DNA of 64,000 nt, from the NCBI GenBank assembly GCA_030684405.1, contig JAUXYA010000015.1:62001-126000 (forward strand), written 5' to 3'. Under the pieces are notes generated by a model. The model made no database searches, was not told the origin of the DNA, and saw nothing but the letters and a program-made list of their open reading frames with translations. Both the position numbers and the translations under genes were made by a program. Numbering within the stretch: position 1 is the stretch's first letter; the number at the start of each line of letters is the position of its first letter. This stretch comes from Burkholderiales bacterium. GTDB lineage: Bacteria > Pseudomonadota > Gammaproteobacteria > Burkholderiales > SG8-41. Positions 1 through 64,000 of the stretch are shown here, in pieces.

Positions 1-453
1 GTGCTGATCATCCTGCGTCCCGGTGCCGAGTCCTTCCAGTGGGCGCTGCTGCTGCCGCTTGCCGCAGCAATGATCAACGCGCTGCGCGATGTGATAACAC
101 GATGGTTGTCGCGCACCGAGACCTCGATCGCGATCCTGTTCTGGTCGAACATCATCCTGATGGCCGGCGGATTCGCGACGCTGCCCTTCGGCTGGCAGGC
201 GGTGACCTGGCATGCGGGGCTGTGGTTCCTTGCCGCCGGCATTTTCAACGGCAGTGCGCATTTTCTGATCATCGAAGCCCTGCGCACCGGCGAGGCCTCG
301 GTGCTGGCACCCGTCCGTTACACCGCGCTATTGTGGGCGGCCGCGATCGGCTTTCTCGTCTGGGGTGAACTGCCGGAACTGTGGCTGTGGGCGGGTGCTG
401 CGGTAATCGTCGGCAGCAGTCTCTACATGATCCGTGGCGAGCGGCGGCGCTAA
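1..453 (+). CDS. EamA/DMT-family membrane transporter, C-terminal part (5' end outside the window)
   Basis: The reading frame is open at the window edge and ends at a TAA, so only the last 150 residues are present; the GTG at position 1 is probably internal. The fragment is strongly hydrophobic, with about five membrane segments, and ends in a basic cytoplasmic tail (GERRR). The spacing of helices and the 'APVRYTALLWAAAIGFLVWGE' type segment are typical of the second EamA repeat of drug/metabolite exporters. The substrate cannot be told. It is separated by 125 bases from the next gene, which has its own ribosome binding site. Family assignment is from pattern recognition only. Confidence 0.75.
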   Translation: MLIILRPGAESFQWALLLPLAAAMINALRDVITRWLSRTETSIAILFWSNIILMAGGFATLPFGWQAVTWHAGLWFLAAGIFNGSAHFLIIEALRTGEASVLAPVRYTALLWAAAIGFLVWGELPELWLWAGAAVIVGSSLYMIRGERRR

Positions 454-578
454 GTTCCGTAACCCCCTGTGCGTGACGGGTTTCTCCGGTTTCGATTGCA
501 GTGGCAGGGACCCGCGATTATGCTGGGCTTGCAGTCTGGCAATACCGATTGTTCATAATGATGACAAGGAGAACTTTT

Positions 579-1040
579 ATGGAAATTCAAGCAGGCGGTG
601 CGGCACCGGATTTCACGCTGGCCGCGCACAACTCTGACCAGAAGGTCGCGCTGTCCTCGTTCAAGGGACGCCCGGTCGTGGTCGCATTCATGCCCTTTGC
701 CTTTACCGGGGGATGAACCAATCAAGTCCGTGGGTTCCGTGAGAACTACGAAGAATTCAAGAAACTGAACTGCGAAATCCTGCAGCTGAGCGCCGATCCG
801 CTGCCGAGTCTGAAAGCCTGGGCAGAGCATCTTGGTGGCGTGCCTTTCCCGCTGATGTCCGACTATTGGCCGCATGGTGCGGTCGGTCAGGCCTTCGGAA
901 TTTTCAATGACGAGCGCGGCATGGATAAACGAGCCGCCTATGTCATTGATGCCAAGGGGGTCGTGCGTTACGCCAAGGTCTACCCGCAGGGCACGATTCC
1001 GACCAGTGAGGAACTGCTCGCCGAGCTGCGCAAGCTCTAG
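579..1040 (+). CDS. Peroxiredoxin-like selenoprotein (AhpC/TSA fold) with in-frame TGA at codon 46
   Basis: A single frame runs from ATG 579 to TAG 1040 and is broken only by a TGA at 714-716. Read through, it gives 153 residues of an AhpC/TSA-type thioredoxin fold: 'APDFTL' near the N-terminus, a strand ending PFAFTGG, then the TGA in the T-x-x-(C/U) position where peroxiredoxins carry their peroxidatic cysteine, then TNQVRGF. The C-terminal half keeps the family's 'AYVIDAKGVVRY' strand. Cys65 is the only cysteine. A hairpin 13 bases after the TGA fits a bacterial SECIS element. AAGGAG lies about 8 bases before the ATG and a strong terminator follows the gene. It probably reduces peroxides with thiol donors in the cytoplasm. 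The alternative, a nonsense mutation, is less likely because both halves are well conserved and in frame. Confidence 0.85.
729..750 (+). promoter_or_regulatory. Putative bacterial SECIS hairpin of the peroxiredoxin-like gene
   Basis: Lower stem CGT/ACG (729-731 with 748-750), upper stem GTTC/GAAC (734-737 with 743-746), a possible G-T pair between 733 and 747, G732 bulged, and a five-base apical loop CGTGA (738-742). The loop G at 739 lies 22 bases after the TGA, inside the known bSECIS window of roughly 16-37 bases. It would recruit SelB with Sec-tRNA. Predicted by eye only. Confidence 0.65.
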
Positions 1041-1061
1041 GGCAGGGCAGGCGCATTACCG

Positions 1062-1106
1062 GGCCGGCAGGCCATACCTCTGCGAGGGATGACTGCCGGC
1101 CTTTTT
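1062..1106 (+). terminator. Rho-independent terminator after the peroxiredoxin-like gene
   Basis: A perfect nine-base stem GGCCGGCAG/CTGCCGGCC (1062-1070 with 1093-1101) with a 22-base loop is followed directly by five Ts. It lies 22 bases after the stop codon and isolates the selenoprotein gene from bdhA. Confidence 0.8.
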
Positions 1107-1177
1107 GCGTCCGCCGACTTCCGGCTGGCCCGCATTTTGCGTCATGATGCAAGCCATCCTTTCCCGGAGTTCCTGTC

Positions 1178-1960
1178 ATGTTCAACGGAAAATGCGCCCT
1201 TGTCACCGGCTCCACCAGCGGCATCGGCCTTGCCGTTGCCAGCGCGCTGGCGGCGCGCGGCGCCAATATCATGCTCAATGGCTTCGGTGACCCCGAAGCC
1301 ATCCGCGACCTGCGCATAAAACTGGCGCAGCAGTACGGCGTGCGCGTCGAGTACCACGGCGCCGACATGAGCAAACCGGCCGAAATCGCCGAAATGATGG
1401 AGCACACCGTCGCGGTGCTCGGCAAGATCGACATCCTGGTCAACAACGCCGGCATCCAGTTCGTTGCTCCGGTCGAGGAATTCCCGCCGGAGAAGTGGGA
1501 TGCGATCATCGCCATCAACCTGGTGGCGCTGTTTCACACCATCCGCCATGCCGTGCCCGGCATGAAGCGGCGGCGCTGGGGGCGCATCATCAACATCGCC
1601 TCGGCGCATGCGCTGGTGGCTTCGCCCTTCAAGTCGGCCTATGTCGCCGCCAAACACGGCGTGGCCGGGCTGACCAAGACCATTGCCCTCGAAACCGCCA
1701 CCTTCGGCGTCACCTGCAATGCGATCTGCCCGGGCTACGTGCTGACGCCGCTGGTGCAGAAGCAGATTCCGGACACCGCGAAGGCGCGCGGCATCACGGA
1801 GGAGCAGGTGGTGCGCGACGTGCTGCTGGCAGCGCAGCCGACCAAGCAGTTCGTGACGGTGGAGCAGGTGGCAGCATTGGCCTGTTTCCTTGCGAGCGAC
1901 GAAGCGGCGTCCATTACCGGCACCTTGCAGGCGATCGACGGCGGGTGGACGGCGCAGTAA
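1178..1960 (+). CDS. bdhA: 3-hydroxybutyrate dehydrogenase
   Basis: A 260-residue short-chain dehydrogenase that oxidises D-3-hydroxybutyrate to acetoacetate with NAD in the cytoplasm. The nucleotide-binding TGSTSGIG is at residues 10-17 and NNAG at 89-92. The catalytic Ser142, Tyr155 and Lys159 are present (YVAAK). The length and C-terminal 'ITGTLQAIDGGWTAQ' match the BdhA group closely. GGAG precedes the ATG. The gene faces phaZ tail to tail, so the window holds both the polymer-cleaving and the monomer-oxidising steps of polyhydroxybutyrate mobilisation. The subfamily call rests on overall resemblance, so another SDR substrate cannot be fully excluded. Confidence 0.9.
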   Translation: MFNGKCALVTGSTSGIGLAVASALAARGANIMLNGFGDPEAIRDLRIKLAQQYGVRVEYHGADMSKPAEIAEMMEHTVAVLGKIDILVNNAGIQFVAPVEEFPPEKWDAIIAINLVALFHTIRHAVPGMKRRRWGRIINIASAHALVASPFKSAYVAAKHGVAGLTKTIALETATFGVTCNAICPGYVLTPLVQKQIPDTAKARGITEEQVVRDVLLAAQPTKQFVTVEQVAALACFLASDEAASITGTLQAIDGGWTAQ

Positions 1961-1974
1961 TCGCCAAAAACCGT

Positions 1975-2078
1975 TCGTCACCCCGGCGAAAGCCGGGGTC
2001 CAGGGATTCTGAGTCGGTCTGCACTGGATTCCGGCGTTCCCCACACGGGACTTCCTTCGGGGTGCGCCGGAATGACGG
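1975..2078. repeat. Dispersed palindromic repeat, family R1
   Basis: A composite of small hairpins (CCCCGGCGAAAGCCGGGG, then a distant pair ending GCGCCGGAATGACG) fills the gap between convergent bdhA and phaZ. Related copies occur near 5167, 6555, 22424, 46003 and 51547. The placement between converging genes would allow a bidirectional terminator role, but there is no T-run. Confidence 0.75.
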
Positions 2079-2086
2079 TGGGGAAT

Positions 2087-3301
2087 TTATTCCGACGAAT
2101 AAATAACGTCCCGCACCGTCGGATAAACCTGATTTTCCCAGCGTTTGCCGCTGAACACGCCGTAGTGTCCGACACCTGCCTGCACGTAATGCGTGCGCAG
2201 ATACTGCGGCAGCCTCGAACACAGGTCCTGCGCCGCCAGCGTCTGGCCCAGCGCGCAGATGTCGTCGCGTTCGCCCTCGACCGTCAGCAGCGCGGTGCGG
2301 CGTATGGTTTTCGGATCGATCAGGCGGTCGCGGTAATGCAGCCTGCCCAGGGCAAGGGCATGTTCCTGAAACACCAGGCGCACGGTTTCGAGGTAGAAAT
2401 CGGCGTTGAGGTCTGAGACTGCGAAATATTCCTCGTAGAAGCGTCGCGTCACTTCAGCTTTTTCATGGTCGCCGTCGATGATCTGCTGGTAGTAATCCTT
2501 GAACGACTTGATATGCCGCTGCAGGTTCATGTTGAGGAAGGCGGTCAACTGCACGAAGCCGGGATAAACCCGCCGCCGCATGCCGGCAAATTGCACCGGC
2601 ACATGCTCGATCAGGTTGTGCTCGAACCAGCTGATCGGCTGGCTGGTGGCGAGCACATTGACTTCGGTCGGGTTGACGCGGCAATCGATGGGGCCGGCCA
2701 TCAGCGTCAGGCTCGCCGGCGTCGCCGGGTGCCGGTCCTCGGACATCACAGCAACTGCAGCGAGCGCCTCGACGCAAGGCTGGCAGATGGCGACCAGGTG
2801 GGCGCCCGGCCCCATCACGTTCAGAAACTCGATGATGTGATCGATGTATTCGTCGATCCCGAAAAGGCCGGCTTCCATCGGCACATCGCGCGCGTTGTGC
2901 CAGTCGGTGATGTAGACGTCGTGGTCGCGCAGCATCGTGCGCGCGGTTTCGCGCAGCAGCGTCGCGAAGTGGCCTGACATCGGCGCCACGATCAGCACCC
3001 GCGGCTGCGCACCGCCGCTGTGTTTGCGGAAGCGCAGCAGCGTCGCGAAGGGCGTGCTGTGCACGACTTCCTCGGTCACTGCCAGTTCGCGTTTACCGGC
3101 AAGCACCGATTCGATGCCGAACTCCGGGCGCTTGTGGGTCAGTCGCGCCAGTGCCAGCACTTCGCAGGCCGCGGCAAAGCGGCGCAGCGGCTGCCAGCCC
3201 CAGGTTCCGAAATCATGCAGGCCCGGGGCGGCGAGCATGGCTGCCTCCCGCATCGGGTTGAGCACGTATTCCTGTGTCTGGTAGGCGTGGTAAATCGTCA
3301 T
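2087..3301 (-). CDS. phaZ: Intracellular polyhydroxybutyrate depolymerase
   Basis: A 404-residue protein of the PhaZ intracellular depolymerase family, which degrades stored PHB granules to 3-hydroxybutyrate. There is no signal peptide, in line with an intracellular enzyme. The nucleophile is the cysteine of AICQPCVEAL (Cys173), matching the catalytic Cys of the Ralstonia eutropha PhaZ1 type, in which Cys replaces the usual lipase Ser. A histidine in 'GVGHYGVFSG' near the C-terminus fits the third triad member. GGGAG sits just before the ATG. Its tail-to-tail neighbour bdhA performs the next step. Confidence 0.9.
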   Translation of the reverse strand: MTIYHAYQTQEYVLNPMREAAMLAAPGLHDFGTWGWQPLRRFAAACEVLALARLTHKRPEFGIESVLAGKRELAVTEEVVHSTPFATLLRFRKHSGGAQPRVLIVAPMSGHFATLLRETARTMLRDHDVYITDWHNARDVPMEAGLFGIDEYIDHIIEFLNVMGPGAHLVAICQPCVEALAAVAVMSEDRHPATPASLTLMAGPIDCRVNPTEVNVLATSQPISWFEHNLIEHVPVQFAGMRRRVYPGFVQLTAFLNMNLQRHIKSFKDYYQQIIDGDHEKAEVTRRFYEEYFAVSDLNADFYLETVRLVFQEHALALGRLHYRDRLIDPKTIRRTALLTVEGERDDICALGQTLAAQDLCSRLPQYLRTHYVQAGVGHYGVFSGKRWENQVYPTVRDVIYSSE

Positions 3302-3467
3302 TGATGCTCCCGGTTTCCGGCCGCCTGCCCGGCTTGCCGGAACCGACGCAATAAACGCGCCAGCTGGATCACGTGGATGGCATGACTCCTGCTAAAGACT
3401 GCCATATTCGCGCCGGCAGCACCGCAAGGGTGCATGCTGGTGCTTCACCGCATGGAGGTTGTGCATC

Positions 3468-4124
3468 ATGGCACGGGCCACCCTGAGCATCAGCAGCAAG
3501 AATTATTCGTCCTGGTCGCTGCGCGGCTGGCTGCTGGTGCGTTTTGCCGGCCTCGAGTTCAGCGAAGTGCAGGTGTCACCCGACGATGCCGATGCGCGGC
3601 GTGAACTGCTGCTGATTTCGCCGTCGATCCTGGTGCCTTGTCTCAATCATGACGGCATCAAGGTCTGGGATACCCTGGCCATCGCCGAATACCTCAATGA
3701 AATAAAACCCAAAAGCGGTCTGCTGCCGGCGACCCGCGCGGCGCGGGCGCATTGCCGGGCGATCTGCGGCGAGATGCATTCCGGCTTCAGCAGTCTGCGC
3801 TCGGCGCTGCCGATGAACCTGAAGGGCGATTTTCCCAATTACAAGATCTGGTCCAAGGCGCGCGATGACATCGAACGCATCACCGCGATCTGGCGCGAAT
3901 GCCTCGAGCAGTACGGCGGCCCCTTCCTGTTCGGCAAAAAGCGCGGCATGGCCGACGCAATGTATGCGCCGGTGACCACCCGCTTCCGCACCTACCACGT
4001 CGGGCTCGATGCGGCCTGTGCCGCCTATTGCGAACGCATCCTGGCGCTGCCGGAGATGGACGAATGGAAGTCCGCAGCGCTTGAGGAGCAGGACGACATC
4101 GAAGAACTCGACATGGAATTCTGA
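3468..4124 (+). CDS. Glutathione S-transferase family protein
   Basis: 218 residues. The N-terminal thioredoxin-like domain has 'ISSKNYSSWSLRGW', the region that carries the catalytic Ser in bacterial GSTs, and 'ILVPCLNHDGIKVWDTLAIAEYL' with the cis-Pro and glutathione-binding features. An all-helical domain follows. A TTG nine bases upstream is also in frame, but the ATG at 3468 is preferred because GGAGG lies nine bases before it. The acidic tail (EEQDDIEELDMEF) is unusual. It may conjugate electrophiles to glutathione; the substrate is unknown. It is divergent from phaZ and monocistronic. Confidence 0.85.
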   Translation: MARATLSISSKNYSSWSLRGWLLVRFAGLEFSEVQVSPDDADARRELLLISPSILVPCLNHDGIKVWDTLAIAEYLNEIKPKSGLLPATRAARAHCRAICGEMHSGFSSLRSALPMNLKGDFPNYKIWSKARDDIERITAIWRECLEQYGGPFLFGKKRGMADAMYAPVTTRFRTYHVGLDAACAAYCERILALPEMDEWKSAALEEQDDIEELDMEF

Positions 4125-4235
4125 GTGCGCCAGACAAAAGTAAATTCCCCTCTGCCGCAGAGTCCATCCCATTGGGCTACGGGTATGGCGCGCAAAGAGT
4201 CACTGGAGCGGTCCTTTAGGTAGAACCCGTTCGGG

Positions 4236-4658
4236 TCATTTCCACGGCGCCGGGGCCGGCACCTCGGCCGGAGCGGGCATGTCGATGGTCTTGAAATCCG
4301 CCGGGCCGACGATTTCGAGGTATTCCATGTCCGGCGAGTAGTCGAACAGGTAATGCACGATGCCCGGGCGCTGGTGCACGCAGTCGCCGGCGGCCACCAG
4401 CGTTTCCTTGTCCTCGTACATGAATTTCGCCCAGCCCTTGAGCATGATGACGATATGGAATTCCGCCTCATGGCGGTGCCAGCCGGTGCCTTTTTCCGGG
4501 GCCTGGTTGGCGCGCACCATCTGGGCGATGACCTTGCCCGCGGTGGCCTCGGCGACGCCCAGATCGCGGTAGATGAAAAAATCGCGCAGGCCCTCGCTGC
4601 GGAATTCGGTGTCGCCGGGTTTTACATGGGAAAACTGGGTGATGGTGCGATCGAGCAT
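4236..4658 (-). CDS. Cupin-domain protein
   Basis: 140 residues forming one cupin barrel. The metal-binding motif is visible as GTGWHRHEAEFHIVIMLKG, with the histidines and glutamate of the G(X)5HXH(X)3-4E(X)6G pattern, and the second motif as 'DCVHQRPGIVH'. A good AGGAGA site precedes the ATG. Small cupins of this kind bind a metal and act as isomerases, dioxygenases or ligand sensors; nothing in the sequence or its neighbours fixes the role here. Confidence 0.8.
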   Translation of the reverse strand: MLDRTITQFSHVKPGDTEFRSEGLRDFFIYRDLGVAEATAGKVIAQMVRANQAPEKGTGWHRHEAEFHIVIMLKGWAKFMYEDKETLVAAGDCVHQRPGIVHYLFDYSPDMEYLEIVGPADFKTIDMPAPAEVPAPAPWK

Positions 4659-4761
4659 GGCGGATCTCCTGAACGTGGGAACCGCGGCAACTCAAGCATA
4701 AGTCGTTCCATTAAATACTGACTTGCGAACATGGTGCATATGCACCAAGGGTGTGCGGATT

Positions 4762-5097
4762 TCAGTGTATCCGCGTCACCGTCGCCGGCGCCTGCCGACC
4801 CAGATTGAGCACGACAACGCGGCGACCCAACATGACCACGCTACCTTTCCTGCGGTTGTCCCCGGTGTCGCTGAACTCGAAGTCATAGACGCGCTGCAGC
4901 AGCAGCCGGCCGTTGCTGTTGCGGGCGGGGCGCAGGCCGGCGATGCCGACGGTGTCATCGAGGAACTGCAGTCCCTCGGCATCGCAGGCAATACGCGCGG
5001 CAGCCACGGCGGCCTCGCGCGCCTGCATGCTGTCCCACCACAGCCAGGCGAGGGCAGCGAACAGTGCGAGCAGCAGGATTTCAGTGAGCGGAAACAT
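4762..5097 (-). CDS. DUF3301-like small membrane-anchored protein
   Basis: 111 residues from the ATG at 5097, chosen because the upstream in-frame extension to 5172 lies in repeat DNA and looks non-coding. It has one N-terminal membrane helix (about residues 5-22: EILLLALFAALAWLWW), then a soluble domain with 'ARIACDAEGLQFLDDTVGIAG' and 'YDFEFSDTGDNRRKGSVVMLG', which resembles DUF3301 proteins of Beta- and Gammaproteobacteria. The function is unknown. It stands alone on its strand. Confidence 0.75.
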   Translation of the reverse strand: MFPLTEILLLALFAALAWLWWDSMQAREAAVAAARIACDAEGLQFLDDTVGIAGLRPARNSNGRLLLQRVYDFEFSDTGDNRRKGSVVMLGRRVVVLNLGRQAPATVTRIH

Positions 5098-5166
5098 GCG
5101 AGGCGCCACGTTAGCAGAATTTCCCCAAACACCGTCAATCCAGGCGCAAGCCACCACCATTTTCAT

Positions 5167-5285
5167 CGTCATTCCGGCGCACGCCGGAATCCAGGTTTTT
5201 GGCGAGTCGGTTGTCAGCGGATTCCGGCTTTGCGAGCAGCCGCATCGCAGCTTGCCTGCTTACCCCTCTTCGCCGGAATGACAGC
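5167..5285. repeat. Dispersed palindromic repeat, family R1, with related segment to about 5420
   Basis: Two hairpin ends, CATTCCGGCGCACGCCGGAATCCAGG at 5170-5195 broken into its two arms, and a closing CGCCGGAATGACA near 5271, bound the element. A further segment near 5385-5418 (GCACGCCCCGAAGGAAGTC) is the reverse complement of part of the copy at 2042-2070. Together these account for the roughly 350 gene-free bases between 5098 and 5450. Confidence 0.7.
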
Positions 5286-5450
5286 GAAGGTCTATCCAGC
5301 GTATTTTTGAATGATGACCGCAAGTCGCATCACCATCTGGAACGCGCCGCAGCTAGATTCCGGGTTTGGGGTAGACTGATTTTCATTTCCCGGCACGCCC
5401 CGAAGGAAGTCCCTTTGGGGGACAAGACCGGGTTCCATGTGAGGAGCAGC

Positions 5451-6488
5451 ATGATCGAACTGAAATCCCGCAAGCACAGCACCGACGACCTCGGCAGTGC
5501 CATCGAGCTTTGCTACAGCAAGGGCTGGACCGACGGCCTGCCGGTGATTCCGCCGACGGCGGAACGCATCGAAGCCATGCTCGAGGCCGGTGGGCTCAAG
5601 CCCGACCAGCAACTGTCCTTCATCGAAAACCGCCAGGTCTCGGTGACCGCAGAAAAAGTCGCGATCAACGCGGTGATGGCCGGCTGCAAACCCGAATACA
5701 TGCCGGTGATCACCGCCACGGTCGAAGCGCTGGCTGAACCGAAATACGGCTACCACGGCCCGGCCACCAGCACCGGCGGCTCCGCGGTGTTCATGCTGGT
5801 CAACGGCCCGATCGCGAAGAAGATCGGCATGAACAGCGCCGACAATGTGTTCGGCCAGGGCTGGCGTGCCAACGCCACCATCGGCCGCGCGATCCGGCTG
5901 ATGATGCAGAACGTGATCGGCACCACTCCCGGCGTGCTCGACCGCTCGAGCCTCGGACACCCCGGCAAGTACACCTTCTGCATCGCCGAGAACGAGGAAG
6001 ACAGCCCGTGGCCGGCCTTCCACACCACGCGCGGTTTCAAACCCGAGCAGAACGCGGTGACGATTTTCGCGGCGCTCGGCGTGCACCAGTATTCCAACGG
6101 ACTGGCGGCAACCCCCGAGGGCGTGCTCGCCACCACCTGCGCGCAGATGCGCATGTCCGCCGGCACCAACCGCCAGCCGCAGTACGCGCTGGTCTTCGCC
6201 GGCGAGCACCAGTTGATCATGCAGAAGGCGGGCTGGTCACGCGAAGACGTGCAGAACTACGCGTTCGAGCACAGCAAAATGTCCCACGCCGAAATGCAGC
6301 GTGCCAACATCAGGCCGGGCCCGATCACCGCCGAATCCGAGGCGACGATGCAGACGCTGGTGCATACCCCTGAGGACTTTCTGGTCATCGCCGCCGGCGG
6401 CAAGGCTGGCGTGCAGTCCTGCTACATTCCCGGCTGGGGCGGCAAGAACGGTTCGCAGAGCGTCACGCGGGAAATCAAGCTGCCGTAA
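5451..6488 (+). CDS. Conserved protein of unknown function, probable operon partner of the UGSC selenoprotein
   Basis: 345 residues from ATG 5451, which has GAGGAG five bases upstream; the longer open frame to 5199 runs through repeat DNA and is not credible. No signal peptide or membrane segment is seen. Recognisable blocks include 'KGWTDGLPVIPPT' near residue 22, 'VAINAVMAGCKPEYMPVI', 'GWRANATIGRAIRLMMQN', and 'YTFCIAENEEDSPWPAFH'. I associate this family with UGSC-protein operons from memory, but know of no assigned activity. Cysteines in LCYSKG, AGCKPE, TFCIAE, TTCAQM and QSCYIP may matter if it works in redox or thiol chemistry with the selenoprotein. The two genes lie 199 bases apart on the same strand, separated by repeats. 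Confidence 0.75.
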   Translation: MIELKSRKHSTDDLGSAIELCYSKGWTDGLPVIPPTAERIEAMLEAGGLKPDQQLSFIENRQVSVTAEKVAINAVMAGCKPEYMPVITATVEALAEPKYGYHGPATSTGGSAVFMLVNGPIAKKIGMNSADNVFGQGWRANATIGRAIRLMMQNVIGTTPGVLDRSSLGHPGKYTFCIAENEEDSPWPAFHTTRGFKPEQNAVTIFAALGVHQYSNGLAATPEGVLATTCAQMRMSAGTNRQPQYALVFAGEHQLIMQKAGWSREDVQNYAFEHSKMSHAEMQRANIRPGPITAESEATMQTLVHTPEDFLVIAAGGKAGVQSCYIPGWGGKNGSQSVTREIKLP

Positions 6489-6505
6489 AAGCCGAAAACC
6501 TTTTT

Positions 6506-6642
6506 AGCCACAGAGGGCACAGAGGACATGGAGGGCACAGAGAAAACCCATCCCGCGTCACTCCGGCGGAAGCCGGAGTCCAGTAACAGTGTCGGCGATA
6601 CCACTGGATTCCGGATCGCACTGCGTGCGTCCGGAATGACGA
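6506..6642. repeat. Repeat block: family R2 ('cacagag') followed by family R1
   Basis: 6506-6545 is an R2 copy (AGCCACAGAGGGCACAGAGG and onward). 6555-6642 is an R1 copy bounded by CACTCCGGCGGAAGCCGGAG and a closing TCCGGAATGACG. The block sits between the two genes of the UGSC locus and could attenuate or process their transcript. Confidence 0.75.
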
Positions 6643-6687
6643 ATTCACTAAGTATTTGTTTTTATTGATATTTTTAAGGAGGTCTCC

Positions 6688-7227
6688 ATGAGCATCCAGA
6701 TCTACGATCCCACCACCGAAGTCAACAGCCGCAAGATCAATTTCGTGCCGCGGCCGAAGTCGCTGAAAGGCCTGCGCGTTGGCCTGGTCGATAACACCAA
6801 GCACAACTCCGATCAATTGCTGATGCGCATCGCCGGCATCCTTGAGAAGGAGCATGGCGCGAAGTCGCACGTGATCCGCAAAAAGAAAAGCGCCGGCTCC
6901 GCACCCAGCCCGGAAATGATCGCCGAGTACAAGGAAAACTGCGACATCATCGTTGCAGGCGTCGGCGACTGAGGGTCATGCAGCTCGGGCAGTGTGCTCG
7001 ACAGCATAGTGTTTGAACAGAACGGTGTTCCCTCGGCGTCCATCGTGACCCACGTGTTCACGGTGACGGGCAAAGCGATGGCGAAAACCTGGGGCGTGCC
7101 GGACTTGAAATTCCTGGTGATGCCGCATCCAATCGCCAACCTGACGCCGGAGCAGATGGACCAGCGCGCGGCGGAGATTGCGCCGCAAGTTGTAGAGTTA
7201 TTGTTGCAGGGGCAGCAGGCGGCTTAG
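6688..7227 (+). CDS. UGSC-family selenoprotein with in-frame TGA at codon 95
   Basis: One frame from ATG 6688 to TAG 7227 contains a single TGA at 6970-6972. Read as selenocysteine it yields 179 residues. The TGA codon is followed by Gly-Ser-Cys, giving GVGD-U-G-S-C-S-S-G-S, the defining motif of the UGSC (seleno)protein family, with Sec95 and Cys98 as a probable redox pair. Before it lie 'LVDNTKHNSDQLLMRIAG' and the strand CDIIVAGVGD. After it lie 'FEQNGVPSASIVTHVF' and 'LVMPHPIANLTPEQM', all in frame and family-like. AAGGAGG six bases before the ATG is an ideal ribosome binding site. A hairpin with G in its loop follows the TGA, and a strong terminator follows the gene. The biochemical role of the family is unknown; a thiol/selenol oxidoreductase is an inference. 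Confidence 0.9.
6993..7008 (+). promoter_or_regulatory. Putative bacterial SECIS hairpin of the UGSC gene
   Basis: A six-pair stem, TGTGCT (6993-6998) with AGCATA (7003-7008), including one G-T pair, closes a four-base loop CGAC. G7000 in the loop lies 27 bases after the TGA, within the bSECIS window. Predicted by eye. Confidence 0.6.
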
Positions 7228-7250
7228 TTGTTAAGAAGTTGCGGGAAAGG

Positions 7251-7276
7251 AAAAGGGGCCGGGAGGCCCCTTTTTT
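7251..7276 (+). terminator. Rho-independent terminator after the UGSC gene
   Basis: AAAAGGGGCC and GGCCCCTTTTTT pair around a GGGA loop and run into a six-T tract. It lies 24 bases after the UGSC stop codon. The A-tract on the 5' side means it could also act for transcription from the opposite strand. Confidence 0.85.
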
Positions 7277-7331
7277 GTTATGCGTGCACCGTTATGCGCG
7301 GCTTCCCGCTTATTCCTGAGGAGAATACGTG

Positions 7332-7556
7332 TCAGGGCTTCGATGGCCAGTCAATTTTCACCTGCCGGTGCTGTGTCACGCAGTCACGCAGATAAAGATT
7401 GATCAGGCTTTGGTAGGGCACCCCGGCATCGGCCGCCATGCGTTTGAAGTAGGCTACAACGTCTTCGGAGAGACGCATGGTGACGGGTGTCTTGAGCTTG
7501 GACGCGTAAGGATTCTTGCGCGACTTCATCCTGGAGAGATCGTATTCAGTTTTCAT
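7332..7556 (-). CDS. BrnA/CopG-like ribbon-helix-helix protein, probable antitoxin
   Basis: 74 residues. 'TPVTMRLSEDVVAYFKRMAADAGVPYQSLINLYLRDCV' (residues 23 onward) is the ribbon-helix-helix DNA-binding unit seen in BrnA-type antitoxins. BrnA normally follows a BrnT toxin gene; here the upstream gene 44 bases away is instead a RelE/ParE-type toxin that already has its own antitoxin. It may be an orphan, a second antitoxin or an extra autoregulator of that locus. Confidence 0.75.
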   Translation of the reverse strand: MKTEYDLSRMKSRKNPYASKLKTPVTMRLSEDVVAYFKRMAADAGVPYQSLINLYLRDCVTQHRQVKIDWPSKP

Positions 7557-7600
7557 GATTGTTCGCTTCCATATTCAGTCCCAAGGGCTGGGGCGTATGG

Positions 7601-7900
7601 TCATGTTTCATCATCGGGGAGCAACAACAGGCGCTCGCTCCTCCAGACACGAACCAGGCTTATGGATGCAGCATTGCGCAGGTAAACCACACGAAACGGC
7701 GGATAAATGATTTCCCGGATGCGGTCCTGATTGAATTCCGGGACCTTTCTGCCTGAATCAGGGTGATCGCGCAGATTTTGTACGCTTTTCAGGATGACAT
7801 TGACAAACTTTTGGCCGATGTCCGGCGCCCCTTGCGCCAGGTAATACGCTTTGATCTCCTGCAGGTCGCTCAGGGCCGACTGAGCGATGGTGATCTTCAT
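7601..7900 (-). CDS. RelE/ParE-family toxin
   Basis: 99 residues from ATG 7900; a TTG at 7918 would overlap the antitoxin gene and is not needed. 'ITIAQSALSDLQEIKAYYL' at the start, 'GRKVPEFNQDRIREIIYPPFRVVYL' in the middle and 'ISLVRVWRSERLL' near the end are the standard blocks of the ParE/RelE barrel. ParE members poison gyrase while RelE members cut ribosome-bound mRNA; the sequence does not decide between them. It starts four bases after the stop of the Phd/YefM-like antitoxin gene, so the pair is almost surely co-translated. Confidence 0.85.
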   Translation of the reverse strand: MKITIAQSALSDLQEIKAYYLAQGAPDIGQKFVNVILKSVQNLRDHPDSGRKVPEFNQDRIREIIYPPFRVVYLRNAASISLVRVWRSERLLLLPDDET

Positions 7901-7904
7901 TTGC

Positions 7905-8174
7905 TTACTTTGCGCCAAGTATTTTCTTCGCCTCGGCCAGCGTGACGGTATTGCCTTCCCGGATGTCAGCCAGTCCCTGGGCCACAGCCTTGATGAATTT
8001 CAACTCATCGGCAGTTTTCTCGTAATCGTCGAGGCATTGCACCACGGCAACACCTCTGCCCCGGCTGGTCAGCAGCACGGGCCGGTGGGTATCGTTCACC
8101 CGGCTGACAACTTTACCCGGGTTCACCTTGAGGTCGGAAAGGGGAATGACATCTTCTGAAAATTTGGTTTCCAT
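7905..8174 (-). CDS. Phd/YefM-family antitoxin
   Basis: 89 residues. 'DVIPLSDLKVNPGKVVSRV' and 'PVLLTSRGRGVAVVQCLDDYEKT' are the characteristic N-terminal DNA-binding blocks of Phd/YefM antitoxins; the C-terminal 'ADIREGNTVTLAEAKKILGAK' would wrap the toxin. It lies first in the module, four bases before the toxin gene, and such proteins usually repress their own promoter, which should lie in the stretch 8175-8337. Confidence 0.85.
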   Translation of the reverse strand: METKFSEDVIPLSDLKVNPGKVVSRVNDTHRPVLLTSRGRGVAVVQCLDDYEKTADELKFIKAVAQGLADIREGNTVTLAEAKKILGAK

Positions 8175-8337
8175 TTCGGCGCTCCTGAATGAATCGCTGT
8201 CATTAATAGCACCTGTTTACTGGTGCCGTCAAGAAGTCACTAAACCTGCGGAAATGGTGTGCCCCCGGAGCCTGCCCAGTAACTATCGTGCCCGACGGAG
8301 AAACCGCGGAGACTGAAACGTCGTGTGGAACCTGTTG

Positions 8338-8856
8338 TTAAGTGCTATTTGCACGGTGTTTTCCAACTTGTCCAGCAAGCATGTTGCGCGCTTGCCTAGC
8401 CTGGCCGGGAAAGCGGCCGGTTAGAAGCTTACAAAGTAACGCGAATGCGACCGAAGAAATCCAGAAGAAAATTGCGATTGCAATAATCCACCACGCATGG
8501 ATAGTGTTGGATGGTGTATCCGTTACGCTGTACCAAACGACGCCTAGGACCACACCCACCTGAACTAAATTGCCGAGCCAACCCCAGGTTGTTTGGATAA
8601 ACCCGCCAAGATCAGATAACCGATTGCGGAGGAGTTCTGAACTGAATCTCGAAGCAGCGAACCGGAGAACTTTTTCCTGATTCTCTGGGTTGTCCAACTC
8701 GTCAATTGTCAGCCCAAGTGCAAGAGACATTTCTTCGAGAGCAGCCTTGCGATTTCGTTCTGTTTCCCACGCGGCCATCGCTAAAACGCCGAAACTGAAT
8801 GCGCTTAGAACAATCAATGCGCCAACGACGTGCCCAATTGCTACAAGTGCGGTCAT
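8338..8856 (-). CDS. Hypothetical membrane protein
   Basis: 172 residues with three predicted membrane segments: about 8-29 (GHVVGALIVLSAFSFGVLAMAA), about 91-108, and about 122-143 (WWIIAIAIFFWISSVAFALL). Between the first and second is a charged stretch with 'LGLTIDELDNPENQEKVLRFAASRF'. No family was recognised. Its DNA is visibly more AT-rich than its neighbours, as is the adjacent toxin-antitoxin module, which suggests that 7.3-8.86 kb arrived together. It ends four bases from the neighbouring dioxygenase gene on the same strand. Confidence 0.6.
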   Translation of the reverse strand: MTALVAIGHVVGALIVLSAFSFGVLAMAAWETERNRKAALEEMSLALGLTIDELDNPENQEKVLRFAASRFSSELLRNRLSDLGGFIQTTWGWLGNLVQVGVVLGVVWYSVTDTPSNTIHAWWIIAIAIFFWISSVAFALLCKLLTGRFPGQARQARNMLAGQVGKHRANST

Positions 8857-8860
8857 AGTC

Positions 8861-9775
8861 TTACCCCGCCAGCACCTTCACCCCAAACTCCTCCACCCCG
8901 CAAATCGCCGTCCGATGCATCAACCTTCGCTGCGGCAGCGCGTAGTCACCCACCGCCATGTGCTGGGTTGAATAGTTGTCCCACATGATGACGTCGCCGG
9001 CCTGCCATTTGTGGGTGTAGACCGCGTCGTCGCGGGTGATGTGTTCATGCAGGCGCTGGAGGATGGGTGCCGAATCTTCCTCGCTCATGCCTTCGAAGCT
9101 GAAGGTGTAGGTCTTGTTGACGAAAATGCATTTGCGCCCGGTTTCCGGATGCATGATCACGGCGTCATGCGAGATATCGGGCGTGGTGGCCTTCTGTGCG
9201 GCGGTGAGCGGCGGGCGGGCGTGGTCTTTGGATCGCTGCTGTTGTTTGCGTTCCTGGGCGCGGTGGTAACGGAATACCCCACGCTGTTTGTCGAGCCAGT
9301 CGCGGGTTTCGGCGTCGAGCGTGTCGTAGGCATGTGCGGTGCTGGCAAAGCAGGTGTCGCCTAGCACCTTGCCGTCCCTGGTCGGGACTTCGATGGCATG
9401 GAGGAAGGTGTAACGGGCCGGCTTGCGCATGAAGCAGAGGTCGGTGTGCCAGTCGTCCCCGGCATAGGCGGAGCCGATCGAGCGTTCGCCGTCCTTGACG
9501 TTGGAGATCAGGTGGATTTGCGGGTAGCCGGGCAGGGCGTATTCCTGGCGCACGTGTTTGTCCGGGGTGCCGAAGAGTGCGGTGAAGGCGATCTGCTGTT
9601 CCGGCGTCAGCGACTGGCCGCGGAAATAGATCATGCCGTTGCTGTCGAACAACTGTTTGATTGCAGCGAAGGTGGCGTCATCCAGTTCGCGTGACAGGTC
9701 GATGCCGAGAACTTCCGCGCCGACCGGTTTGCCGCTGTAGCGGACGTCCAGCCGGACGCCTTGCACTGTATCCAT
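8861..9775 (-). CDS. TauD/TfdA-family Fe(II)/2-oxoglutarate dioxygenase
   Basis: 304 residues, the usual length of the family. The iron ligands are visible as WHTD (His110, Asp112) and a distal histidine at about 272 in 'STQHMAVGDY', followed by the 2-oxoglutarate-binding arginine near 288 (LMHRTA). 'MIYFRGQ' near residue 48 is also typical. Members hydroxylate taurine, sulfonates, 2,4-D or other carboxylates; the substrate is not evident, as no transporter is adjacent. GGAGGAG precedes the ATG, and a perfect 12-base palindrome lies 29 bases upstream. Confidence 0.9.
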   Translation of the reverse strand: MDTVQGVRLDVRYSGKPVGAEVLGIDLSRELDDATFAAIKQLFDSNGMIYFRGQSLTPEQQIAFTALFGTPDKHVRQEYALPGYPQIHLISNVKDGERSIGSAYAGDDWHTDLCFMRKPARYTFLHAIEVPTRDGKVLGDTCFASTAHAYDTLDAETRDWLDKQRGVFRYHRAQERKQQQRSKDHARPPLTAAQKATTPDISHDAVIMHPETGRKCIFVNKTYTFSFEGMSEEDSAPILQRLHEHITRDDAVYTHKWQAGDVIMWDNYSTQHMAVGDYALPQRRLMHRTAICGVEEFGVKVLAG

Positions 9776-9803
9776 GGTCTCCTCCGTGGGCTGCAGTCAC
9801 TGG

Positions 9804-9815
9804 CTAATCGATTAG
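9804..9815. promoter_or_regulatory. Palindrome upstream of the TauD-like gene, possible operator
   Basis: CTAATCGATTAG is a perfect 12-base palindrome 29 bases upstream of the dioxygenase start codon. It has the size of a regulator half-site pair, but no regulator gene is adjacent. Confidence 0.3.
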
Positions 9816-9988
9816 AGCATAAACCTGGTTCCGGCGCCTTGAGGCCACATGCTGGTCTGCTTGCCAAGCCGGCGGGGCGCACTTAACCTGCTGGCTGAAG
9901 CGTCATCCGGCCGGCGGCACAATCACATACAACAATTGCTGGACGCGGGCCGCAACCACGGCTACCGATTGTCGGGAGGACACGATTC

Positions 9989-10786
9989 ATGACCGAAACA
10001 CAACCACGTCCCGTGGCCACACCGGACGGCAAACAATTGCCGTTCGTTGCCCCTTGCCGCGAACTCCCCGCTTCCAGGCCTCTGCAATGGGTGGCCCGCG
10101 GCTGGGCGGATTTCCGCCGCGCGCCGCAGCAGAGTCTCGGACTCGGCATTGCCATCGTCGTGCTGTCGTGGATTGTCACCGGCATCGCGCTGAGTGTCGG
10201 CAGTTACTGGGCGGCGCTGGTGCTGCTCTCGGGTTTCGTGTTCATCGCGCCCTTGCTGGCACTCGGGCTTTATTCGATCAGCCGCCAGCTCGAGCGCGGC
10301 ATGGAGCCAACGCTGGTGCGCTGCATGGAAGAGCAGGGCCGCGCATTGGGCAACGCGATGGTGTTCGCGCTGGCGCTGATGGTGCTGTTCCTGGTGTGGG
10401 CGCGTGCCGGCTCAATGGTCCACGTGTTTTTTCCGGCGCAGGGCGGCTCGGATTGGCGCGAGCTCGCGCTGTTTCTCGGCATCGGCTCGGCTGTGGGCTC
10501 GATTTTCGCGTTACTGACCTTCGTCTTCAGCGCGTTTTCGCTGCCGATGATCTGTGATCGGGAAACCGATGCGGTGACCGCCATTGTCACCAGTGTCAAC
10601 GCCGTGTTGCGCAACAAGCCGGCGATGGCGGTGTGGGCGCTGCTGATCGTGGTGCTGACCGGGATCGGTTTCGCCACCGCGCTGCTAGGTCTTGCAATTA
10701 CGATCCCCGTCCTGGGGCATGCGACCTGGCACGCCTATCGCGACACCATCGACGCCTCGGCATGGCCGGAAAGCCGGCTGGAATGA
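9989..10786 (+). CDS. DUF2189 membrane protein
   Basis: 265 residues with five or six membrane segments. The hallmark N-terminal block 'GWADFRRAPQQSLGLGIAIVVLSW' and the paired helices 'FVFIAPLLALGLYSISRQLERG' match DUF2189 proteins of Proteobacteria. 'FVFSAFSLPMICDRETDAVTAI' lies in the second half. GGGAGG precedes the ATG. The function is unknown. It is a single-gene unit, closed by the terminator at 10810. Confidence 0.85.
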   Translation: MTETQPRPVATPDGKQLPFVAPCRELPASRPLQWVARGWADFRRAPQQSLGLGIAIVVLSWIVTGIALSVGSYWAALVLLSGFVFIAPLLALGLYSISRQLERGMEPTLVRCMEEQGRALGNAMVFALALMVLFLVWARAGSMVHVFFPAQGGSDWRELALFLGIGSAVGSIFALLTFVFSAFSLPMICDRETDAVTAIVTSVNAVLRNKPAMAVWALLIVVLTGIGFATALLGLAITIPVLGHATWHAYRDTIDASAWPESRLE

Positions 10787-10809
10787 ATCCTGCCCCGCCG
10801 GGAATTAAG

Positions 10810-10835
10810 ACAGGGCCAGGAGGCCCTGTTTTTTT
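10810..10835 (+). terminator. Rho-independent terminator after the DUF2189 gene
   Basis: ACAGGGCC (10810-10817) pairs with GGCCCTGT (10822-10829) around an AGGA loop and is followed by a seven-T tract. It lies 23 bases after the gene and faces the end of the convergent Crp/Fnr-type gene. Confidence 0.85.
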
Positions 10836-10851
10836 GTCGGTAGTGACAGAG

Positions 10852-11562
10852 CTACTTGCGGTAACTGAGACGGTAAATGTCCTTGACCACCCCGTAACAA
10901 CTGCAGGCCGCCGCTTCGAGGCGGGCGGGGTCGAGGATCTGGATGTGTCCGCGGGAATAGGTGATCAGTTTCTGTTTCTGCAGTTGCATCGCCGCGCCGG
11001 TGATGCCTACCCGCCGCACGCCCAGCATGATCGACAGGAATTCCTGGGTGAGTTCGAGGTGGCGGGAGTTTACGCGGTCGCGCGTCGCCAGCAGCCAGCG
11101 AGCAAGGCGGGCTTCAACGGTATGGAAACGATTGCACGCGGCGGTTTGCGCGGCCTGTCCCATCAGTGCGTTGGAGAACCGGTACAGCTCACGAAACCAT
11201 GTGCCGTTTTCGGCAAATTCCTTGCGCAACAGGGATGCCTCGATCCGCAATGCCGTGCCTTCGCCCTGGACCAGGGCGCGCACATGCGATGTGTTGACGC
11301 CGAGTGTCGTGGATGCGCCGATGACGCCTTCGCAGCAGACGACCGCGACCTCGGCCGCCTTGTTCAGGCCGACCACGGTGAGCAGTGAGATCACACCGCT
11401 TTCCGGAAAATAGACATGCCGGATCGGGGCGCCGGGCTCGTACAACGCTTGCCGCAGCGGCAGTGAGACCGATGTCAGATGGCGTGCCAATCGGCGGTAA
11501 TCCCGACTGGGCAGCGCTGCGAGCAAGCGGTTTTGTGTCTCTGGCGGTGTTGCGCGTTTCAT
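10852..11562 (-). CDS. Crp/Fnr-family transcriptional regulator
   Basis: 236 residues: an N-terminal cyclic-nucleotide-binding-like barrel (about 10-130, with 'ALYEPGAPIRHVYFPESGVISLL') and a C-terminal winged helix (about 160-225, 'LTQEFLSIMLGVRRVGITGAAMQLQKQKLITYSRG'). This subgroup is common in Alpha- and Betaproteobacteria and lacks the Fnr N-terminal iron-sulfur cysteines; cAMP-contact residues are not obvious. 'ACSCYGV' near the C-terminus could sense redox, but that is speculation. Targets are unknown. No ribosome binding site of note is seen. Confidence 0.85.
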   Translation of the reverse strand: MKRATPPETQNRLLAALPSRDYRRLARHLTSVSLPLRQALYEPGAPIRHVYFPESGVISLLTVVGLNKAAEVAVVCCEGVIGASTTLGVNTSHVRALVQGEGTALRIEASLLRKEFAENGTWFRELYRFSNALMGQAAQTAACNRFHTVEARLARWLLATRDRVNSRHLELTQEFLSIMLGVRRVGITGAAMQLQKQKLITYSRGHIQILDPARLEAAACSCYGVVKDIYRLSYRK

Positions 11563-11922
11563 GAATATTTGCTGAGTTGCTGACCGTTTTTTACGGGTTT
11601 TGATGTAGCTGAAAATGCCCTCAAATTATAAAGAAATTAATAAAAACAATCACTTATATTCGGTATCGGACATATAAAATGGCTGTCCGTACGCCGGGAT
11701 ACACAAGCGCTGAGGCGCCTGTCCGCTTGTGTTATTTGCGTCCGCAGTCGAGGTGCGCTATTGCGTTAGTCGGGCTCAGTGTTTGTGATACGCAGGAATC
11801 ACTCTGCGGCACGCGATGGCCAAGGTGCAGGAAAACCGTATTCGGGCATCCCTGTTATGCTCCGGCGCTGCAGCGTGTTGTCACGCCTGCACCGGGCAGA
11901 CCCTCAGACAGAAAGTTTTTGC
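11563..11922. other. Gene-free intergenic region between divergent genes
   Basis: About 360 bases without a convincing gene. 11600-11685 is AT-rich and probably holds the promoters of the divergent Crp/Fnr-type and methyltransferase genes. The rest (11700-11900) is GC-rich with short spurious frames only. An in-frame extension of the methyltransferase reaches 11779 but lacks family-like sequence. Confidence 0.5.
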
Positions 11923-13065
11923 TTGAACGATCATCCCCAGATTCATTTCAACGACGGCACTGAAGATCGATCCGCGCGATGGCGCTCAGAAAGCGGTGCC
12001 GTGCCGCCAAAACGCGTGGTGGTGGCCGACGATACAATGACTGCAGATTCGGCCTATCGCCTCGCGGCCGAAGGCACGGCACTGCTCTGGCGCAGCGATT
12101 TCCAGAATGCGCGCCAAATGCTGCAGGCGCTGATGCGCCGCGTCGACCGGCCGCGCAAGTTGAAGCGGCGGGAGGCGGCAGTCGCTGAAATCCCGGGGGC
12201 GGCTTTCCACCGCCATCGTCAGGCGCAGGCCCAGCGCGCGCACACGCTGTCGATGCTGCTGATCCCGCTGGAGGGCGATTACGGCATTCCGCTGCGCCGT
12301 GCGCCTGATGTCCGGCTCGCCTGCAGCGAAGCCTGGGGTGAACCCGAAGGCGAGGCCAGCGTGGTCTCATTGCGCGAACTGTTGGGCCTGATCGGCGCAC
12401 ATGAATGGCGCAAGAAGGGCGTGGACGTGCCGGCCTTGGGGGCGCACATCCATCCCTACTATGGCGTGTTCGCGCCGATCCGCAGCGAGTATGTGAAGCT
12501 GGTGGCGCAGGCGACGCTGCCGGCGCAGACGCTGGCTTTCGACATCGGTACCGGCACTGGCGTGCTGGCGGCGCTGCTGGCGAAACGCGGGGTCGCCAGG
12601 GTGATTGCCACCGAAAACGACACGCGTGCGCTTGCTTGCGCGCGCGACAACATCAAAAGGCTGGGACTGGATGCGCAGGTGGAAGTGGTCGAAACCGACC
12701 TGTTTCCGGAGGGCCGCGCGCCGCTGGTCGTCTGCAACCCGCCGTGGATTCCGTCGCAGCCCAGCGCGCCGATCGAACGTGCGGTCTACGATGCCGGCAG
12801 CAAAATGTTGCGCGGATTCATTGCCGGGCTCGCGGCGCACCTCGAGCCTGAAGGCGAGGGCTGGTTGATCCTGTCCGATATTGCCGAACACCTGGGTCTG
12901 CGCACGCGCGAAGAGTTGCTGGCGCTGATCGATGCGGCGGGGCTGTTGGTCAAGAGCCGCAGCGAGGCGCGGCCACAGCATTCGAAGTCGCAGGATACAT
13001 CGGACCCGCTGCACGCGGCACGGGCGGCAGAGGTGACTTCCCTCTGGCGGCTGGTGCCGCGCTGA
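11923..13065 (+). CDS. Class I SAM-dependent methyltransferase (HemK/PrmC-like NPPW motif)
   Basis: 380 residues from TTG 11923; an upstream frame to 11779 gives 48 extra residues of non-family character, so the start is uncertain. The C-terminal half is a Rossmann methyltransferase with motif I 'LAFDIGTGTGVLAALLA', acidic 'VIATEND', and motif IV VVCNPPW, the (N/D)PP(Y/W) signature of enzymes that methylate amide or amino nitrogens. The N-terminal half ('WRSESGAVPPKRVVVADDTMTADSAYRLAAEGTALLW', shown here by its ends only in the protein) is a lineage-specific extension. The target could be protein glutamine, RNA or a small molecule. Confidence 0.75.
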   Translation: MNDHPQIHFNDGTEDRSARWRSESGAVPPKRVVVADDTMTADSAYRLAAEGTALLWRSDFQNARQMLQALMRRVDRPRKLKRREAAVAEIPGAAFHRHRQAQAQRAHTLSMLLIPLEGDYGIPLRRAPDVRLACSEAWGEPEGEASVVSLRELLGLIGAHEWRKKGVDVPALGAHIHPYYGVFAPIRSEYVKLVAQATLPAQTLAFDIGTGTGVLAALLAKRGVARVIATENDTRALACARDNIKRLGLDAQVEVVETDLFPEGRAPLVVCNPPWIPSQPSAPIERAVYDAGSKMLRGFIAGLAAHLEPEGEGWLILSDIAEHLGLRTREELLALIDAAGLLVKSRSEARPQHSKSQDTSDPLHAARAAEVTSLWRLVPR

Positions 13066-13074
13066 AGTGCTTGC

Positions 13075-13605
13075 TTAACCCAGAATGCCGGGATTGAGCT
13101 GCCAGGTGGCATAGGTCAGAACAGCTGCAAAACTGACCCAGGCCAGGTACGGCAGCAGCAGCGTGGCGGCAACAACGTGCAGGCGCCAGAACGCGATGAT
13201 GGTTGCGGAGATCAATGCCCACAGCAGCAGGATCTCGGCAAACGCCAGCGCACCCTGATGCCAGACAAAAAACAGCCATGTCCACACCGCGTTTGCGGCC
13301 AGTTGCACCACAAACAGGGTGAGCGCACCACCCCCGCGCCTGAAACCGTGGTCACGCCACACCAGCCATGCCGCGATGGTCATCATCAGATATAACGCAG
13401 TCCAGACCGGTCCGAACAGCCAGCCCGGCGGCGCCCACTCCGGGCGGACCAGTTGCAGGTAGAAGGCTCCAGCCTGCGCAGAGGCCACTGCACCCAGAGC
13501 CGCAGCCGCGAAGGTCAGGATCAGCCAGCCCGCCAGGCCGGCTATCTGCTTGCGGCGCGAGAGGAGAGGGTTGGTTTTTTGCACTGTCAAAGTATCCGTG
13601 GTCAT
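13075..13605 (-). CDS. tspO: TspO/MBR (CrtK) family membrane protein
   Basis: 176 residues from ATG 13605, which overlaps the stop codon of the upstream GST gene as ATGA. Five membrane helices are visible. The family's tryptophan-rich cores are present: 'LQLVRPEWAPPGWLFGPVWTALY', 'WRDHGF', 'LAANAVWTWLFFVWH' and 'LLPYLAWVSFAAVLTYATWQLN'. TspO proteins bind porphyrins and steroids and act in tetrapyrrole or stress regulation. Translational coupling to a GST suggests a shared stress role. Confidence 0.9.
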   Translation of the reverse strand: MTTDTLTVQKTNPLLSRRKQIAGLAGWLILTFAAAALGAVASAQAGAFYLQLVRPEWAPPGWLFGPVWTALYLMMTIAAWLVWRDHGFRRGGGALTLFVVQLAANAVWTWLFFVWHQGALAFAEILLLWALISATIIAFWRLHVVAATLLLPYLAWVSFAAVLTYATWQLNPGILG

Positions 13606-14213
13606 TGATGGCGGGGCGGTGCCGTAGCAGCGAACGAGGGGCGTGCGGAGAGGCGATCGAACCAGGCGCTTAATTTCGGGTGATCCGGGCGCCACTGCAG
13701 ATCGGGATTGCGGGCTTCCAGTCCCAGGCCACAGGCGAGCGTGATCTGCGCCATGTTCAGTGCGCCATTCATCCACTGATGTTCAATCTCGATTTCCCAC
13801 AGCGCGGCCATGCGCCGGCTGCGCTCGGCTTCGTGTTGCAGGAGTGTCGGCGAACGTTCAGCCGGCGCGCGCGCGATCTCGCGGCTCCAGACTGCAATGC
13901 CGTCCGTGATGCTTGTTGCGAGTGCTTGAAGGCGTCGCGGTTCCCATGATTCATCGCCGTGCGGCAGATCGAACACCGGCCTGCCGTCGAGGTGATCGAG
14001 CCATGCGCAGATCAGCGCGGATTCCTCCATCGCGACCCCGTCGTCGCGGATCAGATAGGGCACCCGACCCGAGGGATTGATGCGGTAGTAAGGGCTGTTG
14101 GCAAGCCGGGTCTGTGCGGGAATGATCTCGATCCGGCTTCCCAGGTCCTTTTCGAGAATCACGATGCGCACGATGCGCGCGTAGGGTGAGGCCGGGGTGA
14201 TATAGAGTTTCAT
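13602..14213 (-). CDS. Glutathione S-transferase family protein
   Basis: 203 residues: a thioredoxin-like N-domain ('KLYITPASPYARIVRIVILEK', with Ser9 at the usual catalytic region, 'INPSGRVPYLIRDDG' with the cis-Pro, and 'MEESALICAWLD' for glutathione binding), then the helical C-domain with 'DLQWRPDHPKLSAWFDRLSARPSF'. It belongs to the YibF-like group by overall look. It is the first gene of a two-gene unit with tspO, overlapping by four bases. Confidence 0.85.
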   Translation of the reverse strand: MKLYITPASPYARIVRIVILEKDLGSRIEIIPAQTRLANSPYYRINPSGRVPYLIRDDGVAMEESALICAWLDHLDGRPVFDLPHGDESWEPRRLQALATSITDGIAVWSREIARAPAERSPTLLQHEAERSRRMAALWEIEIEHQWMNGALNMAQITLACGLGLEARNPDLQWRPDHPKLSAWFDRLSARPSFAATAPPRHQ

Positions 14214-14249
14214 TGGATCCCTTGTCCGGGGTGTGACCGGACCTGGCGG

Positions 14250-15074
14250 TTAACGGCCCTGACGTGCAGCCTGGTACAGCGGCATCACAGCGGGCAGCAG
14301 TGCTTCGATCTGCTGGATGCGGTTGGCTTCAGCCGGGTGGGTGCTGAGGAATTCCGGCGGCCTGCCGCCCTGGTTGGCGGACAGCATTTTTTTCCACAAG
14401 GTTATGCCGGCGCGCGGATCGTAGCCGGCACGGGCGGAGAGTTCGAGGCCGATGCGGTCGGCTTCCGTCTCGTGGTTGCGGCTGAAACGGGTCGCGACCA
14501 GTGCCTGGTAGGCGGCGCCGGTGAGGTTGGCGGCACCGCCGCCCAGTCCCAGCAGTGCGGCACCGAGGCCGATCGCGGTTTCCGCGGCGACGGCTTGAGA
14601 CACCTGCTCACGCGAATGTTCACGCAGGGCATGAGCAATCTCGTGACCCATGATCACGGCGATTTCGTCGTCGCTGAGGTTGAGTTGCTGGATGAGGCCC
14701 GAATAGAACATGATCTTGCCGCCGGGCATGCAGAAGGCGTTGAGTTCCTTGCTGGTGATGACATTGACTTCCCATTTCCAGTCCGGCGCATCGGCGCGGA
14801 AGGCGCGGGTCTGCGGCGTGATGCGGTCGGCGATTGCACGCACGCGGCGGGTCAGCGCCGCATCGGTGTTGAGCACCCCCTTTTTGGCAGATTCGGTCTG
14901 GATCTGCGCATAGGCCTTGACCGCCATCTCATTGAGCTGCTCTGACGATACCAACAGCAATTGCTTGCGTTCGGCACCGACGACGCCGCCGGAGGTGGTC
15001 GACTGGCAACCGGCAGTCGCGCCCATGACGACGGCGGTGAGGGTGGCGGCAATCAGTTTACAGACGGGAACCAT
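14250..15074 (-). CDS. M48-family zinc metalloprotease, lipoprotein
   Basis: 274 residues from ATG 15074; the frame continues open upstream across the opposite-strand ABC-F gene but that part is a shadow. A signal peptide ends in a lipobox with Cys23 (GATAGC), so it is membrane-anchored, likely facing the periplasm. The zinc site is HEIAH at 144-148 with the third ligand in 'NHETEADRIG' (Glu near 204). The C-terminal 'FLSTHPAEANRIQQIEALLP' is standard. It resembles LoiP/YcaL-type outer-membrane quality-control proteases. It diverges from the ABC-F gene. Confidence 0.9.
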   Translation of the reverse strand: MVPVCKLIAATLTAVVMGATAGCQSTTSGGVVGAERKQLLLVSSEQLNEMAVKAYAQIQTESAKKGVLNTDAALTRRVRAIADRITPQTRAFRADAPDWKWEVNVITSKELNAFCMPGGKIMFYSGLIQQLNLSDDEIAVIMGHEIAHALREHSREQVSQAVAAETAIGLGAALLGLGGGAANLTGAAYQALVATRFSRNHETEADRIGLELSARAGYDPRAGITLWKKMLSANQGGRPPEFLSTHPAEANRIQQIEALLPAVMPLYQAARQGR

Positions 15075-15188
15075 GGCTGTACTCCGGTGGAATGCTGCGG
15101 ATTTTACCCCGGCGCTGCGGGGAAATGCCCGCAGGCCGGACAAGCTGCGTAGAATGCGCCCCTTTGCCACATTGGCCCGCGGAATCTG

Positions 15189-16799
<1,611 letters not shown>

Positions 16800-16815
16800 C
16801 TTCACGAACCAAGCT

Positions 16816-16990
16816 GTAGCCCGCATGGAACGCAGGGTAATGCGGGACAGACTGAACTATCCCGCAATACGCTGCGCTGCTTGCGGGCTACGATGCTTGC
16901 GACGGTGAGGGCTGGTACCGGCTGATTTCCCGTAGCCCGCATGAAACGAAGTGAAATGCGGGGCAGGAGCGAACTATCCCGCCATGCAGG
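16816..16990. repeat. Dispersed repeat, family R4 ('gtagcccg'), two tandem copies
   Basis: Two degenerate copies of a palindromic element (GTAGCCCGCATGGAACGCAG at about 16816, GTAGCCCGCATGAAACGAAG at about 16932) with GCGGGCTA inverse arms between. A related copy lies at 20742-20820. It occupies most of the gap between the ABC-F and universal stress genes. Confidence 0.7.
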
Positions 16991-17023
16991 ATGATTCGTT
17001 TTGCCTGGATAGGGATTTGCCGG

Positions 17024-17058
17024 AGTCCATCTCAGTCAATCTCTGACTGAGATGGACT
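17024..17058. terminator. Long perfect hairpin after the universal stress gene
   Basis: AGTCCATCTCAGTCA (17024-17038) pairs perfectly over 15 bases with TGACTGAGATGGACT (17044-17058) around a five-base loop. It begins 10 bases past the minus-strand uspA-like stop codon. There is no T-run on either side, so it may be an mRNA 3'-end stabiliser rather than an intrinsic terminator. Confidence 0.55.
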
Positions 17059-17067
17059 TCGTGCGAC

Positions 17068-17520
17068 TTATCGTGCCTTCGAGCGAACCAATAACACCGG
17101 CACCGGGGCATTGCGAACCACGCCTTCGGCATCGCTGCCCATTACCATGCGCGAGAGGCCGCGCCGCCCGTGAGTGCCTATGACGATCAGGTCTGCACGA
17201 CATTTTTTTGCCTGTGCGACGATCACAGTGTCCACGCTGCGTACGTTGTTTTCAATCAGGATGCTTTTTACTGTAACCCGTTGCCGGCTTGCCTGTGCTT
17301 CGGCTTTTGCGAGTATCTGTTTCCCGTTGTTGCCGAGGGAGGTAAACAGGCGTTCGCTGCCTGCTGCGCCCATGCCCAGGCTTTGGGCAATGACGCGGAT
17401 ATCAACCACGTGCAGGATAAATAACGTTGCTTCCTGATCTTTGGCCAGTTTGATGGCCTGATCGAGTCCCAATCCGGAAGCCCGGCTTCCGTCCACCGGC
17501 ACCAATATGCGTTTGTACAT
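17068..17520 (-). CDS. Universal stress protein (UspA family)
   Basis: 150 residues, one Usp domain. 'ILVPVDGS' at the N-terminus and the ATP-binding G-x2-G-x9-G-(S/N) region 'GTHGRRGLSRMVMGSDAEGV' near residue 114 are intact, followed by PVPVLLV. Such proteins accumulate under starvation or stress and often bind ATP. A strong AAAGGAGG site precedes the ATG. It lies downstream of ppk2 on the same strand, fitting a stress/energy grouping, though 130 bases separate them. Confidence 0.92.
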   Translation of the reverse strand: MYKRILVPVDGSRASGLGLDQAIKLAKDQEATLFILHVVDIRVIAQSLGMGAAGSERLFTSLGNNGKQILAKAEAQASRQRVTVKSILIENNVRSVDTVIVAQAKKCRADLIVIGTHGRRGLSRMVMGSDAEGVVRNAPVPVLLVRSKAR

Positions 17521-17650
17521 GGAATCCTCCTTTGATTTTGTGCTGCATCCGCAGCGGCATCTGAAAGTTTGACCGCAATATGACTGAAAGTTTCATCGCG
17601 GATTCCCTGCGATCAAGAGCCGAGTCGAAGCCAATTCAGTGATCAGCTTC

Positions 17651-18508
17651 TTATCCCGCGGTTTTTCTTTTGATCCCTGAGCGGTAAGCCGCCAGACCGG
17701 CACGCCCCGCCTTGCCCATTTCCTCCAGCGTTTTATCCCAGTTTTTGTGGTGGTCACGCAGCGCATCGACGATGGATTCGGCGACGACCAGATTTCGATA
17801 CCACTTTGAATTCGCCGGCACAATGATCCACGGCGCATGCGGCGCAGCGGTTTTCGAGATCGCGTCCTCGTACGCTGCAGTGTATTCGTCCCAGTGGTCG
17901 CGTTCTTTCCAGTCGTTCGGATTCAGCTTCCATGCGGTTTTCGATTCTTTTTCGCGCTCAAGCAGGCGTTCCTTCTGCTCGTCCCGGGTGATGTGCAGGA
18001 AATACTTGAGCACGATGGTGCCGTGCTCGGCCAGCAGTGCCTCGAAATCGCGGATGTGGCCGTAACGCTGCTGCCAGAGTTTTTTCGGTGCGAGATTGTG
18101 CACCCGCACCACCAGCACATCCTCGTAATGCGAGCGGTTAAACAGCGCGAACTCACCGCGGCGGGGCGTGTGTTTGTGGACTCGCCACAGGAAATCATGT
18201 TCGCGTTCCTCGGTGGTTGGTACGCCGAAGGAGGTGACGCTGACGCCGCGCGGATTGAGGCAGCCGGCGACATGTTTGATGGTGCCGTCCTTGCCCGCGG
18301 TGTCGCGTCCTTGCAACACTACCAATACACTGTTGACCCTGGCGCCCCACATCGCATCCTGCAGTTCGAACAGTTCCCTGCACAGCACGGCGAAACGTTT
18401 TTCCGCCCTGGCTTTGGTCATGCCTTTGGGCGGCTCGGCGGAGATGCCATTGATCCGGACTTTGCTGTCGAGTGTATTGATCGGAGTGTTGGGCATATTG
18501 GTTTTCAT
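17651..18508 (-). CDS. ppk2: Polyphosphate kinase 2 family protein
   Basis: 285 residues in one PPK2 domain. Walker A is GRDTAGKDG (67-75), Walker B with its adjoining block is FNRSHYEDVLVVRV (about 124-136), and the lid region 'LLEREKESKTAWKLNPNDWKERDHWDEYTAAYEDAI' is typical. The enzyme transfers phosphate between polyphosphate and nucleoside mono- or diphosphates. The one-domain length fits class I or III; which nucleotide it prefers cannot be read. A second in-frame ATG lies 12 bases downstream of the chosen one. Confidence 0.88.
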   Translation of the reverse strand: MKTNMPNTPINTLDSKVRINGISAEPPKGMTKARAEKRFAVLCRELFELQDAMWGARVNSVLVVLQGRDTAGKDGTIKHVAGCLNPRGVSVTSFGVPTTEEREHDFLWRVHKHTPRRGEFALFNRSHYEDVLVVRVHNLAPKKLWQQRYGHIRDFEALLAEHGTIVLKYFLHITRDEQKERLLEREKESKTAWKLNPNDWKERDHWDEYTAAYEDAISKTAAPHAPWIIVPANSKWYRNLVVAESIVDALRDHHKNWDKTLEEMGKAGRAGLAAYRSGIKRKTAG

Positions 18509-18647
18509 GGAATGAGGTGAAGGGGCTGCATGTTGACCACCTTAACGTCACGCGCTGACAAAAGAAACAACGCCGTAACAAAGTGCTTTTTGGAGTAAAA
18601 CCCTTTAAAAACATATACTTATGATATTTCTGCCGCAATTGTTCGCG

Positions 18648-18905
18648 TCAGCCTTGGGGCGACAGCTGAAAACCCTTTTCCCGGAACAGGCGCAGGCAGG
18701 CTGCTGCGACCAGCGGATCGTAGAGACTGCCCCAACCGCGTTCGATTTCTTCCAGCGCCTTGTCCAGTCCCAGCGCTGGCCGATAGGGGCGGTGCGTGGC
18801 CATCGATTCGACGACATCGGCCAACCGCAGTGATGCGGGCCTCGAGGATGATGTCTTCGCCTTTCAGCCCTTGCGGATAACCACTGCAAGCGCAGGATGG
18901 CTGTC
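18648..18905 (-). pseudogene. Remnant of an HD-GYP domain protein, C-terminal, frameshifted
   Basis: Reading the minus strand from about 18905 gives 'GYPQGLKGEDIILEARITAV', the post-GYP block of HD-GYP cyclic-di-GMP phosphodiesterases. One extra base near 18822-18824 shifts the frame, after which the third frame continues 'ADVVESMATHRPYRPALG', then LEEIERGWGSLYDPLV and ends QLSPQG at TGA 18648. The upstream catalytic region is missing or unrecognisable. It is a decayed fragment and explains most of the 420-base gap here. Confidence 0.75.
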
Positions 18906-18931
18906 GCCCGGCCACCCTGCGAATGCAGCGC

Positions 18932-19915
18932 TCAATCAAGCTTGATGTCGGCGGTCTTGATGATGCGCGCGATCAGCGCCCGGTCTTCGCTCATGTACTT
19001 GCCGAAGGCCTCCGGAGATTGGGTGCGCACGTCGAAACCGACTTTGGTCAGGCGTTCCTTCAGATCGGTGTTGGTCACTGCGTTGATAATCTCTCGATTC
19101 AGGCTGTTGATCGCCGCGCGCGGCGTGCCCCCGCGGGTGACGATGCCGAACCAGGTGCCGGCCTCGTAATCCTTCAGGCCCGCCTCGCCGGTGGAGGGGA
19201 TGTCCGGCCAGTTGGGGTGGCGTTTTTCGGCAGCGAAGGCGATGACCTTGGTGCGGCCGGCCTGGGCGTGCGGCATCACGGTCGCCGCGCCGGTAATGAT
19301 CAGATTGACCTGGCCGCCAAGCACGGCGTTCATCGCCGGGCCGGCGCCCTTGAAAGGCACATGCAGCAGCTTGATGCCGGCCAGATTCTCGAGCAGGGCA
19401 CCGCCAAGGTGGTTGGTCGACGCAGTGCCCGGCGTGCCGTAGGTCAGGGTGCCGGGCTTGCCCTTGGCGTAGGTGATCATGTCCTTCAAGCTGCTGAACG
19501 GTACCGAGGGATGCGCGGCGATCACGTACGGGAAGTAGACTACCTGGGTCACCGGAGCAAGATCGCGTACGGTGTCATACGGCAGTTTCTGGACCACATG
19601 CGGATTGATCGACATCGTGGTCTGGGTGATCAGGCCGATGGTGTATCCGTCAGGTGCGGATTTGGCCATCAGGTCGGTGCCGATGATGGTGCTCGCGCCA
19701 CCGCGGTTGTCCACGACGAATTGCTGGCCATAGCGTGTGCTGAGCTTGTCGGCAATCCCGCGGGCCACGAGGTCGGTGGTGCCGCCGGGGGGATAGGGCA
19801 CGATGAAGCGAACTGGGCGTGCCGGATAGGCTTCGGCGGACAAGGCGGGCAGGGCGGCGAAGCCCTGCAATACGGCGGCAAACAGGCCATAGCCCAGTGC
19901 GATTTTTGTATTCAT
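18932..19915 (-). CDS. Bug/TctC-family tripartite tricarboxylate transporter substrate-binding protein
   Basis: 327 residues with a signal peptide ending near 'ALPALSAEA', then the Bug fold: 'YPARPVRFIVPYPPGGTTDLVAR', 'VVDNRGGAST', 'KSAPDGYT', 'HVPFKGAGPAMNAVLGGQV'. These periplasmic proteins bind organic carboxylates, often through water contacts to one carboxylate, and deliver them to TctAB. No tctAB is adjacent. GAGGAGA precedes the ATG. It is the last gene of the long minus-strand catabolic run. The ligand is unknown. Confidence 0.92.
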   Translation of the reverse strand: MNTKIALGYGLFAAVLQGFAALPALSAEAYPARPVRFIVPYPPGGTTDLVARGIADKLSTRYGQQFVVDNRGGASTIIGTDLMAKSAPDGYTIGLITQTTMSINPHVVQKLPYDTVRDLAPVTQVVYFPYVIAAHPSVPFSSLKDMITYAKGKPGTLTYGTPGTASTNHLGGALLENLAGIKLLHVPFKGAGPAMNAVLGGQVNLIITGAATVMPHAQAGRTKVIAFAAEKRHPNWPDIPSTGEAGLKDYEAGTWFGIVTRGGTPRAAINSLNREIINAVTNTDLKERLTKVGFDVRTQSPEAFGKYMSEDRALIARIIKTADIKLD

Positions 19916-19934
19916 CTAGCGTCTCCTCGAGGGA

Positions 19935-20633
19935 TCATGATTGTATGGCCTGTTCCAGTCCCTTGCTGGCATACAGGGCACGGTGCTCCGGTAACGCGAA
20001 AAAATCCAGCATGGCCCGCGCTTCCGCGGCATGAGTGGAAGTGGCGACCACGCCGCTGGATGTTTCAAGAATTTTCTGCACGGCGTTGGGGATCGGGCCG
20101 ACCAGTTCCAGGCCGTCCACCGCCAGCAGCTCCGGGAGCTGTTGCAGGGCGATGTCGGCCTCGCCGGCGACGACCACCGTGCCGATATAGCCGCCGGGAC
20201 GGGTCACGGTTTTGGGTTTCATCTGCTCCGTGATGCCGAGTTTCTCGAACAGCAGCGGAATGTACATGCCGCTCGCGCCGTGCACGGTATGCGCGACGGA
20301 GCGCGCTGAGAGCAGCGACTGGCGGAAAGCGTCGACCGAAGTTATGTCGGGCTTCGGAAAACCGCGGCGCACGCCGACACCGACGCGCGCGCTGGCGAAG
20401 GACCGGCGGCTCGAATCGATGACGACACCTGCATCGGCGAGCTCTTTCACCACGCCGCTGCCGAGTATCACCGCGTCGCCGCTCTCGCCGGCGCGGATGC
20501 GGCCGACCATGGCTTTTGCCGAGTCGGCCAGCAGTGATACCGAGTTGCCGCTTGCGCGCTGGTATTCCGGCAGCAGCGCATCAAGTATCGTGCGGGTGCT
20601 GTTGGAAGTCAGGATTTTCAGGGTGATTCCCAT
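19935..20633 (-). CDS. ModA-like periplasmic-binding-fold protein without signal peptide
   Basis: 232 residues from ATG 20633 (a second ATG lies six bases upstream). 'LKILTSNSTRTILDALLPEYQRASG', 'GDAVILGSGVVKELADAGVV' and 'SARVGVGVRRGFPKPDITSVDAFRQSLL' follow the layout of the molybdate-binding-protein (SBP_bac_11) fold. No signal peptide or lipobox is seen, so it is likely cytoplasmic or the export signal is lost. It lies 19 bases before the Bug gene and may share its transcript. The ligand is not evident. Confidence 0.75.
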   Translation of the reverse strand: MGITLKILTSNSTRTILDALLPEYQRASGNSVSLLADSAKAMVGRIRAGESGDAVILGSGVVKELADAGVVIDSSRRSFASARVGVGVRRGFPKPDITSVDAFRQSLLSARSVAHTVHGASGMYIPLLFEKLGITEQMKPKTVTRPGGYIGTVVVAGEADIALQQLPELLAVDGLELVGPIPNAVQKILETSSGVVATSTHAAEARAMLDFFALPEHRALYASKGLEQAIQS

Positions 20634-20741
20634 GATCATTCCTTGGAGTCAGACGGCCAGCGCGAGTTCGTGTTTTGCACCATGAAATCGGTACCGGCTT
20701 CGGTCAGCGCGACGTAGGGCATCAGGATTCAACGTCCGGTG

Positions 20742-20820
20742 TTGTAGCCCGGATGAAGCGCAGCGCAATCCGGGGGAAAGCCCCCCGGATTACGGCCTGC
20801 GGCCTTCATCCAGGCTACAG
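20742..20820. repeat. Dispersed repeat, family R4
   Basis: GTAGCCCGGATGAAGCGCAG at 20742 pairs with an inverse arm ending TCATCCAGGCTAC near 20818, with an inner GGGGGAAAGCCCCCC hairpin. It closes directly on the thiolase stop codon and could act as its transcript end. Confidence 0.75.
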
Positions 20821-20821
20821 G

Positions 20822-21979
20822 TTACAGCGAGTTTTCCGAGCCGAAAATCACCGTGCACTGGCTGGACATGACACCGCCATTGCCGTGCGCCAAGGCTACA
20901 TCACAACCCTTCACCTGGCGCTCGCCGCATTCACCGCGCACCTGGCGGATCGCCTCGATCATCACCAGCAGGCCATACATGCCGGGGTGGCAGTACGACA
21001 GCCCGCCGCCCGAGGTGTTGACCGCCAGCTTGCCGCCGGGGGCGATGCCGCCATTGGCGACGAAACGGCCGCCTTCCCCCTTGGGCACGAACCCCAGGTC
21101 TTCCAGGAACAGGATCGGCGTGATGGTGAAGGCGTCATAGAGCGACAGCATCTTCACGTCCTTCGGCGTGACGCCGGCCATCTTGAAGGCCTGCGGGCCG
21201 GAGATCGCGGCGCCGGTGACAGTGAAGTCGGGCATGCTGGAAATATTGGCGTGCGACAGGGTCTCGCCGACGCCGAGCACGTAGACCGGTTTTTTCTTCA
21301 GGGTCTTGGCTTTGGCGGCCGAAGTCAGCACGATGGCGCCGCCGCCGTCGACCACCAGGCAGCAGTCGCGTACCGTGAAGGGGTAGGACACCATGCGCGC
21401 ATTGAGCGCCTGCTCAATGGTCAGCGGCTCCTTTTCCCAGGCCTTGGGATTCATCAGCGCCCATTTACGTGCGGCCACTGCCACTTCCGCGAGGTGTTCG
21501 CGGGTGGTGCCGTACTGGTGCATGTGACGGGCTGCCGCCATGGCGTAGGCGCTGATCGGCAGGATCGGCCGGTACGGGGATTCGTAGGGATTGAACTCGC
21601 GCGGACTCGCAGCAGCGCGCGACACCGAGCGCTGGGTACTGCCGTAGGCGATTACCGCGACTTCGCACAGGCCGAGCTGGATTGCCATCTGGGCATGGGC
21701 GACGTGGGTCATGAAGGAGGAGCCGCCGATCTGGGTGCCGTCGAAAACCTTCGGCTTGATGCCGAGGTATTCGGCCAGCGACATCGGGCCCATGCGTACC
21801 TGGGTCGCCGCCACATAGAGGCCGTCGACATCCTTCAGTGTCAGGCCGCAATCATCCAGCGCGCGCAGCGTTGCCTGTGCCATCAGGTCCACGGGGGAGG
21901 TGTGCGGGGCGACCTGGCCCAGATCCGACTCTGCCGCACCGACCACTGCGATGCTGCCGCGTTTGAGCATATCGGTCAT
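20822..21979 (-). CDS. SCP2-type thiolase-like protein
   Basis: 385 residues of the thiolase fold ('VVGAAESDLG' at the start, 'AAGGAIVLTSA'-like 'DGGGAIVLTSA' in the middle, 'GGGLSYCHPGMYGLL' and HGNGGVMSSQ near the end). At the position where thiolases carry the acylated Cys, the sequence reads GGSSFMTHV, so the nucleophile is missing. It overlaps the DUF35 gene by four bases. SCP2-thiolase/DUF35 pairs in steroid side-chain degradation (Ltp2-ChsH2 type) work as acyl-CoA retro-aldolases and also lack that Cys; a similar reaction is the best inference here. Confidence 0.85.
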   Translation of the reverse strand: MTDMLKRGSIAVVGAAESDLGQVAPHTSPVDLMAQATLRALDDCGLTLKDVDGLYVAATQVRMGPMSLAEYLGIKPKVFDGTQIGGSSFMTHVAHAQMAIQLGLCEVAVIAYGSTQRSVSRAAASPREFNPYESPYRPILPISAYAMAAARHMHQYGTTREHLAEVAVAARKWALMNPKAWEKEPLTIEQALNARMVSYPFTVRDCCLVVDGGGAIVLTSAAKAKTLKKKPVYVLGVGETLSHANISSMPDFTVTGAAISGPQAFKMAGVTPKDVKMLSLYDAFTITPILFLEDLGFVPKGEGGRFVANGGIAPGGKLAVNTSGGGLSYCHPGMYGLLVMIEAIRQVRGECGERQVKGCDVALAHGNGGVMSSQCTVIFGSENSL

Positions 21980-22365
21980 TTGGCGTCTCCCGCCGGGGTG
22001 AAGACCGGATAGGGCAGGGTCTTGTCGTCACCGGGGTTGGCCCTGAACTTCACGCGCATACCGATCTTCACCTGCATCGGGTCGATGTCCTCGACCCGGC
22101 TCATCAGACGGTAGCCCTCGTCCATGTCGATCATCGCGACATTGAGCGGCGCCTCGCCCTTGTAGTGCACCACGGTGGTCGTGTAGACCGTGCCGAGGCC
22201 CTTCGATACCCGCCATTCAATATTGCTGCTGCCGCTGCCCGGTGCCACCGCGCGCGGGTAGAAGAACGCCTTGCCATCGTCCTTGCACACCTGATAGGCG
22301 AGTTCGCCTTTCTTCAGATGCTCGACATAGGTGCCGAGCGGGGATTGCTTCGTCAGATCAGTCAT
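21976..22365 (-). CDS. DUF35-type OB-fold protein, partner of the thiolase
   Basis: 129 residues. The N-terminal part ('LKKGELAYQVCKDDGKAFFYPR') corresponds to the rubredoxin-like zinc ribbon, but only one Cys remains, so zinc binding is doubtful. The OB-fold follows ('GLGTVYTTTVVHYKGEAPLNVAMIDMDEGYRLMSRVE', 'IGMRVKFRANPGDD'). DUF35 proteins bind acyl-CoA and are needed for the activity of their thiolase partners. AAGGAGC precedes the ATG, and the stop overlaps the thiolase start. Confidence 0.85.
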   Translation of the reverse strand: MTDLTKQSPLGTYVEHLKKGELAYQVCKDDGKAFFYPRAVAPGSGSSNIEWRVSKGLGTVYTTTVVHYKGEAPLNVAMIDMDEGYRLMSRVEDIDPMQVKIGMRVKFRANPGDDKTLPYPVFTPAGDAK

Positions 22366-22423
22366 TTGCTGCTCCTTCTCATGAAATTCAAAAATATAAA
22401 TTAAATCAAATACTTATGAAACT

Positions 22424-22490
22424 CCATCATTCCGGCGTTCGCCGGAATGATGGTTCGCCTCTGGTTTTTTCTCTGTGCCCTCTGTGGTTA
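22424..22490. repeat. R1 hairpin and R2 copy between acyl-CoA synthetase and DUF35 genes
   Basis: CCATCATTCCGGCG (22424-22437) pairs perfectly with CGCCGGAATGATGG (22440-22453). CTCTGTGCCCTCTGTGGTTA at 22471-22490 is an inverse R2 copy that runs into the stop codon of the acyl-CoA synthetase. The block separates that gene from the DUF35/thiolase pair and may process or end the upstream message. Confidence 0.75.
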
Positions 22491-24137
22491 TGCTTTTTTT
22501 GTTTCTTCCAAACCAAAATCAATCAGTGCCTGTGCACGCAGCTTGTTCTTCTGCACTTTCGCGCTGCCGGTCATGCCGATGTGTTCAAAGCTGTCGACGA
22601 TTTTCAGATAACGCGGCACGCGGAAATTGGCGAGCCGTTCCCGGCTCCAGGCAATCAGGTCTTCCGGTGTCGCGGTTTCGCTTTCGTTGAGGATCACATA
22701 GGCCGCCGGCACTTCAATCAACCGCGGGTCGGGTACGCCGATGACCTGGGCCTGCTTGATTTTCGGATGTTTGTGCAGCACGTCTTCCACTTCCGCCGGT
22801 GCAACATTCTCGCCCCCGACGCGGAACACGTCCTTGATGCGCGTGAGGAATTTCAGCCGGCCTTGCGCATCCATGACACCGAGATCGCCCGTATGCAGCC
22901 AGCCCCCGGCGTCGATCGCCTTCGCGGTCTGCTCCGGCATCTTGTAGTAGCCCTGCATCACGCTCCAGCCGCGGACCTGGATTTCGCCGCTCATTTGCCC
23001 ACTGTGGCCCGGCTGCATCACCGCACCGGTTTCGGGATCGGCCAGCCGTACTTCCACGTCATCGAGGATATGTGCCCAGCCCTCGATGCGTTTTTCGAGG
23101 TCGTCGTCGTAATGGGACATGCAGACATTGGGTGAGGCTTCGGACAGGCCGTAGGCCTGGACCAGCCCCTTCATTCCCATCTGCTCGACGACCCGGCGCG
23201 AAACCTCGGGGCCGCAGGAGACCCAGCCGTTGCGCAGTTTCAGCGGGTACTGTGCGAACTTGGGATGGTTCAGCATCATCAGGAACATCGTGTCGTTGCC
23301 TGAGGTATGCGTGCATTCCTCGCTCCACATCGTCGCCAGCGCTTCCTCGGGCTCGAAGCTCGGCGAGGACAGCAAGGAGGCGCCGGAGGTCAGCGCCGCG
23401 AGCAGCGACAGCGTGGTGCCGGCGACATGGTAAAACGGCCGGGCGCTGTAATAGCGGTCGCCGGCTTTCAGGTTGAAGCGCGCGGCGACACAGGCCGCGT
23501 TGCGCAGCATGTTGTCATGGCTGAGCATGACGCCCTTCGGGTATGAAGTCGTGCCCGAGGTGAACTGCATCAGCAGGCTGTCCTCCGGCTTGACCGTCGG
23601 CGGAAAGGTCGCGTCGAAAGTCGTGCCTTTGGCCAACAGGTCGGCGAAGCCGATGGCGCCGGCAGGCAGGTCCTCGCCCAGCACGACGACGGTCTGCAGC
23701 AGCGGCAGTGCCGGATCGGGCAGGCCGCGATCGAGCGCTGGACAGATGCTGCGCAACATCGCGATGAAGTCGATTTTCAGGAAGCGGTCGGTAATGAACA
23801 GCAGCTTCACATCGGCCTGCTTCAGGCAATAGAGCATCTCGTCGGCCTTGAAGCGGGTGTTAACTGGCACGGTCACGGCACCGACGCTGGCGGCGGCATA
23901 GAAGAAGATGACCCATTCCAGGGAATTACCCATGCACACCGCGACATGGTCGCCGCGACCGATGCCCAGTGCGCGCAGGCCGCAGGCGACTTCGCGCACG
24001 TTGTCGCGCAGCTCGGCCCAGGTCAGGCGCCGTCCGGAAATGACCAGTGCCTCCTCCTGCGCGTGTGCGGCCGCAGTCGTGGCGAGGACTTCGGCGAGGG
24101 TCTGTTTTTCCCAGACGGTTGTCTTGCGTTCCGGCAT
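22488..24137 (-). CDS. AMP-forming acyl-CoA synthetase
   Basis: 549 residues from ATG 24137 (an upstream extension overlaps the enoyl-CoA hydratase gene). ANL-superfamily motifs are clear: the P-loop-like 'MQFTSGTTSYPKGVMLSH', 'YGLSEASPNV', 'GGWLHTGDLGVMDAQGRLKFLTRIKD' and the late lysine in 'GSAKVQKNKLRAQAL'. It activates a carboxylic acid to its CoA thioester using ATP. Starting four bases after the enoyl-CoA hydratase gene, it is clearly co-transcribed with it. The acid is unknown; the neighbourhood suggests a branched or cyclic acid rather than plain fatty acids, but this is inference. Confidence 0.9.
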   Translation of the reverse strand: MPERKTTVWEKQTLAEVLATTAAAHAQEEALVISGRRLTWAELRDNVREVACGLRALGIGRGDHVAVCMGNSLEWVIFFYAAASVGAVTVPVNTRFKADEMLYCLKQADVKLLFITDRFLKIDFIAMLRSICPALDRGLPDPALPLLQTVVVLGEDLPAGAIGFADLLAKGTTFDATFPPTVKPEDSLLMQFTSGTTSYPKGVMLSHDNMLRNAACVAARFNLKAGDRYYSARPFYHVAGTTLSLLAALTSGASLLSSPSFEPEEALATMWSEECTHTSGNDTMFLMMLNHPKFAQYPLKLRNGWVSCGPEVSRRVVEQMGMKGLVQAYGLSEASPNVCMSHYDDDLEKRIEGWAHILDDVEVRLADPETGAVMQPGHSGQMSGEIQVRGWSVMQGYYKMPEQTAKAIDAGGWLHTGDLGVMDAQGRLKFLTRIKDVFRVGGENVAPAEVEDVLHKHPKIKQAQVIGVPDPRLIEVPAAYVILNESETATPEDLIAWSRERLANFRVPRYLKIVDSFEHIGMTGSAKVQKNKLRAQALIDFGLEETKKA

Positions 24138-24141
24138 CGGC

Positions 24142-24912
24142 TTATTTACCTTTGAACTTCGGTTTGCGTTTCTCCTTGAAGGCGGTGACGCCCTCGACAT
24201 GGTCTTCGGTCATGCGCGCGCCGCAGATCGCCAGCACTTCCATTTCAAGAAGCTGTTCCAGTGTCGGCACGTACATGTACTGGAACATGCGCTTGGCCAG
24301 CGTCAGCGCATAGGTTGCCGAACCGGCGATCTCGCGCGCCAGTTCCAGCGCGGTGGTTTCCAGTTGGTCATCAGGGACGACCTTGCTGATGAGTCCCATA
24401 TCCTTCGCTTCGGCTGCCGGCAACTTGCGCGCGCTGTAGACGATTTCCTTGGCGCGGGCGAGCCCGAGGTGCTGGGTCAGGAAATAGATGGCGCCGCCAT
24501 CGGGCGGGATGCCGACGTTCTTGAAGGCCATCAGCAGGTAGGCAGTCTCGCTGGCGACGATCAGGTCGCAGGCAAGGGCCATGCTGGCACCGATGCCGGC
24601 CGCCGGGCCGCGCACCGCGGCGATCACGGGCTTCTCCAGATGATGCAGCGCGAGGATCATCTGCTGATGACCTTTGGAGCGCTTGCGCCCGCTGACCACG
24701 TCGTAGCCGCCCATCGATCCGACGTCGCCGCCGGCGCAAAAGGCACGGCCGGCACCGGTCAGCAGCACGACGCGCACCGCATCGTCCTCGTTGAGCCTGC
24801 GGAAGGCATCGGCCAGTTCGTGATACATCTCGCCGGACAGCGCGTTGAGCTTGTCGGCGCGGTCGAGCAGCACGGTGGCGATGCCCTCGCTGAGGGTGAC
24901 TTTGATGCTCAT
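24142..24912 (-). CDS. Enoyl-CoA hydratase/isomerase family protein
   Basis: 256 residues from ATG 24912. Crotonase-fold features: 'LLDRADKLNALSGEMYHEL', the oxyanion-hole blocks 'GRAFCAGGDVGSMGG' and 'AAVRGPAAGIGASMALACD', and C-terminal 'GVTAFKEKRKPKFKGK'. At the second catalytic Glu position the sequence reads 'VGIPPDGGAIYFL', with Asp-Gly instead of the usual Glu/Asp-x-G pattern of hydratases, so isomerase or another crotonase reaction is possible. It is followed four bases later by the acyl-CoA synthetase. Confidence 0.88.
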   Translation of the reverse strand: MSIKVTLSEGIATVLLDRADKLNALSGEMYHELADAFRRLNEDDAVRVVLLTGAGRAFCAGGDVGSMGGYDVVSGRKRSKGHQQMILALHHLEKPVIAAVRGPAAGIGASMALACDLIVASETAYLLMAFKNVGIPPDGGAIYFLTQHLGLARAKEIVYSARKLPAAEAKDMGLISKVVPDDQLETTALELAREIAGSATYALTLAKRMFQYMYVPTLEQLLEMEVLAICGARMTEDHVEGVTAFKEKRKPKFKGK

Positions 24913-24934
24913 GCGGTTTCTCGGTGCCTGTGGT

Positions 24935-25897
24935 TCAGAATGACTTGATGCCGGCGCGCTCGAGCACCTGTTTCCACTTGGCGACTTCGTCGCGCAGGTG
25001 GGTGACGAACTCGGCGGTAGTGCTGCCGACCGGATCGGAGCCATCGCGCTTGAGCTGCTCGGCGAGTTCCGGCGACTTGACGATGCGCACGGTGCTGTCG
25101 GCGATCTTGGCGATCACGTCCTTCGGTGTGCGCGCGGGCGCGGTGAGACCGTTCCAGGCCACGGACTGGAATCCCTTCAGGCCCTGCTCGTCGAGCGTCG
25201 GCACTTCGGGCAGAGCGGCTGTACGGCCGAGGCTGGTGACGCCGATCACGCGCAGCCGGCCGGACTTGATGAGGGGCATCACCGAGGTCAGTCCGTTGAA
25301 AGCCATGTCAACGTGTCCACCGATGAGGTCGACCAGCGCCGGCGCATTGCCCTTGTACGGGACATGAATCATTTTCACGCCGGCCATGGCATTGAGCAGT
25401 TCACCGGAAAGATGCGGCACGCCGCCGTTGCCGGAGGAGGCGAAGTTCATCTGGCCCGGCCTCGCCTTGGCGAGCGCGACGAGTTCCCTGACGTTTTTCG
25501 CGGGCACGCCGGGATGCACCACCAGCCCCATCGGCGTGGTGTTGATCAGCGTGATCGGTTCGAAGTCCTTGACCGGGTCGTACGGCAGCTTCTTCATCAC
25601 GCTGGGCACGACGGTGAAGGGCGCCGGTGTCACCAGCAGCGTGTGGCCGTCAGGAGCCGCCTTGGCGACGATGTCGGTGCCGATCGTGGTGTTGCCGCCG
25701 GGACGGTTGTCGACGATGACCTGTTGTCCCCAGGCTTCCGCCAGTCGCGGGGCTATCGTGCGTGCGATGACATCAGTGCTGCCGCCGGCGGCGAAGGGTA
25801 CGATCAGGCGCACTGTCTTGCTCGGATAGGCTTGGGCGGCTGCGAGTCCGGGGATTAAAAGAAATGTCAATAAAAACAATGGCTTATTAATTTTCAT
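24935..25897 (-). CDS. Bug/TctC-family periplasmic substrate-binding protein
   Basis: 320 residues with a signal peptide ('FLLTFLLIPGLAAAQA'). The Bug blocks are 'YPSKTVRLIVPFAAGGSTDVIAR', 'VVDNRPGGNTTIGTDIVAKAAPDGHT' and 'HVPYKGNAPALVDLIGGHVD'. AAGGAAG precedes the ATG. It lies just upstream of the enoyl-CoA hydratase and synthetase genes, so its ligand is plausibly the acid that they activate. It would have to use TctAB subunits encoded elsewhere. Confidence 0.92.
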   Translation of the reverse strand: MKINKPLFLLTFLLIPGLAAAQAYPSKTVRLIVPFAAGGSTDVIARTIAPRLAEAWGQQVIVDNRPGGNTTIGTDIVAKAAPDGHTLLVTPAPFTVVPSVMKKLPYDPVKDFEPITLINTTPMGLVVHPGVPAKNVRELVALAKARPGQMNFASSGNGGVPHLSGELLNAMAGVKMIHVPYKGNAPALVDLIGGHVDMAFNGLTSVMPLIKSGRLRVIGVTSLGRTAALPEVPTLDEQGLKGFQSVAWNGLTAPARTPKDVIAKIADSTVRIVKSPELAEQLKRDGSDPVGSTTAEFVTHLRDEVAKWKQVLERAGIKSF

Positions 25898-25930
25898 GGC
25901 TTCCTTCTGCAGTTTGTACCAGACCCGGAA

Positions 25931-26929
25931 TCAGGCTGGAGCTTGGTAAATGCCCTGCAAGCGACACATCGCTGCGTGGGCTTCGGTTTCAAGGCGGTCG
26001 ACGATTGCCGCCAGTGGCTCGATTCTGTCGGCGAACACCACGCCCTGGCCGCAGGACAACATTGCCTTCTCGACGTCGCCGCATTCATAGGCCTTGCGGC
26101 CGACTGTCCCCATGATGTGTGGCAGCAGTGCGGCGGTGTTGTCGGGTTCGTCCTTCTCAAGCTGCTGGATCATTGCGACATGCGCGGTCTTCAGCGCGCG
26201 CTGGGTATTGCGCATCGACTGCAGCAGCAGTGTGGTGTCGGTTTCGGCGGCAGCGACCAGGCGCTCCTTGTACTGGCGGTGCGCCCAGATTTCTTCGGAT
26301 ACGAGGAAGCGCGTGCCCATCGCGACGCCCTCGGCCCCCAGCGCCAGCGCAGCCACCAGTTGTTCGCCGGTACCGAGTCCGCCGGCCACGATCACCGGAA
26401 TTTTCACGGCGCGCGCCGCTGCGACGCCGGCAACGATGGTGCCCACGGGCTCGATACCGGGATGGCCGCCGGCCTCAAAGCCGATCACGGTCACGGCATC
26501 GGCGCCCAGAGACTCGGCTTTTTTCACGTAGCGCAGCACACCCGGCACCTTGTGCAGCACGATGATGCCGGCGTCCTTCAACCTGCGGATGTAGGCCTCG
26601 GGATTGTTGCCCGCAGTTTCGACGAACCTGACGCCTTCCTCGATCACCGCATCGATCAGCGGAATGACGCGGTCGATGCCGTCGCGGCTGACGCGAATCA
26701 TGATGTTGACGCCGAAGGGCTTGCCTGCGCTCAGTTCGCGGCAGCGGCGTATGCCCTCGCGCAGCGCTTTCACGTCAGGAAAGCTTGCCGCAGTCATGAA
26801 GCCGATCAGCCCCGCGCGCGCGACCGCGGCGACATAGACCGGGTCGGCCAGCCACATCAGTCCACTGGCGACGATGGGCAGGCGGATGCCGTAGAGCTCG
26901 GTGATGCGGGTTTTGAATGGGGCGTTCAT
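25931..26929 (-). CDS. Nitronate monooxygenase-like FMN enzyme
   Basis: 332 residues from ATG 26929. The TIM-barrel 2-nitropropane dioxygenase/nitronate monooxygenase pattern is plain: 'PIVASGLMWLADPVYVAAVARAG', 'VTVIGFEAGGHPG', 'IPVIVAGGLGTGEQLVAALALGAEGVAMGTRFL'. The glycine-rich stretch binds FMN phosphate and the His of EAGGHPG is the usual base. Many members do not act on nitronates but serve as enoyl reductases or quinone reductases, which may fit the surrounding CoA pathway better. Confidence 0.85.
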   Translation of the reverse strand: MNAPFKTRITELYGIRLPIVASGLMWLADPVYVAAVARAGLIGFMTAASFPDVKALREGIRRCRELSAGKPFGVNIMIRVSRDGIDRVIPLIDAVIEEGVRFVETAGNNPEAYIRRLKDAGIIVLHKVPGVLRYVKKAESLGADAVTVIGFEAGGHPGIEPVGTIVAGVAAARAVKIPVIVAGGLGTGEQLVAALALGAEGVAMGTRFLVSEEIWAHRQYKERLVAAAETDTTLLLQSMRNTQRALKTAHVAMIQQLEKDEPDNTAALLPHIMGTVGRKAYECGDVEKAMLSCGQGVVFADRIEPLAAIVDRLETEAHAAMCRLQGIYQAPA

Positions 26930-26947
26930 GAATGCAGAAAGCAATTA

Positions 26948-27054
26948 ATTAACAGGATGGACAGGATTTACAGGATGAAACCCGTTTATCGAAGCAATCG
27001 GTTTCCGGTCAAGCCGGTTTTTATCTTGTAAATCCTGTCCATCCTGTAAATTGG
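26948..27054. repeat. Dispersed inverted repeat, family R3 ('aacaggatggacagg')
   Basis: TTAACAGGATGGACAGGATT near 26948 and its inverse (AATCCTGTCCATCCTGTAAA) near 27030 form a long imperfect hairpin filling the gap between the NDP-forming synthetase and nitronate monooxygenase-like genes. A second copy lies at 29226-29308. Confidence 0.8.
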
Positions 27055-27057
27055 TTT

Positions 27058-29181
27058 TCAGTCTTTCAACACCACCAACGCATCCGCAGCCACCACACCT
27101 GTAGCGTTGACGAACAGCGGGTTGATGTCGATTTCGGCGATGCGGTCGGCATGATCGGCGGCGAGCAGTGACAGCCGCGACAGGATGTCGGCCAGTGCGT
27201 TGATGTTGCAGGCCGGCTTGCCGCGGTAGCCCTGCAGCAGCTTCACGCCGCGGATTTCGTGGATCATCGTCTTCGCGGTTTCCGTATCGAAGGGCGCGTA
27301 GCGGTGGGTTACGTCGTGCATGATCTCGGTGAACACACCACCCAGTCCGAAGGCAATCAGCGGACCGAAATGCGGGTCGTTGACCGCGCCGACAATGATT
27401 TCCTCGCCGGTCGCCATCTGCTGCACCAGGATACCGTCGATGCGGGCGTCGGCCTTGTATGCTTTTGCCGCCGCCAGCACTTCGCGCGCCGCCTGCTTGA
27501 GGCCGTCGAGCGTCGTAATGTTGAGGCGGATCACGCCGGCCTCGGTCTTGTGCGGGATGTCCGCGGATTCGATTTTCACTGCCAGCGGGAAGGGCAGGGG
27601 CGCGGTCGCGAGTTTCTCCACGGCATCCGCCGCGAGCAGTGTCTCGCCGGTTACCGGTATGCCGTAGGCCTTGAGGATGGCCTTCGAGGCGTGTTCGCCC
27701 AGAGTGCCGGTGCCTTTGAGTTCCAGTTTTTGCGGTGCCACCGCGCGCTTGCTGCCACGGGCGCGCCGGGCTTCCAACTCGCGCTTCTTGCCGGCGAAGT
27801 CCGCCAGCGCGGCCAGCGCATCGACGGTGCGTCCCGGCGCGAGAATGCAGGGCACGCCGTGGCTTTCGAGATAATCCATTGCGGCGCGATTGTCGTCGGG
27901 AGAAGTCGGCCAGTTCAGCAGCAGCGGCTTGTCGCAGCCCTGCAGCATCTCGACGAGGCCTTCGGCCCAGACCTGGGCGACGTTGCCGCGCGGCGAGCGT
28001 GCGACGATGGCGTCGATATTGGGATCGGCGAGCACCTCGCGCATGGTATTGGTGTACGACGCAAAGTTGTCGTTGTAGCCCTGCGCCGTGGTGTCGATCG
28101 GGTTTTCGATTGAGGCATAGGCGACGACGATGCCGCGCAGCTTCTCACGGGTCGCATCGGCAAGCCGGGGCAGGGTCAGGCCGCGTGCCACGCAGCGGTC
28201 GGCGAGCAGCACACCGGCGCCGCCGGAGAGGGTCATCACGCCGATGCCCCGACCTTTCGGCAGCTTGCGCGCGCGGAAGGCCTTGCAGTAATCCACCAGG
28301 TCATCGACGTCCTGCACCTCGATGAAGCCGCCTTCACGGAACGCAGTGCGAAACAGTTCGTAACCGGCGGTCAGCCGCGCGGTGTGCGAAGTCGCAGCCT
28401 TGCTGCCGATGTCGGTGTTGCCGACTTTCCAGATCAGGATCGGCTTGCCCAATTCCAGCGCGCGGGCGCCGAGCCGGCGCAGCCGCTTGCCCTCGGTGGT
28501 GCCCTCGAGGAAGGCGGTGAGGATCTCGACATCGGGACGTTCGATCAGGTGTTCCATCCAGTCAAGCGCCGTGAGGTCGGCCTCGTTGCCGGTGGAGACG
28601 ACGTGATTGAAGCCGAGGCCGTAGTAGCAGGCGACTGCGACCACGCCGAAGCCGAAGCCACCGGACTGGGTGACCATTGCGATCGGACCGGGCTTCAGCG
28701 TGCGCAGCTGCAGCGTTCCGCCGAAGCCAAGGCGGAAATCGGCATCGAGGTTGAGCACGCCGAGGCAGTTGGGGCCGACGACACGCACGCCACTCGATTT
28801 CACTGCAGCCAGCAGCTTGTCGTTGAGCGCCTTGCCGGCTTCACCGGCTTCGCTGAAGCCGGCCGAGAGCACCACTGCGAAGGGTATGCCGGCCTTGCCG
28901 CATTGCTCGATGGCGCCCGGCACCATGTGCCCGGCAACCGCGATCAGCGCCACGTCGCAGGGCTGTGGCACTGCGGTGACGTCGGGATAGCAGGTCAGCC
29001 CCTTGATTTCCGTGTACTTCGGGTTCACCGGATAGACCTTGCCCTTGTAGCCGTATTCGGTGAGCAGCTTGATCGGCTGGCCGCCGATACGTGCGAGGTC
29101 GGTGGAGGCGCCGATGATGGCGACGCCGCGGGGGTCAAGCAGGCGCGAGAGGTCCGGGGCAGGGCTGGGCTGAGTTGACAT
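27058..29181 (-). CDS. NDP-forming acyl-CoA synthetase (acetate-CoA ligase family)
   Basis: 707 residues from ATG 29181. The order is CoA-binding domain ('RLLDPRGVAIIGASTDLARIGGQP'), succinyl-CoA ligase-like domains ('VTQSGGFGFGVVAVACYYGLG', 'SGGAGVLLADRC'), and a C-terminal ATP-grasp ('KAILKAYGIPVTGE', 'FGPLIAFGLGGVFTEIMHDV'). The phospho-histidine is likely in 'KAATSHTARL'. It forms acyl-CoA with ATP or GTP, giving the nucleoside diphosphate. It is a second, mechanistically different acid-activating enzyme in this catabolic run. Confidence 0.9.
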   Translation of the reverse strand: MSTQPSPAPDLSRLLDPRGVAIIGASTDLARIGGQPIKLLTEYGYKGKVYPVNPKYTEIKGLTCYPDVTAVPQPCDVALIAVAGHMVPGAIEQCGKAGIPFAVVLSAGFSEAGEAGKALNDKLLAAVKSSGVRVVGPNCLGVLNLDADFRLGFGGTLQLRTLKPGPIAMVTQSGGFGFGVVAVACYYGLGFNHVVSTGNEADLTALDWMEHLIERPDVEILTAFLEGTTEGKRLRRLGARALELGKPILIWKVGNTDIGSKAATSHTARLTAGYELFRTAFREGGFIEVQDVDDLVDYCKAFRARKLPKGRGIGVMTLSGGAGVLLADRCVARGLTLPRLADATREKLRGIVVAYASIENPIDTTAQGYNDNFASYTNTMREVLADPNIDAIVARSPRGNVAQVWAEGLVEMLQGCDKPLLLNWPTSPDDNRAAMDYLESHGVPCILAPGRTVDALAALADFAGKKRELEARRARGSKRAVAPQKLELKGTGTLGEHASKAILKAYGIPVTGETLLAADAVEKLATAPLPFPLAVKIESADIPHKTEAGVIRLNITTLDGLKQAAREVLAAAKAYKADARIDGILVQQMATGEEIIVGAVNDPHFGPLIAFGLGGVFTEIMHDVTHRYAPFDTETAKTMIHEIRGVKLLQGYRGKPACNINALADILSRLSLLAADHADRIAEIDINPLFVNATGVVAADALVVLKD

Positions 29182-29225
29182 GGATTGAATTGACGAGATG
29201 GAAAGGACTGAAAATTCCAGAAGCA

Positions 29226-29308
29226 ATTAACAGGATGGACAGGATTTACAGGATAAAAGCAGAATGAATTACGGCGGGGATTTTAGGGTTTTATCCTGTA
29301 AATAAAAG
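29226..29308. repeat. Dispersed inverted repeat, family R3
   Basis: AATTAACAGGATGGACAGG at 29226 with a partial inverse TTTTATCCTGTAAATAAAAG near 29290, upstream of the NDP-forming synthetase. It is a shorter copy of the element at 26948. Confidence 0.75.
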
Positions 29309-29312
29309 TCGT

Positions 29313-30272
29313 TCAATTAGTGCGCATGTTGGCAACCTTGACCAGGTTCGCCCACTTCTCGGTTTCGCTGCGGATGAAGGCGGTGAATTCCTCGGGGGAA
29401 CTGGCCACCGGCTCGGCACCCTGCCCCGAGAGTTTCTCGACGATATCCGGCGCGCGCAGCGCCTTGACGGCCTCGGCATGCAGTCGCGTGATGATGGGCC
29501 TCGGCGTGCCTGCCGGCGCGAGCAGGCCGTACCAGCCGCTGGCGCTGTAACCGGGCAGGGTTTCACCGATGGTCGGCAGCTCGGGCAGCAGCGCCGAGCG
29601 CTTCGCGGAGGTGACCGCCAGTCCGCGTACCTTGCCGGACTTGATGTGCGGCGTGATGATCAGGCTGTTTTCGTAGCTCATGTCGACTTCGCCGGAGACC
29701 AGCGCCACCAGTGCCGGCGCACCGCCCTTGTAGGCGACGTGGGTGATGTCGACCTTGGCCATCAGCTTCAGCAACTCGCCCGCGAGGTGTGTAATCGTGC
29801 CGTTGCCCGAGGACCCGTAGTTGAGCTTGCCGCTCTTTTTGGCCAGCGCGAGCAGTTCCTTGACGCTTTTTGCCGGCACCGAGGGATGTGTGACCAGCAC
29901 GCTGGTCACTGTGACGCTCTGGGTGATCGGTGCGAGGTCGCGCAGCGTGTCATAGCCGAGCTTGGGATTCAGGCTTTTCGCAACGGCGAGTCCACCGATG
30001 GTGCCCATCACCAGCGTGTAGCCATCGGGCGCCGATTTGGCGACCTGTTCGGTGCCGATCGCGCCGCCGGCGCCGCCGCGGTTTTCGATGACCACCTGCT
30101 GGCCCAGCGACTCAGCCATCTTCGGGGCCATCAGGCGCGTAACGATGTCGGTGGGGCCACCCGGCGGAAAGGGCACAACCAAGCGTATCGGCTTGGCAGG
30201 ATAGGACTGGGCGCCCGCGGGCAGCGCGAGTCCGGCGGCGAGCAGCGGCAGTAGCAGCAGGGATCGGTTCAT
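29313..30272 (-). CDS. Bug/TctC-family periplasmic substrate-binding protein
   Basis: 319 residues with a signal peptide ('LLLPLLAAGLALPAGAQS'). Bug blocks include 'YPAKPIRLVVPFPPGGPTDIVTRLM', 'VIENRGGAGGAIGTEQVAKSAPDGYT' and 'HVAYKGGAPALVALVSGEVD'. GAGGAGG precedes the ATG. It lies between the GST and the NDP-forming synthetase; the ligand is unknown. Confidence 0.92.
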   Translation of the reverse strand: MNRSLLLLPLLAAGLALPAGAQSYPAKPIRLVVPFPPGGPTDIVTRLMAPKMAESLGQQVVIENRGGAGGAIGTEQVAKSAPDGYTLVMGTIGGLAVAKSLNPKLGYDTLRDLAPITQSVTVTSVLVTHPSVPAKSVKELLALAKKSGKLNYGSSGNGTITHLAGELLKLMAKVDITHVAYKGGAPALVALVSGEVDMSYENSLIITPHIKSGKVRGLAVTSAKRSALLPELPTIGETLPGYSASGWYGLLAPAGTPRPIITRLHAEAVKALRAPDIVEKLSGQGAEPVASSPEEFTAFIRSETEKWANLVKVANMRTN

Positions 30273-30296
30273 GGGTGTCCTCCTCGGATTGTTTTC

Positions 30297-30911
30297 TTAT
30301 TGATCGACGTGCACGGTGGCCGTCATCGATGGTCGCTGTGCAAATTTATCGTACCAGCCGGTGATGCGCTCATTGCCGTTGCGCCAGCCGAGTGTGGCAA
30401 AACGGAAATCGGTATAGCCCAGCGCGCAGGCAATGGCGACATGGCCGATGCCGACCGCGTCGGCAGTGAGCGACTCGGCCTCGCGGTCGAGGGCGGTGAT
30501 GGCATTGCGCACCTTGAGTTCGAAGGCCGCCAGCGTTTCCGGCGACTGCTGTGTGGCCGGTCGCAGCATTTCATTGCGCCACAGCATCAGGTTGTCGAGC
30601 AGGTTGCTGCCCAGCGCATGTCGCCGCAGTGCGGTCCAGCGTGCGGGCCCGGGCAGCGGGAACAGTTTCGCGCTGTCATGCAGGCTGTCGAGGTATTCAC
30701 AGATCACCGTCGAATCGTAGAGCGCCGTGCCATCGTCGAGCAGCAGCGTCGGAATTTTCCCGGTGGGGTTGATTTTCAGCAGCTCGGCATTGGGCCGCGT
30801 CATCGCGACGGCCGCGCGTTCACATTCGAAGCGATCAGCCAGTCCGCATTCATGGGCGAACACCATGACCTTGCGCACGAAGGGCGAGCGCGAGGACCAG
30901 AACAGTTTCAT
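30297..30911 (-). CDS. Glutathione S-transferase family protein
   Basis: 204 residues from ATG 30911, which overlaps the hydrolase stop codon as ATGA. N-domain: 'KLFWSSRSPFVRKVMVFAHECGL' with Ser at the active-site start, 'INPTGKIPTLLLDDGTALYDSTVICEYLD'. The helical C-domain includes 'GIGHVAIACALGYTDFRFATLGWR'. Translational coupling to the upstream hydrolase points to a shared pathway, perhaps ring-opening isomerisation or removal of a reactive intermediate. Confidence 0.88.
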   Translation of the reverse strand: MKLFWSSRSPFVRKVMVFAHECGLADRFECERAAVAMTRPNAELLKINPTGKIPTLLLDDGTALYDSTVICEYLDSLHDSAKLFPLPGPARWTALRRHALGSNLLDNLMLWRNEMLRPATQQSPETLAAFELKVRNAITALDREAESLTADAVGIGHVAIACALGYTDFRFATLGWRNGNERITGWYDKFAQRPSMTATVHVDQ

Positions 30912-31696
30912 GCGCCAAGTTTTTTCATATAGCCGATGATGGCCTCGGCCACCGCGGCGGGCTGCTCGGGGAGCAGTGCGTGCGCGGCATTGTCGATGCG
31001 GGCGATGGTGACGCGGTCGGCGCCCCACTCGTCGCGGTAGCAGTAGACGCTGTCAGGCGGCGACAGCGGATCCTTGAGCGAGAGCACGTCGAGCACCGGC
31101 GCCGTCCCCGCGGTCCACCATTCCGGCTTGGGCGTTGCCTCGGTCGCATCGCGCTCGGCGTGCATCACCTCGTCGCTCCAGCCGCCGAGCCAGACCCGGG
31201 CATCGTTGCCGGGCGCAAAGAACACGTGCTGCAGGTGTTTCAGCCGCACGTCCTCCGGCAGATCCATCTGGTGACATTTGTTGATCGAGTCGCGCAGTTC
31301 CGGCGCCAGCGGCCAGGTGTGCGTGGCCGCGAGCAGCACCACGGCGCGGGTGAGTTCCGGATAATCGGCAGCGAAGGCGCGGGCTACGAAGTTGCCGAAG
31401 GCATGGCCGGCCACGACGGTGGGCTCGCCACCGTCGTGACGGATTACCGCAGCAATGTCCGCCGCAAAATCGTGCAGCGTGATCCCCTTGAGGGGGCCGC
31501 TGCTACCACCGAGGCCACGTGGTTCAGGACATAGCGCACGATAACCGGTGTCGGCAAGGCGCTGCGCGATTTCGAAGAAATCGGCGGCGCCGCGTCCCAG
31601 CGAGGGCATCATCACGATGCGCGGACCGGTGCCGAAGGCATGGACTGCAATGCGGACTTTTCCGTGCTCGACGGTGAAGGCTGTGGGCTTGGGCAT
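30908..31696 (-). CDS. Alpha/beta-hydrolase fold protein with Ala at the nucleophile position
   Basis: 262 residues with the whole alpha/beta-hydrolase layout: 'GPRIVMMPSLGRGAADF', 'CPEPRGLGGSSGP', 'EPTVVAGHAFGNFVARAFAADYPE', Asp in 'VLSLKDPLSPPD', and His in 'IDNAAHALLPEQP'. The nucleophile elbow normally reads G-x-S-x-G but here is Gly97-His-Ala99-Phe-Gly101, so the serine is replaced. It is either not a serine hydrolase, a non-catalytic binding protein, or a lyase-type member using other residues. It is first in the pair with the GST. Confidence 0.85.
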   Translation of the reverse strand: MPKPTAFTVEHGKVRIAVHAFGTGPRIVMMPSLGRGAADFFEIAQRLADTGYRALCPEPRGLGGSSGPLKGITLHDFAADIAAVIRHDGGEPTVVAGHAFGNFVARAFAADYPELTRAVVLLAATHTWPLAPELRDSINKCHQMDLPEDVRLKHLQHVFFAPGNDARVWLGGWSDEVMHAERDATEATPKPEWWTAGTAPVLDVLSLKDPLSPPDSVYCYRDEWGADRVTIARIDNAAHALLPEQPAAVAEAIIGYMKKLGA

Positions 31697-31799
31697 GGCG
31701 CTGGAACCTGCTTGTTCGAGAGGAGGCGGGATTCTACCGTGTCACGGCAGGGCTGCCGGCAAATTGTCCACTAGATGGATATCTGGAAAACTGCCGGCA

Positions 31800-32936
31800 T
31801 CAGAGAATTCTTTCCCCGAACTTCTTCAGAGCTGCCGGTGACAGCGTCAGGCCGAGGCCCGGCTGTTCCTTCAGGTGGAGCATGCCCTTGGCAATCTTCG
31901 GCGGATCTTCGAACAGTTCCGCCTGCAGCGGATCGAGCTCTGGATCGGTGAATGACTCGACGATGCAGCCCGCAGGGCTGCCGGCGACGATGTGGGCATG
32001 GATGAAACAGTCATGGTGAGGCGCGACCTGCACCTGGTTCAGTTCGCACAGCGCGGCGAGTTTGCGGCCGGTGGTGAAGCCGCCCATCATCGTGCAGTCG
32101 AACTGCAGGATGCTGATGGCGCCATCTTCGATCAGGTCGCGGCAGCCATAGGCGGTCAGTTCGCTTTCGCCGGCTGACAGGGGAATGTTCGTCTGCTGCG
32201 CGAGTTTCACCAGTTCGCGATGGTCGTCGGCCCAGCGCACCGGTTCTTCCAGCCAGCGCGGATTGAGTGGCAGCATCTCGCGCGCTGCGGTGATCGCAGT
32301 GGGCAGGTCCCAGGCGCGGTTGCAGTCGACCATCAGGTCCTTGTCGGGACCGATGATGTCGCGGATCAGTTCCAGCCGTTTCATGTCTTCCTTCAGCGGC
32401 ATGCCGCCGACCTTGGCCTTGAAGCCCTGGTGGCCCTGGGCTTTCAGCATCTGCATCTCGTCCTTCAGTTCCGCCATGTCCTTGCCGTCTCGGTAGTAGG
32501 CACAGGTGACGTAGCAGGGGATTTCGCTGCGGAAGCCGCCGAACAACCGGTACAGCGGCAGCTTGGCCGCCTTGCCGACGATGTCCCAGGAGGCGATGTC
32601 CACCGCTGCAGCAATGCGCACGACGGCTTCTCGTGTCCAGCCTTTTTCGGAAGCGATTTTCTGCGCGGTGAGCCAGAACAGGCGGTCATGCAGCTTTTCC
32701 GGTGCCAGCGGATCTTCGCCGATGATGAAGTCGGCGATGCCCGACTTGAAAGCCTTGATCGCGGCCTCGATCGGTGTGTAGCTGGTGGCGATGCCGATGC
32801 CCTCGATGCCTTCGTCGGTGAGCATGCGCACGAGGATTTCATTGGCCTTGGGCACGATGAAATTGCTGACCCAGTACGGGCGCAGGCCTTCATCGGGGGC
32901 GCGGAGGATGTGGACTTCGAGTTGGGTGATTTTCAT
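31800..32936 (-). CDS. Mandelate racemase/muconate lactonizing enzyme family protein
   Basis: 378 residues of the enolase superfamily. Metal ligands are Asp204 (MVDCN), Glu230 (RWLEEP) and Glu257 (SAGESE). A KxK motif (Lys173, Lys175 in GFKAKVGG) and the pair Asp280 with His307/308 (APHHDC) match the mandelate-racemase subgroup, which handles sugar acids and related 2-hydroxy acids. It likely dehydrates or epimerises a carboxylate. It lies between LysR and the alpha/beta hydrolase gene on the same strand. Confidence 0.9.
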   Translation of the reverse strand: MKITQLEVHILRAPDEGLRPYWVSNFIVPKANEILVRMLTDEGIEGIGIATSYTPIEAAIKAFKSGIADFIIGEDPLAPEKLHDRLFWLTAQKIASEKGWTREAVVRIAAAVDIASWDIVGKAAKLPLYRLFGGFRSEIPCYVTCAYYRDGKDMAELKDEMQMLKAQGHQGFKAKVGGMPLKEDMKRLELIRDIIGPDKDLMVDCNRAWDLPTAITAAREMLPLNPRWLEEPVRWADDHRELVKLAQQTNIPLSAGESELTAYGCRDLIEDGAISILQFDCTMMGGFTTGRKLAALCELNQVQVAPHHDCFIHAHIVAGSPAGCIVESFTDPELDPLQAELFEDPPKIAKGMLHLKEQPGLGLTLSPAALKKFGERIL

Positions 32937-32955
32937 TGTTATGGTTGGTGCGTTG

Positions 32956-33918
32956 TTATTGCTGTCGTAAGGAATTGGGGTTTGTTGTCAGTTTAGCGGC
33001 TTTTGCTGGCACCTGTTCCCTGTTCGCGCGCTCGTGGAGTAGTTGGATGAACCTGCGCCCGGCGTGAGGCAGGTATGAATGCCGTCGGTACGTGATGCCA
33101 ACGCGGCGGTACCACGCCAAGCCCGCGATACGCAATTCGCGGGTATTCAGTTTTGCGCTCTGAATTACCTGGCGGGACTGGAATCCAAGCAGATCCGAGC
33201 CGGCAATCGTGCGCATCATCAAGTGTGTCGAGTTGGTTTCCAGTGCGATTACCGGTTCGGGAAGGTCATGGTTGCGAAGGCTTTGCGTCAGGTGCTGGCG
33301 GGACAGCACGGAACTCGATGCCACGGATGCCGACGAAAGAATCCAGCGGTAGGGTACGAGGTCCTTGGGGCGCAGGTGTTTCTTGCGGGCAAGGGGATGG
33401 CTGGCTGATGCCACGACGACGAACTCGTCGTCGAGCAGCGGTTCGTGGGTGAAGTCCGGCGCCGAAGACGGCGGAATGCCGCTGACGATCAAGTCGACGA
33501 CGCCGTCACGCAGGGCAGGCACCAGAACGCTGTTCATGTCGACCATGATCGAAAGCCTGATGCCGCGGGCTTCGGCAAGGCAGGTGGCGCAGATGTCGGA
33601 GAGCAGGTAGTCCGCAATCGCCGGATTGGCGCCCACCCTCAGCAGGCCGCTCTGGCCGTTAACGATGTTGCGCGCCTCTCGGCGCAGGTCATCGAATGCC
33701 ACGCTGAGATTCTTCGCGTGCGCCAGAAGCATTTCCCCGACGGCTGTGACTTCCATGCCTTTGGGTGTGCGCCGGAACAGGGAGGCATTCAGTTCATTCT
33801 CAAGCCTGCGCATGCTTTTGCTGAGGGCGGGTTGGCTGAGGCCGATAATCTCGGCTGCCTTGCCGACATGTCTGGTCTTGGCGACATGGCAGAAGTATTC
33901 GATGTCGCGGATTTCCAT
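32956..33918 (-). CDS. LysR-family transcriptional regulator
   Basis: 320 residues. The N-terminal winged helix (1-60: 'DIEYFCHVAKTRHVGKAAEIIGLSQPALSKSMRRLENELNASLF' by region) is followed by the effector domain (about 90-295). It sits at the head of the minus-strand catabolic genes and diverges from the Bug receptor at 34063, a normal arrangement for control of both. A near-palindrome directly upstream of the start codon could be its autoregulatory site. The inducer is unknown, perhaps the transported acid or its CoA ester. Confidence 0.9.
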   Translation of the reverse strand: MEIRDIEYFCHVAKTRHVGKAAEIIGLSQPALSKSMRRLENELNASLFRRTPKGMEVTAVGEMLLAHAKNLSVAFDDLRREARNIVNGQSGLLRVGANPAIADYLLSDICATCLAEARGIRLSIMVDMNSVLVPALRDGVVDLIVSGIPPSSAPDFTHEPLLDDEFVVVASASHPLARKKHLRPKDLVPYRWILSSASVASSSVLSRQHLTQSLRNHDLPEPVIALETNSTHLMMRTIAGSDLLGFQSRQVIQSAKLNTRELRIAGLAWYRRVGITYRRHSYLPHAGRRFIQLLHERANREQVPAKAAKLTTNPNSLRQQ

Positions 33919-33937
33919 TGATAACCAAAAGTAATCA
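33919..33937. promoter_or_regulatory. Candidate LysR operator
   Basis: TGATAAC-CAAAA-GTAATCA is a seven-base inverted repeat with one mismatch, abutting the LysR start codon in the divergent intergenic region. Size and position suit a LysR-type box with the T-N11-A spacing. Confidence 0.4.
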
Positions 33938-34062
33938 GAAATGTAAAGTGGGATATTTGCAGAAATGAGTTTGCAGTGTCAACCTGACTCCTACTGCGCC
34001 GGAGTTGCTCCAGCAGTGCTGCTGCTGTGAGTGAATTTTTTCCGATTTCCAAGGAGAGAATC

Positions 34063-35040
34063 ATGAGGCCGACTACTCGATGGTTGTTGCGGGCAAGTGT
34101 GCTGGTGGCTTGCGTTTCCTCCGCAGCGGTGATGGCACAGGGGACTGCATCGAAGTCGCTGAGGGTGATCGTCGCCTTTCCGGCAGGAGGAGGGGCGGAT
34201 ATCCTGATGCGCATTGTCAGTCCGGCCGTTTCCGAACGAATCGGCCAGAATCTGGTTATTGAAAACAGACCGGGCGCCAGCGGACTTATCGGAGCGCAGG
34301 TTGCCGTTACCGCAGCCCCCGACTGCCAGACCGTGACGCTTGCGACGTCGAGCAATTTCTCGGTCATGCCGTCCATGGTGTCGAAACCGCCCTACGATCC
34401 GCTCACGGATTTTTCGCCGATCGCGATGATAGCGACTGCGCCGCTGATGCTGACCGTGCATCCTTCGTTGCCGGCCCGGTCGGTGAGGGAACTTATTGCG
34501 CTTGCGAAGGCGAAGCCGCGGGAACTCCTGTTCGCGACGAACGGTGCCGGCTCGATCAGCCACCTGGCGACTGAACTGTTTCAGGACGCCGGGGGAATCG
34601 AGATGACACATGTGCCGTACAAGGGAGGTACGCCGGCGGCGACCGATACAATTGCCGGACATGTTTCGCTGATCATCACTGCGATTCCGACACTTTCTGC
34701 GCATGTGCAAGCAGGGCGGCTCAGGGGGCTGGGCGTGACCGGCGCAAGTCGCTCCAAACTTTTTCCGGAACTGCCGGCCATAGCGGAAAGCGGCCTGCCC
34801 GGATACAGCGCCATCCAGTGGTACGGACTGCTCGGCCCGAAGGGCTTATCTCAGGAATGTGTCGCGGGTCTCAATCGCCACTTTTCGGCCGCTCTGGGTG
34901 CCGCAGACGTTTCTGACCGCTTCCTCAAGAGTGGTTCGGAGCCGGCGCCGATGATGGCTGCCGACTTCGCCGCTTTCATCCGCGCGGACGTGGAGAAGTG
35001 GGCCAGAGTCATCAAGTCGAAGAACATCAAACTGAATTAA
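34063..35040 (+). CDS. Bug/TctC-family periplasmic substrate-binding protein
   Basis: 325 residues from ATG 34063 with AAGGAG seven bases upstream; the ORF upstream of it is not used. A signal peptide ends at 'SSAAVMAQG'. Bug blocks: 'LRVIVAFPAGGGADILMR', 'VIENRPGASGLIGAQV', 'HVPYKGGTPAATDTIAGHV'. One variation is 'TAAPDCQTVTLA' where others have APDGYT. It diverges from the LysR gene and is probably its main transport target. Confidence 0.92.
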   Translation: MRPTTRWLLRASVLVACVSSAAVMAQGTASKSLRVIVAFPAGGGADILMRIVSPAVSERIGQNLVIENRPGASGLIGAQVAVTAAPDCQTVTLATSSNFSVMPSMVSKPPYDPLTDFSPIAMIATAPLMLTVHPSLPARSVRELIALAKAKPRELLFATNGAGSISHLATELFQDAGGIEMTHVPYKGGTPAATDTIAGHVSLIITAIPTLSAHVQAGRLRGLGVTGASRSKLFPELPAIAESGLPGYSAIQWYGLLGPKGLSQECVAGLNRHFSAALGAADVSDRFLKSGSEPAPMMAADFAAFIRADVEKWARVIKSKNIKLN

Positions 35041-35246
35041 GCAATCCTTTGAATTGCTGCATTTTGCACATGGATGAACCTCATGGGCGGTGCCGATTGA
35101 CCTGCGGTGTGGGAACGGGCGCCTCACCTGCCTGCCGTAGGCCGAAATAACCCGTTGTACGTGTGCGCAATTCGAAAGACGGCCATCTCATATGGGCTGG
35201 TCCGCATACTATTTGACTGAATCAACAGACGGGGGATTAGCTGAAC

Positions 35247-36290
35247 ATGGAACATTTTCGCGTATGGGCATGCGGCTGCTGCCACGTCCACAGCGACTTG
35301 CTTCACGGACGCCGCAGTCTGGGCGAAGCGATCGAGCAGAGCGAGCAGGGCGGCAGCGAGGGTGGTGCGTCCTTTGACTGGGACATCATGCTCAACCTGG
35401 GCGACCTTTCGGGGACGCAGGGCCCGCCACAGGATGCCGACGGCCCGCCGGTGGTCGAGCAGTTGTGTGCGGGCGAAAAGCATATTCCCGAACAGATTTA
35501 TTGCCTGCTCGGCAACCACGACGCCAGCGGTCCGGGGGAGGAAGCGCAGTGGTGGTTCAGGAAATGGATCGATCCCGTCGGACTTAACACGGAGTATTCA
35601 CGGATACGGGCTGAGGCGAGGCCGTTTCCGGTCACCGGGACCTGGGAGCGTTATTCCTTTGTCGCGGGCAACGTACTGTTCCTGATGCTCGGTGATCGCA
35701 ATGATGGCGGACCGCCGAAAGGCCGTGGCGAACACGGCGGTTATCCCGCCGGTGCGATCACATCGGAGACCTTTGACTGGTGGCGCGACATGGTCGAATC
35801 CAATCGCGACAAGATCATCGTGACCTGCGCTCATCACATGCTGCGTGACACGACCACGGCGACGGGCCGCTGGGAAGGGGTCAACGGCAATTACCATCAT
35901 CCATACGAGGATGCGGAGGGCGCCTCTTACCTGTATTGGGTTGGCGACGATACCGACTCGAACGCTTTTCACGACTATTTCGAGAAAAATCCCAACGCCA
36001 TCGACCTCTGGCTCGGCAGCCATACGCATGCGCATCCCGACGACCGTTTCGGCCGCAAGGAAATGCTTGAACGGCGCTGGGGGGTTACTTTCGCCAATGT
36101 CGGCGCGATGACGCGTTTCCACGGCCGGGAACAGCGGCGCTGGTGGCCGAGCAGCCGCTTGCTGACTTTCAGCGCGGGCAGTCGGGAGGCGAAGTTCCAG
36201 GCTTACCTGCATACCAGTCACTATGCGCCGCAAGGCTGGTATGTTCCCGCCGAGAGGATGTTACCTTTGCGGCATGCGTTTTCAGGGTGA
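35247..36290 (+). CDS. Calcineurin-like metallophosphoesterase
   Basis: 347 residues. The dinuclear-metal motifs appear in order: 'CCHVHSD' (about 11-17, a variant of DxH), LNLGDL (Asp53), LGNHDASG (89-92 GNHD), 'TCAHHML' and GSHTHAHP. No signal peptide is seen. Members hydrolyse phosphomonoesters, phosphodiesters or nucleotides; the substrate is not evident. Its ribosome binding site is weak. About 200 bases of featureless sequence (35041-35246) separate it from the Bug gene, and its stop lies just before the riboswitch region. Confidence 0.8.
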   Translation: MEHFRVWACGCCHVHSDLLHGRRSLGEAIEQSEQGGSEGGASFDWDIMLNLGDLSGTQGPPQDADGPPVVEQLCAGEKHIPEQIYCLLGNHDASGPGEEAQWWFRKWIDPVGLNTEYSRIRAEARPFPVTGTWERYSFVAGNVLFLMLGDRNDGGPPKGRGEHGGYPAGAITSETFDWWRDMVESNRDKIIVTCAHHMLRDTTTATGRWEGVNGNYHHPYEDAEGASYLYWVGDDTDSNAFHDYFEKNPNAIDLWLGSHTHAHPDDRFGRKEMLERRWGVTFANVGAMTRFHGREQRRWWPSSRLLTFSAGSREAKFQAYLHTSHYAPQGWYVPAERMLPLRHAFSG

Positions 36291-36370
36291 ACGAGTGCGG
36301 CAGTTGCTGCTGTTCGGAAAGGAGGTGCATCTGATCGTCGTGTAGCAGCCGTTTGACATCCGTCGTTTGC

Positions 36371-36550
36371 AGGAGAGCGGGATCCTGTGATCCCCGCCGA
36401 AGGCGCAATCCCTCATGATCGCTCAGGCAGAATCACTGTAAGCGGCATCAAAGCCGACTGGAGAGAGACTCGTTCGCGTGCGGACGGTCCACCGAAGGGG
36501 CACGCGGGCCACGGCCCGCAAAACTCTCAGGTACCAAGGACAGGGAGGGC
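36371..36550 (+). promoter_or_regulatory. Tandem glycine riboswitch
   Basis: Two successive copies of the glycine aptamer core are visible. Aptamer 1 has GGAGAG at 36372, CCGAAGGCGCAA at 36397 and GCTCAGGCA at 36421. Aptamer 2 has GGAGAG at 36460, CCGAAGGGG at 36492, ACTCTCAGG at 36523 and GGACAG at 36538. The short linker between them (AGCGGCATCAAAGCCGACTG region) is usual for the cooperative tandem form. It precedes the DadA-like gene by about 55 bases and should respond to glycine. Confidence 0.88.
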
Positions 36551-36554
36551 GGCG

Positions 36555-36573
36555 CGGAATGCGATGCATTCCG
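36555..36573 (+). promoter_or_regulatory. Hairpin between riboswitch and dadA, possible expression platform
   Basis: CGGAATGC (36555-36562) pairs with GCATTCCG (36566-36573) around a GAT loop. There is no T-run after it, so if it belongs to the expression platform it more likely affects translation or an alternative fold than intrinsic termination. Confidence 0.45.
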
Positions 36574-36605
36574 TCCGTTGTCCATTGTGCAACCTGGAGA
36601 TTGAC

Positions 36606-37862
36606 ATGAAAGCCATCGTATTGGGTGCCGGCGTGGTCGGCACCGCTTCAGCCTGGTTCCTTGCCAAGCAGGGCCACGAAGTCATCGTGATCGACCGCCA
36701 GCCGGCAGCCGCCCTTGAAACGAGTTTTGCCAATGGCGGGCAGTTGTCCGTCAGCCATGCAGAGCCCTGGGCCAATCCTTCCGCGCCGCTGAAAGTGCTG
36801 AAGTGGCTGGCAAAGGAGGATGCGCCGCTGCTGTTCCGGCTGCGCGCTGATCTTGAACAGTGGCGCTGGTGCCTGGGATTCCTGCGCGAATGTATGCCGG
36901 CGCGTACGCGTCACAACATCGGCCAGATCGTCCGGCTCGGCCTCTACAGCCGCAGGATGCTGGGCGAGGTCCTCGCGGAAACCGGGATCGAGTTTGACCA
37001 CGAGCGTCGCGGCATTCTGCATTTCTATACAAGCAAGGAAGAGTTCGACGCAGCACAGGAGCCGGCGCGGGTGATGCGCGAGCTCGGCTGTGAACTCGTC
37101 ATGAAGACTCCTGACGAATGCGTTGCCATTGAGCCGGCGATCGCGGCGGCCCGCGACCGTATCGTCGGCGGCAGCATGACATCTTCCGATGGTTCGGGAG
37201 ACGCACACCTGTTCACGCACAGGCTTGCTGCGGCCTGTGCGCAACGCGGAGTGACGTTTCTCTACGGTACGACTGTAGAGCAGATCGTGGTTGAGCGTGG
37301 CGGCTTCGCCGGGGTCAAGGTGCGCCGGGAAGGCGCGGCGCAGACGATCCTCGGCGATGTCTGCGTGCTGTCACTGGGCAGTTTCAGCGCGCGGATGGCG
37401 GCACCGCTGGGTCTGCGTCTGCCGATCTATCCGGCCAAGGGATACTCGCTGACCATGCCGGTTGCCGACCCGGCGCGCGCCTACCGTGTGAGCCTGACCG
37501 ACGATGAATACAAACTGGTGTTTTCACGTCTCGGCGACCGGCTGCGAGTGGCCGGCACCTGTGAGCTGAACGGGTATGACACGGTGCTCAATCCGGTGCG
37601 TTGCGCGGCGCTGCTGCGCAGGACCGAAGAGCTGTTTCCCGGCGCTGGTGATGCATCGAGGGTCCAGTACTGGACGGGGTTGCGTCCGGCCACGCCGTCG
37701 AACGTGCCTTGTATCGGCACAACAGGGTGTCGCAAGCTGTATGTCAATACCGGCCATGGCACGCTCGGCTGGACGCATGCCTGCGGCTCCGGTCGAGCCA
37801 TCGCCGACATCATTTCCGGACGCAGGCCAGAGGTTGATTTTGCGTTCGCGGGTGGTGGCTGA
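36606..37862 (+). CDS. dadA: D-amino-acid dehydrogenase (DadA-like), glycine riboswitch-controlled
   Basis: 418 residues from ATG 36606; the longer open frame upstream runs through the riboswitch and is not coding. The FAD-binding GAGVVG is at 7-12, followed by 'VIVIDRQPAAALETSFANGGQLS', a DadA hallmark. C-terminal 'YWTGLRPATPSNVPCIGTTG' and 'VNTGHGTLGWTHACGSGRAIADII' are also DadA-like. DadA deaminates D-amino acids to 2-oxo acids, passing electrons to the respiratory chain. Placement behind a glycine aptamer suggests that glycine is its substrate or pathway signal. Confidence 0.9.
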   Translation: MKAIVLGAGVVGTASAWFLAKQGHEVIVIDRQPAAALETSFANGGQLSVSHAEPWANPSAPLKVLKWLAKEDAPLLFRLRADLEQWRWCLGFLRECMPARTRHNIGQIVRLGLYSRRMLGEVLAETGIEFDHERRGILHFYTSKEEFDAAQEPARVMRELGCELVMKTPDECVAIEPAIAAARDRIVGGSMTSSDGSGDAHLFTHRLAAACAQRGVTFLYGTTVEQIVVERGGFAGVKVRREGAAQTILGDVCVLSLGSFSARMAAPLGLRLPIYPAKGYSLTMPVADPARAYRVSLTDDEYKLVFSRLGDRLRVAGTCELNGYDTVLNPVRCAALLRRTEELFPGAGDASRVQYWTGLRPATPSNVPCIGTTGCRKLYVNTGHGTLGWTHACGSGRAIADIISGRRPEVDFAFAGGG

Positions 37863-37876
37863 AGAGGGCGTTGTGT

Positions 37877-39142
37877 TCAGCGCTTGCCGTTGGCCATTTG
37901 CCGGCTTTCCGGCAGCTGTCGCAGTCGCCAGGTGGCGAGCGGGCTGAACAATGCGATCACGCCCAGCGAGCACCAGGCTAGCCCCCAGGTCATGACGGGA
38001 GAGGCTTCCGCGGCGCCGGCCGCATCGAGCACCAGGCCGAAGACCCAGGGCGCGATGGCGCCGGCACCGAAGCCCAGAACCGAACGCACTGAATAGGCAG
38101 CGCCGATGTGCCGCGGCGGCACCAGTTCTGTAACCGCCGTTGAGTACACCGAAGAGTCGCCGACCGCAGTGAAGCTGTAGAAGGCGCAGATCAGCACCAG
38201 CAACCATAGCGGCAGACCGATCAGCCAGCCCAGTGCCAGCGAGCAGCAGGCGCTGATCGTGGCGAGCACCATCATGGTCCAGGTACGGCCCATGCGGTCC
38301 GACAGCCAGCCGCCGGTGACGCTGCCGCCCATGCTGCCGATGTAGGCCACCGCCGCGAGGCCTGCACCGAGGCTGGCAGACGCAGTGGCACTGCTGCCGG
38401 TGGAGTAGGCTGCAGCGGCGGCGAGGAAGGCCGGCATCCAGGCCTTCATGCCGAGCATTTCCCAGGAATGGAAGGTATAGGCCCAGGTCACCAGCATCGC
38501 CGGTCTGTTGGCCAGGATCACGCCGACTGGTTTCTCCGCGGCCTGCTCGGCACTGCGCGGATGGATAACGTTGGGGGTGCCGCGCAGTGCGTAGAGCGCG
38601 AGCAGCGTACCCACTACGGGGCCGGCGGCATTGACGATGAAGGCGCCGCGCCAGCCGATCAGCGGTGTCAGCGCGCCGGTGAGGACCAGGGCCAGCGCAT
38701 AACCGGCGGAGGCGGCGGCGAGATAGAAACCCATCGCCCGGCCGCGACTGCCGGACTGGAAACGCTCCGCGATCAGTGTAAGCCCCGGCGTATACGACCC
38801 GCCGGAGAACAGGCCGGTGAGGCCGTAGAGAATGACACCGCTGACGAAACTCTCGGCGAACAGCGCGAATACCATCGCGCTGATGCTGGAGGCAATGCTC
38901 GACACCAGGAACACGCGCTTGGCGCCGTAGCGATCGGCAAGGAAGCCGACGGCGACCAATGAAAACAGGTAGCCGAAATGCCAGGCCGACTGGATCATGC
39001 CGGCTTGGCCGGCGCTCATGCCCCAGTCCGGTTTCAGCAGCGGGATCGCCGCGGCATAGGCGGTGAAGATCAGCGCGAAGCTGGTGCGACTGGCGCAGAG
39101 CCAAAGCAGCCAGGCACCGTCGCCGCGGGTGGTATTGCCCAA
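37877..39142 (-). CDS. Major facilitator superfamily transporter
   Basis: 421 residues, twelve membrane helices, from a TTG start; no ATG is available before the first helix. The MFS loop motif is 'GFLADRYGAKRVFLV' between helices 2 and 3, with its repeat 'GGWLSDRMGRTWTMM' in the second half. It resembles CynX/NarK-type or oxalate-formate-like carriers, but the substrate is not readable. It directly follows the remnant enoyl-CoA hydratase gene and is the last gene of a MaoC-SDR-remnant-MFS run. Confidence 0.88.
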   Translation of the reverse strand: MGNTTRGDGAWLLWLCASRTSFALIFTAYAAAIPLLKPDWGMSAGQAGMIQSAWHFGYLFSLVAVGFLADRYGAKRVFLVSSIASSISAMVFALFAESFVSGVILYGLTGLFSGGSYTPGLTLIAERFQSGSRGRAMGFYLAAASAGYALALVLTGALTPLIGWRGAFIVNAAGPVVGTLLALYALRGTPNVIHPRSAEQAAEKPVGVILANRPAMLVTWAYTFHSWEMLGMKAWMPAFLAAAAAYSTGSSATASASLGAGLAAVAYIGSMGGSVTGGWLSDRMGRTWTMMVLATISACCSLALGWLIGLPLWLLVLICAFYSFTAVGDSSVYSTAVTELVPPRHIGAAYSVRSVLGFGAGAIAPWVFGLVLDAAGAAEASPVMTWGLAWCSLGVIALFSPLATWRLRQLPESRQMANGKR

Positions 39143-39145
39143 GAT

Positions 39146-39329
39146 TTATTTACCCAGGAACCGCGGCGGCCGCTTTTCCGTGCGCGGCAACGCCTTCCTT
39201 GTGGTCAGCGATGTCATTGATGAAGCCGAGCAGCGCATCCCACATCGCATGAGACATCGCATTGAGGCGCTCGGGACGGTCGAGGGTCAGGATGCCGACG
39301 GCGCCGTTTTTTTTGTGGCGAACGTTCAT
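39146..39329 (-). pseudogene. Enoyl-CoA hydratase remnant with internal deletion and frameshift
   Basis: From ATG 39329 the minus strand encodes the N-terminus of a crotonase ('GAVGILTLDRPERLNAMSHAMWDALLGF'-like, ending near FINDIAD). It then jumps to the C-terminal 'HKEGVAA' block, and after a one-base shift to TEKRPPRFLGK with TAA at 39146. About 180 residues of the core, including the oxyanion hole, are missing. It cannot make an active enzyme. Confidence 0.85.
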
Positions 39330-39351
39330 AAGATCAAAGACAAGACCTTTT

Positions 39352-39497
39352 AGCCACAGAGGACACAGAGGACACAGAGAGCACAGAGAAGATCAAAATC
39401 CAATTCTTGCCGATATCCATGGCTACTGGCCGGGGTTTTCTCTGTGCACCCCTCAAGGGGGTATCAAGAAACTCTGTGCTCTCTGTGGCTCGCTTTT
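39352..39497. repeat. Dispersed repeat, family R2, inverted pair
   Basis: AGCCACAGAGGACACAGAGG and onward (39352-39395) is matched by an inverse copy (ACTCTGTGCTCTCTGTGGCT, about 39471-39491), with a partial inverse near 39437. Together they can form a long hairpin in the gap between the SDR and the hydratase remnant. Confidence 0.8.
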
Positions 39498-39507
39498 GAC
39501 TTTAGTT

Positions 39508-40428
39508 TTAGATCGAGTCCCACGGAAATACATCCGCGGTGCGTTCGGTTGGCGGATAAAACCAGCTTTTCAGCGCGGGGTACATGTGTTCGGCGCAGCG
39601 TCCGGGCGTCCAGCCGTCGGCGCGGTGGATGCCGCGCAGCGGGCGCGACTGGCTCATCAGGAAAATCTCGTTCTTGCGTGTGGCGAAGATCTGGGCGTTG
39701 ACGCCCTTGGCGGCATCGCTCAGCAGGAACACGGCGAGCGGTGCATTGTGCTCGGGGGTGACCAGCTTGCGCTGTTCGATGCGCGCGGCGGTCGCCGGGT
39801 CCTTCGCCGGGATCGATGCGGTCATCCGCGTCCAAGCCACCGGCGCGATGCAGTTCGAGCGCACGTTGAAACGCGACATGTCCACTGCTATCGCCTTCGA
39901 CATCGCCACCATGCCGAGCTTGGCCGCGCCGTAGTTGACTTGACCCATGCCGCCGATCAGGCCGGAGGTCGAGGTCATGTGCACGAAGGCGCCGGATTCC
40001 TGCTTGCGGAAATGGTCTGCAGCGTGACGCGCGCAGTTGAAGGCGCCTTTCAGCATCACATTGACCACCGAGTCCCAGTCACTTTCGGTCATCTTGTGGA
40101 AAATCACGTCGCGCAGGATGCCGGCGTTGTTGACCACGCCGTCGATGCGGCCGAAGTTGTCGAGCGCGCACTGGATGATTTTGGCGGCGCTGGAAAACTC
40201 GGCGACGCTGTCATAGCTGGCCGCGGCTTCGCCACCGGCCTTCTTGATTTCGTTGACCACTTCCTGCGCCGGGGTCTGGTCGCCGCCGGCGCCGTCGAGC
40301 GCAACGCCGATGTCGTTGACGATGACCTTCGCACCTTCCGACGCTGCCATTCTCGCGATTGCCGCGCCGATGCCGCGGCCCGCGCCCGTAACCACCACCA
40401 CTTTGCCTTCCATCAACCTGTCTGCCAT
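39508..40428 (-). CDS. Short-chain dehydrogenase, MFE-2-like 3-hydroxyacyl-CoA dehydrogenase
   Basis: 306 residues from ATG 40428, chosen over the ATG at 40434 because AGGAG lies seven bases before it. Cofactor motif TGAGRGIG, 'VVNNAGILRD', catalytic Ser in HMTSTSG and YGAAK are present. The long C-terminal tail ('GWTPGRCAEHMYPALKSWFYPP') is typical of the dehydrogenase unit of multifunctional enzyme type 2. It would oxidise a 3-hydroxyacyl-CoA formed by the neighbouring MaoC hydratase. Confidence 0.88.
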   Translation of the reverse strand: MADRLMEGKVVVVTGAGRGIGAAIARMAASEGAKVIVNDIGVALDGAGGDQTPAQEVVNEIKKAGGEAAASYDSVAEFSSAAKIIQCALDNFGRIDGVVNNAGILRDVIFHKMTESDWDSVVNVMLKGAFNCARHAADHFRKQESGAFVHMTSTSGLIGGMGQVNYGAAKLGMVAMSKAIAVDMSRFNVRSNCIAPVAWTRMTASIPAKDPATAARIEQRKLVTPEHNAPLAVFLLSDAAKGVNAQIFATRKNEIFLMSQSRPLRGIHRADGWTPGRCAEHMYPALKSWFYPPTERTADVFPWDSI

Positions 40429-40463
40429 GTGCATGCTCCTTGAAAATACGAATTCAAAACCTT

Positions 40464-40572
40464 TTAGCCATAAAGGGCACAGAGTTCACAGAGGAAAATC
40501 TCTTGCAGCCAAGCGCGCCTTGCCGGGGCGGCTTTTGCAGTTCTCTGTGTTCTCTGTGGCTAACTCTTTGTT
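40464..40572. repeat. Dispersed repeat, family R2, inverted pair
   Basis: AGCCATAAAGGGCACAGAG near 40464 and the inverse TTCTCTGTGTTCTCTGTGGC near 40541 can pair to a hairpin between the MaoC and SDR genes. Confidence 0.8.
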
Positions 40573-40575
40573 TTT

Positions 40576-41433
40576 TTAACTAATTTCCGCGCGGCCGTTG
40601 TTGAGCACGGTGACGCCGCGCGCGGGAACCGTGGCGCGGAAGGTGACGATGCTGCCGTCCTGCCAGATTTCGGTGCGGATGGTTTCGCCGGGATAGACTG
40701 GCGAGGAGAAGCGGCCTTCCATGCTTTTCAGCCGCAGCGGGTCGTAGCCGCAGACTGTTTTGACCAGCGCATGGCCGACGACGCTGAAGGTTGCGCGGCC
40801 ATGCAGGATCGGCATTTTGAAGCCGGCTTTCGCGGCATAGGCCGGGTCGGCATGCAGCGGGTTGTAGTCACCGGAGAGGCGGTAGATCAGCGCCGCCTGT
40901 GGCAGCGTCGGCAGGTCGCAGACCTGCTGCGCCGGTGTGTCGGGAATCGGGTTCGGTGCCTTGACCGGGCCCGAGGGTCCGCCGAAGCCGCCGTCCGCGC
41001 GGCAAAAGGTGGTCGAGGTCAGCGAGCAGATCAACTCGTCGGTGGACTTGTCGCGCACGTCGCAGGCGGTGAGGACCAGCGCGCCCTTGTCCTTGCCTTT
41101 GTCGAGCACTGCGATCACGCGCGTCTTGCCGATGATCGTGCCTTCGACCGGCAAGGGCTTGTGGATCACGAAACCCTGCTCGCCATGGACCACGTGGCTG
41201 CGCGTGATGCCGGTGTCGGCCGCGGCATGCCAGGGACCCGGGTAGCCGAGGATGATGGCCATCGTCGGCAATGCCTTGAGATTTTCCTCGTAGACGAACT
41301 GCAACTGGTTGAGATCAACCGGATCGCTGCCAAGTCCAACGCCCAGTGCGTAGAGCATGGTGTCGCGTTTTGTCAGCTTTTGTTCAACTTGTGGAATGTC
41401 GAAGTTGAGCAGTTTTTGGTAATTGATGGCCAT
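40576..41433 (-). CDS. MaoC-family enoyl-CoA hydratase (hydratase 2 type)
   Basis: 285 residues from ATG 41433 with GGAGAG upstream. It is a double hot-dog protein: the N-terminal half ('YALGVGLGSDPVDLNQLQFVYEENL') is the substrate-entry hot dog and the C-terminal half holds the active site 'YRLSGDYNPLHADPAYAAKAGFKMPILHG', with the Asp and His of the hydratase-2 motif, then 'HGRATFSVVGHALV'. It hydrates trans-2-enoyl-CoA to (R)-3-hydroxyacyl-CoA, the substrate of an MFE-2-type SDR like its neighbour. Confidence 0.92.
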   Translation of the reverse strand: MAINYQKLLNFDIPQVEQKLTKRDTMLYALGVGLGSDPVDLNQLQFVYEENLKALPTMAIILGYPGPWHAAADTGITRSHVVHGEQGFVIHKPLPVEGTIIGKTRVIAVLDKGKDKGALVLTACDVRDKSTDELICSLTSTTFCRADGGFGGPSGPVKAPNPIPDTPAQQVCDLPTLPQAALIYRLSGDYNPLHADPAYAAKAGFKMPILHGRATFSVVGHALVKTVCGYDPLRLKSMEGRFSSPVYPGETIRTEIWQDGSIVTFRATVPARGVTVLNNGRAEIS

Positions 41434-41620
41434 CACGGCTCTCCGGAGTTTTCTGTTGCGGACACTGCAGGCGCTTGCACTATTTAGAGTGTTCTGCGAG
41501 CAGGAATTTTTCGCGGTTATACTAGCATGTAGCGGGTACCGGCTGAGCCAGGACCGCATTGTGTTCATCGAACGTTGAGCGCGGCACAGCGAACGCGTTC
41601 ATTGCCTGGAGGAGTCAGAT

Positions 41621-42496
41621 ATGCCGAAAACATTGACTGCGGAACAAGTCAGAAACTACCGGGCCGATGGTTACCTTTATCCGCTCGAAGCGCTGTCGCG
41701 GGAGGAAGTCGCAGGGTATCGCGAGGAACTGCGTCGGACCGAGGAGCACCTCGGCGGCTCGCTGATGGCGATCGACAAGAGATTCCGCGGCAATCTGCAT
41801 TTCATGTGCAAATGGGTCGATGAACTCGCGCGCACGCCGGCGATCGTCGATGCCGTTGAAGACCTGCTCGGTCCCGACATCCTGCTCTACACCAGCCGCT
41901 TCTTCATCAAGGAGCCGAAAAGCGAGGGCATCGCCGCCTGGCACCAGGACTCAACCTATTTCGGCCTGCGGCCCTTCGACCACGTCACCGCCTGGGTGGC
42001 GCTGTGCAATGCGAACGAGGAAACCGGGGCGGTGGAGTTCGCGGTGGGCAGTCACATCCGCGGCCAACTGCTGCAGAAAAGCGGCTTGATCAAAAATAGC
42101 GTCAACACAGCAGGGCAGATCATCGTCGAGTGGTTCGACCAGTCGCAGATCGAGCGCGCGATCCTCACGCCGGGACAGTTTTCCCTGCACCATACCTGCG
42201 TCGTGCACCAGTCGGGACCGAATCGGTCCGACGAGCGCCGCGTCGGCATTGCGCTGAGTTACATCCCGACCCGCACCCGTTATATCGGCAAGCGCCGCAT
42301 GCCGGCTAGTCTGATCCGCGGGCGCGATGAGCACAATCATTTCGACCTGCAGCCGCGGCCACAGGTCGATTTCGGCGAAATCGAGATGCAGCGCCACGAC
42401 ACCACATTCAAGTCCTACATCGAGTCGTTCTACGAGCAGCTCGGTGAGGCGGAAAAAGATCTGCCGCGCGAGGCTGCGGCGGGCATGGTTTACTGA
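41621..42496 (+). CDS. Phytanoyl-CoA dioxygenase (PhyH) family protein
   Basis: 291 residues. Fe(II)/2-oxoglutarate ligands: His108 and Asp110 (AWHQDSTYF), distal His196 in 'VVHQSGPNRSDERRVGI' and the 2-oxoglutarate Arg at about 207. 'YLYPLEALSREEVAGYREEL' is the normal N-terminal block. It hydroxylates an unknown substrate. GGAGG lies about nine bases before the ATG. It starts a three-gene plus-strand run with an MBL hydrolase (11 bases downstream) and a Bug receptor. Confidence 0.9.
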   Translation: MPKTLTAEQVRNYRADGYLYPLEALSREEVAGYREELRRTEEHLGGSLMAIDKRFRGNLHFMCKWVDELARTPAIVDAVEDLLGPDILLYTSRFFIKEPKSEGIAAWHQDSTYFGLRPFDHVTAWVALCNANEETGAVEFAVGSHIRGQLLQKSGLIKNSVNTAGQIIVEWFDQSQIERAILTPGQFSLHHTCVVHQSGPNRSDERRVGIALSYIPTRTRYIGKRRMPASLIRGRDEHNHFDLQPRPQVDFGEIEMQRHDTTFKSYIESFYEQLGEAEKDLPREAAAGMVY

Positions 42497-42507
42497 AAGG
42501 ATAGAAC

Positions 42508-43374
42508 TTGAAAGTCACCCTGCTCGGCACCGGCAGCCCGCTGCCATCGCTGAAGCGCGCATCCTCGAGCTACCTGGTCGAGACGGGCAACGATGTGGTG
42601 CTGATCGACCACGGGCCTGGCGCGTTCCAGCGATTGATGGAGGCCGGCAAGCGCGCGACCGACGTGACCTGCGTTTTCCTCAGCCACCTGCACTTCGACC
42701 ACTGCGCGGATGTGATCCGCCTGTTCCACCACCGCTGGGACGCCAGCGGCGACACTACGGTGCCGCTGCGCATCTACGGCCCTCCGGGCACGCAGGAGTT
42801 CATCGATCGCGTGTTCGGGTCAAAGGGCGCGTTCAGCCGCGACCTCGTGTCACGCACGCAGCATGCGCTGAGTATCGGCGCCTATCGTGAACGCGGCGGC
42901 ACGCCACCGCGCCCGTGGCCGGATACCCGCGTCACCGAACTTGCAGGGCCCGGCGTCGTTGAGTTCGATGGCTGGCGCATCCGGCGCTGCGAGGTGCCGC
43001 ATTACCAGCCTTTTCTCGACAGCTTTGCCTATCGTGTCGAGTGCGGCGGCAAGTCCTTTGTCTACACCAGCGACGTCAACCTCGCCTTGCCCGGCGGCGC
43101 GCCGCCACAACTGCTGGAACTGGCGCGCGACGCCGACCTGCTGGTGCATTACCTCAATGCATTTGCCTTCGAAGCCAATCATCCGGGTGGATTGGCAGGA
43201 CCGCGTTTCGCTGCCGCGCTCGCGCGGGATGCACAGGTCGGAACGCTGGTAACCACGCACCACGGGCCGTGGATAGACGGCGGCGGGCGGCCGGAAAAGT
43301 TGCTCGATGAGATTCGCGCGGCCTGTTCCGCGAAAGTAGTGTGGGGCGAGGACCTGATGGCCTTTGAGCTGTGA
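42508..43374 (+). CDS. Metallo-beta-lactamase fold hydrolase (RNase Z-like)
   Basis: 288 residues from TTG 42508 (AAGGA lies eight bases upstream; the protein begins KVTLLGTGSPLPS, as the family does). The metal site is LSHLHFDHCAD (HxHxDH), with His in 'CEVPHYQPF', the Asp of 'YTSDV' and 'TTHHGPW' near the end. It belongs to the tRNase Z/arylsulfatase-like branch; a catabolic ester or sulfate substrate is more likely than tRNA because of its operon. The rare TTG start may limit its expression. Confidence 0.88.
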   Translation: MKVTLLGTGSPLPSLKRASSSYLVETGNDVVLIDHGPGAFQRLMEAGKRATDVTCVFLSHLHFDHCADVIRLFHHRWDASGDTTVPLRIYGPPGTQEFIDRVFGSKGAFSRDLVSRTQHALSIGAYRERGGTPPRPWPDTRVTELAGPGVVEFDGWRIRRCEVPHYQPFLDSFAYRVECGGKSFVYTSDVNLALPGGAPPQLLELARDADLLVHYLNAFAFEANHPGGLAGPRFAAALARDAQVGTLVTTHHGPWIDGGGRPEKLLDEIRAACSAKVVWGEDLMAFEL

Positions 43375-43531
43375 CTCGCTTAAAGGGGTAAAAATTTCGA
43401 GCACGTGCCGGGCGCGATATCGATCACGTTGGGCACTCTCAGTGCTTGCCCCGGCAAGGCCCGCAAACCTACAATCGGCTGCATCGGTGCCGCCTTCGAG
43501 CGCCGTTTCACGAATACGAGGAGACTGTCCA

Positions 43532-44509
43532 GTGTGCAAAACCCTGATCAGCGCCGCCGTCCTGGCCGCGCTTTCCACACCCCTTGCCTTTGCGCAGGGC
43601 ATCGCGACGAATTATCCCGACAAGCCTCTGCGGCTGGTTGTCCCCTTCCCGCCGGGCGGCGGCAACGACATCCTCGCCCGCACGCTGGGGCAGCGCCTGA
43701 CCGAGGTGGTGTCGCAGCAGGTGGTGGTCGATAACCGTGGCGGAGCCGGTGGCGCGCTGGGCGCGACCATCGCGGCACAGGCCAACCCTGACGGCTACAC
43801 GCTGTTCCTCGGCAGCGTCGGCAACCTCGCGCAGAATCCGGCGCTCAAGGCCGATCTGCCGTACGATCCGGTGCGCGATTTTGCGCCGGCGTCGCTGGTG
43901 GCGGTGTCCTCGTTCATGCTGGCTGTGAATCCTTCGGTGCCGGCGAAGTCGGTGCAGGAACTGATTGCACTGGCCAAGGCGAGCCCCGGCAAGTTGAATT
44001 ACGCGTCAGCCGGCACCGGATCCTCGCTGCATATGGCCGGCGAGCTGTTCAAGTACGCCACCGGCACCGATATGCTGCACGTGCCGTACAAGGGCACCGG
44101 CCCGGCGATGATCGACCTTGTCAGTGGCCGCGTGCAGCTGGTGTTCAGTACCATGCCGCCGGTGCTGCCGCATGTGAAGACCGGCAAGCTGCGCGCACTG
44201 GGCGTGACTACTGCCAAGCGGGCCGCCGCCGCGCCCGATGTGCCGACGATTGCGGAATCCGGCGTCAAGGGTTTCGACGTGTCGAACTGGCAGGGTGTGC
44301 TGGCTCCGGCGAAAACCCCGGCGCCGGTCATACGCAAGCTCAACCAGGACATCATCAAGGCACTGGCGGTGCCGGGCATGACCGAGGCGCTGGCGAAGCA
44401 GGGGCTGGAGCCGGCGGGCGGCAAGCCCGAGGCCTTCGCCGCGCTGATCAAGTCCGAGATCGCCAAGTACACCCAGGTGGTCAAGGCGGCAAAGATCGTC
44501 GTCGATTGA
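43532..44509 (+). CDS. Bug/TctC-family periplasmic substrate-binding protein
   Basis: 325 residues from GTG 43532, with GAGGAGA about nine bases upstream; the frame continues upstream into the MBL gene but without a signal peptide. From the GTG a clean signal peptide appears ('ISAAVLAALSTPLAFAQG'). Blocks: 'LRLVVPFPPGGGNDILAR', 'VVDNRGGAGGALGATI', 'HVPYKGTGPAMIDLVSGRVQ'. It likely collects the substrate of the PhyH/MBL pair. A terminator closes the run. Confidence 0.92.
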   Translation: MCKTLISAAVLAALSTPLAFAQGIATNYPDKPLRLVVPFPPGGGNDILARTLGQRLTEVVSQQVVVDNRGGAGGALGATIAAQANPDGYTLFLGSVGNLAQNPALKADLPYDPVRDFAPASLVAVSSFMLAVNPSVPAKSVQELIALAKASPGKLNYASAGTGSSLHMAGELFKYATGTDMLHVPYKGTGPAMIDLVSGRVQLVFSTMPPVLPHVKTGKLRALGVTTAKRAAAAPDVPTIAESGVKGFDVSNWQGVLAPAKTPAPVIRKLNQDIIKALAVPGMTEALAKQGLEPAGGKPEAFAALIKSEIAKYTQVVKAAKIVVD

Positions 44510-44527
44510 CCGGTTTTCGGCTGCACG

Positions 44528-44553
44528 ACGGCGGGCTGCGGTCCGCCGTTTTT
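44528..44553 (+). terminator. Rho-independent terminator after the PhyH-MBL-Bug run
   Basis: ACGGCGG (44528-44534) pairs with CCGCCGT (44543-44549) around an eight-base loop, followed by TTTTATTT. It lies 19 bases after the Bug stop codon. Confidence 0.8.
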
Positions 44554-44616
44554 ATTTGACCGGAACTGCGCAGGCCGCGGCCAGACCACACAGCACGCGC
44601 CGCGTGCTGTCCAGCA

Positions 44617-45849
44617 TCAGGCTGGCTTCTGCAGCATCACGATGCGGTTGCTGTTGGTTCCGCGTTCGTTGTTGCCGATGCCCCAGATGTTCGAGGTCTT
44701 GGTGAACTTCTGGGTGTTGATCAGGATGGCCTCGCAACGGAAACCTGCGGCTGCCCCCAACGGCAGCACCGCCTCGTCGAGGTTCACCGAACCGCGCTGC
44801 ACCTCGCCAACCTCGAAAGCGATCCAGCCCTTCGGACGCGTGATGCGGTGGAGCTCATGCAGCACCGCCTGCATTACTTCCGACCATTCGTTGACGCCCG
44901 TGGCCATGGTGATGCCGGCGCCGATCTCCTCGGCATCAAGGCTGTTGAACCAGCAGCGCAGCCAGTTGTCCTTTGCGTACTGCACGACATTGAGGAAGGG
45001 CGGCGAGGTCACCGTCAGCTGGACGCTGTCTTCCGCAATCCCCGTTGTCCGTTCGGCAGGGCCGCATAGGAATTGTGCGCCAGCAGCCGCCTGCTGCAGG
45101 CGCCAGCGTGCAGCAGCATTGATTTCGCTCTGCAGCTGCATCGACTTGCGCAGGATCAGCGCGCGCACGTTGCGGTATTCCGGCGCCTTGCCGGTCTTTT
45201 CGTTGATTTTGATCTGGCTTTCCGGAGACACCGCCTGGTTCGGCGGCAGCGTGTATGCCGAGAAGAATCCCGGCGAGTGCCCGGTCAGCCGGTTGGTGGC
45301 GACCATGCGGATCCAGCGGTCGGCATCGTCTTCCATGCAGCTTTCGCGGCGTTCGGCCAGCCAGGCGCGCAAGTTCAGCAGTTCGCGTTCTGTGTCCGGA
45401 TGGTAGAACATCGACAGGTCGATGTCGTTCCTGATTTTTGCAGTCATGCGGATCGCGCGCAACCGCACGTCGATGGCGGCGATCAGCGGCACCTGCAGTC
45501 GCGGCCGCGTGAGAATTGCCGACAGCGGGTTGACGTCGTTGGCAATGACGTTGCGGCCCATCAGCGCAGCTTCAATCGCGGTGGTGCCGCGGCCGCTGAA
45601 AGGGTCGTAGACGACGTCGCCGGGCTTGCTCAGGCGATCGATGAAATAGGCGGGCAGTTGCGGCTTGAAGCAGCCGCGGTAGGAGACTTCATGCAGCGAA
45701 TTGGCCTGGCGCTGCTTGCTGGTCCAGAACTCCTGCTCGTAAACCGGCACGCCGTTGATGCGGCGCGGCGGCGGCATGCTGCGAGCGCGCCGCGCGGCCG
45801 GTGCGGTGACGGCAAGATCGTAGGCGGTAACCGATGCGACTGCGGCCAT
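44617..45849 (-). CDS. Solitary site-specific DNA methyltransferase (amino-methyltransferase)
   Basis: 410 residues. Motif I is DPFSGRGTT (82-90) and the catalytic motif IV is TSPPF (281-285); a Ser-Pro-Pro motif favours N4-cytosine methylation, though N6-adenine is possible. Motif I comes first with some 190 residues between, so the target-recognition region likely lies between them. No restriction endonuclease or Vsr gene is near. AGGAGC precedes the ATG. An unusual array of repeats lies just upstream. It could be regulatory, protective, or a leftover of a restriction system. Confidence 0.88.
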   Translation of the reverse strand: MAAVASVTAYDLAVTAPAARRARSMPPPRRINGVPVYEQEFWTSKQRQANSLHEVSYRGCFKPQLPAYFIDRLSKPGDVVYDPFSGRGTTAIEAALMGRNVIANDVNPLSAILTRPRLQVPLIAAIDVRLRAIRMTAKIRNDIDLSMFYHPDTERELLNLRAWLAERRESCMEDDADRWIRMVATNRLTGHSPGFFSAYTLPPNQAVSPESQIKINEKTGKAPEYRNVRALILRKSMQLQSEINAAARWRLQQAAAGAQFLCGPAERTTGIAEDSVQLTVTSPPFLNVVQYAKDNWLRCWFNSLDAEEIGAGITMATGVNEWSEVMQAVLHELHRITRPKGWIAFEVGEVQRGSVNLDEAVLPLGAAAGFRCEAILINTQKFTKTSNIWGIGNNERGTNSNRIVMLQKPA

Positions 45850-45883
45850 GACGTGCTCCTCTGCAGGTTGACTGGTTGCGGAG

Positions 45884-45987
45884 GGTACGCGGGTGTCACG
45901 AAAAGTACAAGTGTTTCAATACCTTCCGTGCCGCGCTGACTCCGCAGGCTGCAACGGAAGGTACGCCCATGTCAGGAAAAGTACAAG
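45884..45987. repeat. Two 28-base direct repeats flanking an inverted repeat, upstream of the methyltransferase
   Basis: Direct repeats at 45884-45911 and 45960-45987 share GGTACGC, TGTCA, then GAAAAGTACAAG (24 of 28 bases identical, period 76). Between them TACCTTCCGT (45920-45929) and ACGGAAGGTA (45954-45963) form a perfect ten-base inverted repeat. The array starts 35 bases upstream of the methyltransferase start codon, where operators or promoters would be expected. Confidence 0.75.
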
Positions 45988-46002
45988 GGGCATGTCAGGC
46001 CC

Positions 46003-46110
46003 GTCATTCCGGCATACGTCGGAATCCAGGCAGACGCTGCGGATTGGAAAGAACGTACTGAATCCCGGTGTATCCCCAGGGGCCTTCTGCGGGGCTTGCC
46101 GGGATGACGT
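46003..46110. repeat. Dispersed palindromic repeat, family R1
   Basis: GTCATTCCGGCATACGTCGG near 46003 opens the element and TTGCCGGGATGACG near 46096 closes it. It ends at the glcF stop codon and may mark that operon's 3' end. Confidence 0.75.
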
Positions 46111-46112
46111 CC

Positions 46113-47360
46113 TCAGGAGGAGGACGGGTTGTTCGACAGCAGGTCGTCCACCGCTTCAATCCAGTGACGGACCTTGAGCTTCGTCGCCGACTGCAACTGC
46201 ATCTGGCAGCCGATGTTGGCGGTGAGAATCTGTGCCGGCGCGGACGCAGTGAGCGCATCGATCTTGTTCTGTTTCAGCTGCGCGGAAATTTCCGGCTGCA
46301 GGATGGAATAGGTGCCGGCTGAACCGCAGCACAGATGCGCATCCGCCACCGGCGCGAGGTCGAAGCCGAGTTCGCCGAGCAGTGCTTCCACGCGGCCCTT
46401 CAGCTTCAATCCATGCTGCAGAGAGCAGGGCGCGTGAAAGGCATGCTTTCCCTGCGGCGGATTATTTATAAGCTTTTGTTTTAATTCATTTTTTTGTTTT
46501 TCAATTACCGTACTGAGATCGCAGGCCAGCGCCGCGATGCGCTTTGCGCGTTCGGCGTAAGCGGGATCATGCGCGAGCAAATGACCGTAGTCGCTGATCA
46601 TCACGCCGCAGCCGCTGGCGGTGAACATCAGCGCCTCAGCACCCTGTTCGACATGCGGCCACCAGATGTCGATGTTGTGGCGCATCGCATCCAGCGCCTG
46701 TTCCTGCGCGTCGAGATGGAAACTCACTGCGCCGCAACAGCCGGCATTGGGTGCGCGAATCAACGCAATGCCGAGGCGGTCGAGCACACGCGCGGCGGCG
46801 GCATTGGTCGCCGGGGACAGCGCGGGCTGCACGCAACCGTCGAGCAGCAGCATGCGCCGCTTATGGCCGCCGAGCGGCCAGGGTCGCGCGCGCACGGGCG
46901 TCTCCGGCACCACGTCGTCGAGCACTTTTGGCAGCAGGTTGCGCGCTAGGCGACCGGCCGCAAGCAGCGGATTGAACAGCGCGGGGCGCGGCAACACGGT
47001 GGCCAGTGCATCGCGGCGGATTTTATCGACGCCGCTGCGCGGTACCTGTTTTGCCACCACCGCGCGGCCAATGTCGAGCAGGCGTCCGTACTGCACACCG
47101 GAGGGGCAGGTCGTTTCGCAGGCGCGGCAGGTCAGGCAGCGGTCGAGGTGCAGCTGCGTTTTTTCCGTTGCCGCTTCACCCTCGAGCACCTGTTTCATCA
47201 GGTAGATGCGGCCGCGCGGCCCGTCGAGCTCGTCGCCGAGCAACTGGTAAGTGGGGCAAGTCGCGGTGCAGAAGCCGCAATGCACGCACTTGCGCAGGAT
47301 CGCCTCCGCCTCGCGGCCCTGAGGGGTGTCCTTGATGAAATCGGCGAGATTGGTCTGCAT
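46113..47360 (-). CDS. glcF: Glycolate oxidase iron-sulfur subunit
   Basis: 415 residues. Two 4Fe-4S motifs near the N-terminus: 'CVHCGFCTATCPTYQLLGDE' and CLTCRACETTCPSGV. They are followed by two CCG domains ('LLDGCVQPALSPATNAAAARVL', 'NAGCCGAVSF', 'APCSLQHGLKLKG', 'CCGSAGTYSILQ'). It passes electrons from the GlcD/E flavin to the quinone pool during oxidation of glycolate to glyoxylate. It is the last gene of the glcDEF operon. Confidence 0.93.
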   Translation of the reverse strand: MQTNLADFIKDTPQGREAEAILRKCVHCGFCTATCPTYQLLGDELDGPRGRIYLMKQVLEGEAATEKTQLHLDRCLTCRACETTCPSGVQYGRLLDIGRAVVAKQVPRSGVDKIRRDALATVLPRPALFNPLLAAGRLARNLLPKVLDDVVPETPVRARPWPLGGHKRRMLLLDGCVQPALSPATNAAAARVLDRLGIALIRAPNAGCCGAVSFHLDAQEQALDAMRHNIDIWWPHVEQGAEALMFTASGCGVMISDYGHLLAHDPAYAERAKRIAALACDLSTVIEKQKNELKQKLINNPPQGKHAFHAPCSLQHGLKLKGRVEALLGELGFDLAPVADAHLCCGSAGTYSILQPEISAQLKQNKIDALTASAPAQILTANIGCQMQLQSATKLKVRHWIEAVDDLLSNNPSSS

Positions 47361-47380
47361 GGTGAAAACTCTTAAAACCT

Positions 47381-47463
47381 TTTAGCCACAGAGGTCACAG
47401 AGGACACAGAGAAAAACCCAAGGTTTTGCAGTTCTCTGTGCTCTCTGTGACTGGCTTTGTTTT
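47381..47463. repeat. Dispersed repeat, family R2, inverted pair inside the glc operon
   Basis: AGCCACAGAGGTCACAGAGG near 47385 pairs with the inverse CTCTGTGCTCTCTGTGACTG near 47434, giving a long hairpin in the glcE-glcF gap. Confidence 0.8.
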
Positions 47464-48522
47464 TCATAAATTCGGATACATCCGTCCCGGATTCAGAATT
47501 CCCACCGGGTCCATCGCCTGCTTGACGTTGCGATGTATGCGCATCAGGACCTCCGGCAGCGGATGAAAGGCGCCGGTGGTGCGGTTACCGCGGCGGAACA
47601 GCGTGGCATGGCCGCCGGCCTTGCGCGCAGCTTTGCGCACGCTGTCGGCATCGGCGTCGGACTTCAGCCAGCGCAGTGCGCCACCCCATTCGAGCATCTG
47701 ATGACCGGGGAGGTCGATTTCTGCTGCAGTCGAGGCCACCGACAGGCGCCACACCGGGCCGTCTCCGGAGAAGAACAGGTCGCGGTGGTCGCGCACGCCG
47801 TTCCAGAATTCAGCGGCATTGGGTACTGGCTCTCCGCCGATTTTTTTTGCTGCGGCCTTTACGGCAGACTCCGCGCCGGAGAGCCGCAGGTAGAGTCGCT
47901 TCTCGACATGGCAAGTGGCGCTTAGCGGCAGCGGCTGACCGGCCCAGGCGTTCATCAGTGTTATGGCCTCACCGCGCTGTTGTTCGCAGGCCAGCGTCAG
48001 CTCGGCCTGTGGCAGCGGCAGTGCCTTCAGCGACACCTCAAGGATCACGCCCAGCGTGCCCAGCGATCCGGTGACCAGCCGCGAGACGTCATAACCGGCG
48101 ACGTTTTTCATGACCTGACCGCCGAAACGCAGATCGGTGCCGCGGCCGTCGAGCAGGCGCAGGCCGAGCACGAAATCGCGCGCGGCACCGGTGTAAGCAC
48201 GGCGCGGGCCGGACAGCCCTGCAGCGATGCAGCCGCCGAGTGTCGCGCCGCCGCCGAAATGCGGTGGTTCAAAGCCGAGCATTTGGCCTTTTGCGCGCAT
48301 CGTGCTCTCGATCTCGGTCAGCGGGGTGCCGGCACGGGCAGTGATCACCAATTCGGTTGGCTCGTAATCAATGATGCCGTGGTAGCCGGTCACATCGAAA
48401 TCCTCGCCGGTCGCGGGGTTGCCGTAGAACGCCTTGCTCCCGCCGCCACGGATGCGCAGCCGCCGCCGGTCCTCGGTGGCGGCGCGGATGGTATCGATGA
48501 ACTGGTGGATCAGCTTATCCAT
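47464..48522 (-). CDS. glcE: Glycolate oxidase FAD-binding subunit
   Basis: 352 residues from ATG 48522; an ATG at 48561 would add 13 residues. The chosen start lines up with the usual GlcE N-terminus. The FAD-PCMH domain is recognisable by 'LRIRGGGSKAFYGNPATGE', 'FGGGATLGGCIAAGLSGPRR', 'GGQVMKNVAGYDVSRLVTGSLGTLG', and the C-terminus ends 'MDPVGILNPGRMYP'. It works as the second flavin-type subunit of the glycolate oxidase complex. Confidence 0.92.
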   Translation of the reverse strand: MDKLIHQFIDTIRAATEDRRRLRIRGGGSKAFYGNPATGEDFDVTGYHGIIDYEPTELVITARAGTPLTEIESTMRAKGQMLGFEPPHFGGGATLGGCIAAGLSGPRRAYTGAARDFVLGLRLLDGRGTDLRFGGQVMKNVAGYDVSRLVTGSLGTLGVILEVSLKALPLPQAELTLACEQQRGEAITLMNAWAGQPLPLSATCHVEKRLYLRLSGAESAVKAAAKKIGGEPVPNAAEFWNGVRDHRDLFFSGDGPVWRLSVASTAAEIDLPGHQMLEWGGALRWLKSDADADSVRKAARKAGGHATLFRRGNRTTGAFHPLPEVLMRIHRNVKQAMDPVGILNPGRMYPNL

Positions 48523-48581
48523 TCGGTTCGGGAAGTGCACAGACGCGGCGGTTTGCGACATGGCGGAGCTGCCAATGGTTT

Positions 48582-48617
48582 TCCTCTGTGAACTCTGGGC
48601 CCTCTGTGGCTGGTTTT
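48582..48617. repeat. Dispersed repeat, family R2, single inverse copy inside the glc operon
   Basis: TTCCTCTGTGAACTCTGGGC and the following CCTCTGTGGCTGG lie in the glcD-glcE gap. Confidence 0.7.
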
Positions 48618-48624
48618 CGGTTTT

Positions 48625-50115
48625 TCAGAATCTCGGCAGTTCCGGAAATTTTTCCTTACCCGAATGCACGTGCATGCGCCCGAACTCGGCGCAGCGGTGC
48701 AGTGTCGGCACGGCCTTGCCGGGGTTGAGCAATTCGTGTTCGTCGAAAGCGCGTTTCAGCGCGTGGAAGGTTTCCAGCTCGGCAGCGCCGAACTGCACGC
48801 ACATCGAGTCGATTTTTTCGATGCCGACGCCGTGTTCCCCGGTGATGGTGCCGCCGACGTCAATGCACAGCTTGAGGATTTCCGCGCCGAACAGTTCAGC
48901 GCGCTGCAGCTGGCCCGGGTCGTTGGCGTCATAGAGGATCAGCGGGTGCAGGTTGCCGTCGCCGGCGTGAAAGACGTTGGCGCAGCGCAGGTTGTAATTT
49001 TTTTCCATCGCCGCGATGCCGCGCAGCACTTCGGCGAGCCGTCGGCGCGGGATCGTGCCGTCCATGCAGTAATAGTCCGGCGACAGCCGACCCACCGCGG
49101 GGAAGGCGGCCTTGCGGCCGGCCCAGAACTTCAGGCGCTCAGCCTCGTCCTGCGACACCCGTACCAGGTGCGCACCGCTGTCCCGCATGATTTTCTCGAT
49201 GCGCGCGATCTCGTCGGCGACTTCCTCGCGTGTGCCGTCGGACTCGCAGAGCAGGATGCCCGCGGCATCGGTCGGGTAGCCGGCGTTGACGAAGGGCTCG
49301 ACTGCGAGCGTCGCCGCCTGGTCCATCATTTCCATACCAGCGGGGATGATGCCGGCGGCGATGACGTTGGCCACAGCCTGGCCGGCGGCGCCGACATCAT
49401 CGAAGGCTGCGAGCACCACCTGCGCGCACTCCGGACGCGGCAGCAGTTTTACGGTGATTTCGGTAACCACGCCGAGCAGGCCTTCGGAGCCGGTCATCAG
49501 TGCCATCAGGTCATAGCCCGCGGCGTCAAGCCCGCCGCCACCGAGTTCGACGATCTCGCCTTCGATGGTGGCGACGCGCAGCTTGAGTATGTTGTGCACC
49601 GTCAGTCCGTACTTCAGGCAGTGCACGCCGCCGGAATTCTCTGCGACATTGCCGCCGATGGAGCAGGCAATCTGGCTAGAGGGGTCCGGCGCGTAATACA
49701 AGCCGTGCGGCGCCGCGGCTTCGGAAATCGCCAGGTTGCGCACACCCGGTTGCACCCGGGCAATGCGTGCCTGCGTGTCTATGGCGAGGATGTTCTTCAG
49801 TTTTGCGAGCGACAGCAGCACGCCGTTGCCCAGTGGCAGCGCGCCACCGGACAGTCCGGTGCCGGCGCCACGGGCCACCACCGGCACACGCATGGCGTGG
49901 CAGGTCTCGAGGATTTCGCAGACCTGGGCTTCGTTCTCGGGCAGCGCCACCACCATCGGAACCTGGCGGTAGGCCGACAGACCGTCGCACTCGTAGGGTG
50001 TGACATCTTCGCGATCGAACAGCACGTTGTGTTCCGGCATGAACGCACGCAAGGCGCTACAGACCGCGCGCTGGCGTTCGAAATCGATCGGCATGACGTG
50101 GACAGAGGCGTTCAT
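48625..50115 (-). CDS. glcD: Glycolate oxidase catalytic subunit
   Basis: 496 residues, matching GlcD length. The FAD-PCMH domain is at about 50-230 ('VPVVARGAGTGLSGGALPLGNGVLLSLAKL', 'GGNVAENSGGVHCLKYGLT'). The C-terminal domain has 'HAGDGNLHPLILYD' with the metal/active-site His and 'GGTITGEHGVGIEK'. It oxidises glycolate, and often D-lactate, to the 2-oxo acid. It is the first gene of the operon, on the minus strand, with glcE and glcF after it. Confidence 0.93.
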   Translation of the reverse strand: MNASVHVMPIDFERQRAVCSALRAFMPEHNVLFDREDVTPYECDGLSAYRQVPMVVALPENEAQVCEILETCHAMRVPVVARGAGTGLSGGALPLGNGVLLSLAKLKNILAIDTQARIARVQPGVRNLAISEAAAPHGLYYAPDPSSQIACSIGGNVAENSGGVHCLKYGLTVHNILKLRVATIEGEIVELGGGGLDAAGYDLMALMTGSEGLLGVVTEITVKLLPRPECAQVVLAAFDDVGAAGQAVANVIAAGIIPAGMEMMDQAATLAVEPFVNAGYPTDAAGILLCESDGTREEVADEIARIEKIMRDSGAHLVRVSQDEAERLKFWAGRKAAFPAVGRLSPDYYCMDGTIPRRRLAEVLRGIAAMEKNYNLRCANVFHAGDGNLHPLILYDANDPGQLQRAELFGAEILKLCIDVGGTITGEHGVGIEKIDSMCVQFGAAELETFHALKRAFDEHELLNPGKAVPTLHRCAEFGRMHVHSGKEKFPELPRF

Positions 50116-50301
50116 CGAACAATTCTTATATCACGCCATCCCGGACACGGGGAAAGGCGCGGCATTTTGTGCGAAACTCGGGGTTAACCAGGCTGAGCGC
50201 AGGCCTGCGGGCCGCAGTTCCGTTCCGGAGCTGCAAGAAAAAATCAATTCAATGAATTGCTTAGCGAAGTTCTGTTTTTTGATTTTTGGAGAGACTACCC
50301 A

Positions 50302-51498
50302 ATGACTGCAACTACCCAACGCCGCGGCCCACTATCCCGCTTCCGTGTAATCGACCTGACCCGTGTTCGCTCCGGCCCGACCGCAGTGCGCCAGCTTGGC
50401 GACTGGGGCGCCGATGTGATCAAGATCGAGACGCCGCCCGGACTGAATCTCTCCGACGGCTGGGGCGGCAAACGCACCGGCGCCGACTTCCAGAACCTGC
50501 ACCGCAACAAGCGCGGCTTCACGCTGAACCTTAAAGACCCGGATGGCCTGAAGATTTTCAATCAGTTGGTTGAACGCTCTGATGTCGTTGTCGAGAACTA
50601 CCGGCCCGACGTCAAATTTCGCCTCAAAATCGATTACGAGTCGCTGAAAAAGGTTAACAAGAAGATTATCCTCGCCAGCATTTCCGGTTTCGGTCAGAGC
50701 GGCCCTTATGCCAAACGTCCGGGTTTTGACCAGGTGACGCAGGGCATGGGCGGGCTGATGGCGATTACCGGCGAACCGGGTCGCGGCCCGATGCGCGCCG
50801 GCAGCGCGATTTCCGATTCGGCTGCCGGTTTGTATTGCGCACTGGGCATCATGACCGCGCTGCTCGAACGCGAAGAGTCCGGCGAGGGCCAGTGGATCGA
50901 AGTGTCATTGCTCAACGCGATGATCGCGATGCTAGATTTTCAGGCGGCGCGCTGGACTGTTGAACATGAGGTGCCTGAACAGGCGGGCAACAACCACCCG
51001 ACCTCGATTCCCACCGGTGTATTCCAGACTTCCGACGGCTACATGAACATCGCCGCCGGTGACAATGAAATGTTTTCACGGCTGTGCAAGGCCCTGGGCG
51101 TCGACGGCCTCAACGAGAAGCCCGAGTACAAGGACCGTGCGGCGCGCTCCAAGAACCGCGATGCGCTGAACAAGGAACTGCAGGTGCTGATGGTAAAAAA
51201 AGACAAGGCCTACTGGACTGCACGTTTCGAGGAATGCGGTGTTGCCGGCGGTCCGATCTACAAGATGGACGAAGTGTTCGCCGATCCGCAGGTGCAGTAC
51301 AACAAGATGGCGGTGCCGGTTACCATCCCGGGTGTGGGTGATGTGGCACTGGTCAACCAGCCGTTCCGCCTGTCGCGCACCCCGCATGAAATCCGCAGCG
51401 TGACCCCGGATTGCGGCCAGCATACCGACGAGATTCTGCGCGAGCTGGGATACAAGGACGGCGATATCGCCGACCTGCACAAGCGCAACGTGGTTTGA
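50302..51498 (+). CDS. CaiB/BaiF-family (class III) CoA-transferase
   Basis: 398 residues from ATG 50302; an in-frame ATG at 50257 is unlikely as GGAGAG lies near 50288, suiting the later one. 'RVIDLTRVRSGPTAVRQLGDWGADVIKIE' at the N-terminus, 'SDVVVENYRPDV' and the catalytic Asp at about 143 in 'RPGFDQVTQGMGGLMAITGEP' are all typical. It moves CoA from one acyl-CoA to another acid, so is a third way of activating acids in this window. It stands alone before the repeat at 51547. Confidence 0.92.
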   Translation: MTATTQRRGPLSRFRVIDLTRVRSGPTAVRQLGDWGADVIKIETPPGLNLSDGWGGKRTGADFQNLHRNKRGFTLNLKDPDGLKIFNQLVERSDVVVENYRPDVKFRLKIDYESLKKVNKKIILASISGFGQSGPYAKRPGFDQVTQGMGGLMAITGEPGRGPMRAGSAISDSAAGLYCALGIMTALLEREESGEGQWIEVSLLNAMIAMLDFQAARWTVEHEVPEQAGNNHPTSIPTGVFQTSDGYMNIAAGDNEMFSRLCKALGVDGLNEKPEYKDRAARSKNRDALNKELQVLMVKKDKAYWTARFEECGVAGGPIYKMDEVFADPQVQYNKMAVPVTIPGVGDVALVNQPFRLSRTPHEIRSVTPDCGQHTDEILRELGYKDGDIADLHKRNVV

Positions 51499-51546
51499 TG
51501 TTTCGCGGGCGGCCTTGTCGCCTGCAAGCGGTTCTCCGCCAACACA

Positions 51547-51632
51547 GTCATTCCGGGCGCACATGGTGCGACCCGGAATCCAGGACGGTCATCGACAACC
51601 CCCTGGATTCCGGCTTGTGCCGGAATGACGGC
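51547..51632. repeat. Dispersed palindromic repeat, family R1
   Basis: GTCATTCCGGGCGCACATGG at 51548 and the closing CTTGTGCCGGAATGACGG near 51614 bound two facing hairpins between the CoA-transferase and thioesterase genes. Confidence 0.75.
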
Positions 51633-51672
51633 GGAGACGGTTCAACGCGCACTGTCCCGGAAGAAACAGTCG

Positions 51673-52110
51673 ATGATCAGGATCATCCAGGAAGACACAC
51701 CACTCAACCCGCCGGTATTCTCCACGGTGATCCCCGTGCGCTGGGGCGACATGGACGCCGAGGGTCATGTCAACAACACCGGATTCTTCCGCTTCATGGA
51801 AGAGACGCGCATGCGCTGGGTGGCCGGCCTCGGTCTGCCGACCCAGCCGCCGCATCCGGTGATCGTGCTGCTCAATGCCGCATGTCATTATCTGAAGCCG
51901 CTCGGTTATCCGTCGAGCGTCGAGGTCGCGCTGCACGCCGGCCGCATCGGCCGCAGCAGTGCGCAAACCCACTACCTCATGCGCCATGTCGAAGCCGGCA
52001 CGCCTTGCGCCGAAGGCTACGCGACCCTGGTCTGGTACGACCTGCAGCAGCAGAAATCCGTGCCGCTGCCTGATACGCTGCGCGCCGCGCTGGCAGTGAC
52101 TTCGGCATGA
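51673..52110 (+). CDS. Acyl-CoA thioesterase, 4HBT hot-dog family
   Basis: 145 residues from ATG 51673; an earlier in-frame start at 51625 lies in the repeat. The hot-dog signature 'VRWGDMDAEGHVNNTGFFRFMEETRMRW' (about 22-49) carries the catalytic Asp of 4-hydroxybenzoyl-CoA thioesterase-like enzymes. It hydrolyses an acyl-CoA to the acid and CoA. Its stop codon overlaps the start of the SnoaL-like gene by four bases. Confidence 0.9.
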   Translation: MIRIIQEDTPLNPPVFSTVIPVRWGDMDAEGHVNNTGFFRFMEETRMRWVAGLGLPTQPPHPVIVLLNAACHYLKPLGYPSSVEVALHAGRIGRSSAQTHYLMRHVEAGTPCAEGYATLVWYDLQQQKSVPLPDTLRAALAVTSA

Positions 52111-52499
52111 GTAATCTGTCGCCCGAACTCCAAGCGCTGTTCCGGCGCTTTGGCAAGGCTTTCAATGCCAGCGACGTCGAGGCCATCGCCGCCTGCGTTA
52201 CACCGGATTTCCGCTGGATCATGGCGCGCGGCCCCGAGGCCCCGCATGGCCGCATTGTCGAGGGGCACGACGCGCTGCGCGTCGCGCTGGCGGAACGTGA
52301 ACGGGAACTCTCGGGTGTGCGTTTCTCCGAAGCTCAGGTGTTTGCGGCCGGCGAATTTGTTGTCGGCACCTTTCGCATGACCGCCACGCGCCGCACCGAC
52401 GGCGCTGCCGTCGATTTGCGCGGCTGCGACATCTACACCCTGCGCGACGGTCTGATCGCAAGCAAGGACAGCTACTGGAAGCAGGTCGCGGAGGATTGA
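52107..52499 (+). CDS. SnoaL/NTF2-like domain protein
   Basis: 130 residues of an NTF2-like cone fold: 'LFRRFGKAFNASDVEAIAACVTPDFRWIMARG', 'PHGRIVEGHDALRVALAERE', 'VDLRGCDIYTLRDGLIASKDSYWKQ'. Such proteins act as isomerases, hydratases or ketosteroid-type enzymes, or have no catalysis at all. Overlap with the thioesterase gene (ATGA) means the two are co-translated and likely share a substrate. Confidence 0.85.
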   Translation: MSNLSPELQALFRRFGKAFNASDVEAIAACVTPDFRWIMARGPEAPHGRIVEGHDALRVALAERERELSGVRFSEAQVFAAGEFVVGTFRMTATRRTDGAAVDLRGCDIYTLRDGLIASKDSYWKQVAED

Positions 52500-52534
52500 T
52501 GCAGGCCGCGAATTTCCGCTGAGCGGAGCCGTGG

Positions 52535-52873
52535 TCAACCGCGCAGGTTCTGCTGGCGGCGCTGCTCGAGTTCTTCGCGGATTTTCTGGGCGAGGTGGGG
52601 GTCGGTGACATCGGCCGCTATGTCCGCGGGTTCGATCCAGGTGTGCTGTTTCATGGTGTCCGGATCGGCGACCCGTTCGCGCTCCGCCTGCGCGCGCAGC
52701 GCGGCGGCATACTTCAGGCGGTAATCGACGAATTTCCAGATTGCCCAACCGGCGAGTAACAGACCGATAGCCGCGCTGAGGTACATCACGTTTTCCCAGA
52801 ACGGCCGGCAGGCGGGGGCGGAAATCGGCAGGGTGGTGCACATGGCGACGATATCGACCCAGCGTTCGAACAT
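52535..52873 (-). CDS. Small membrane protein of unknown function
   Basis: 112 residues from ATG 52873, preferred over the ATG at 52879 because GGAG is seven bases from it. One membrane helix at about 29-47 (VMYLSAAIGLLLAGWAIWKF), preceded by a Cys-containing segment and followed by a charged helical tail ('LRAQAERERVADPDTMKQH', ending EELEQRRQQNLRG). No family was recognised. It converges with the SnoaL-like gene. Confidence 0.6.
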   Translation of the reverse strand: MFERWVDIVAMCTTLPISAPACRPFWENVMYLSAAIGLLLAGWAIWKFVDYRLKYAAALRAQAERERVADPDTMKQHTWIEPADIAADVTDPHLAQKIREELEQRRQQNLRG

Positions 52874-52951
52874 CTGCATGCTCCGTCCAGGGATTGGAAT
52901 TATGGCGACTGTCCCCGGCGGCTAGTATAAGCCGAGTGCGGTTTTCCCGGC

Positions 52952-53833
52952 TTAAAGCCCCAGCGCCGAGAGGTCGAGTTTTCCGCCCTGCACTGGCGGG
53001 CACCAGAAATAGGCGCCGGTCAGCGGTCGCGTGAAGCTGAACAGCGCGTCGGTGATGCCGTCCTCCTCGCCAACCATGCGCTTGAGCAGTGCCTCGAATG
53101 CGTCGAGATTTGCACCGAAGGCGGTGAACACCAGACCGCAGCGTTCGCCTTCGGCCCAGGGCATTGAGCGGCGCAGGACGAAAGCCTCGGGGTCGAAGCT
53201 TTCCTGCGCCGTGCGTTTGACGTGGGCGGACGCCGGCGCGGTGTCGAGTTCCTCGTTGTCGGTCCTGCGGCGGCCGATACATTGATCCTGCTCATGGCTT
53301 GGCATCGCATCGAAGCGGTGCATGTCGTGTTCCCACTGCTGGATCGCGAGGAAGCTCGAACCGGCGATGCCCGGGCGCTGGCTGATCGCCGTCGCCACCG
53401 CCTTGGGACCCTCGGGATTCTCGGTGCCGTCCTCGTAGCCTGTCAGGTCGCGGCGTGCGTGGCCATCGAAGGTGAAGGCGTCAATGACTTGAGTGCAGCG
53501 AAAGGCGCCGGCCAGCATCTCATTGAGCTTGCGGTGGCGGTGGACGATTTCGCCACGGTCGTCACCGGACAGCCATAGCAACAGCGCAGCCGGCGTGGAC
53601 GGCACGTCGATGCCGCGGCCGCTGAATTGGGGAAACGCGTGCAACTCGTCGATCCTGTGGCCGAGCAGAGAAACCAGCGATTGCCCGATGCCGGCCAAAG
53701 TGCGTTCACCGTCGGCGGCGCCACACAGCGCGAGCAGCGCGGCGCGCGGATCGGTGCCGGGAAGCTGGATGTAGGTGGTGTAGCGGGCGAGCGCGGGAAT
53801 GGGCTTGAGGATTGCGGTCTGGCAGTCTGGCAT
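52952..53833 (-). CDS. Dyp-type haem peroxidase
   Basis: 293 residues from ATG 53833; a longer frame reaches into the LysR gene through a hexamer repeat and is not credible. The Dyp signature GxxDG is GYEDG at 132-136 and 'DGTENPEGP' follows. The haem-ligand region is near 'ASAHVKRTAQ', and 'RRSMPWAEGERCGLVFTAFGANL' is the usual late block. It oxidises dyes or porphyrin-like compounds with peroxide. There is no signal peptide, so it is cytoplasmic or encapsulin-loaded; no encapsulin gene is nearby. Confidence 0.88.
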   Translation of the reverse strand: MPDCQTAILKPIPALARYTTYIQLPGTDPRAALLALCGAADGERTLAGIGQSLVSLLGHRIDELHAFPQFSGRGIDVPSTPAALLLWLSGDDRGEIVHRHRKLNEMLAGAFRCTQVIDAFTFDGHARRDLTGYEDGTENPEGPKAVATAISQRPGIAGSSFLAIQQWEHDMHRFDAMPSHEQDQCIGRRRTDNEELDTAPASAHVKRTAQESFDPEAFVLRRSMPWAEGERCGLVFTAFGANLDAFEALLKRMVGEEDGITDALFSFTRPLTGAYFWCPPVQGGKLDLSALGL

Positions 53834-53854
53834 GGCTTGATTGTTGTGAGGCAG

Positions 53855-53890
53855 GTTGACGTTGATGTTGATGTTGATGTTGATGTTGAT
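53855..53890. repeat. Hexanucleotide microsatellite (GTTGAT)n
   Basis: One GTTGAC followed by five exact GTTGAT units lies 22 bases upstream of the Dyp peroxidase start codon. Tracts like this can change length by slippage and so alter spacing in a promoter or leader. Confidence 0.9.
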
Positions 53891-53931
53891 GTCGAAAGTT
53901 ATCACATCGATTCGCCTCGGCAGCCAGTCCT

Positions 53932-54834
53932 TCAACCGCTTTCGTGAGGCCTGCCCTGGGCATAGGCGTGCCTGGCCATTTGCGAGAGGATTACCGCTGC
54001 CTTCGGACGGTGACGGTCCGTATGCCAGAGAATCGCCCCGGAGCGTTGCAGCTCCGGTGCTTTTATCCGCACAGTTGCAAGACCCTGCGCGCCGGCCAGC
54101 GCGCGGCCGGCACATATTGTTGCGAGTTGGCTGCAGCGTATGGTGGCCAGGGTCGCATCGCCGCTACCCATTTCCATTACAACCCGGGGTGCCAATCCCC
54201 GCGCCGCGAAGCAGTGCTCGATGAGTTGACGCGACGGAGTTCCGGCTGGGCGCAGGATCAGCGGCATCCCGGCGAGTGCTTCCAGGTGGATCGGCGCGTG
54301 CCCGTAGAACTCGTGTTGAGGCCCGACTGCCAGCACCAGCGGCTCGGTAAACAGCTCTTCCGATACCAGCTTTTCTGAAGTTGCCGGGAGGTAGGTAGTG
54401 ATTGCGAAATCGATGTCACCGCTGCTCAACGCAATCTCCATATCGGCGAGCGACATCTGCTGCATCGACAGGCGCACCCCGGGGTGCGCGTGGTGAAAAT
54501 CCGCGAGTACCGCCGGCAGCAGCGAATTGCCGAAGGAACGAAATACGCCGATACGCAGGTGCCCATGCATCAGCCCGTCGAGCTCATTTAATGAGGCAAG
54601 ACCGGACTCGAGTTCATGCAGTGCACGCTGGGCGTGGTTGCGAAAGATCCTTCCCGCCTCGGTGATCTGGATTGAGCGGCCGATACGGTCGAACAGCGGC
54701 GTGCCGATTTCCTGCTCCAGCTGCTTGATCTGGTGCGACAGCGTCGGCTGGGTCACGCGCAGCGCCGCAGCGGCCTGGGTGAAGCTCGAGGTTTCCGCGA
54801 TCTTCAGGAAATAGTGCAAATGGCGCAGTTCCAT
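53932..54834 (-). CDS. LysR-family transcriptional regulator
   Basis: 300 residues from ATG 54834 ('MELRHLHYFLKIAETSSF', a typical LysR start); the upstream in-frame ATGs are not needed. The winged helix is at 1-60 and the effector domain at 90-295. It diverges from the tct/bicupin run beginning at 55005 and is its most likely regulator. A six-base-arm palindrome lies in the shared intergenic region. The Dyp gene lies 98 bases downstream on the same strand. Confidence 0.9.
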   Translation of the reverse strand: MELRHLHYFLKIAETSSFTQAAAALRVTQPTLSHQIKQLEQEIGTPLFDRIGRSIQITEAGRIFRNHAQRALHELESGLASLNELDGLMHGHLRIGVFRSFGNSLLPAVLADFHHAHPGVRLSMQQMSLADMEIALSSGDIDFAITTYLPATSEKLVSEELFTEPLVLAVGPQHEFYGHAPIHLEALAGMPLILRPAGTPSRQLIEHCFAARGLAPRVVMEMGSGDATLATIRCSQLATICAGRALAGAQGLATVRIKAPELQRSGAILWHTDRHRPKAAVILSQMARHAYAQGRPHESG

Positions 54835-54877
54835 GATTTTTGCCTTCGACATATAGATGACATCAATGATTCTAATA

Positions 54878-54894
54878 AACAAAAAGCATTTGTT
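54878..54894. promoter_or_regulatory. Candidate LysR operator in the divergent tct region
   Basis: AACAAA-AAGCA-TTTGTT is a perfect inverted repeat with a five-base spacer, 44 bases upstream of the LysR start and 111 bases before the first receptor gene. Confidence 0.4.
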
Positions 54895-55004
54895 CTATGA
54901 TGAGGGTCTCGTTAGAGTGCTTGCACCGGTATCCGAGGTGGCACAGACCGCCCGGCTACCCGCCGGAAACCCAAACGGGTTTTGGCACGACAAAGGAGGA
55001 GTCC

Positions 55005-55985
55005 ATGCAACACCGTTTGCTGGTCGTTTTGTCGCGGAGCTGCCTGATTATGGCGGCCACCCTGTTTACGGCGCTTGCGGCTCAGGCCGCGGAATGGCAA
55101 CCCGGCGAGCGGGTTGTGCTGGCTACGCATGCCGGACCCGGTTCGGGTATCGACATGTTTCTGCGACAGGTCGCAAATGCCTGGGAAAAGAACAAGCTAA
55201 TCTCCTCCCGGATCTCTGTTGAAAACATGAGCGGCGCCGGAGGCGATCGCGCGCGCCGCCATGTCGCGGTGCAGAGCCGCGGAAATCCCAATGTGCTGAT
55301 CGGCTTTACCCCGCAGCTGATAGTCGGACCGTTGAATGCGAAATCCGACGTCACCGTAAAGAGTTTCACGCCAGTCGCGATCGCTGTGGTCGAGCCGATG
55401 GTGCTCTATATCCATGCCGGGCTGCCCTGGAAAAACATGAAGGACATGATTGCCGGCGCACGGCAGAAGCCGCGTGCCGTGCTTCAGGGCGGTGGTGGAT
55501 TCGGGGCGCCGCCGTCGATCGCCGGCCGCGACCTCGCCCGCGAAATGGGTGTCGAGTTTTCCTATACCCCCTTCCGCTCCAGCGCCGAGGCGGTGGTGGC
55601 CCTGCTCGGCGGGCATGTGCATTTTGTTCTCGAGCAGCCTTCGGAGACCGACCAGCACGTCAAGTCAGGCCGGCTGCGGCCGCTGGCAAGCCTTTATCCT
55701 TCCGAGCTTTATCCCGGCCTGCCGACCTTCGCTTCGCTCGGCTATAAATTCCGCGTGCTCAAGCAGTTCCGTGGATTGATGGCGCCACCCGGCATTGCGC
55801 CGGAAGCCGTGGCCTATTACGTCTCGTTGATGGAGCGCACCCGTCAGACCCCGGAGTGGAAGAACTACGTCAAGCAGAACGAACTGGTCGAGGAGTGGAT
55901 CGTCGGTGCCGATCTCGCTGCCTTCATCGACAGCGAGGAGAAGCGCTACGCCGGTGTTCTCGCCGAGATCGCTGCAAAGAAATAA
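55005..55985 (+). CDS. TctC-like tricarboxylate-transport receptor
   Basis: 326 residues from ATG 55005 with AAAGGAGG six bases upstream. The signal peptide ends 'FTALAAQAAE'. It differs from the other Bug proteins in its opening 'GERVVLATHAGPGSGIDMFLRQVANAWEKNKLI' and is most like the TctC at 59084, with which it shares 'VHFVLEQPSE'/'VHFMMENPAE' and KQFRG-M-AP blocks. It probably feeds the TctAB pair encoded downstream, so the locus holds two alternative receptors. Confidence 0.9.
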   Translation: MQHRLLVVLSRSCLIMAATLFTALAAQAAEWQPGERVVLATHAGPGSGIDMFLRQVANAWEKNKLISSRISVENMSGAGGDRARRHVAVQSRGNPNVLIGFTPQLIVGPLNAKSDVTVKSFTPVAIAVVEPMVLYIHAGLPWKNMKDMIAGARQKPRAVLQGGGGFGAPPSIAGRDLAREMGVEFSYTPFRSSAEAVVALLGGHVHFVLEQPSETDQHVKSGRLRPLASLYPSELYPGLPTFASLGYKFRVLKQFRGLMAPPGIAPEAVAYYVSLMERTRQTPEWKNYVKQNELVEEWIVGADLAAFIDSEEKRYAGVLAEIAAKK

Positions 55986-56018
55986 ACCGCATCCACGCCA
56001 TTCGCCCCGGAGGTAGCC

Positions 56019-56846
56019 GTGCCGTTTTTCCGACTTCATGAGATGAAGCGTCATCACCTGAATCCGCACCTTTCCAGCGGCGAGGGTCCGGTGATCGAAG
56101 GCCAGTACATGTACTTCCGCATCAACATCAAGCGTGCCGGCACCGGCTCGGAAATGCATTACCATCCCAACGAACTGATGACCTTCCCGATCACCGGCAA
56201 GATCAACTGCGTGGTCGGCAAGGAGCGCCAGATCGTGCCGCCCGGCACTTTTGTGCATGTGCCTTCCTGCGCGCGCCACAGCTTCCGGGCGACCGAGGAC
56301 GGCGAGGTGCAATACCTCTACATCAAGGACCGCACCTGGACACTGATCGGCTCCGCTGCCGACGAGTCGCTGCCCGACGAGGCGCCCTCGGCGACCCAGG
56401 TGGCGAAGGCACTGCAGGAAGGCAAGTGGCCGGGACAGGAAAAGGCGCCGCAGAAGTCGCAGGCCATCGTCGAGGGTCTGGGGCGCTGTTTTTATCCGAT
56501 GATCGAGGCTCTTGACGCGCCCCCCGCCTCGGCGCACTGGGAGCAGTGGGTGGAGGGGGTGAACCTGGCCTTCGGACTCATCGAGTCGCCGGTCGCGTAC
56601 GTGCGCGCCAGCAAGGCCTCGCCGCACGAGATGTTCATCTACGTGATCCAGGGTGCGCTGGATGCCGAAGTCGACGGCGAGAAAAAACGTGCCGGGCCCG
56701 GGGAACTGATTCACATGCCCAAGGGCAAGGCCTGGCGCTGGAAGGTGGCGGGGAAGGACAGCGCGCGATACGCCATGGTGCGTTCCACGCCGAAACTCGA
56801 AGCCGAAATCGAACGCAACGGCGCCGCGGACAACTGGCGCGGCTGA
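56019..56846 (+). CDS. Bicupin protein, second metal site degenerate
   Basis: 275 residues from GTG 56019, with GGAGG upstream. Two cupin barrels. In the first, His47, His49 and Glu52 of GTGSEMHYHPNELMTF match the cupin 1 motif, with the later His in 'PSCARHSF'. In the second, the region 'SKASPHEMFIYVIQGALDAEV' has lost the first two histidines, so it probably does not bind metal. It begins 33 bases after the receptor gene and is surely in the same transcript. Function unknown. Confidence 0.85.
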   Translation: MPFFRLHEMKRHHLNPHLSSGEGPVIEGQYMYFRINIKRAGTGSEMHYHPNELMTFPITGKINCVVGKERQIVPPGTFVHVPSCARHSFRATEDGEVQYLYIKDRTWTLIGSAADESLPDEAPSATQVAKALQEGKWPGQEKAPQKSQAIVEGLGRCFYPMIEALDAPPASAHWEQWVEGVNLAFGLIESPVAYVRASKASPHEMFIYVIQGALDAEVDGEKKRAGPGELIHMPKGKAWRWKVAGKDSARYAMVRSTPKLEAEIERNGAADNWRG

Positions 56847-56885
56847 AGAAAACGGGAAATCACGAAAATAACGGAAGGAAGAACC

Positions 56886-57872
56886 ATGAGCACCGCAACC
56901 CAGGAAAAAATCAGCAAACGATTTGTCTATAATCTCGATGCGCTGGCCACGGTGCCGGAAGGCACGAACAGCTGCAGCGTGGCACCGACGCGGCTGTTGT
57001 CCGGCGAAACACTGGAGACCGGCAAGTCCACCACCCGCGGCCCGGTGCTCTCGGGCACGCATGTGCACGTGGCCTGGGTTTTCAAGCCGCGCGGCACCGG
57101 CTCCAAGCTGCACACTCACCCCAACGAGCAGTTCAACTACGTGCTCAAGGGGACGCTGATCGCCGATATCGACGGCCAGGTGCTGCGGGTGCCGGCCGGC
57201 CATGTCATCCACATCCCGGCAGGCGTGCCGCATTCGCACGTGTCCAGCCCCGAAGAGGACGTGCTTTTCATTGCCGCCAAGGACACGCGCCACGGCATCG
57301 TTGGACCGCCGGTCGATGGCAAGCTGAACGGCCCGCGTGCGCTGCCGGGATTCGGCGGCAAAGCTGAAAACGAATGGCCGGTCGGCCCCGACGGTGGACT
57401 CGTCGCGCAGAGCCCGCGGGTGTCGAAGGAAAAACTGCGTTACGTCTACAAATGGGATGAGCTCGACCGCGTGCCGGAGGGGCCCTGCAGCGCCAAGGTG
57501 CTTCCCGCAGGCAAGGTCTCGGGCAAGTCCTCGTCCTTCGGCGCCGCGCTGGTCGGCGAGAAGATCCAGGTCGGCCTGATCCGCAAGGGGCGCGGCTCCG
57601 GTTCCAAGCTGCATACCCATCCCAACGAGCAGTTCAACCTGGTGCTGGAAGGCGCGCTGGTCGCCGACATCGACGGCCAGGAGGGTGTGATGGTGCCGCG
57701 CCACCACGCGATTCACATGCCCGCCGGCGTGGTGCATTCCTGTGTGGCCTCGGCTGAGGGTGACGTGCTGTTTTTTGTGGCGAAGGACACCCGCCATGGC
57801 CTTGCGGGTCCGCCGATCGACGGCATCGAAGACGGTCCGCGTTACCTGCCGGGCTTTGGTCCGAAGAAATGA
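56886..57872 (+). CDS. Bicupin protein, both metal sites intact
   Basis: 328 residues, two similar cupin barrels of about 150 residues each. First site His76, His78, Glu81 in GSKLHTHPNEQFNYVLKG with His116 in 'AGVPHSH'; the second half repeats GSKLHTHPNEQFNLVLEG and 'PAGVVHSCV'. Each half ends with a 'KDTRHG(I/L)xGPPxDG' block. AAGGAAG precedes the ATG. The internal duplication plus the tandem copy at 58059 suggests repeated duplication. It is probably a metal-dependent enzyme acting on the transported acid. Confidence 0.85.
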   Translation: MSTATQEKISKRFVYNLDALATVPEGTNSCSVAPTRLLSGETLETGKSTTRGPVLSGTHVHVAWVFKPRGTGSKLHTHPNEQFNYVLKGTLIADIDGQVLRVPAGHVIHIPAGVPHSHVSSPEEDVLFIAAKDTRHGIVGPPVDGKLNGPRALPGFGGKAENEWPVGPDGGLVAQSPRVSKEKLRYVYKWDELDRVPEGPCSAKVLPAGKVSGKSSSFGAALVGEKIQVGLIRKGRGSGSKLHTHPNEQFNLVLEGALVADIDGQEGVMVPRHHAIHMPAGVVHSCVASAEGDVLFFVAKDTRHGLAGPPIDGIEDGPRYLPGFGPKK

Positions 57873-57884
57873 GTTGCCGCGACA

Positions 57885-57937
57885 AAATGGTCATTCACCC
57901 TTCGACTAGCTCAGGGCGAACGGAGGTATGACCATTT
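57885..57937. repeat. Dispersed repeat, family R5, in the bicupin intergenic gap
   Basis: AAATGGTCAT (57885-57894) and ATGACCATTT (57928-57937) are perfect ten-base inverted ends around a core TTCGACTAGCTCAGGGCGAA. It sits between the two most similar bicupin genes. Confidence 0.75.
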
Positions 57938-58058
57938 CGCTGCGTTCTTTGAAGAAGCTGGCAGCACCGTAAAACCTAACGGAAGCTTGCGGCAGACCGG
58001 GTTTGGCGCATCGTTCCTGAGCCCGGCTCCGATAACACCGCCACTGGAGGAGCACAAC

Positions 58059-59039
58059 ATGTCAGCGATCACCCAGGAAAAACCGCCGGTTCGCCATGTC
58101 TATTGTTTTGCGGAACTCGATCGCGTGCCGGAAGGGCGCTGCAGTGCGCAGGTCACGCCGCGCCGGCTGCTGTCGGGCGAGACGCTGGCGACAGGCAAGT
58201 CGACCTCGGTCGGCGCGGTGGTCCGTGGTGAACGCGTGCAGGTCGCCCTGGTGCACAAGCCGCGCGGGACCGGCTCGAAGATCCATACCCATCCCAACGA
58301 GCAGTTCAATTATGTAATCCAGGGCACCCTGATTGCGGACATGGATGGCCAGGTGTTCCGGGTGCCGAAGGGACATGTTGTGCACATCCCCGCCGGCATG
58401 CCGCACAGCCATGTCTCGAGCGCCGAGGAGGACGTGATCTTCTACGCGGTGAAGGACACCCGACACGGCATCGTCGGACCGCCGGTCGATGGCGTCTACA
58501 ACGGCCCACGGCACCTGCCCGGTTTCGGGAAGGGCGACAACGAATGGAAGCCGGGGCCTGATGGCCTGCCGGAGCCGCAGACAAAAAACGTGTCGGGTCG
58601 GAAAGTCCAGTACGTCTACGACATAGAACACCTCGATGCCGTGCCGGAGGGGCCGACCAGCGCTGTGGTGATTCCGCGCAATTTCATATCCGGGAAATCA
58701 TCCTCCTTCGGGGCTGCTCTGCGCGGCGACAAAGTGCAGGTCGGGCATATCCACAAGGGTGTCGGCAGTGGCACCAAGCTGCATACGCATCCCAACGAGC
58801 AGTTCAGCTTCGTGCTGAGCGGTACCATGCTTTACGAGATCGACGGCCATGCCGTCGAGGCACCGCCGCATTCGGTGACGCATCTGCCGCCGGGTGTGCG
58901 CCATGGTGCGATCGCGTCAGCAGCAGGCGATGTGCTGACCTTCGTCGCCAAAGACACCAGCCACGGCATGAGCGGTCCACCGGTGGACGGCATCGAGGAC
59001 GGGCCGGTTTATTTGCCCGGTTTCGGCAACAGGAAGTAA
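58059..59039 (+). CDS. Bicupin protein, paralogue of the preceding gene
   Basis: 326 residues from ATG 58059 with GGAGGAG upstream. It is colinear with the protein at 56886 along its whole length: His76, His78, Glu81 at the first site, and GTKLHTHPNEQFSFVLSG at the second, with the same 'RHGIVGPPVDG' and 'SHGMSGPPVDGIEDGP' linkers. The two genes clearly arose by tandem duplication and have since diverged moderately, so both are probably used. The role is unknown. Confidence 0.85.
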   Translation: MSAITQEKPPVRHVYCFAELDRVPEGRCSAQVTPRRLLSGETLATGKSTSVGAVVRGERVQVALVHKPRGTGSKIHTHPNEQFNYVIQGTLIADMDGQVFRVPKGHVVHIPAGMPHSHVSSAEEDVIFYAVKDTRHGIVGPPVDGVYNGPRHLPGFGKGDNEWKPGPDGLPEPQTKNVSGRKVQYVYDIEHLDAVPEGPTSAVVIPRNFISGKSSSFGAALRGDKVQVGHIHKGVGSGTKLHTHPNEQFSFVLSGTMLYEIDGHAVEAPPHSVTHLPPGVRHGAIASAAGDVLTFVAKDTSHGMSGPPVDGIEDGPVYLPGFGNRK

Positions 59040-59083
59040 CCATAAATCAACTGCGGCGCAACAGTCGCATGGAGGAGAGCACC

Positions 59084-60067
59084 ATGAATGCCAATAAATA
59101 CTGTCGTACCGCTGCAATCACCGCCAGCGTGTTGGCGCTGTCCTTCTCGGGCAGTGCGCTCGCGCAATGGGCGCCGACGGAGCGCGTCACCATGGTCACC
59201 CATTCCGCGCCAGGCACCGGCAATGAACTGATGCTGCGCGAGATCGCCGACATCTGGAACAAGAACAAGATCGTGCCGCGGCAAGTTGGTGTCGAGTCGA
59301 TTACCGGCTCCCAAGGCGAGAAGGCGCGCCGCCACGTGACCTTCCAGAACAAGGGCAATCCGCACATGCTGGCGACCTACACACCGCAGAGCCTGAACCT
59401 GCCGCTGCTGATCAACTCCGAAACCGGCTGGCGCAGCTTCACGCCGATCGCGCTGATGGCAGTTGACCCGATGCTGTTGGTGGTCAATGTCGAGAGTCCA
59501 TGGCGCTCGGTGCGCGACCTGATCGACGCCGCGAAGCAGAGACCCAAGCAGATCCTGCAGGGCGGCGGCTCCTATGGCAGCAGCGCTTCGATGTCGGGCA
59601 AGATCCTCGAGGACTTCGGCGGTGTGCATTTTTCCTACACCCCGTTCCGCGGCGCCGGCGAGGCGATTCCGCAATTGCTCGGCAAGCACGTGCACTTCAT
59701 GATGGAGAATCCCGCCGAGATGGCGCAACACGTGAAATCCGGCAAGCTGCGCGCGCTGGCGGCGACCGATAAGCTTGACCAGTTGCCGGATGTGCCGCGT
59801 TTTGAGGACGTCGGCGTGACCGCGCGTTTTCCCAAGCAGTTCCGCGGCGTGATGGCGCCCCAGGGCATCAGCGCCGAAGCCGCGCAGTACTGGGTGCAAG
59901 CGCTCGGCAAGGTGCGCGAGACTCAGCAGTGGAAGGATTACGTCGCGCGTACGGCCCTGGTCGACAGCTGGACTACGGGTGCCGCTCTGGTCGCATTTTT
60001 CGAAGAAGAGGAAAAGACCTACATGCGCCTGAACAAGGAAATGGGCCTGCTCAAGACGGCCAAATAA
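59084..60067 (+). CDS. tctC: Tripartite tricarboxylate transporter receptor TctC
   Basis: 327 residues from ATG 59084 with GGAGG upstream. Signal peptide 'ASVLALSFSGSALAQ'. 'TERVTMVTHSAPGTGNELMLREIADIWNKNKIV', 'VHFSYTPFRGAGEAIPQLLGKHVHFMMENPAE' and 'KQFRGVMAPQGISAEA' show it to be the closest relative of the receptor at 55005. It is directly upstream of tctB and tctA, which it surely serves. It binds a di- or tricarboxylate-like ligand in the periplasm. Confidence 0.93.
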   Translation: MNANKYCRTAAITASVLALSFSGSALAQWAPTERVTMVTHSAPGTGNELMLREIADIWNKNKIVPRQVGVESITGSQGEKARRHVTFQNKGNPHMLATYTPQSLNLPLLINSETGWRSFTPIALMAVDPMLLVVNVESPWRSVRDLIDAAKQRPKQILQGGGSYGSSASMSGKILEDFGGVHFSYTPFRGAGEAIPQLLGKHVHFMMENPAEMAQHVKSGKLRALAATDKLDQLPDVPRFEDVGVTARFPKQFRGVMAPQGISAEAAQYWVQALGKVRETQQWKDYVARTALVDSWTTGAALVAFFEEEEKTYMRLNKEMGLLKTAK

Positions 60068-60088
60068 GCCAGTCCCCCGGGAGCAACC

Positions 60089-60559
60089 ATGCGCATGAAA
60101 TTCCCCCTGGGCAGCGACCGCATCGCCGCGCTGCTTTTCCTCGGTGTGGTGCTGGTCTACGGTTGGGGCGGCACCCAGCTCACCGCTTCATTGCAGGGTG
60201 ACCTTATTGGCCCGGCTTTTTTCCCGCGTTTGCTGACGGCACTGGGTATCCTTCTGGGTATCCTGCTTTTTCTGCAAGGTGGACCTGCCACCCAAAAGGA
60301 TACGACTGGCGAAGAGGGTTCGGACATGACGGCGCTGGTGCCGGCGGCGATGCTGCTGGCTTACGGGCTGTTGTTTGAGGCGCTGGGTTTCCTGCTGGCG
60401 ACACCGCTGTTCCTGGTGATTGCTTTTCGTTACCTCGGACACCCCAGCTGGGCCGGCATCTTCGGCTACAGCGCTGTGGTCACGGCGGTCGTGTTCGTTC
60501 TGTTCCAGTACTTGCTGGACATCCGTCTTCCGCTCGGGCCGCTGGCCCGCTTTTTTTAG
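60089..60559 (+). CDS. tctB: Tripartite tricarboxylate transporter small membrane subunit TctB
   Basis: 156 residues, four membrane helices, the usual TctB size. 'DLIGPAFFPRLLTALGILLGILLFLQGG' is the family's characteristic block, followed by helices 'LVPAAMLLAYGLLFEALGFLLATPLFLVIAFRYLG' and 'VFVLFQYLLDIRLPLGPLARFF'. GGGAG lies before the ATG. It begins 21 bases after tctC and ends nine bases before tctA. Confidence 0.93.
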   Translation: MRMKFPLGSDRIAALLFLGVVLVYGWGGTQLTASLQGDLIGPAFFPRLLTALGILLGILLFLQGGPATQKDTTGEEGSDMTALVPAAMLLAYGLLFEALGFLLATPLFLVIAFRYLGHPSWAGIFGYSAVVTAVVFVLFQYLLDIRLPLGPLARFF

Positions 60560-60568
60560 GAATCCGCC

Positions 60569-62080
60569 ATGGGCGACGTGCTGCCGCTGCTGATGGGCGG
60601 GTTCGAGACCGCGCTGCAACCCCAGAATCTGTTGTTTGCCTTTATCGGTGCCATCCTCGGCACGGTGATCGGCGTGCTGCCGGGCATCGGCCCCGCCGGT
60701 GCGCTGGCGATGCTGCTGCCGATCGTGCTCAACATGAACCCGGTGGGCGCAATCATCATGCTCGCGGCGCTCTACTGTGGCGCGATGTACGGCGGATCAA
60801 CCACTTCGATTCTGCTCAACGTGCCGGGCGAATCGTCCTCGGTGGTGACCTGCATCGACGGTCACCAGATGGCACTGCAGGGCAGGGCGGGCCCCGCACT
60901 GTGCATTGCCGCGATCGGTTCCTTCATCGCCGGTACACTCGGCGTAGTTGCTTTGATGATGTTCGCGCCGCGTATCGCCGAGTGGGCCCTCAACTTCGGA
61001 CCGCCGGAGTATTTCGTGCTGATGGTGTTCGGCCTCTCATCGGTCGCCAGCCTGTCGGGTGGCTCTTTGGTGAAGGGGCTGATTGCGATGACCCTGGGCC
61101 TGATGATCTCGACCATGGGCACTGACATCACCGGCGTTGCGCGTTTCACCTTCAACATTCCCGAAATGCTCGACGGCATCGAGTTCCTGATCGTCACCAT
61201 CGGCCTCTTCGCAGTGTCCGAGGTTCTGCTCAACACCAACGAACTGCGTGGCGGCGAGGTCCGCTCGGTCATCAAGCACCGGATATTCATCTCGCTGCGC
61301 GAAATACGTGAAAGTCTCGGTGCCATCGGTCGTGGTACCGTGATCGGATTTTTCGTTGGCGTCATGCCGGGCGCCGGCGCCGGCATCGCCTCCTTCCTGT
61401 CGTACTCGGTAGAGACGCAGATCAGCAAGAATCCGGAACGTTTCGGCAAGGGCGAGATCCGCGGTGTCGCCGCGCCGGAATCTGCCAACAATGCCGCCAG
61501 TGCCGGCGCGATGGTGCCGATGCTGACGCTGGGTATCCCGGGCTCCGGCACCACCGCAATCCTGCTGCTGGCGCTGACTGCGCTAAACGTACATCCCGGG
61601 CCGATGATGTTCAGCCAGCACCCGGAAGTGGTGTGGGGACTGATCGCCGCCCTCTATGTCGGCAACGTAATGTTGCTGATCCTCAACCTGCCGATGGTCG
61701 GTCTTTTCGTGCGCCTGCTCTATGTGCCGATGCGTTTGATGCTGCCGGTGATCATGGTGATCTGTGTGGTCGGCGTTTACAACACCAACCAGCAGACACT
61801 GGATCTGATCTTCCTCTGCGGCTTCGGCGTCCTCGGATACTACATGCGCAAGCACCGCTATCCGGTGGCGCCGGTGATTCTCGGGCTGGTGCTGGGTACA
61901 CGCATGGAGGAGGCGTTGCGCCAGTCGATGATCATGTCGCAGGGCAATCCGCTGGCCTTGCTCGATCGGCCGATCGTCGTTGCATTCCTCGTGCTGACGG
62001 CGATTTTTCTTTGCGCGCCGGCGATCCTCAAGCGCCTGCGTTTTCGCGGACGCAAGGTTGAGCTCGAGACTGAGGGCTGA
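60569..62080 (+). CDS. tctA: Tripartite tricarboxylate transporter large membrane subunit TctA
   Basis: 503 residues, ten to twelve membrane helices. The conserved loops 'GVLPGIGPAGALAMLLPIV', 'YCGAMYGGSTTSILLNVPGE', 'GVMPGAGAGIASFLSYSVE' and 'LTLGIPGSGTTAILLLAL' are all present; the last two are the TctA hallmark. It forms the ion-coupled channel for the acid captured by TctC. It ends the plus-strand run; a small GTCGCC/GGCGAC hairpin without T-run follows at 62089. Confidence 0.95.
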   Translation: MGDVLPLLMGGFETALQPQNLLFAFIGAILGTVIGVLPGIGPAGALAMLLPIVLNMNPVGAIIMLAALYCGAMYGGSTTSILLNVPGESSSVVTCIDGHQMALQGRAGPALCIAAIGSFIAGTLGVVALMMFAPRIAEWALNFGPPEYFVLMVFGLSSVASLSGGSLVKGLIAMTLGLMISTMGTDITGVARFTFNIPEMLDGIEFLIVTIGLFAVSEVLLNTNELRGGEVRSVIKHRIFISLREIRESLGAIGRGTVIGFFVGVMPGAGAGIASFLSYSVETQISKNPERFGKGEIRGVAAPESANNAASAGAMVPMLTLGIPGSGTTAILLLALTALNVHPGPMMFSQHPEVVWGLIAALYVGNVMLLILNLPMVGLFVRLLYVPMRLMLPVIMVICVVGVYNTNQQTLDLIFLCGFGVLGYYMRKHRYPVAPVILGLVLGTRMEEALRQSMIMSQGNPLALLDRPIVVAFLVLTAIFLCAPAILKRLRFRGRKVELETEG

Positions 62081-62166
62081 TCGGGTTTGTCGCCATCCTC
62101 CGGCGACTAATAATAAGTATCTGATTTTATTGAATATTTATTGAGATTCGCTGCGGTGATCTGACT

Positions 62167-62508
62167 TCAACTCGAACCTGGCTGTAGCAGCACTACGGCC
62201 AGCGCGATCACAGACAACACCATCGCCGATACGCACAGCAACGTCAGGCGGCGATGCCGTGCTTCGGCCACGGCCGCAGCCTGTTCCAGAGCCGTCACCG
62301 TAACCTGCAGTTGCTCGGCCAGTTCGCGGATATGCGTCGCGTTGCCTGCGGCAGCGGCCTGCAGTTCGGCAATCTGCTGCTGCAGCAGGGCGCTCGGATT
62401 CTCCGCCGTGTCGGCGCGCTTGCGGGTAAAGGCGGGTGCGGCGACGGAGACGATGGTGCCGACATGCGGCAGCACGGCTTTCAGTGCAGGAATCAGCCAG
62501 GCGGGCAT
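62167..62508 (-). CDS. Small protein with coiled coil and C-terminal membrane anchor
   Basis: 113 residues from ATG 62508, with GGAG upstream. It begins MPAWLIPALKAVLPHVGTIV, with a hydrophobic N-terminal segment, has a coiled coil at about 44-80 ('LLQQQIAELQAAAAGNATHIRELAEQLQ'), and one membrane helix at about 89-109 near the C-terminus ('LLCVSAMVLSVIALAVVLLQ'). The frame stays open upstream opposite the Na/Pi gene but that part is a shadow. No family name is certain. It may be a tail-anchored envelope protein. Confidence 0.65.
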   Translation of the reverse strand: MPAWLIPALKAVLPHVGTIVSVAAPAFTRKRADTAENPSALLQQQIAELQAAAAGNATHIRELAEQLQVTVTALEQAAAVAEARHRRLTLLCVSAMVLSVIALAVVLLQPGSS

Positions 62509-62655
62509 GGAGTGGCTCCAATTCAGTTGGGATGGCGCATCGGCGCGGGGATATCTCGCGCCAAGGATGGCTCGAGGATAACAAACGGGGCTGCCCGGCG
62601 CGCGTGTGCTTGGTAACATTGCCCCCATGATGTGCAAACCGAAAGCATTCTTGTC

Positions 62656-64000
62656 ATGAGCAGCTTCACACTCGCAGGCGGCATAGCCGGCGGTGTGGGT
62701 CTGTTCCTGCTCGGCATGTGGTTGATGACCGACGGCCTGAAGCTCGCTGCCGGGCCGGCGCTGGAACGCATCCTTGCGAACTCGACCAAGACCCGGCTGC
62801 GCGGTCTCGCTTCCGGCATCATGGTCACCGCGCTGGTGCAGTCCTCCAGTGCGGTGACGGTCGCCACCATCGGCTTCGTCAACGCCGGACTGCTCAACCT
62901 GTCGCAGGCCTTGTGGGTGCTCTTTGGTACCAATGTCGGCACCACGATGACCGGCTGGCTGGTGGCGCTGGTGGGACTGCAGTTCAAGATCGAAGCACTG
63001 GCGCTGCCGCTGATCGGCATCGGCATGATCCTGCGTTTGACCGGCGAACACACTAGGCGCAGCGCCTTCGGAATGGCGCTGGCCGGATTCGGTGTGATGT
63101 TCCTCGGCATTGACCTGTTGCGGGAAACATTCTCCGGCCTGTCGACCGATTTCAGGATGCCTGAGGGCAACTCGGCGCTCGACACGCTGGTCCAGGTGCT
63201 GATCGGCATGGCGCTGACGGTGCTGATGCAGAGTTCCAGCGCAGCGCTGGCGGTCGCGCTGACCGCAGCGCAAGGGGGCCTGCTGACGGCACAGGGCGCC
63301 GCTGCCGTGGTGATCGGCGCCAACATCGGCACAACCGTCAAGGCAATTATCGCCGCGATTGGCGCCACGCCGCCGGCCAAACGCGCAGCCTGTGCCCACA
63401 TCCTGTTCAATCTGCTGACTGGAGCGGTTGCGCTGTTGATGCTGCCTTGGCTGATCGCGCTGATTGCCCTGATCGGCGACTGGCTTGACATCGAATCTTC
63501 GCCCGCGGCCCAGCTCGCGCTGTTTCACACCGTGTTCAACGTGCTCGGCATCATTTTGATCTGGCCGATCGCGGCACGGATGACGCGTTTCCTCGAGTCG
63601 CGCTTCCGCACTGCCGAAGAGGACGAGGCGCTGCCTCGCTACATTGACCGCACGGTACTCGCGGTGCCGACCCTTGCCCTGGATGCTCTGGAGCGGGAGG
63701 TACGGCGTATGGGAAGCGTTGCGCTGCGCGCGATACGCGGCCCCCTCGATTTTTCCCGGCGTAATGCCGCCGTGCCAGCGGCAGAGCTGCAAGTGGTAAT
63801 TAAGCTCAACCGCGCGATTTCGGAATTCATTGTCGAGATTAACCGCGCCGGCATGTCCGGTGACAGTGCGGAGCGGCTCCCCGAGTTGCTGCGCGCGACC
63901 CGTTACTACGAGGTAGTCGGCGAACTTGCGGCCGAGGCGGCGACAGCATCCAGTGAGGCTTCATCAAACGCGGCCATGTCGCTTTCGGAAACGGTCATTG
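62656..64000 (+). CDS. Na/Pi-cotransporter family protein, 3' end outside the window
   Basis: At least 448 residues, still open at the window edge. Two inverted repeats each carry the QSSS signature: 'TALVQSSSAVTVATIGFVNAGLL' and 'TVLMQSSSAALAVALTAAQGGLL', followed by 'FGTNVGTTMTGW' and 'IGANIGTTVKAI'. After eight or so membrane segments a soluble PhoU-like helical tail begins near residue 320 ('LALDALEREVRRMGSVALRAI'). It imports phosphate with sodium or exports anions. Confidence 0.92.
   Translation, partial: MSSFTLAGGIAGGVGLFLLGMWLMTDGLKLAAGPALERILANSTKTRLRGLASGIMVTALVQSSSAVTVATIGFVNAGLLNLSQALWVLFGTNVGTTMTGWLVALVGLQFKIEALALPLIGIGMILRLTGEHTRRSAFGMALAGFGVMFLGIDLLRETFSGLSTDFRMPEGNSALDTLVQVLIGMALTVLMQSSSAALAVALTAAQGGLLTAQGAAAVVIGANIGTTVKAIIAAIGATPPAKRAACAHILFNLLTGAVALLMLPWLIALIALIGDWLDIESSPAAQLALFHTVFNVLGIILIWPIAARMTRFLESRFRTAEEDEALPRYIDRTVLAVPTLALDALEREVRRMGSVALRAIRGPLDFSRRNAAVPAAELQVVIKLNRAISEFIVEINRAGMSGDSAERLPELLRATRYYEVVGELAAEAATASSEASSNAAMSLSETVI

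Follow-up and report, generated by a model that had tools for sequence, protein, structure and literature searches.

The gene at 6688-7227 of the window encodes a selenoprotein of the UGSC family, which on profile evidence is a distant homologue of the selenocysteine (Sec)-bearing part of GrdB and PrdB, though not a member of those families, and which most likely constitutes, with the product of a constantly associated partner gene, two subunits of one enzyme. The window is the whole stretch of DNA analysed, comprising 64,000 nucleotides of a Burkholderiales bacterium (GCA_030684405.1, contig JAUXYA010000015.1, positions 62,001 to 126,000). The features of this locus are listed below with the basis of each assignment.

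5451-6488, + strand: constant partner gene, 345 aa (pairing; alignment of 92 partners)
6676-6682, + strand: Shine-Dalgarno-like AAGGAGG, 5 bases 5' of the ATG (direct reading)
6688-7227, + strand: UGSC-family selenoprotein gene, 179 aa, stop TAG (ORF reading; family profiles)
6970-6972, + strand: TGA codon of Sec95, the U of U-G-S-C (ORF reading; orthologue alignment)
6978-7007, + strand: SECIS-like hairpin, apical loop GUG at 6992-6994 (folding; orthologue pairing)
6979-6981, + strand: TGC codon of Cys98, the presumed resolving residue (Cys in 89 of 91 aligned family members)
7255-7276, + strand: terminator-like GC-rich hairpin and T run just 3' of the UGSC gene (direct reading by eye, with no score from the terminator scan)

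Selenocysteine codon and SECIS-like hairpin

A sequence-only reading had attributed the gene to the UGSC family, with an in-frame TGA forming the U-G-S-C motif, and both points were borne out. The window protein scored above the cut-offs of NF041046 UGSC_fam (152.6 bits, cut-off 125) and PF24696 UGSC (200.2 bits, cut-off 25), and the single in-frame TGA of the ORF is codon 95, in the context VAGVGD-U-G-S-C-SSGSVL. Among 41 orthologue loci retrieved from genome contigs, TGA occupies the codon 95 position in all 40 that are readable there (the match in L059 stops short of the Sec codon), and the protein is conserved both upstream and downstream of it. The third residue of the motif is Ser in 81 of the 91 aligned members, and the near-invariance of its final Cys supports the proposed pairing of Sec95 with Cys98. 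Seven of the bins sharing the orthologue with other Burkholderiales bins (L029, L040, L044, L050-L053) are titled 'Bordetella parapertussis', and these titles look mislabelled.

Among 116 non-redundant UGSC/partner pairs, 102 carry Sec at position 95, 11 carry Cys and three carry Met. Ten of the 11 Cys forms derive from plasmids of named organisms, while the Met forms, the only homologues with neither of the residues expected by the sequence-only reading (U or C), are remote fused or adjacent proteins in Sporomusa, Vibrio and one related genome. UGSC-like/partner proteins in which Met replaces Sec/Cys were recorded at L199, L200 and L130; those of Sporomusa and Vibrio are single proteins encoded close to aconitase X and DUF126 genes.

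A SECIS-like hairpin had also been proposed at 6993-7008, with its loop G 27 bases after the TGA. A conserved hairpin does follow the TGA, but it lies at 6978-7007, with its loop G 20 bases past the TGA; 98.5% of its cells are paired across 17 distinct orthologues, including one compensatory C-G to G-C change. Since 25 of 500 shuffles reached the same covariation, this signal is modest if taken alone. The hairpin at 6993-7008 does appear when 45 bases or more are folded to minimum energy, but it is poorly kept in orthologues: one pair is broken in 10 of the 17 distinct sequences and one pair of the extended stem in 13 of the 17, so that 89.1% of cells are paired when the extended stem is included.

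Synonymous codon choice is strongly conserved over the 11 codons following the TGA, which span the hairpin at 6978-7007. In 36 betaproteobacterial orthologues, and considering only amino-acid-conserved codons, conservation of codon choice was 0.94 for codons 96-107, compared with 0.72 for codons 1-94 and 0.68 for codons 111-176; at single-codon resolution it ranged from 0.89 to 1.0 over codons 96-106 and was 0.64 at codon 107. Sixty Sec units, among them the window gene, were compared with synonymous recodings: the 45 bases 3' of the TGA folded more stably (mean z -1.35, standard error 0.17), whereas the next window downstream did not (mean z +0.13) and the upstream window did so somewhat (-0.68). 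The window sequence alone gave a dinucleotide-shuffle z of only -1.23, with 27 of 200 shuffles folding equally well or better, and an Rfam search of 6600-7300 returned sub-threshold matches only.

The Sec machinery, whose presence in the host had been named as a point to confirm, was found complete in the same genome (3.74 Mb, 99.4% complete), with selA (585 bits), selB (434 bits), selD (424 bits) and tRNA-Sec (75.9 bits, anticodon TCA). The selD gene (L009, G000:C21) carries an in-frame TGA of its own, so SelD is probably a selenoprotein as well. The window holds a second Sec candidate at 537-1037 on the + strand, an AhpC/TSA-family peroxiredoxin (PF00578, 118 bits) with an in-frame TGA in a TxxU motif, a peroxiredoxin form described as a known selenoprotein type in the excerpt of PMC2398784.

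TGA is a stop by default, and gene callers do split such genes, as in the Paracoccus copy, so a true stop followed by an untranslated stretch or a separate gene has to be weighed. Its probability is close to nil, given that orthologues conserve the protein on either side of the TGA, that 11 of the 116 pairs have Cys at position 95, that the host has the full Sec machinery and that the recoding hairpin is conserved; orthologue conservation, Cys forms and hairpin together rule out a plain stop.

Constant partner gene and copy number

The partner gene at 5451-6488 encodes a protein that matches neither Pfam nor NCBIfam families at E 0.001. In 61 units examined (17 of them from seven regions of the betaproteobacterial relative G021, not its whole set), the partner was always on the same strand as UGSC and in 59 it lay within 250 bases. 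In 30 of these units the two form a single in-frame fusion, with UGSC first and only the Sec TGA inside; two more candidate fusions that hold a second TGA were left out of this count. The partner was at least partly visible in 39 of the 41 orthologue loci, the other two (L028 and L041) starting too close to the UGSC gene to show it. The pairing extends to Actinomycetota, Alphaproteobacteria, haloarchaea and Chloroflexota (Dehalococcoidia), the partner being visible in six of seven short Chloroflexota loci. Numbers of UGSC and partner matches in four genomes were 5/5, 21/23, 19/20 and 58/62, respectively. Nine partner matches had no UGSC inside 600 bases, six of which had one 0.6 to 3.5 kb off or cut by a contig end; in L111, L118 and L205 the partner occurs without a same-strand UGSC in the stretch. 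A sequence resembling GCCGGAATCCAG was noticed by eye between the partner and UGSC genes; GCCGGAATCCAG itself occurs three times in the window (at 2024, 5183 and 51603; 0.03 expected) and may mark a dispersed intergenic repeat.

Arg146, Asn154 and Glu180 are present in all 92 aligned partners and Asp28 in 90, with two gaps; a few exceptions to Asn154 appear in the wider set of 116 pairs. The near-constant pairing, the frequent fusion and these invariant residues suggest that the partner probably binds the substrate. Partner cysteines are kept less uniformly (Cys79 in 86 of 91, Cys177 in 71 of 92, Cys230 in 43 of 92). Cys79 was considered as a co-evolving redox mate of Sec and rejected, being Ala or Gly in 7 of 113 readable pairs in which position 95 is still Sec, and remaining Cys in the three pairs with Met at position 95. 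A relationship of the partner to GrdE, which in glycine reductase provides the pyruvoyl subunit, found no support either: profile comparison of the partner with one GrdE sequence and with GrdB, in a ranking covering 296 of 461 targets, showed no similarity to either.

A different origin was suggested by structure comparison, as all 13 Foldseek matches of the partner with E <=0.001 are class I fumarases (best 7xky_A, E 2.6e-5). The partner might then be a class I fumarase-like [4Fe-4S] protein, and the pair a non-reductive lyase, hydratase or racemase in which Sec/Cys acts in acid-base catalysis or as a covalent nucleophile. The fused Met forms of Sporomusa and Vibrio near aconitase X genes, and the MmgE/PrpD, enoyl-CoA hydratase and CoA transferase families among unit neighbours, would fit such chemistry. 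The structural agreement is slight, however, with TM-scores of only 0.25-0.29 and a VIA-align result with 7xky_A of Z 4.8 over 193 residues at 5.7 A; profile comparison with fumarases returned nothing (hhalign E 0.69), the candidate cluster cysteines are not jointly kept, and the thioredoxin reductase genes found beside some units would be left unexplained. We consider this explanation improbable, and the Foldseek lead to a fumarase-like Fe-S partner was set aside as unsupported by profiles or cysteine conservation.

UGSC was detected in 40 of 61 genomes, comprising the host and its relatives. One relative, G021 (98% complete, 2% contamination), has 58 UGSC matches, of which 50 are near-complete (at least 137 of the 172 profile positions) and contain a single TGA and no further stop; the others are one fragment with a TGA, three matches with a TGA and another stop, and four without a TGA. 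Fifty near-complete Sec copies of one family in a single genome represent a notable expansion, although strain mixing could inflate the number, as the assembly lies in 330 contigs. The largest whole bacterial selenoproteomes quoted in the excerpt of PMC13188914 comprise 57 and 63 genes, and a survey table excerpted from PMC5029168 gives 26 and 33 for UGSC, probably organisms and genes.

Kinship with GrdB and PrdB and predicted fold

Of 41 diverse UGSC members scanned singly, all matched UGSC_fam, and the only other families matched by more than one member were models of the GrdB/PrdB group: TIGR01917 GrdB (23 members, best E 3.1e-6), TIGR04483 PrdB (18, 2.1e-7), GrdF (16, 3.4e-5), GrdH (13, 4.4e-6) and the general selenoprotein B model TIGR01918 (10, 2e-6). 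The remaining 19 among the families listed (25 of 27, by falling member count) were matched by one member each. Matches to single GrdB/PrdB models fall far under the family cut-offs; the window protein itself reached E 0.097 and 12.1 bits against TIGR04483 PrdB (cut-off 300), and had no match to TIGR01917 or TIGR01918 at E 1.

The comparison also holds in the opposite direction. A GrdB-family protein of a related genome (L131; TIGR01918, 419 bits) gives a weak match to UGSC_fam (E 0.006) in which Sec356 falls on profile position 69, the same position as Sec95 of the window protein. When UGSC was compared by hhalign with all 461 targets, whose decoys were the non-random neighbour genes of three genomes, L131 ranked first (probability 88%, score 45.4, vs 29.5 for the next). 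TIGR01918 gave no match above its cut-off across 274 genomes of the class, hence the GrdB side of this comparison rests on the single L131 sequence. Short PrdB-like proteins of the lineage align weakly at the Sec (ranks 11-13 of 461).

Further genes of the GrdB/PrdB type were encountered in the same genomes. Two PrdB/GrdB-like genes of the host, L169 and L174 (G000:C27 and C35), each contain a single in-frame TGA, and the relatives L134, L135 and L137 read UPNCTCAVC and have an extra C-terminal region; a TauD gene lies upstream of L134, with a similar ORF in L137. In G021, the region 3269-7551 of L176 (G021:C148) encodes the GrdB-type selenoprotein L131 together with GrdE and a DUF5940 protein, a set unexpected in a betaproteobacterium, outside the classic anaerobes. 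PF07355 GRDB matches in L131, L134, L135 and L137 end just before the Sec TGA, which makes the post-Sec part invisible to that model.

The AlphaFold model of UGSC (pLDDT 87.3) is a parallel alpha/beta structure with Sec at the start of the helix following strand 3. Judged from its strand/helix order and PDB matches, the predicted fold is Rossmann/flavodoxin-like; these matches are generic flavodoxin/Rossmann chains that name no function, and no thioredoxin or GrdB-like chain is among the 50 PDB matches shown per list, although absence from lists of this kind does not rule a family out. PDB sequence searches with UGSC, the partner and L131 returned nothing significant.

These results bear on the thiol oxidoreductase activity envisaged by the sequence-only reading, which is compatible with the data, but the evidence favours a GrdB/PrdB-like reductive subunit over a thioredoxin-like oxidoreductase. 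In the latter case, UGSC would be a general thiol/peroxide oxidoreductase and the partner its protein substrate or scaffold. The UxxC motif would suit such a role, as would the thioredoxin reductase neighbours in some lineages and the sole PDB sequence match of L131, a thioredoxin-family chain at a non-significant E of 0.71. The model looks Rossmann/flavodoxin-like, which makes the thioredoxin-like fold once suggested unlikely; family similarity goes to the GrdB/PrdB models, and dozens of paralogues occur in metabolic contexts unsuited to a housekeeping redox role. A general oxidoreductase is therefore rather unlikely.

Proposed reaction, gene neighbourhood and known systems

The reading that we favour, with somewhat more confidence than doubt, is that UGSC provides the selenium nucleophile of a thioredoxin-coupled, substrate-specific enzyme for reductive bond cleavage. 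The UGSC selenolate would attack an electrophilic carbon of a substrate held by the partner, and a carbon-heteroatom bond would then be cleaved reductively; Cys98 would resolve the Se-bound intermediate into a selenenyl-sulfide, to be re-reduced by thioredoxin and thioredoxin reductase. Different paralogues may act on different substrates, which would probably be organic acids or compounds like them, imported via TctC/TRAP-type receptors. The complex itself, bond cleavage, catalytic order, reductant and substrate class are inferred, the chemistry by analogy. In the excerpt of PMC3091704, the PrdB selenolate is proposed to attack a substrate carbon on the pyruvoyl subunit, a Cys of PrdB to resolve the selenoether, and the electrons of glycine reductase to pass from NADPH to thioredoxin reductase and thioredoxin. 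Cleavage of C-F bonds has been ascribed to GrdB/GrdE relatives (PMC10838667, in excerpt), indicating that the GrdB/PrdB superfamily can probably change substrate. The three remote homologues with Met in place of Sec/Cys speak against a two-subunit reductase.

Gene order links some units to thioredoxin. Arthrobacter has the order trxB-trxA-partner-UGSC and Roseovarius partner-UGSC-trxB; trxB lies three genes upstream of the unit on a Variovorax sp. SRS16 plasmid, a TrxR-like gene lies two genes upstream on a V. boronicumulans plasmid, and in G027 and G041 fused units have TrxR-like genes at distances of 80 and 99 bases. A plasmid of Paracoccus carries a Sec-UGSC/partner pair enclosed by selA (adjoining trxB) and selB, and the corresponding stretch of P. 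versutus includes tRNA-Sec. The profile detected thioredoxin reductase in 6 of 16 plasmid loci, although four of these matches had been used to build it, that in L204 is weaker (161 bits, over 5 kb off) and that in L207 lies on the opposite strand, about 2.3 kb off. These 16 loci were selected among 24 plasmid records in which the partner was matched, L204 and L206 being without annotation. Only 2 of the 61 units adjoin a thioredoxin reductase, and none was found in orthologue loci L020-L057 or seen beside the window unit; the coupling would consequently depend in most cases on unlinked thioredoxin.

TctC receptors are enriched about 3-fold within 2.5 kb of units (42 observed vs 13.9 expected), in a test that leaves the window unit outside and takes the densities of G027 and G041 from first-look candidate numbers (607 and 386, with 149 scored in each). 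No TctC gene is present among the ORFs called in window positions 1-16000. The receptor is itself very strongly expanded in these genomes, including the host, with 146 matches in 3.74 Mb. Other unit neighbours belong to the SDR, TauD, MmgE/PrpD, enoyl-CoA hydratase, TPP enzyme, GST, CoA transferase and AMP-binding families. Mobile elements were seen at two plasmid loci: a Sec-UGSC unit lies close to IS1071 and IS91 elements on an Acidovorax IncP plasmid, and plasmid pFER4 of Paracoccus ferrooxidans (L209, L210) combines trxB, selA, sulfur-transfer genes, Sec-UGSC/partner and selB in a region flanked on both sides by IS5-like elements, where annotators split the UGSC gene.

Among described families, the window gene agrees with NF041046/PF24696 UGSC in score, U-G-S-C motif and Sec/Cys position, with no difference in the gene. 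UGSC is among the commoner selenoprotein families of water metagenomes, with 255 Sec UGSC genes in the excerpt of PMC2398784 and 8.2% of selenoprotein genes in that of PMC9402790. In the Global Ocean Sampling set, the UGSC/Unknown_1 fusion (PMC2398784, in excerpt) probably contains the same partner domain. Neither the family names nor the UGSC literature covered, largely as excerpts, mention the partner beyond that fusion, the kinship with GrdB/PrdB or the extent of the expansion. The selenium literature covered, also in part, gives no function for UGSC and no link to GrdB or PrdB, a link that may be in print in subscription journals, which lie mostly outside this coverage; the word UGSC is absent from PMC1088965.

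GrdB, GrdF and GrdH, which represent selenoprotein B in the glycine, sarcosine and betaine reductases (TIGR01917, TIGR01918, NF040794, NF040795; PF07355), share with UGSC a UxxC motif in Sec-Sec register and similar sequence after the Sec, and the thioredoxin coupling of the glycine reductase system is what we propose for UGSC. The two differ in size, about 440 aa for GrdB-type proteins and about 180 aa for UGSC, and in their companions: GrdB-type proteins work with pyruvoyl GrdE, whereas the UGSC partner has no recognisable similarity to the single GrdE compared, which leaves the analogy without its GrdE/PrdA half. Closest in size is PrdB (TIGR04483), the Sec subunit of D-proline reductase, which in C. 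sticklandii has 242 aa with Sec152 (PMC3091704, in excerpt); it pairs with PrdA, while no PrdA-like partner was recognised for UGSC in a comparison whose pyruvoyl-subunit reference was the one GrdE. Tentatively, and still short of a favoured conclusion, UGSC and its partner may represent a large, overlooked class of thioredoxin-driven selenoenzymes, akin to GrdB/PrdB but with another substrate subunit, which in some betaproteobacteria would have multiplied to dozens of substrate-specific versions cleaving carbon-heteroatom bonds in dissolved or xenobiotic organic acids. Once placed in the GrdB/PrdB superfamily and provided with a defined partner and a probable reductant, the orphan UGSC family becomes a question that biochemistry can test.
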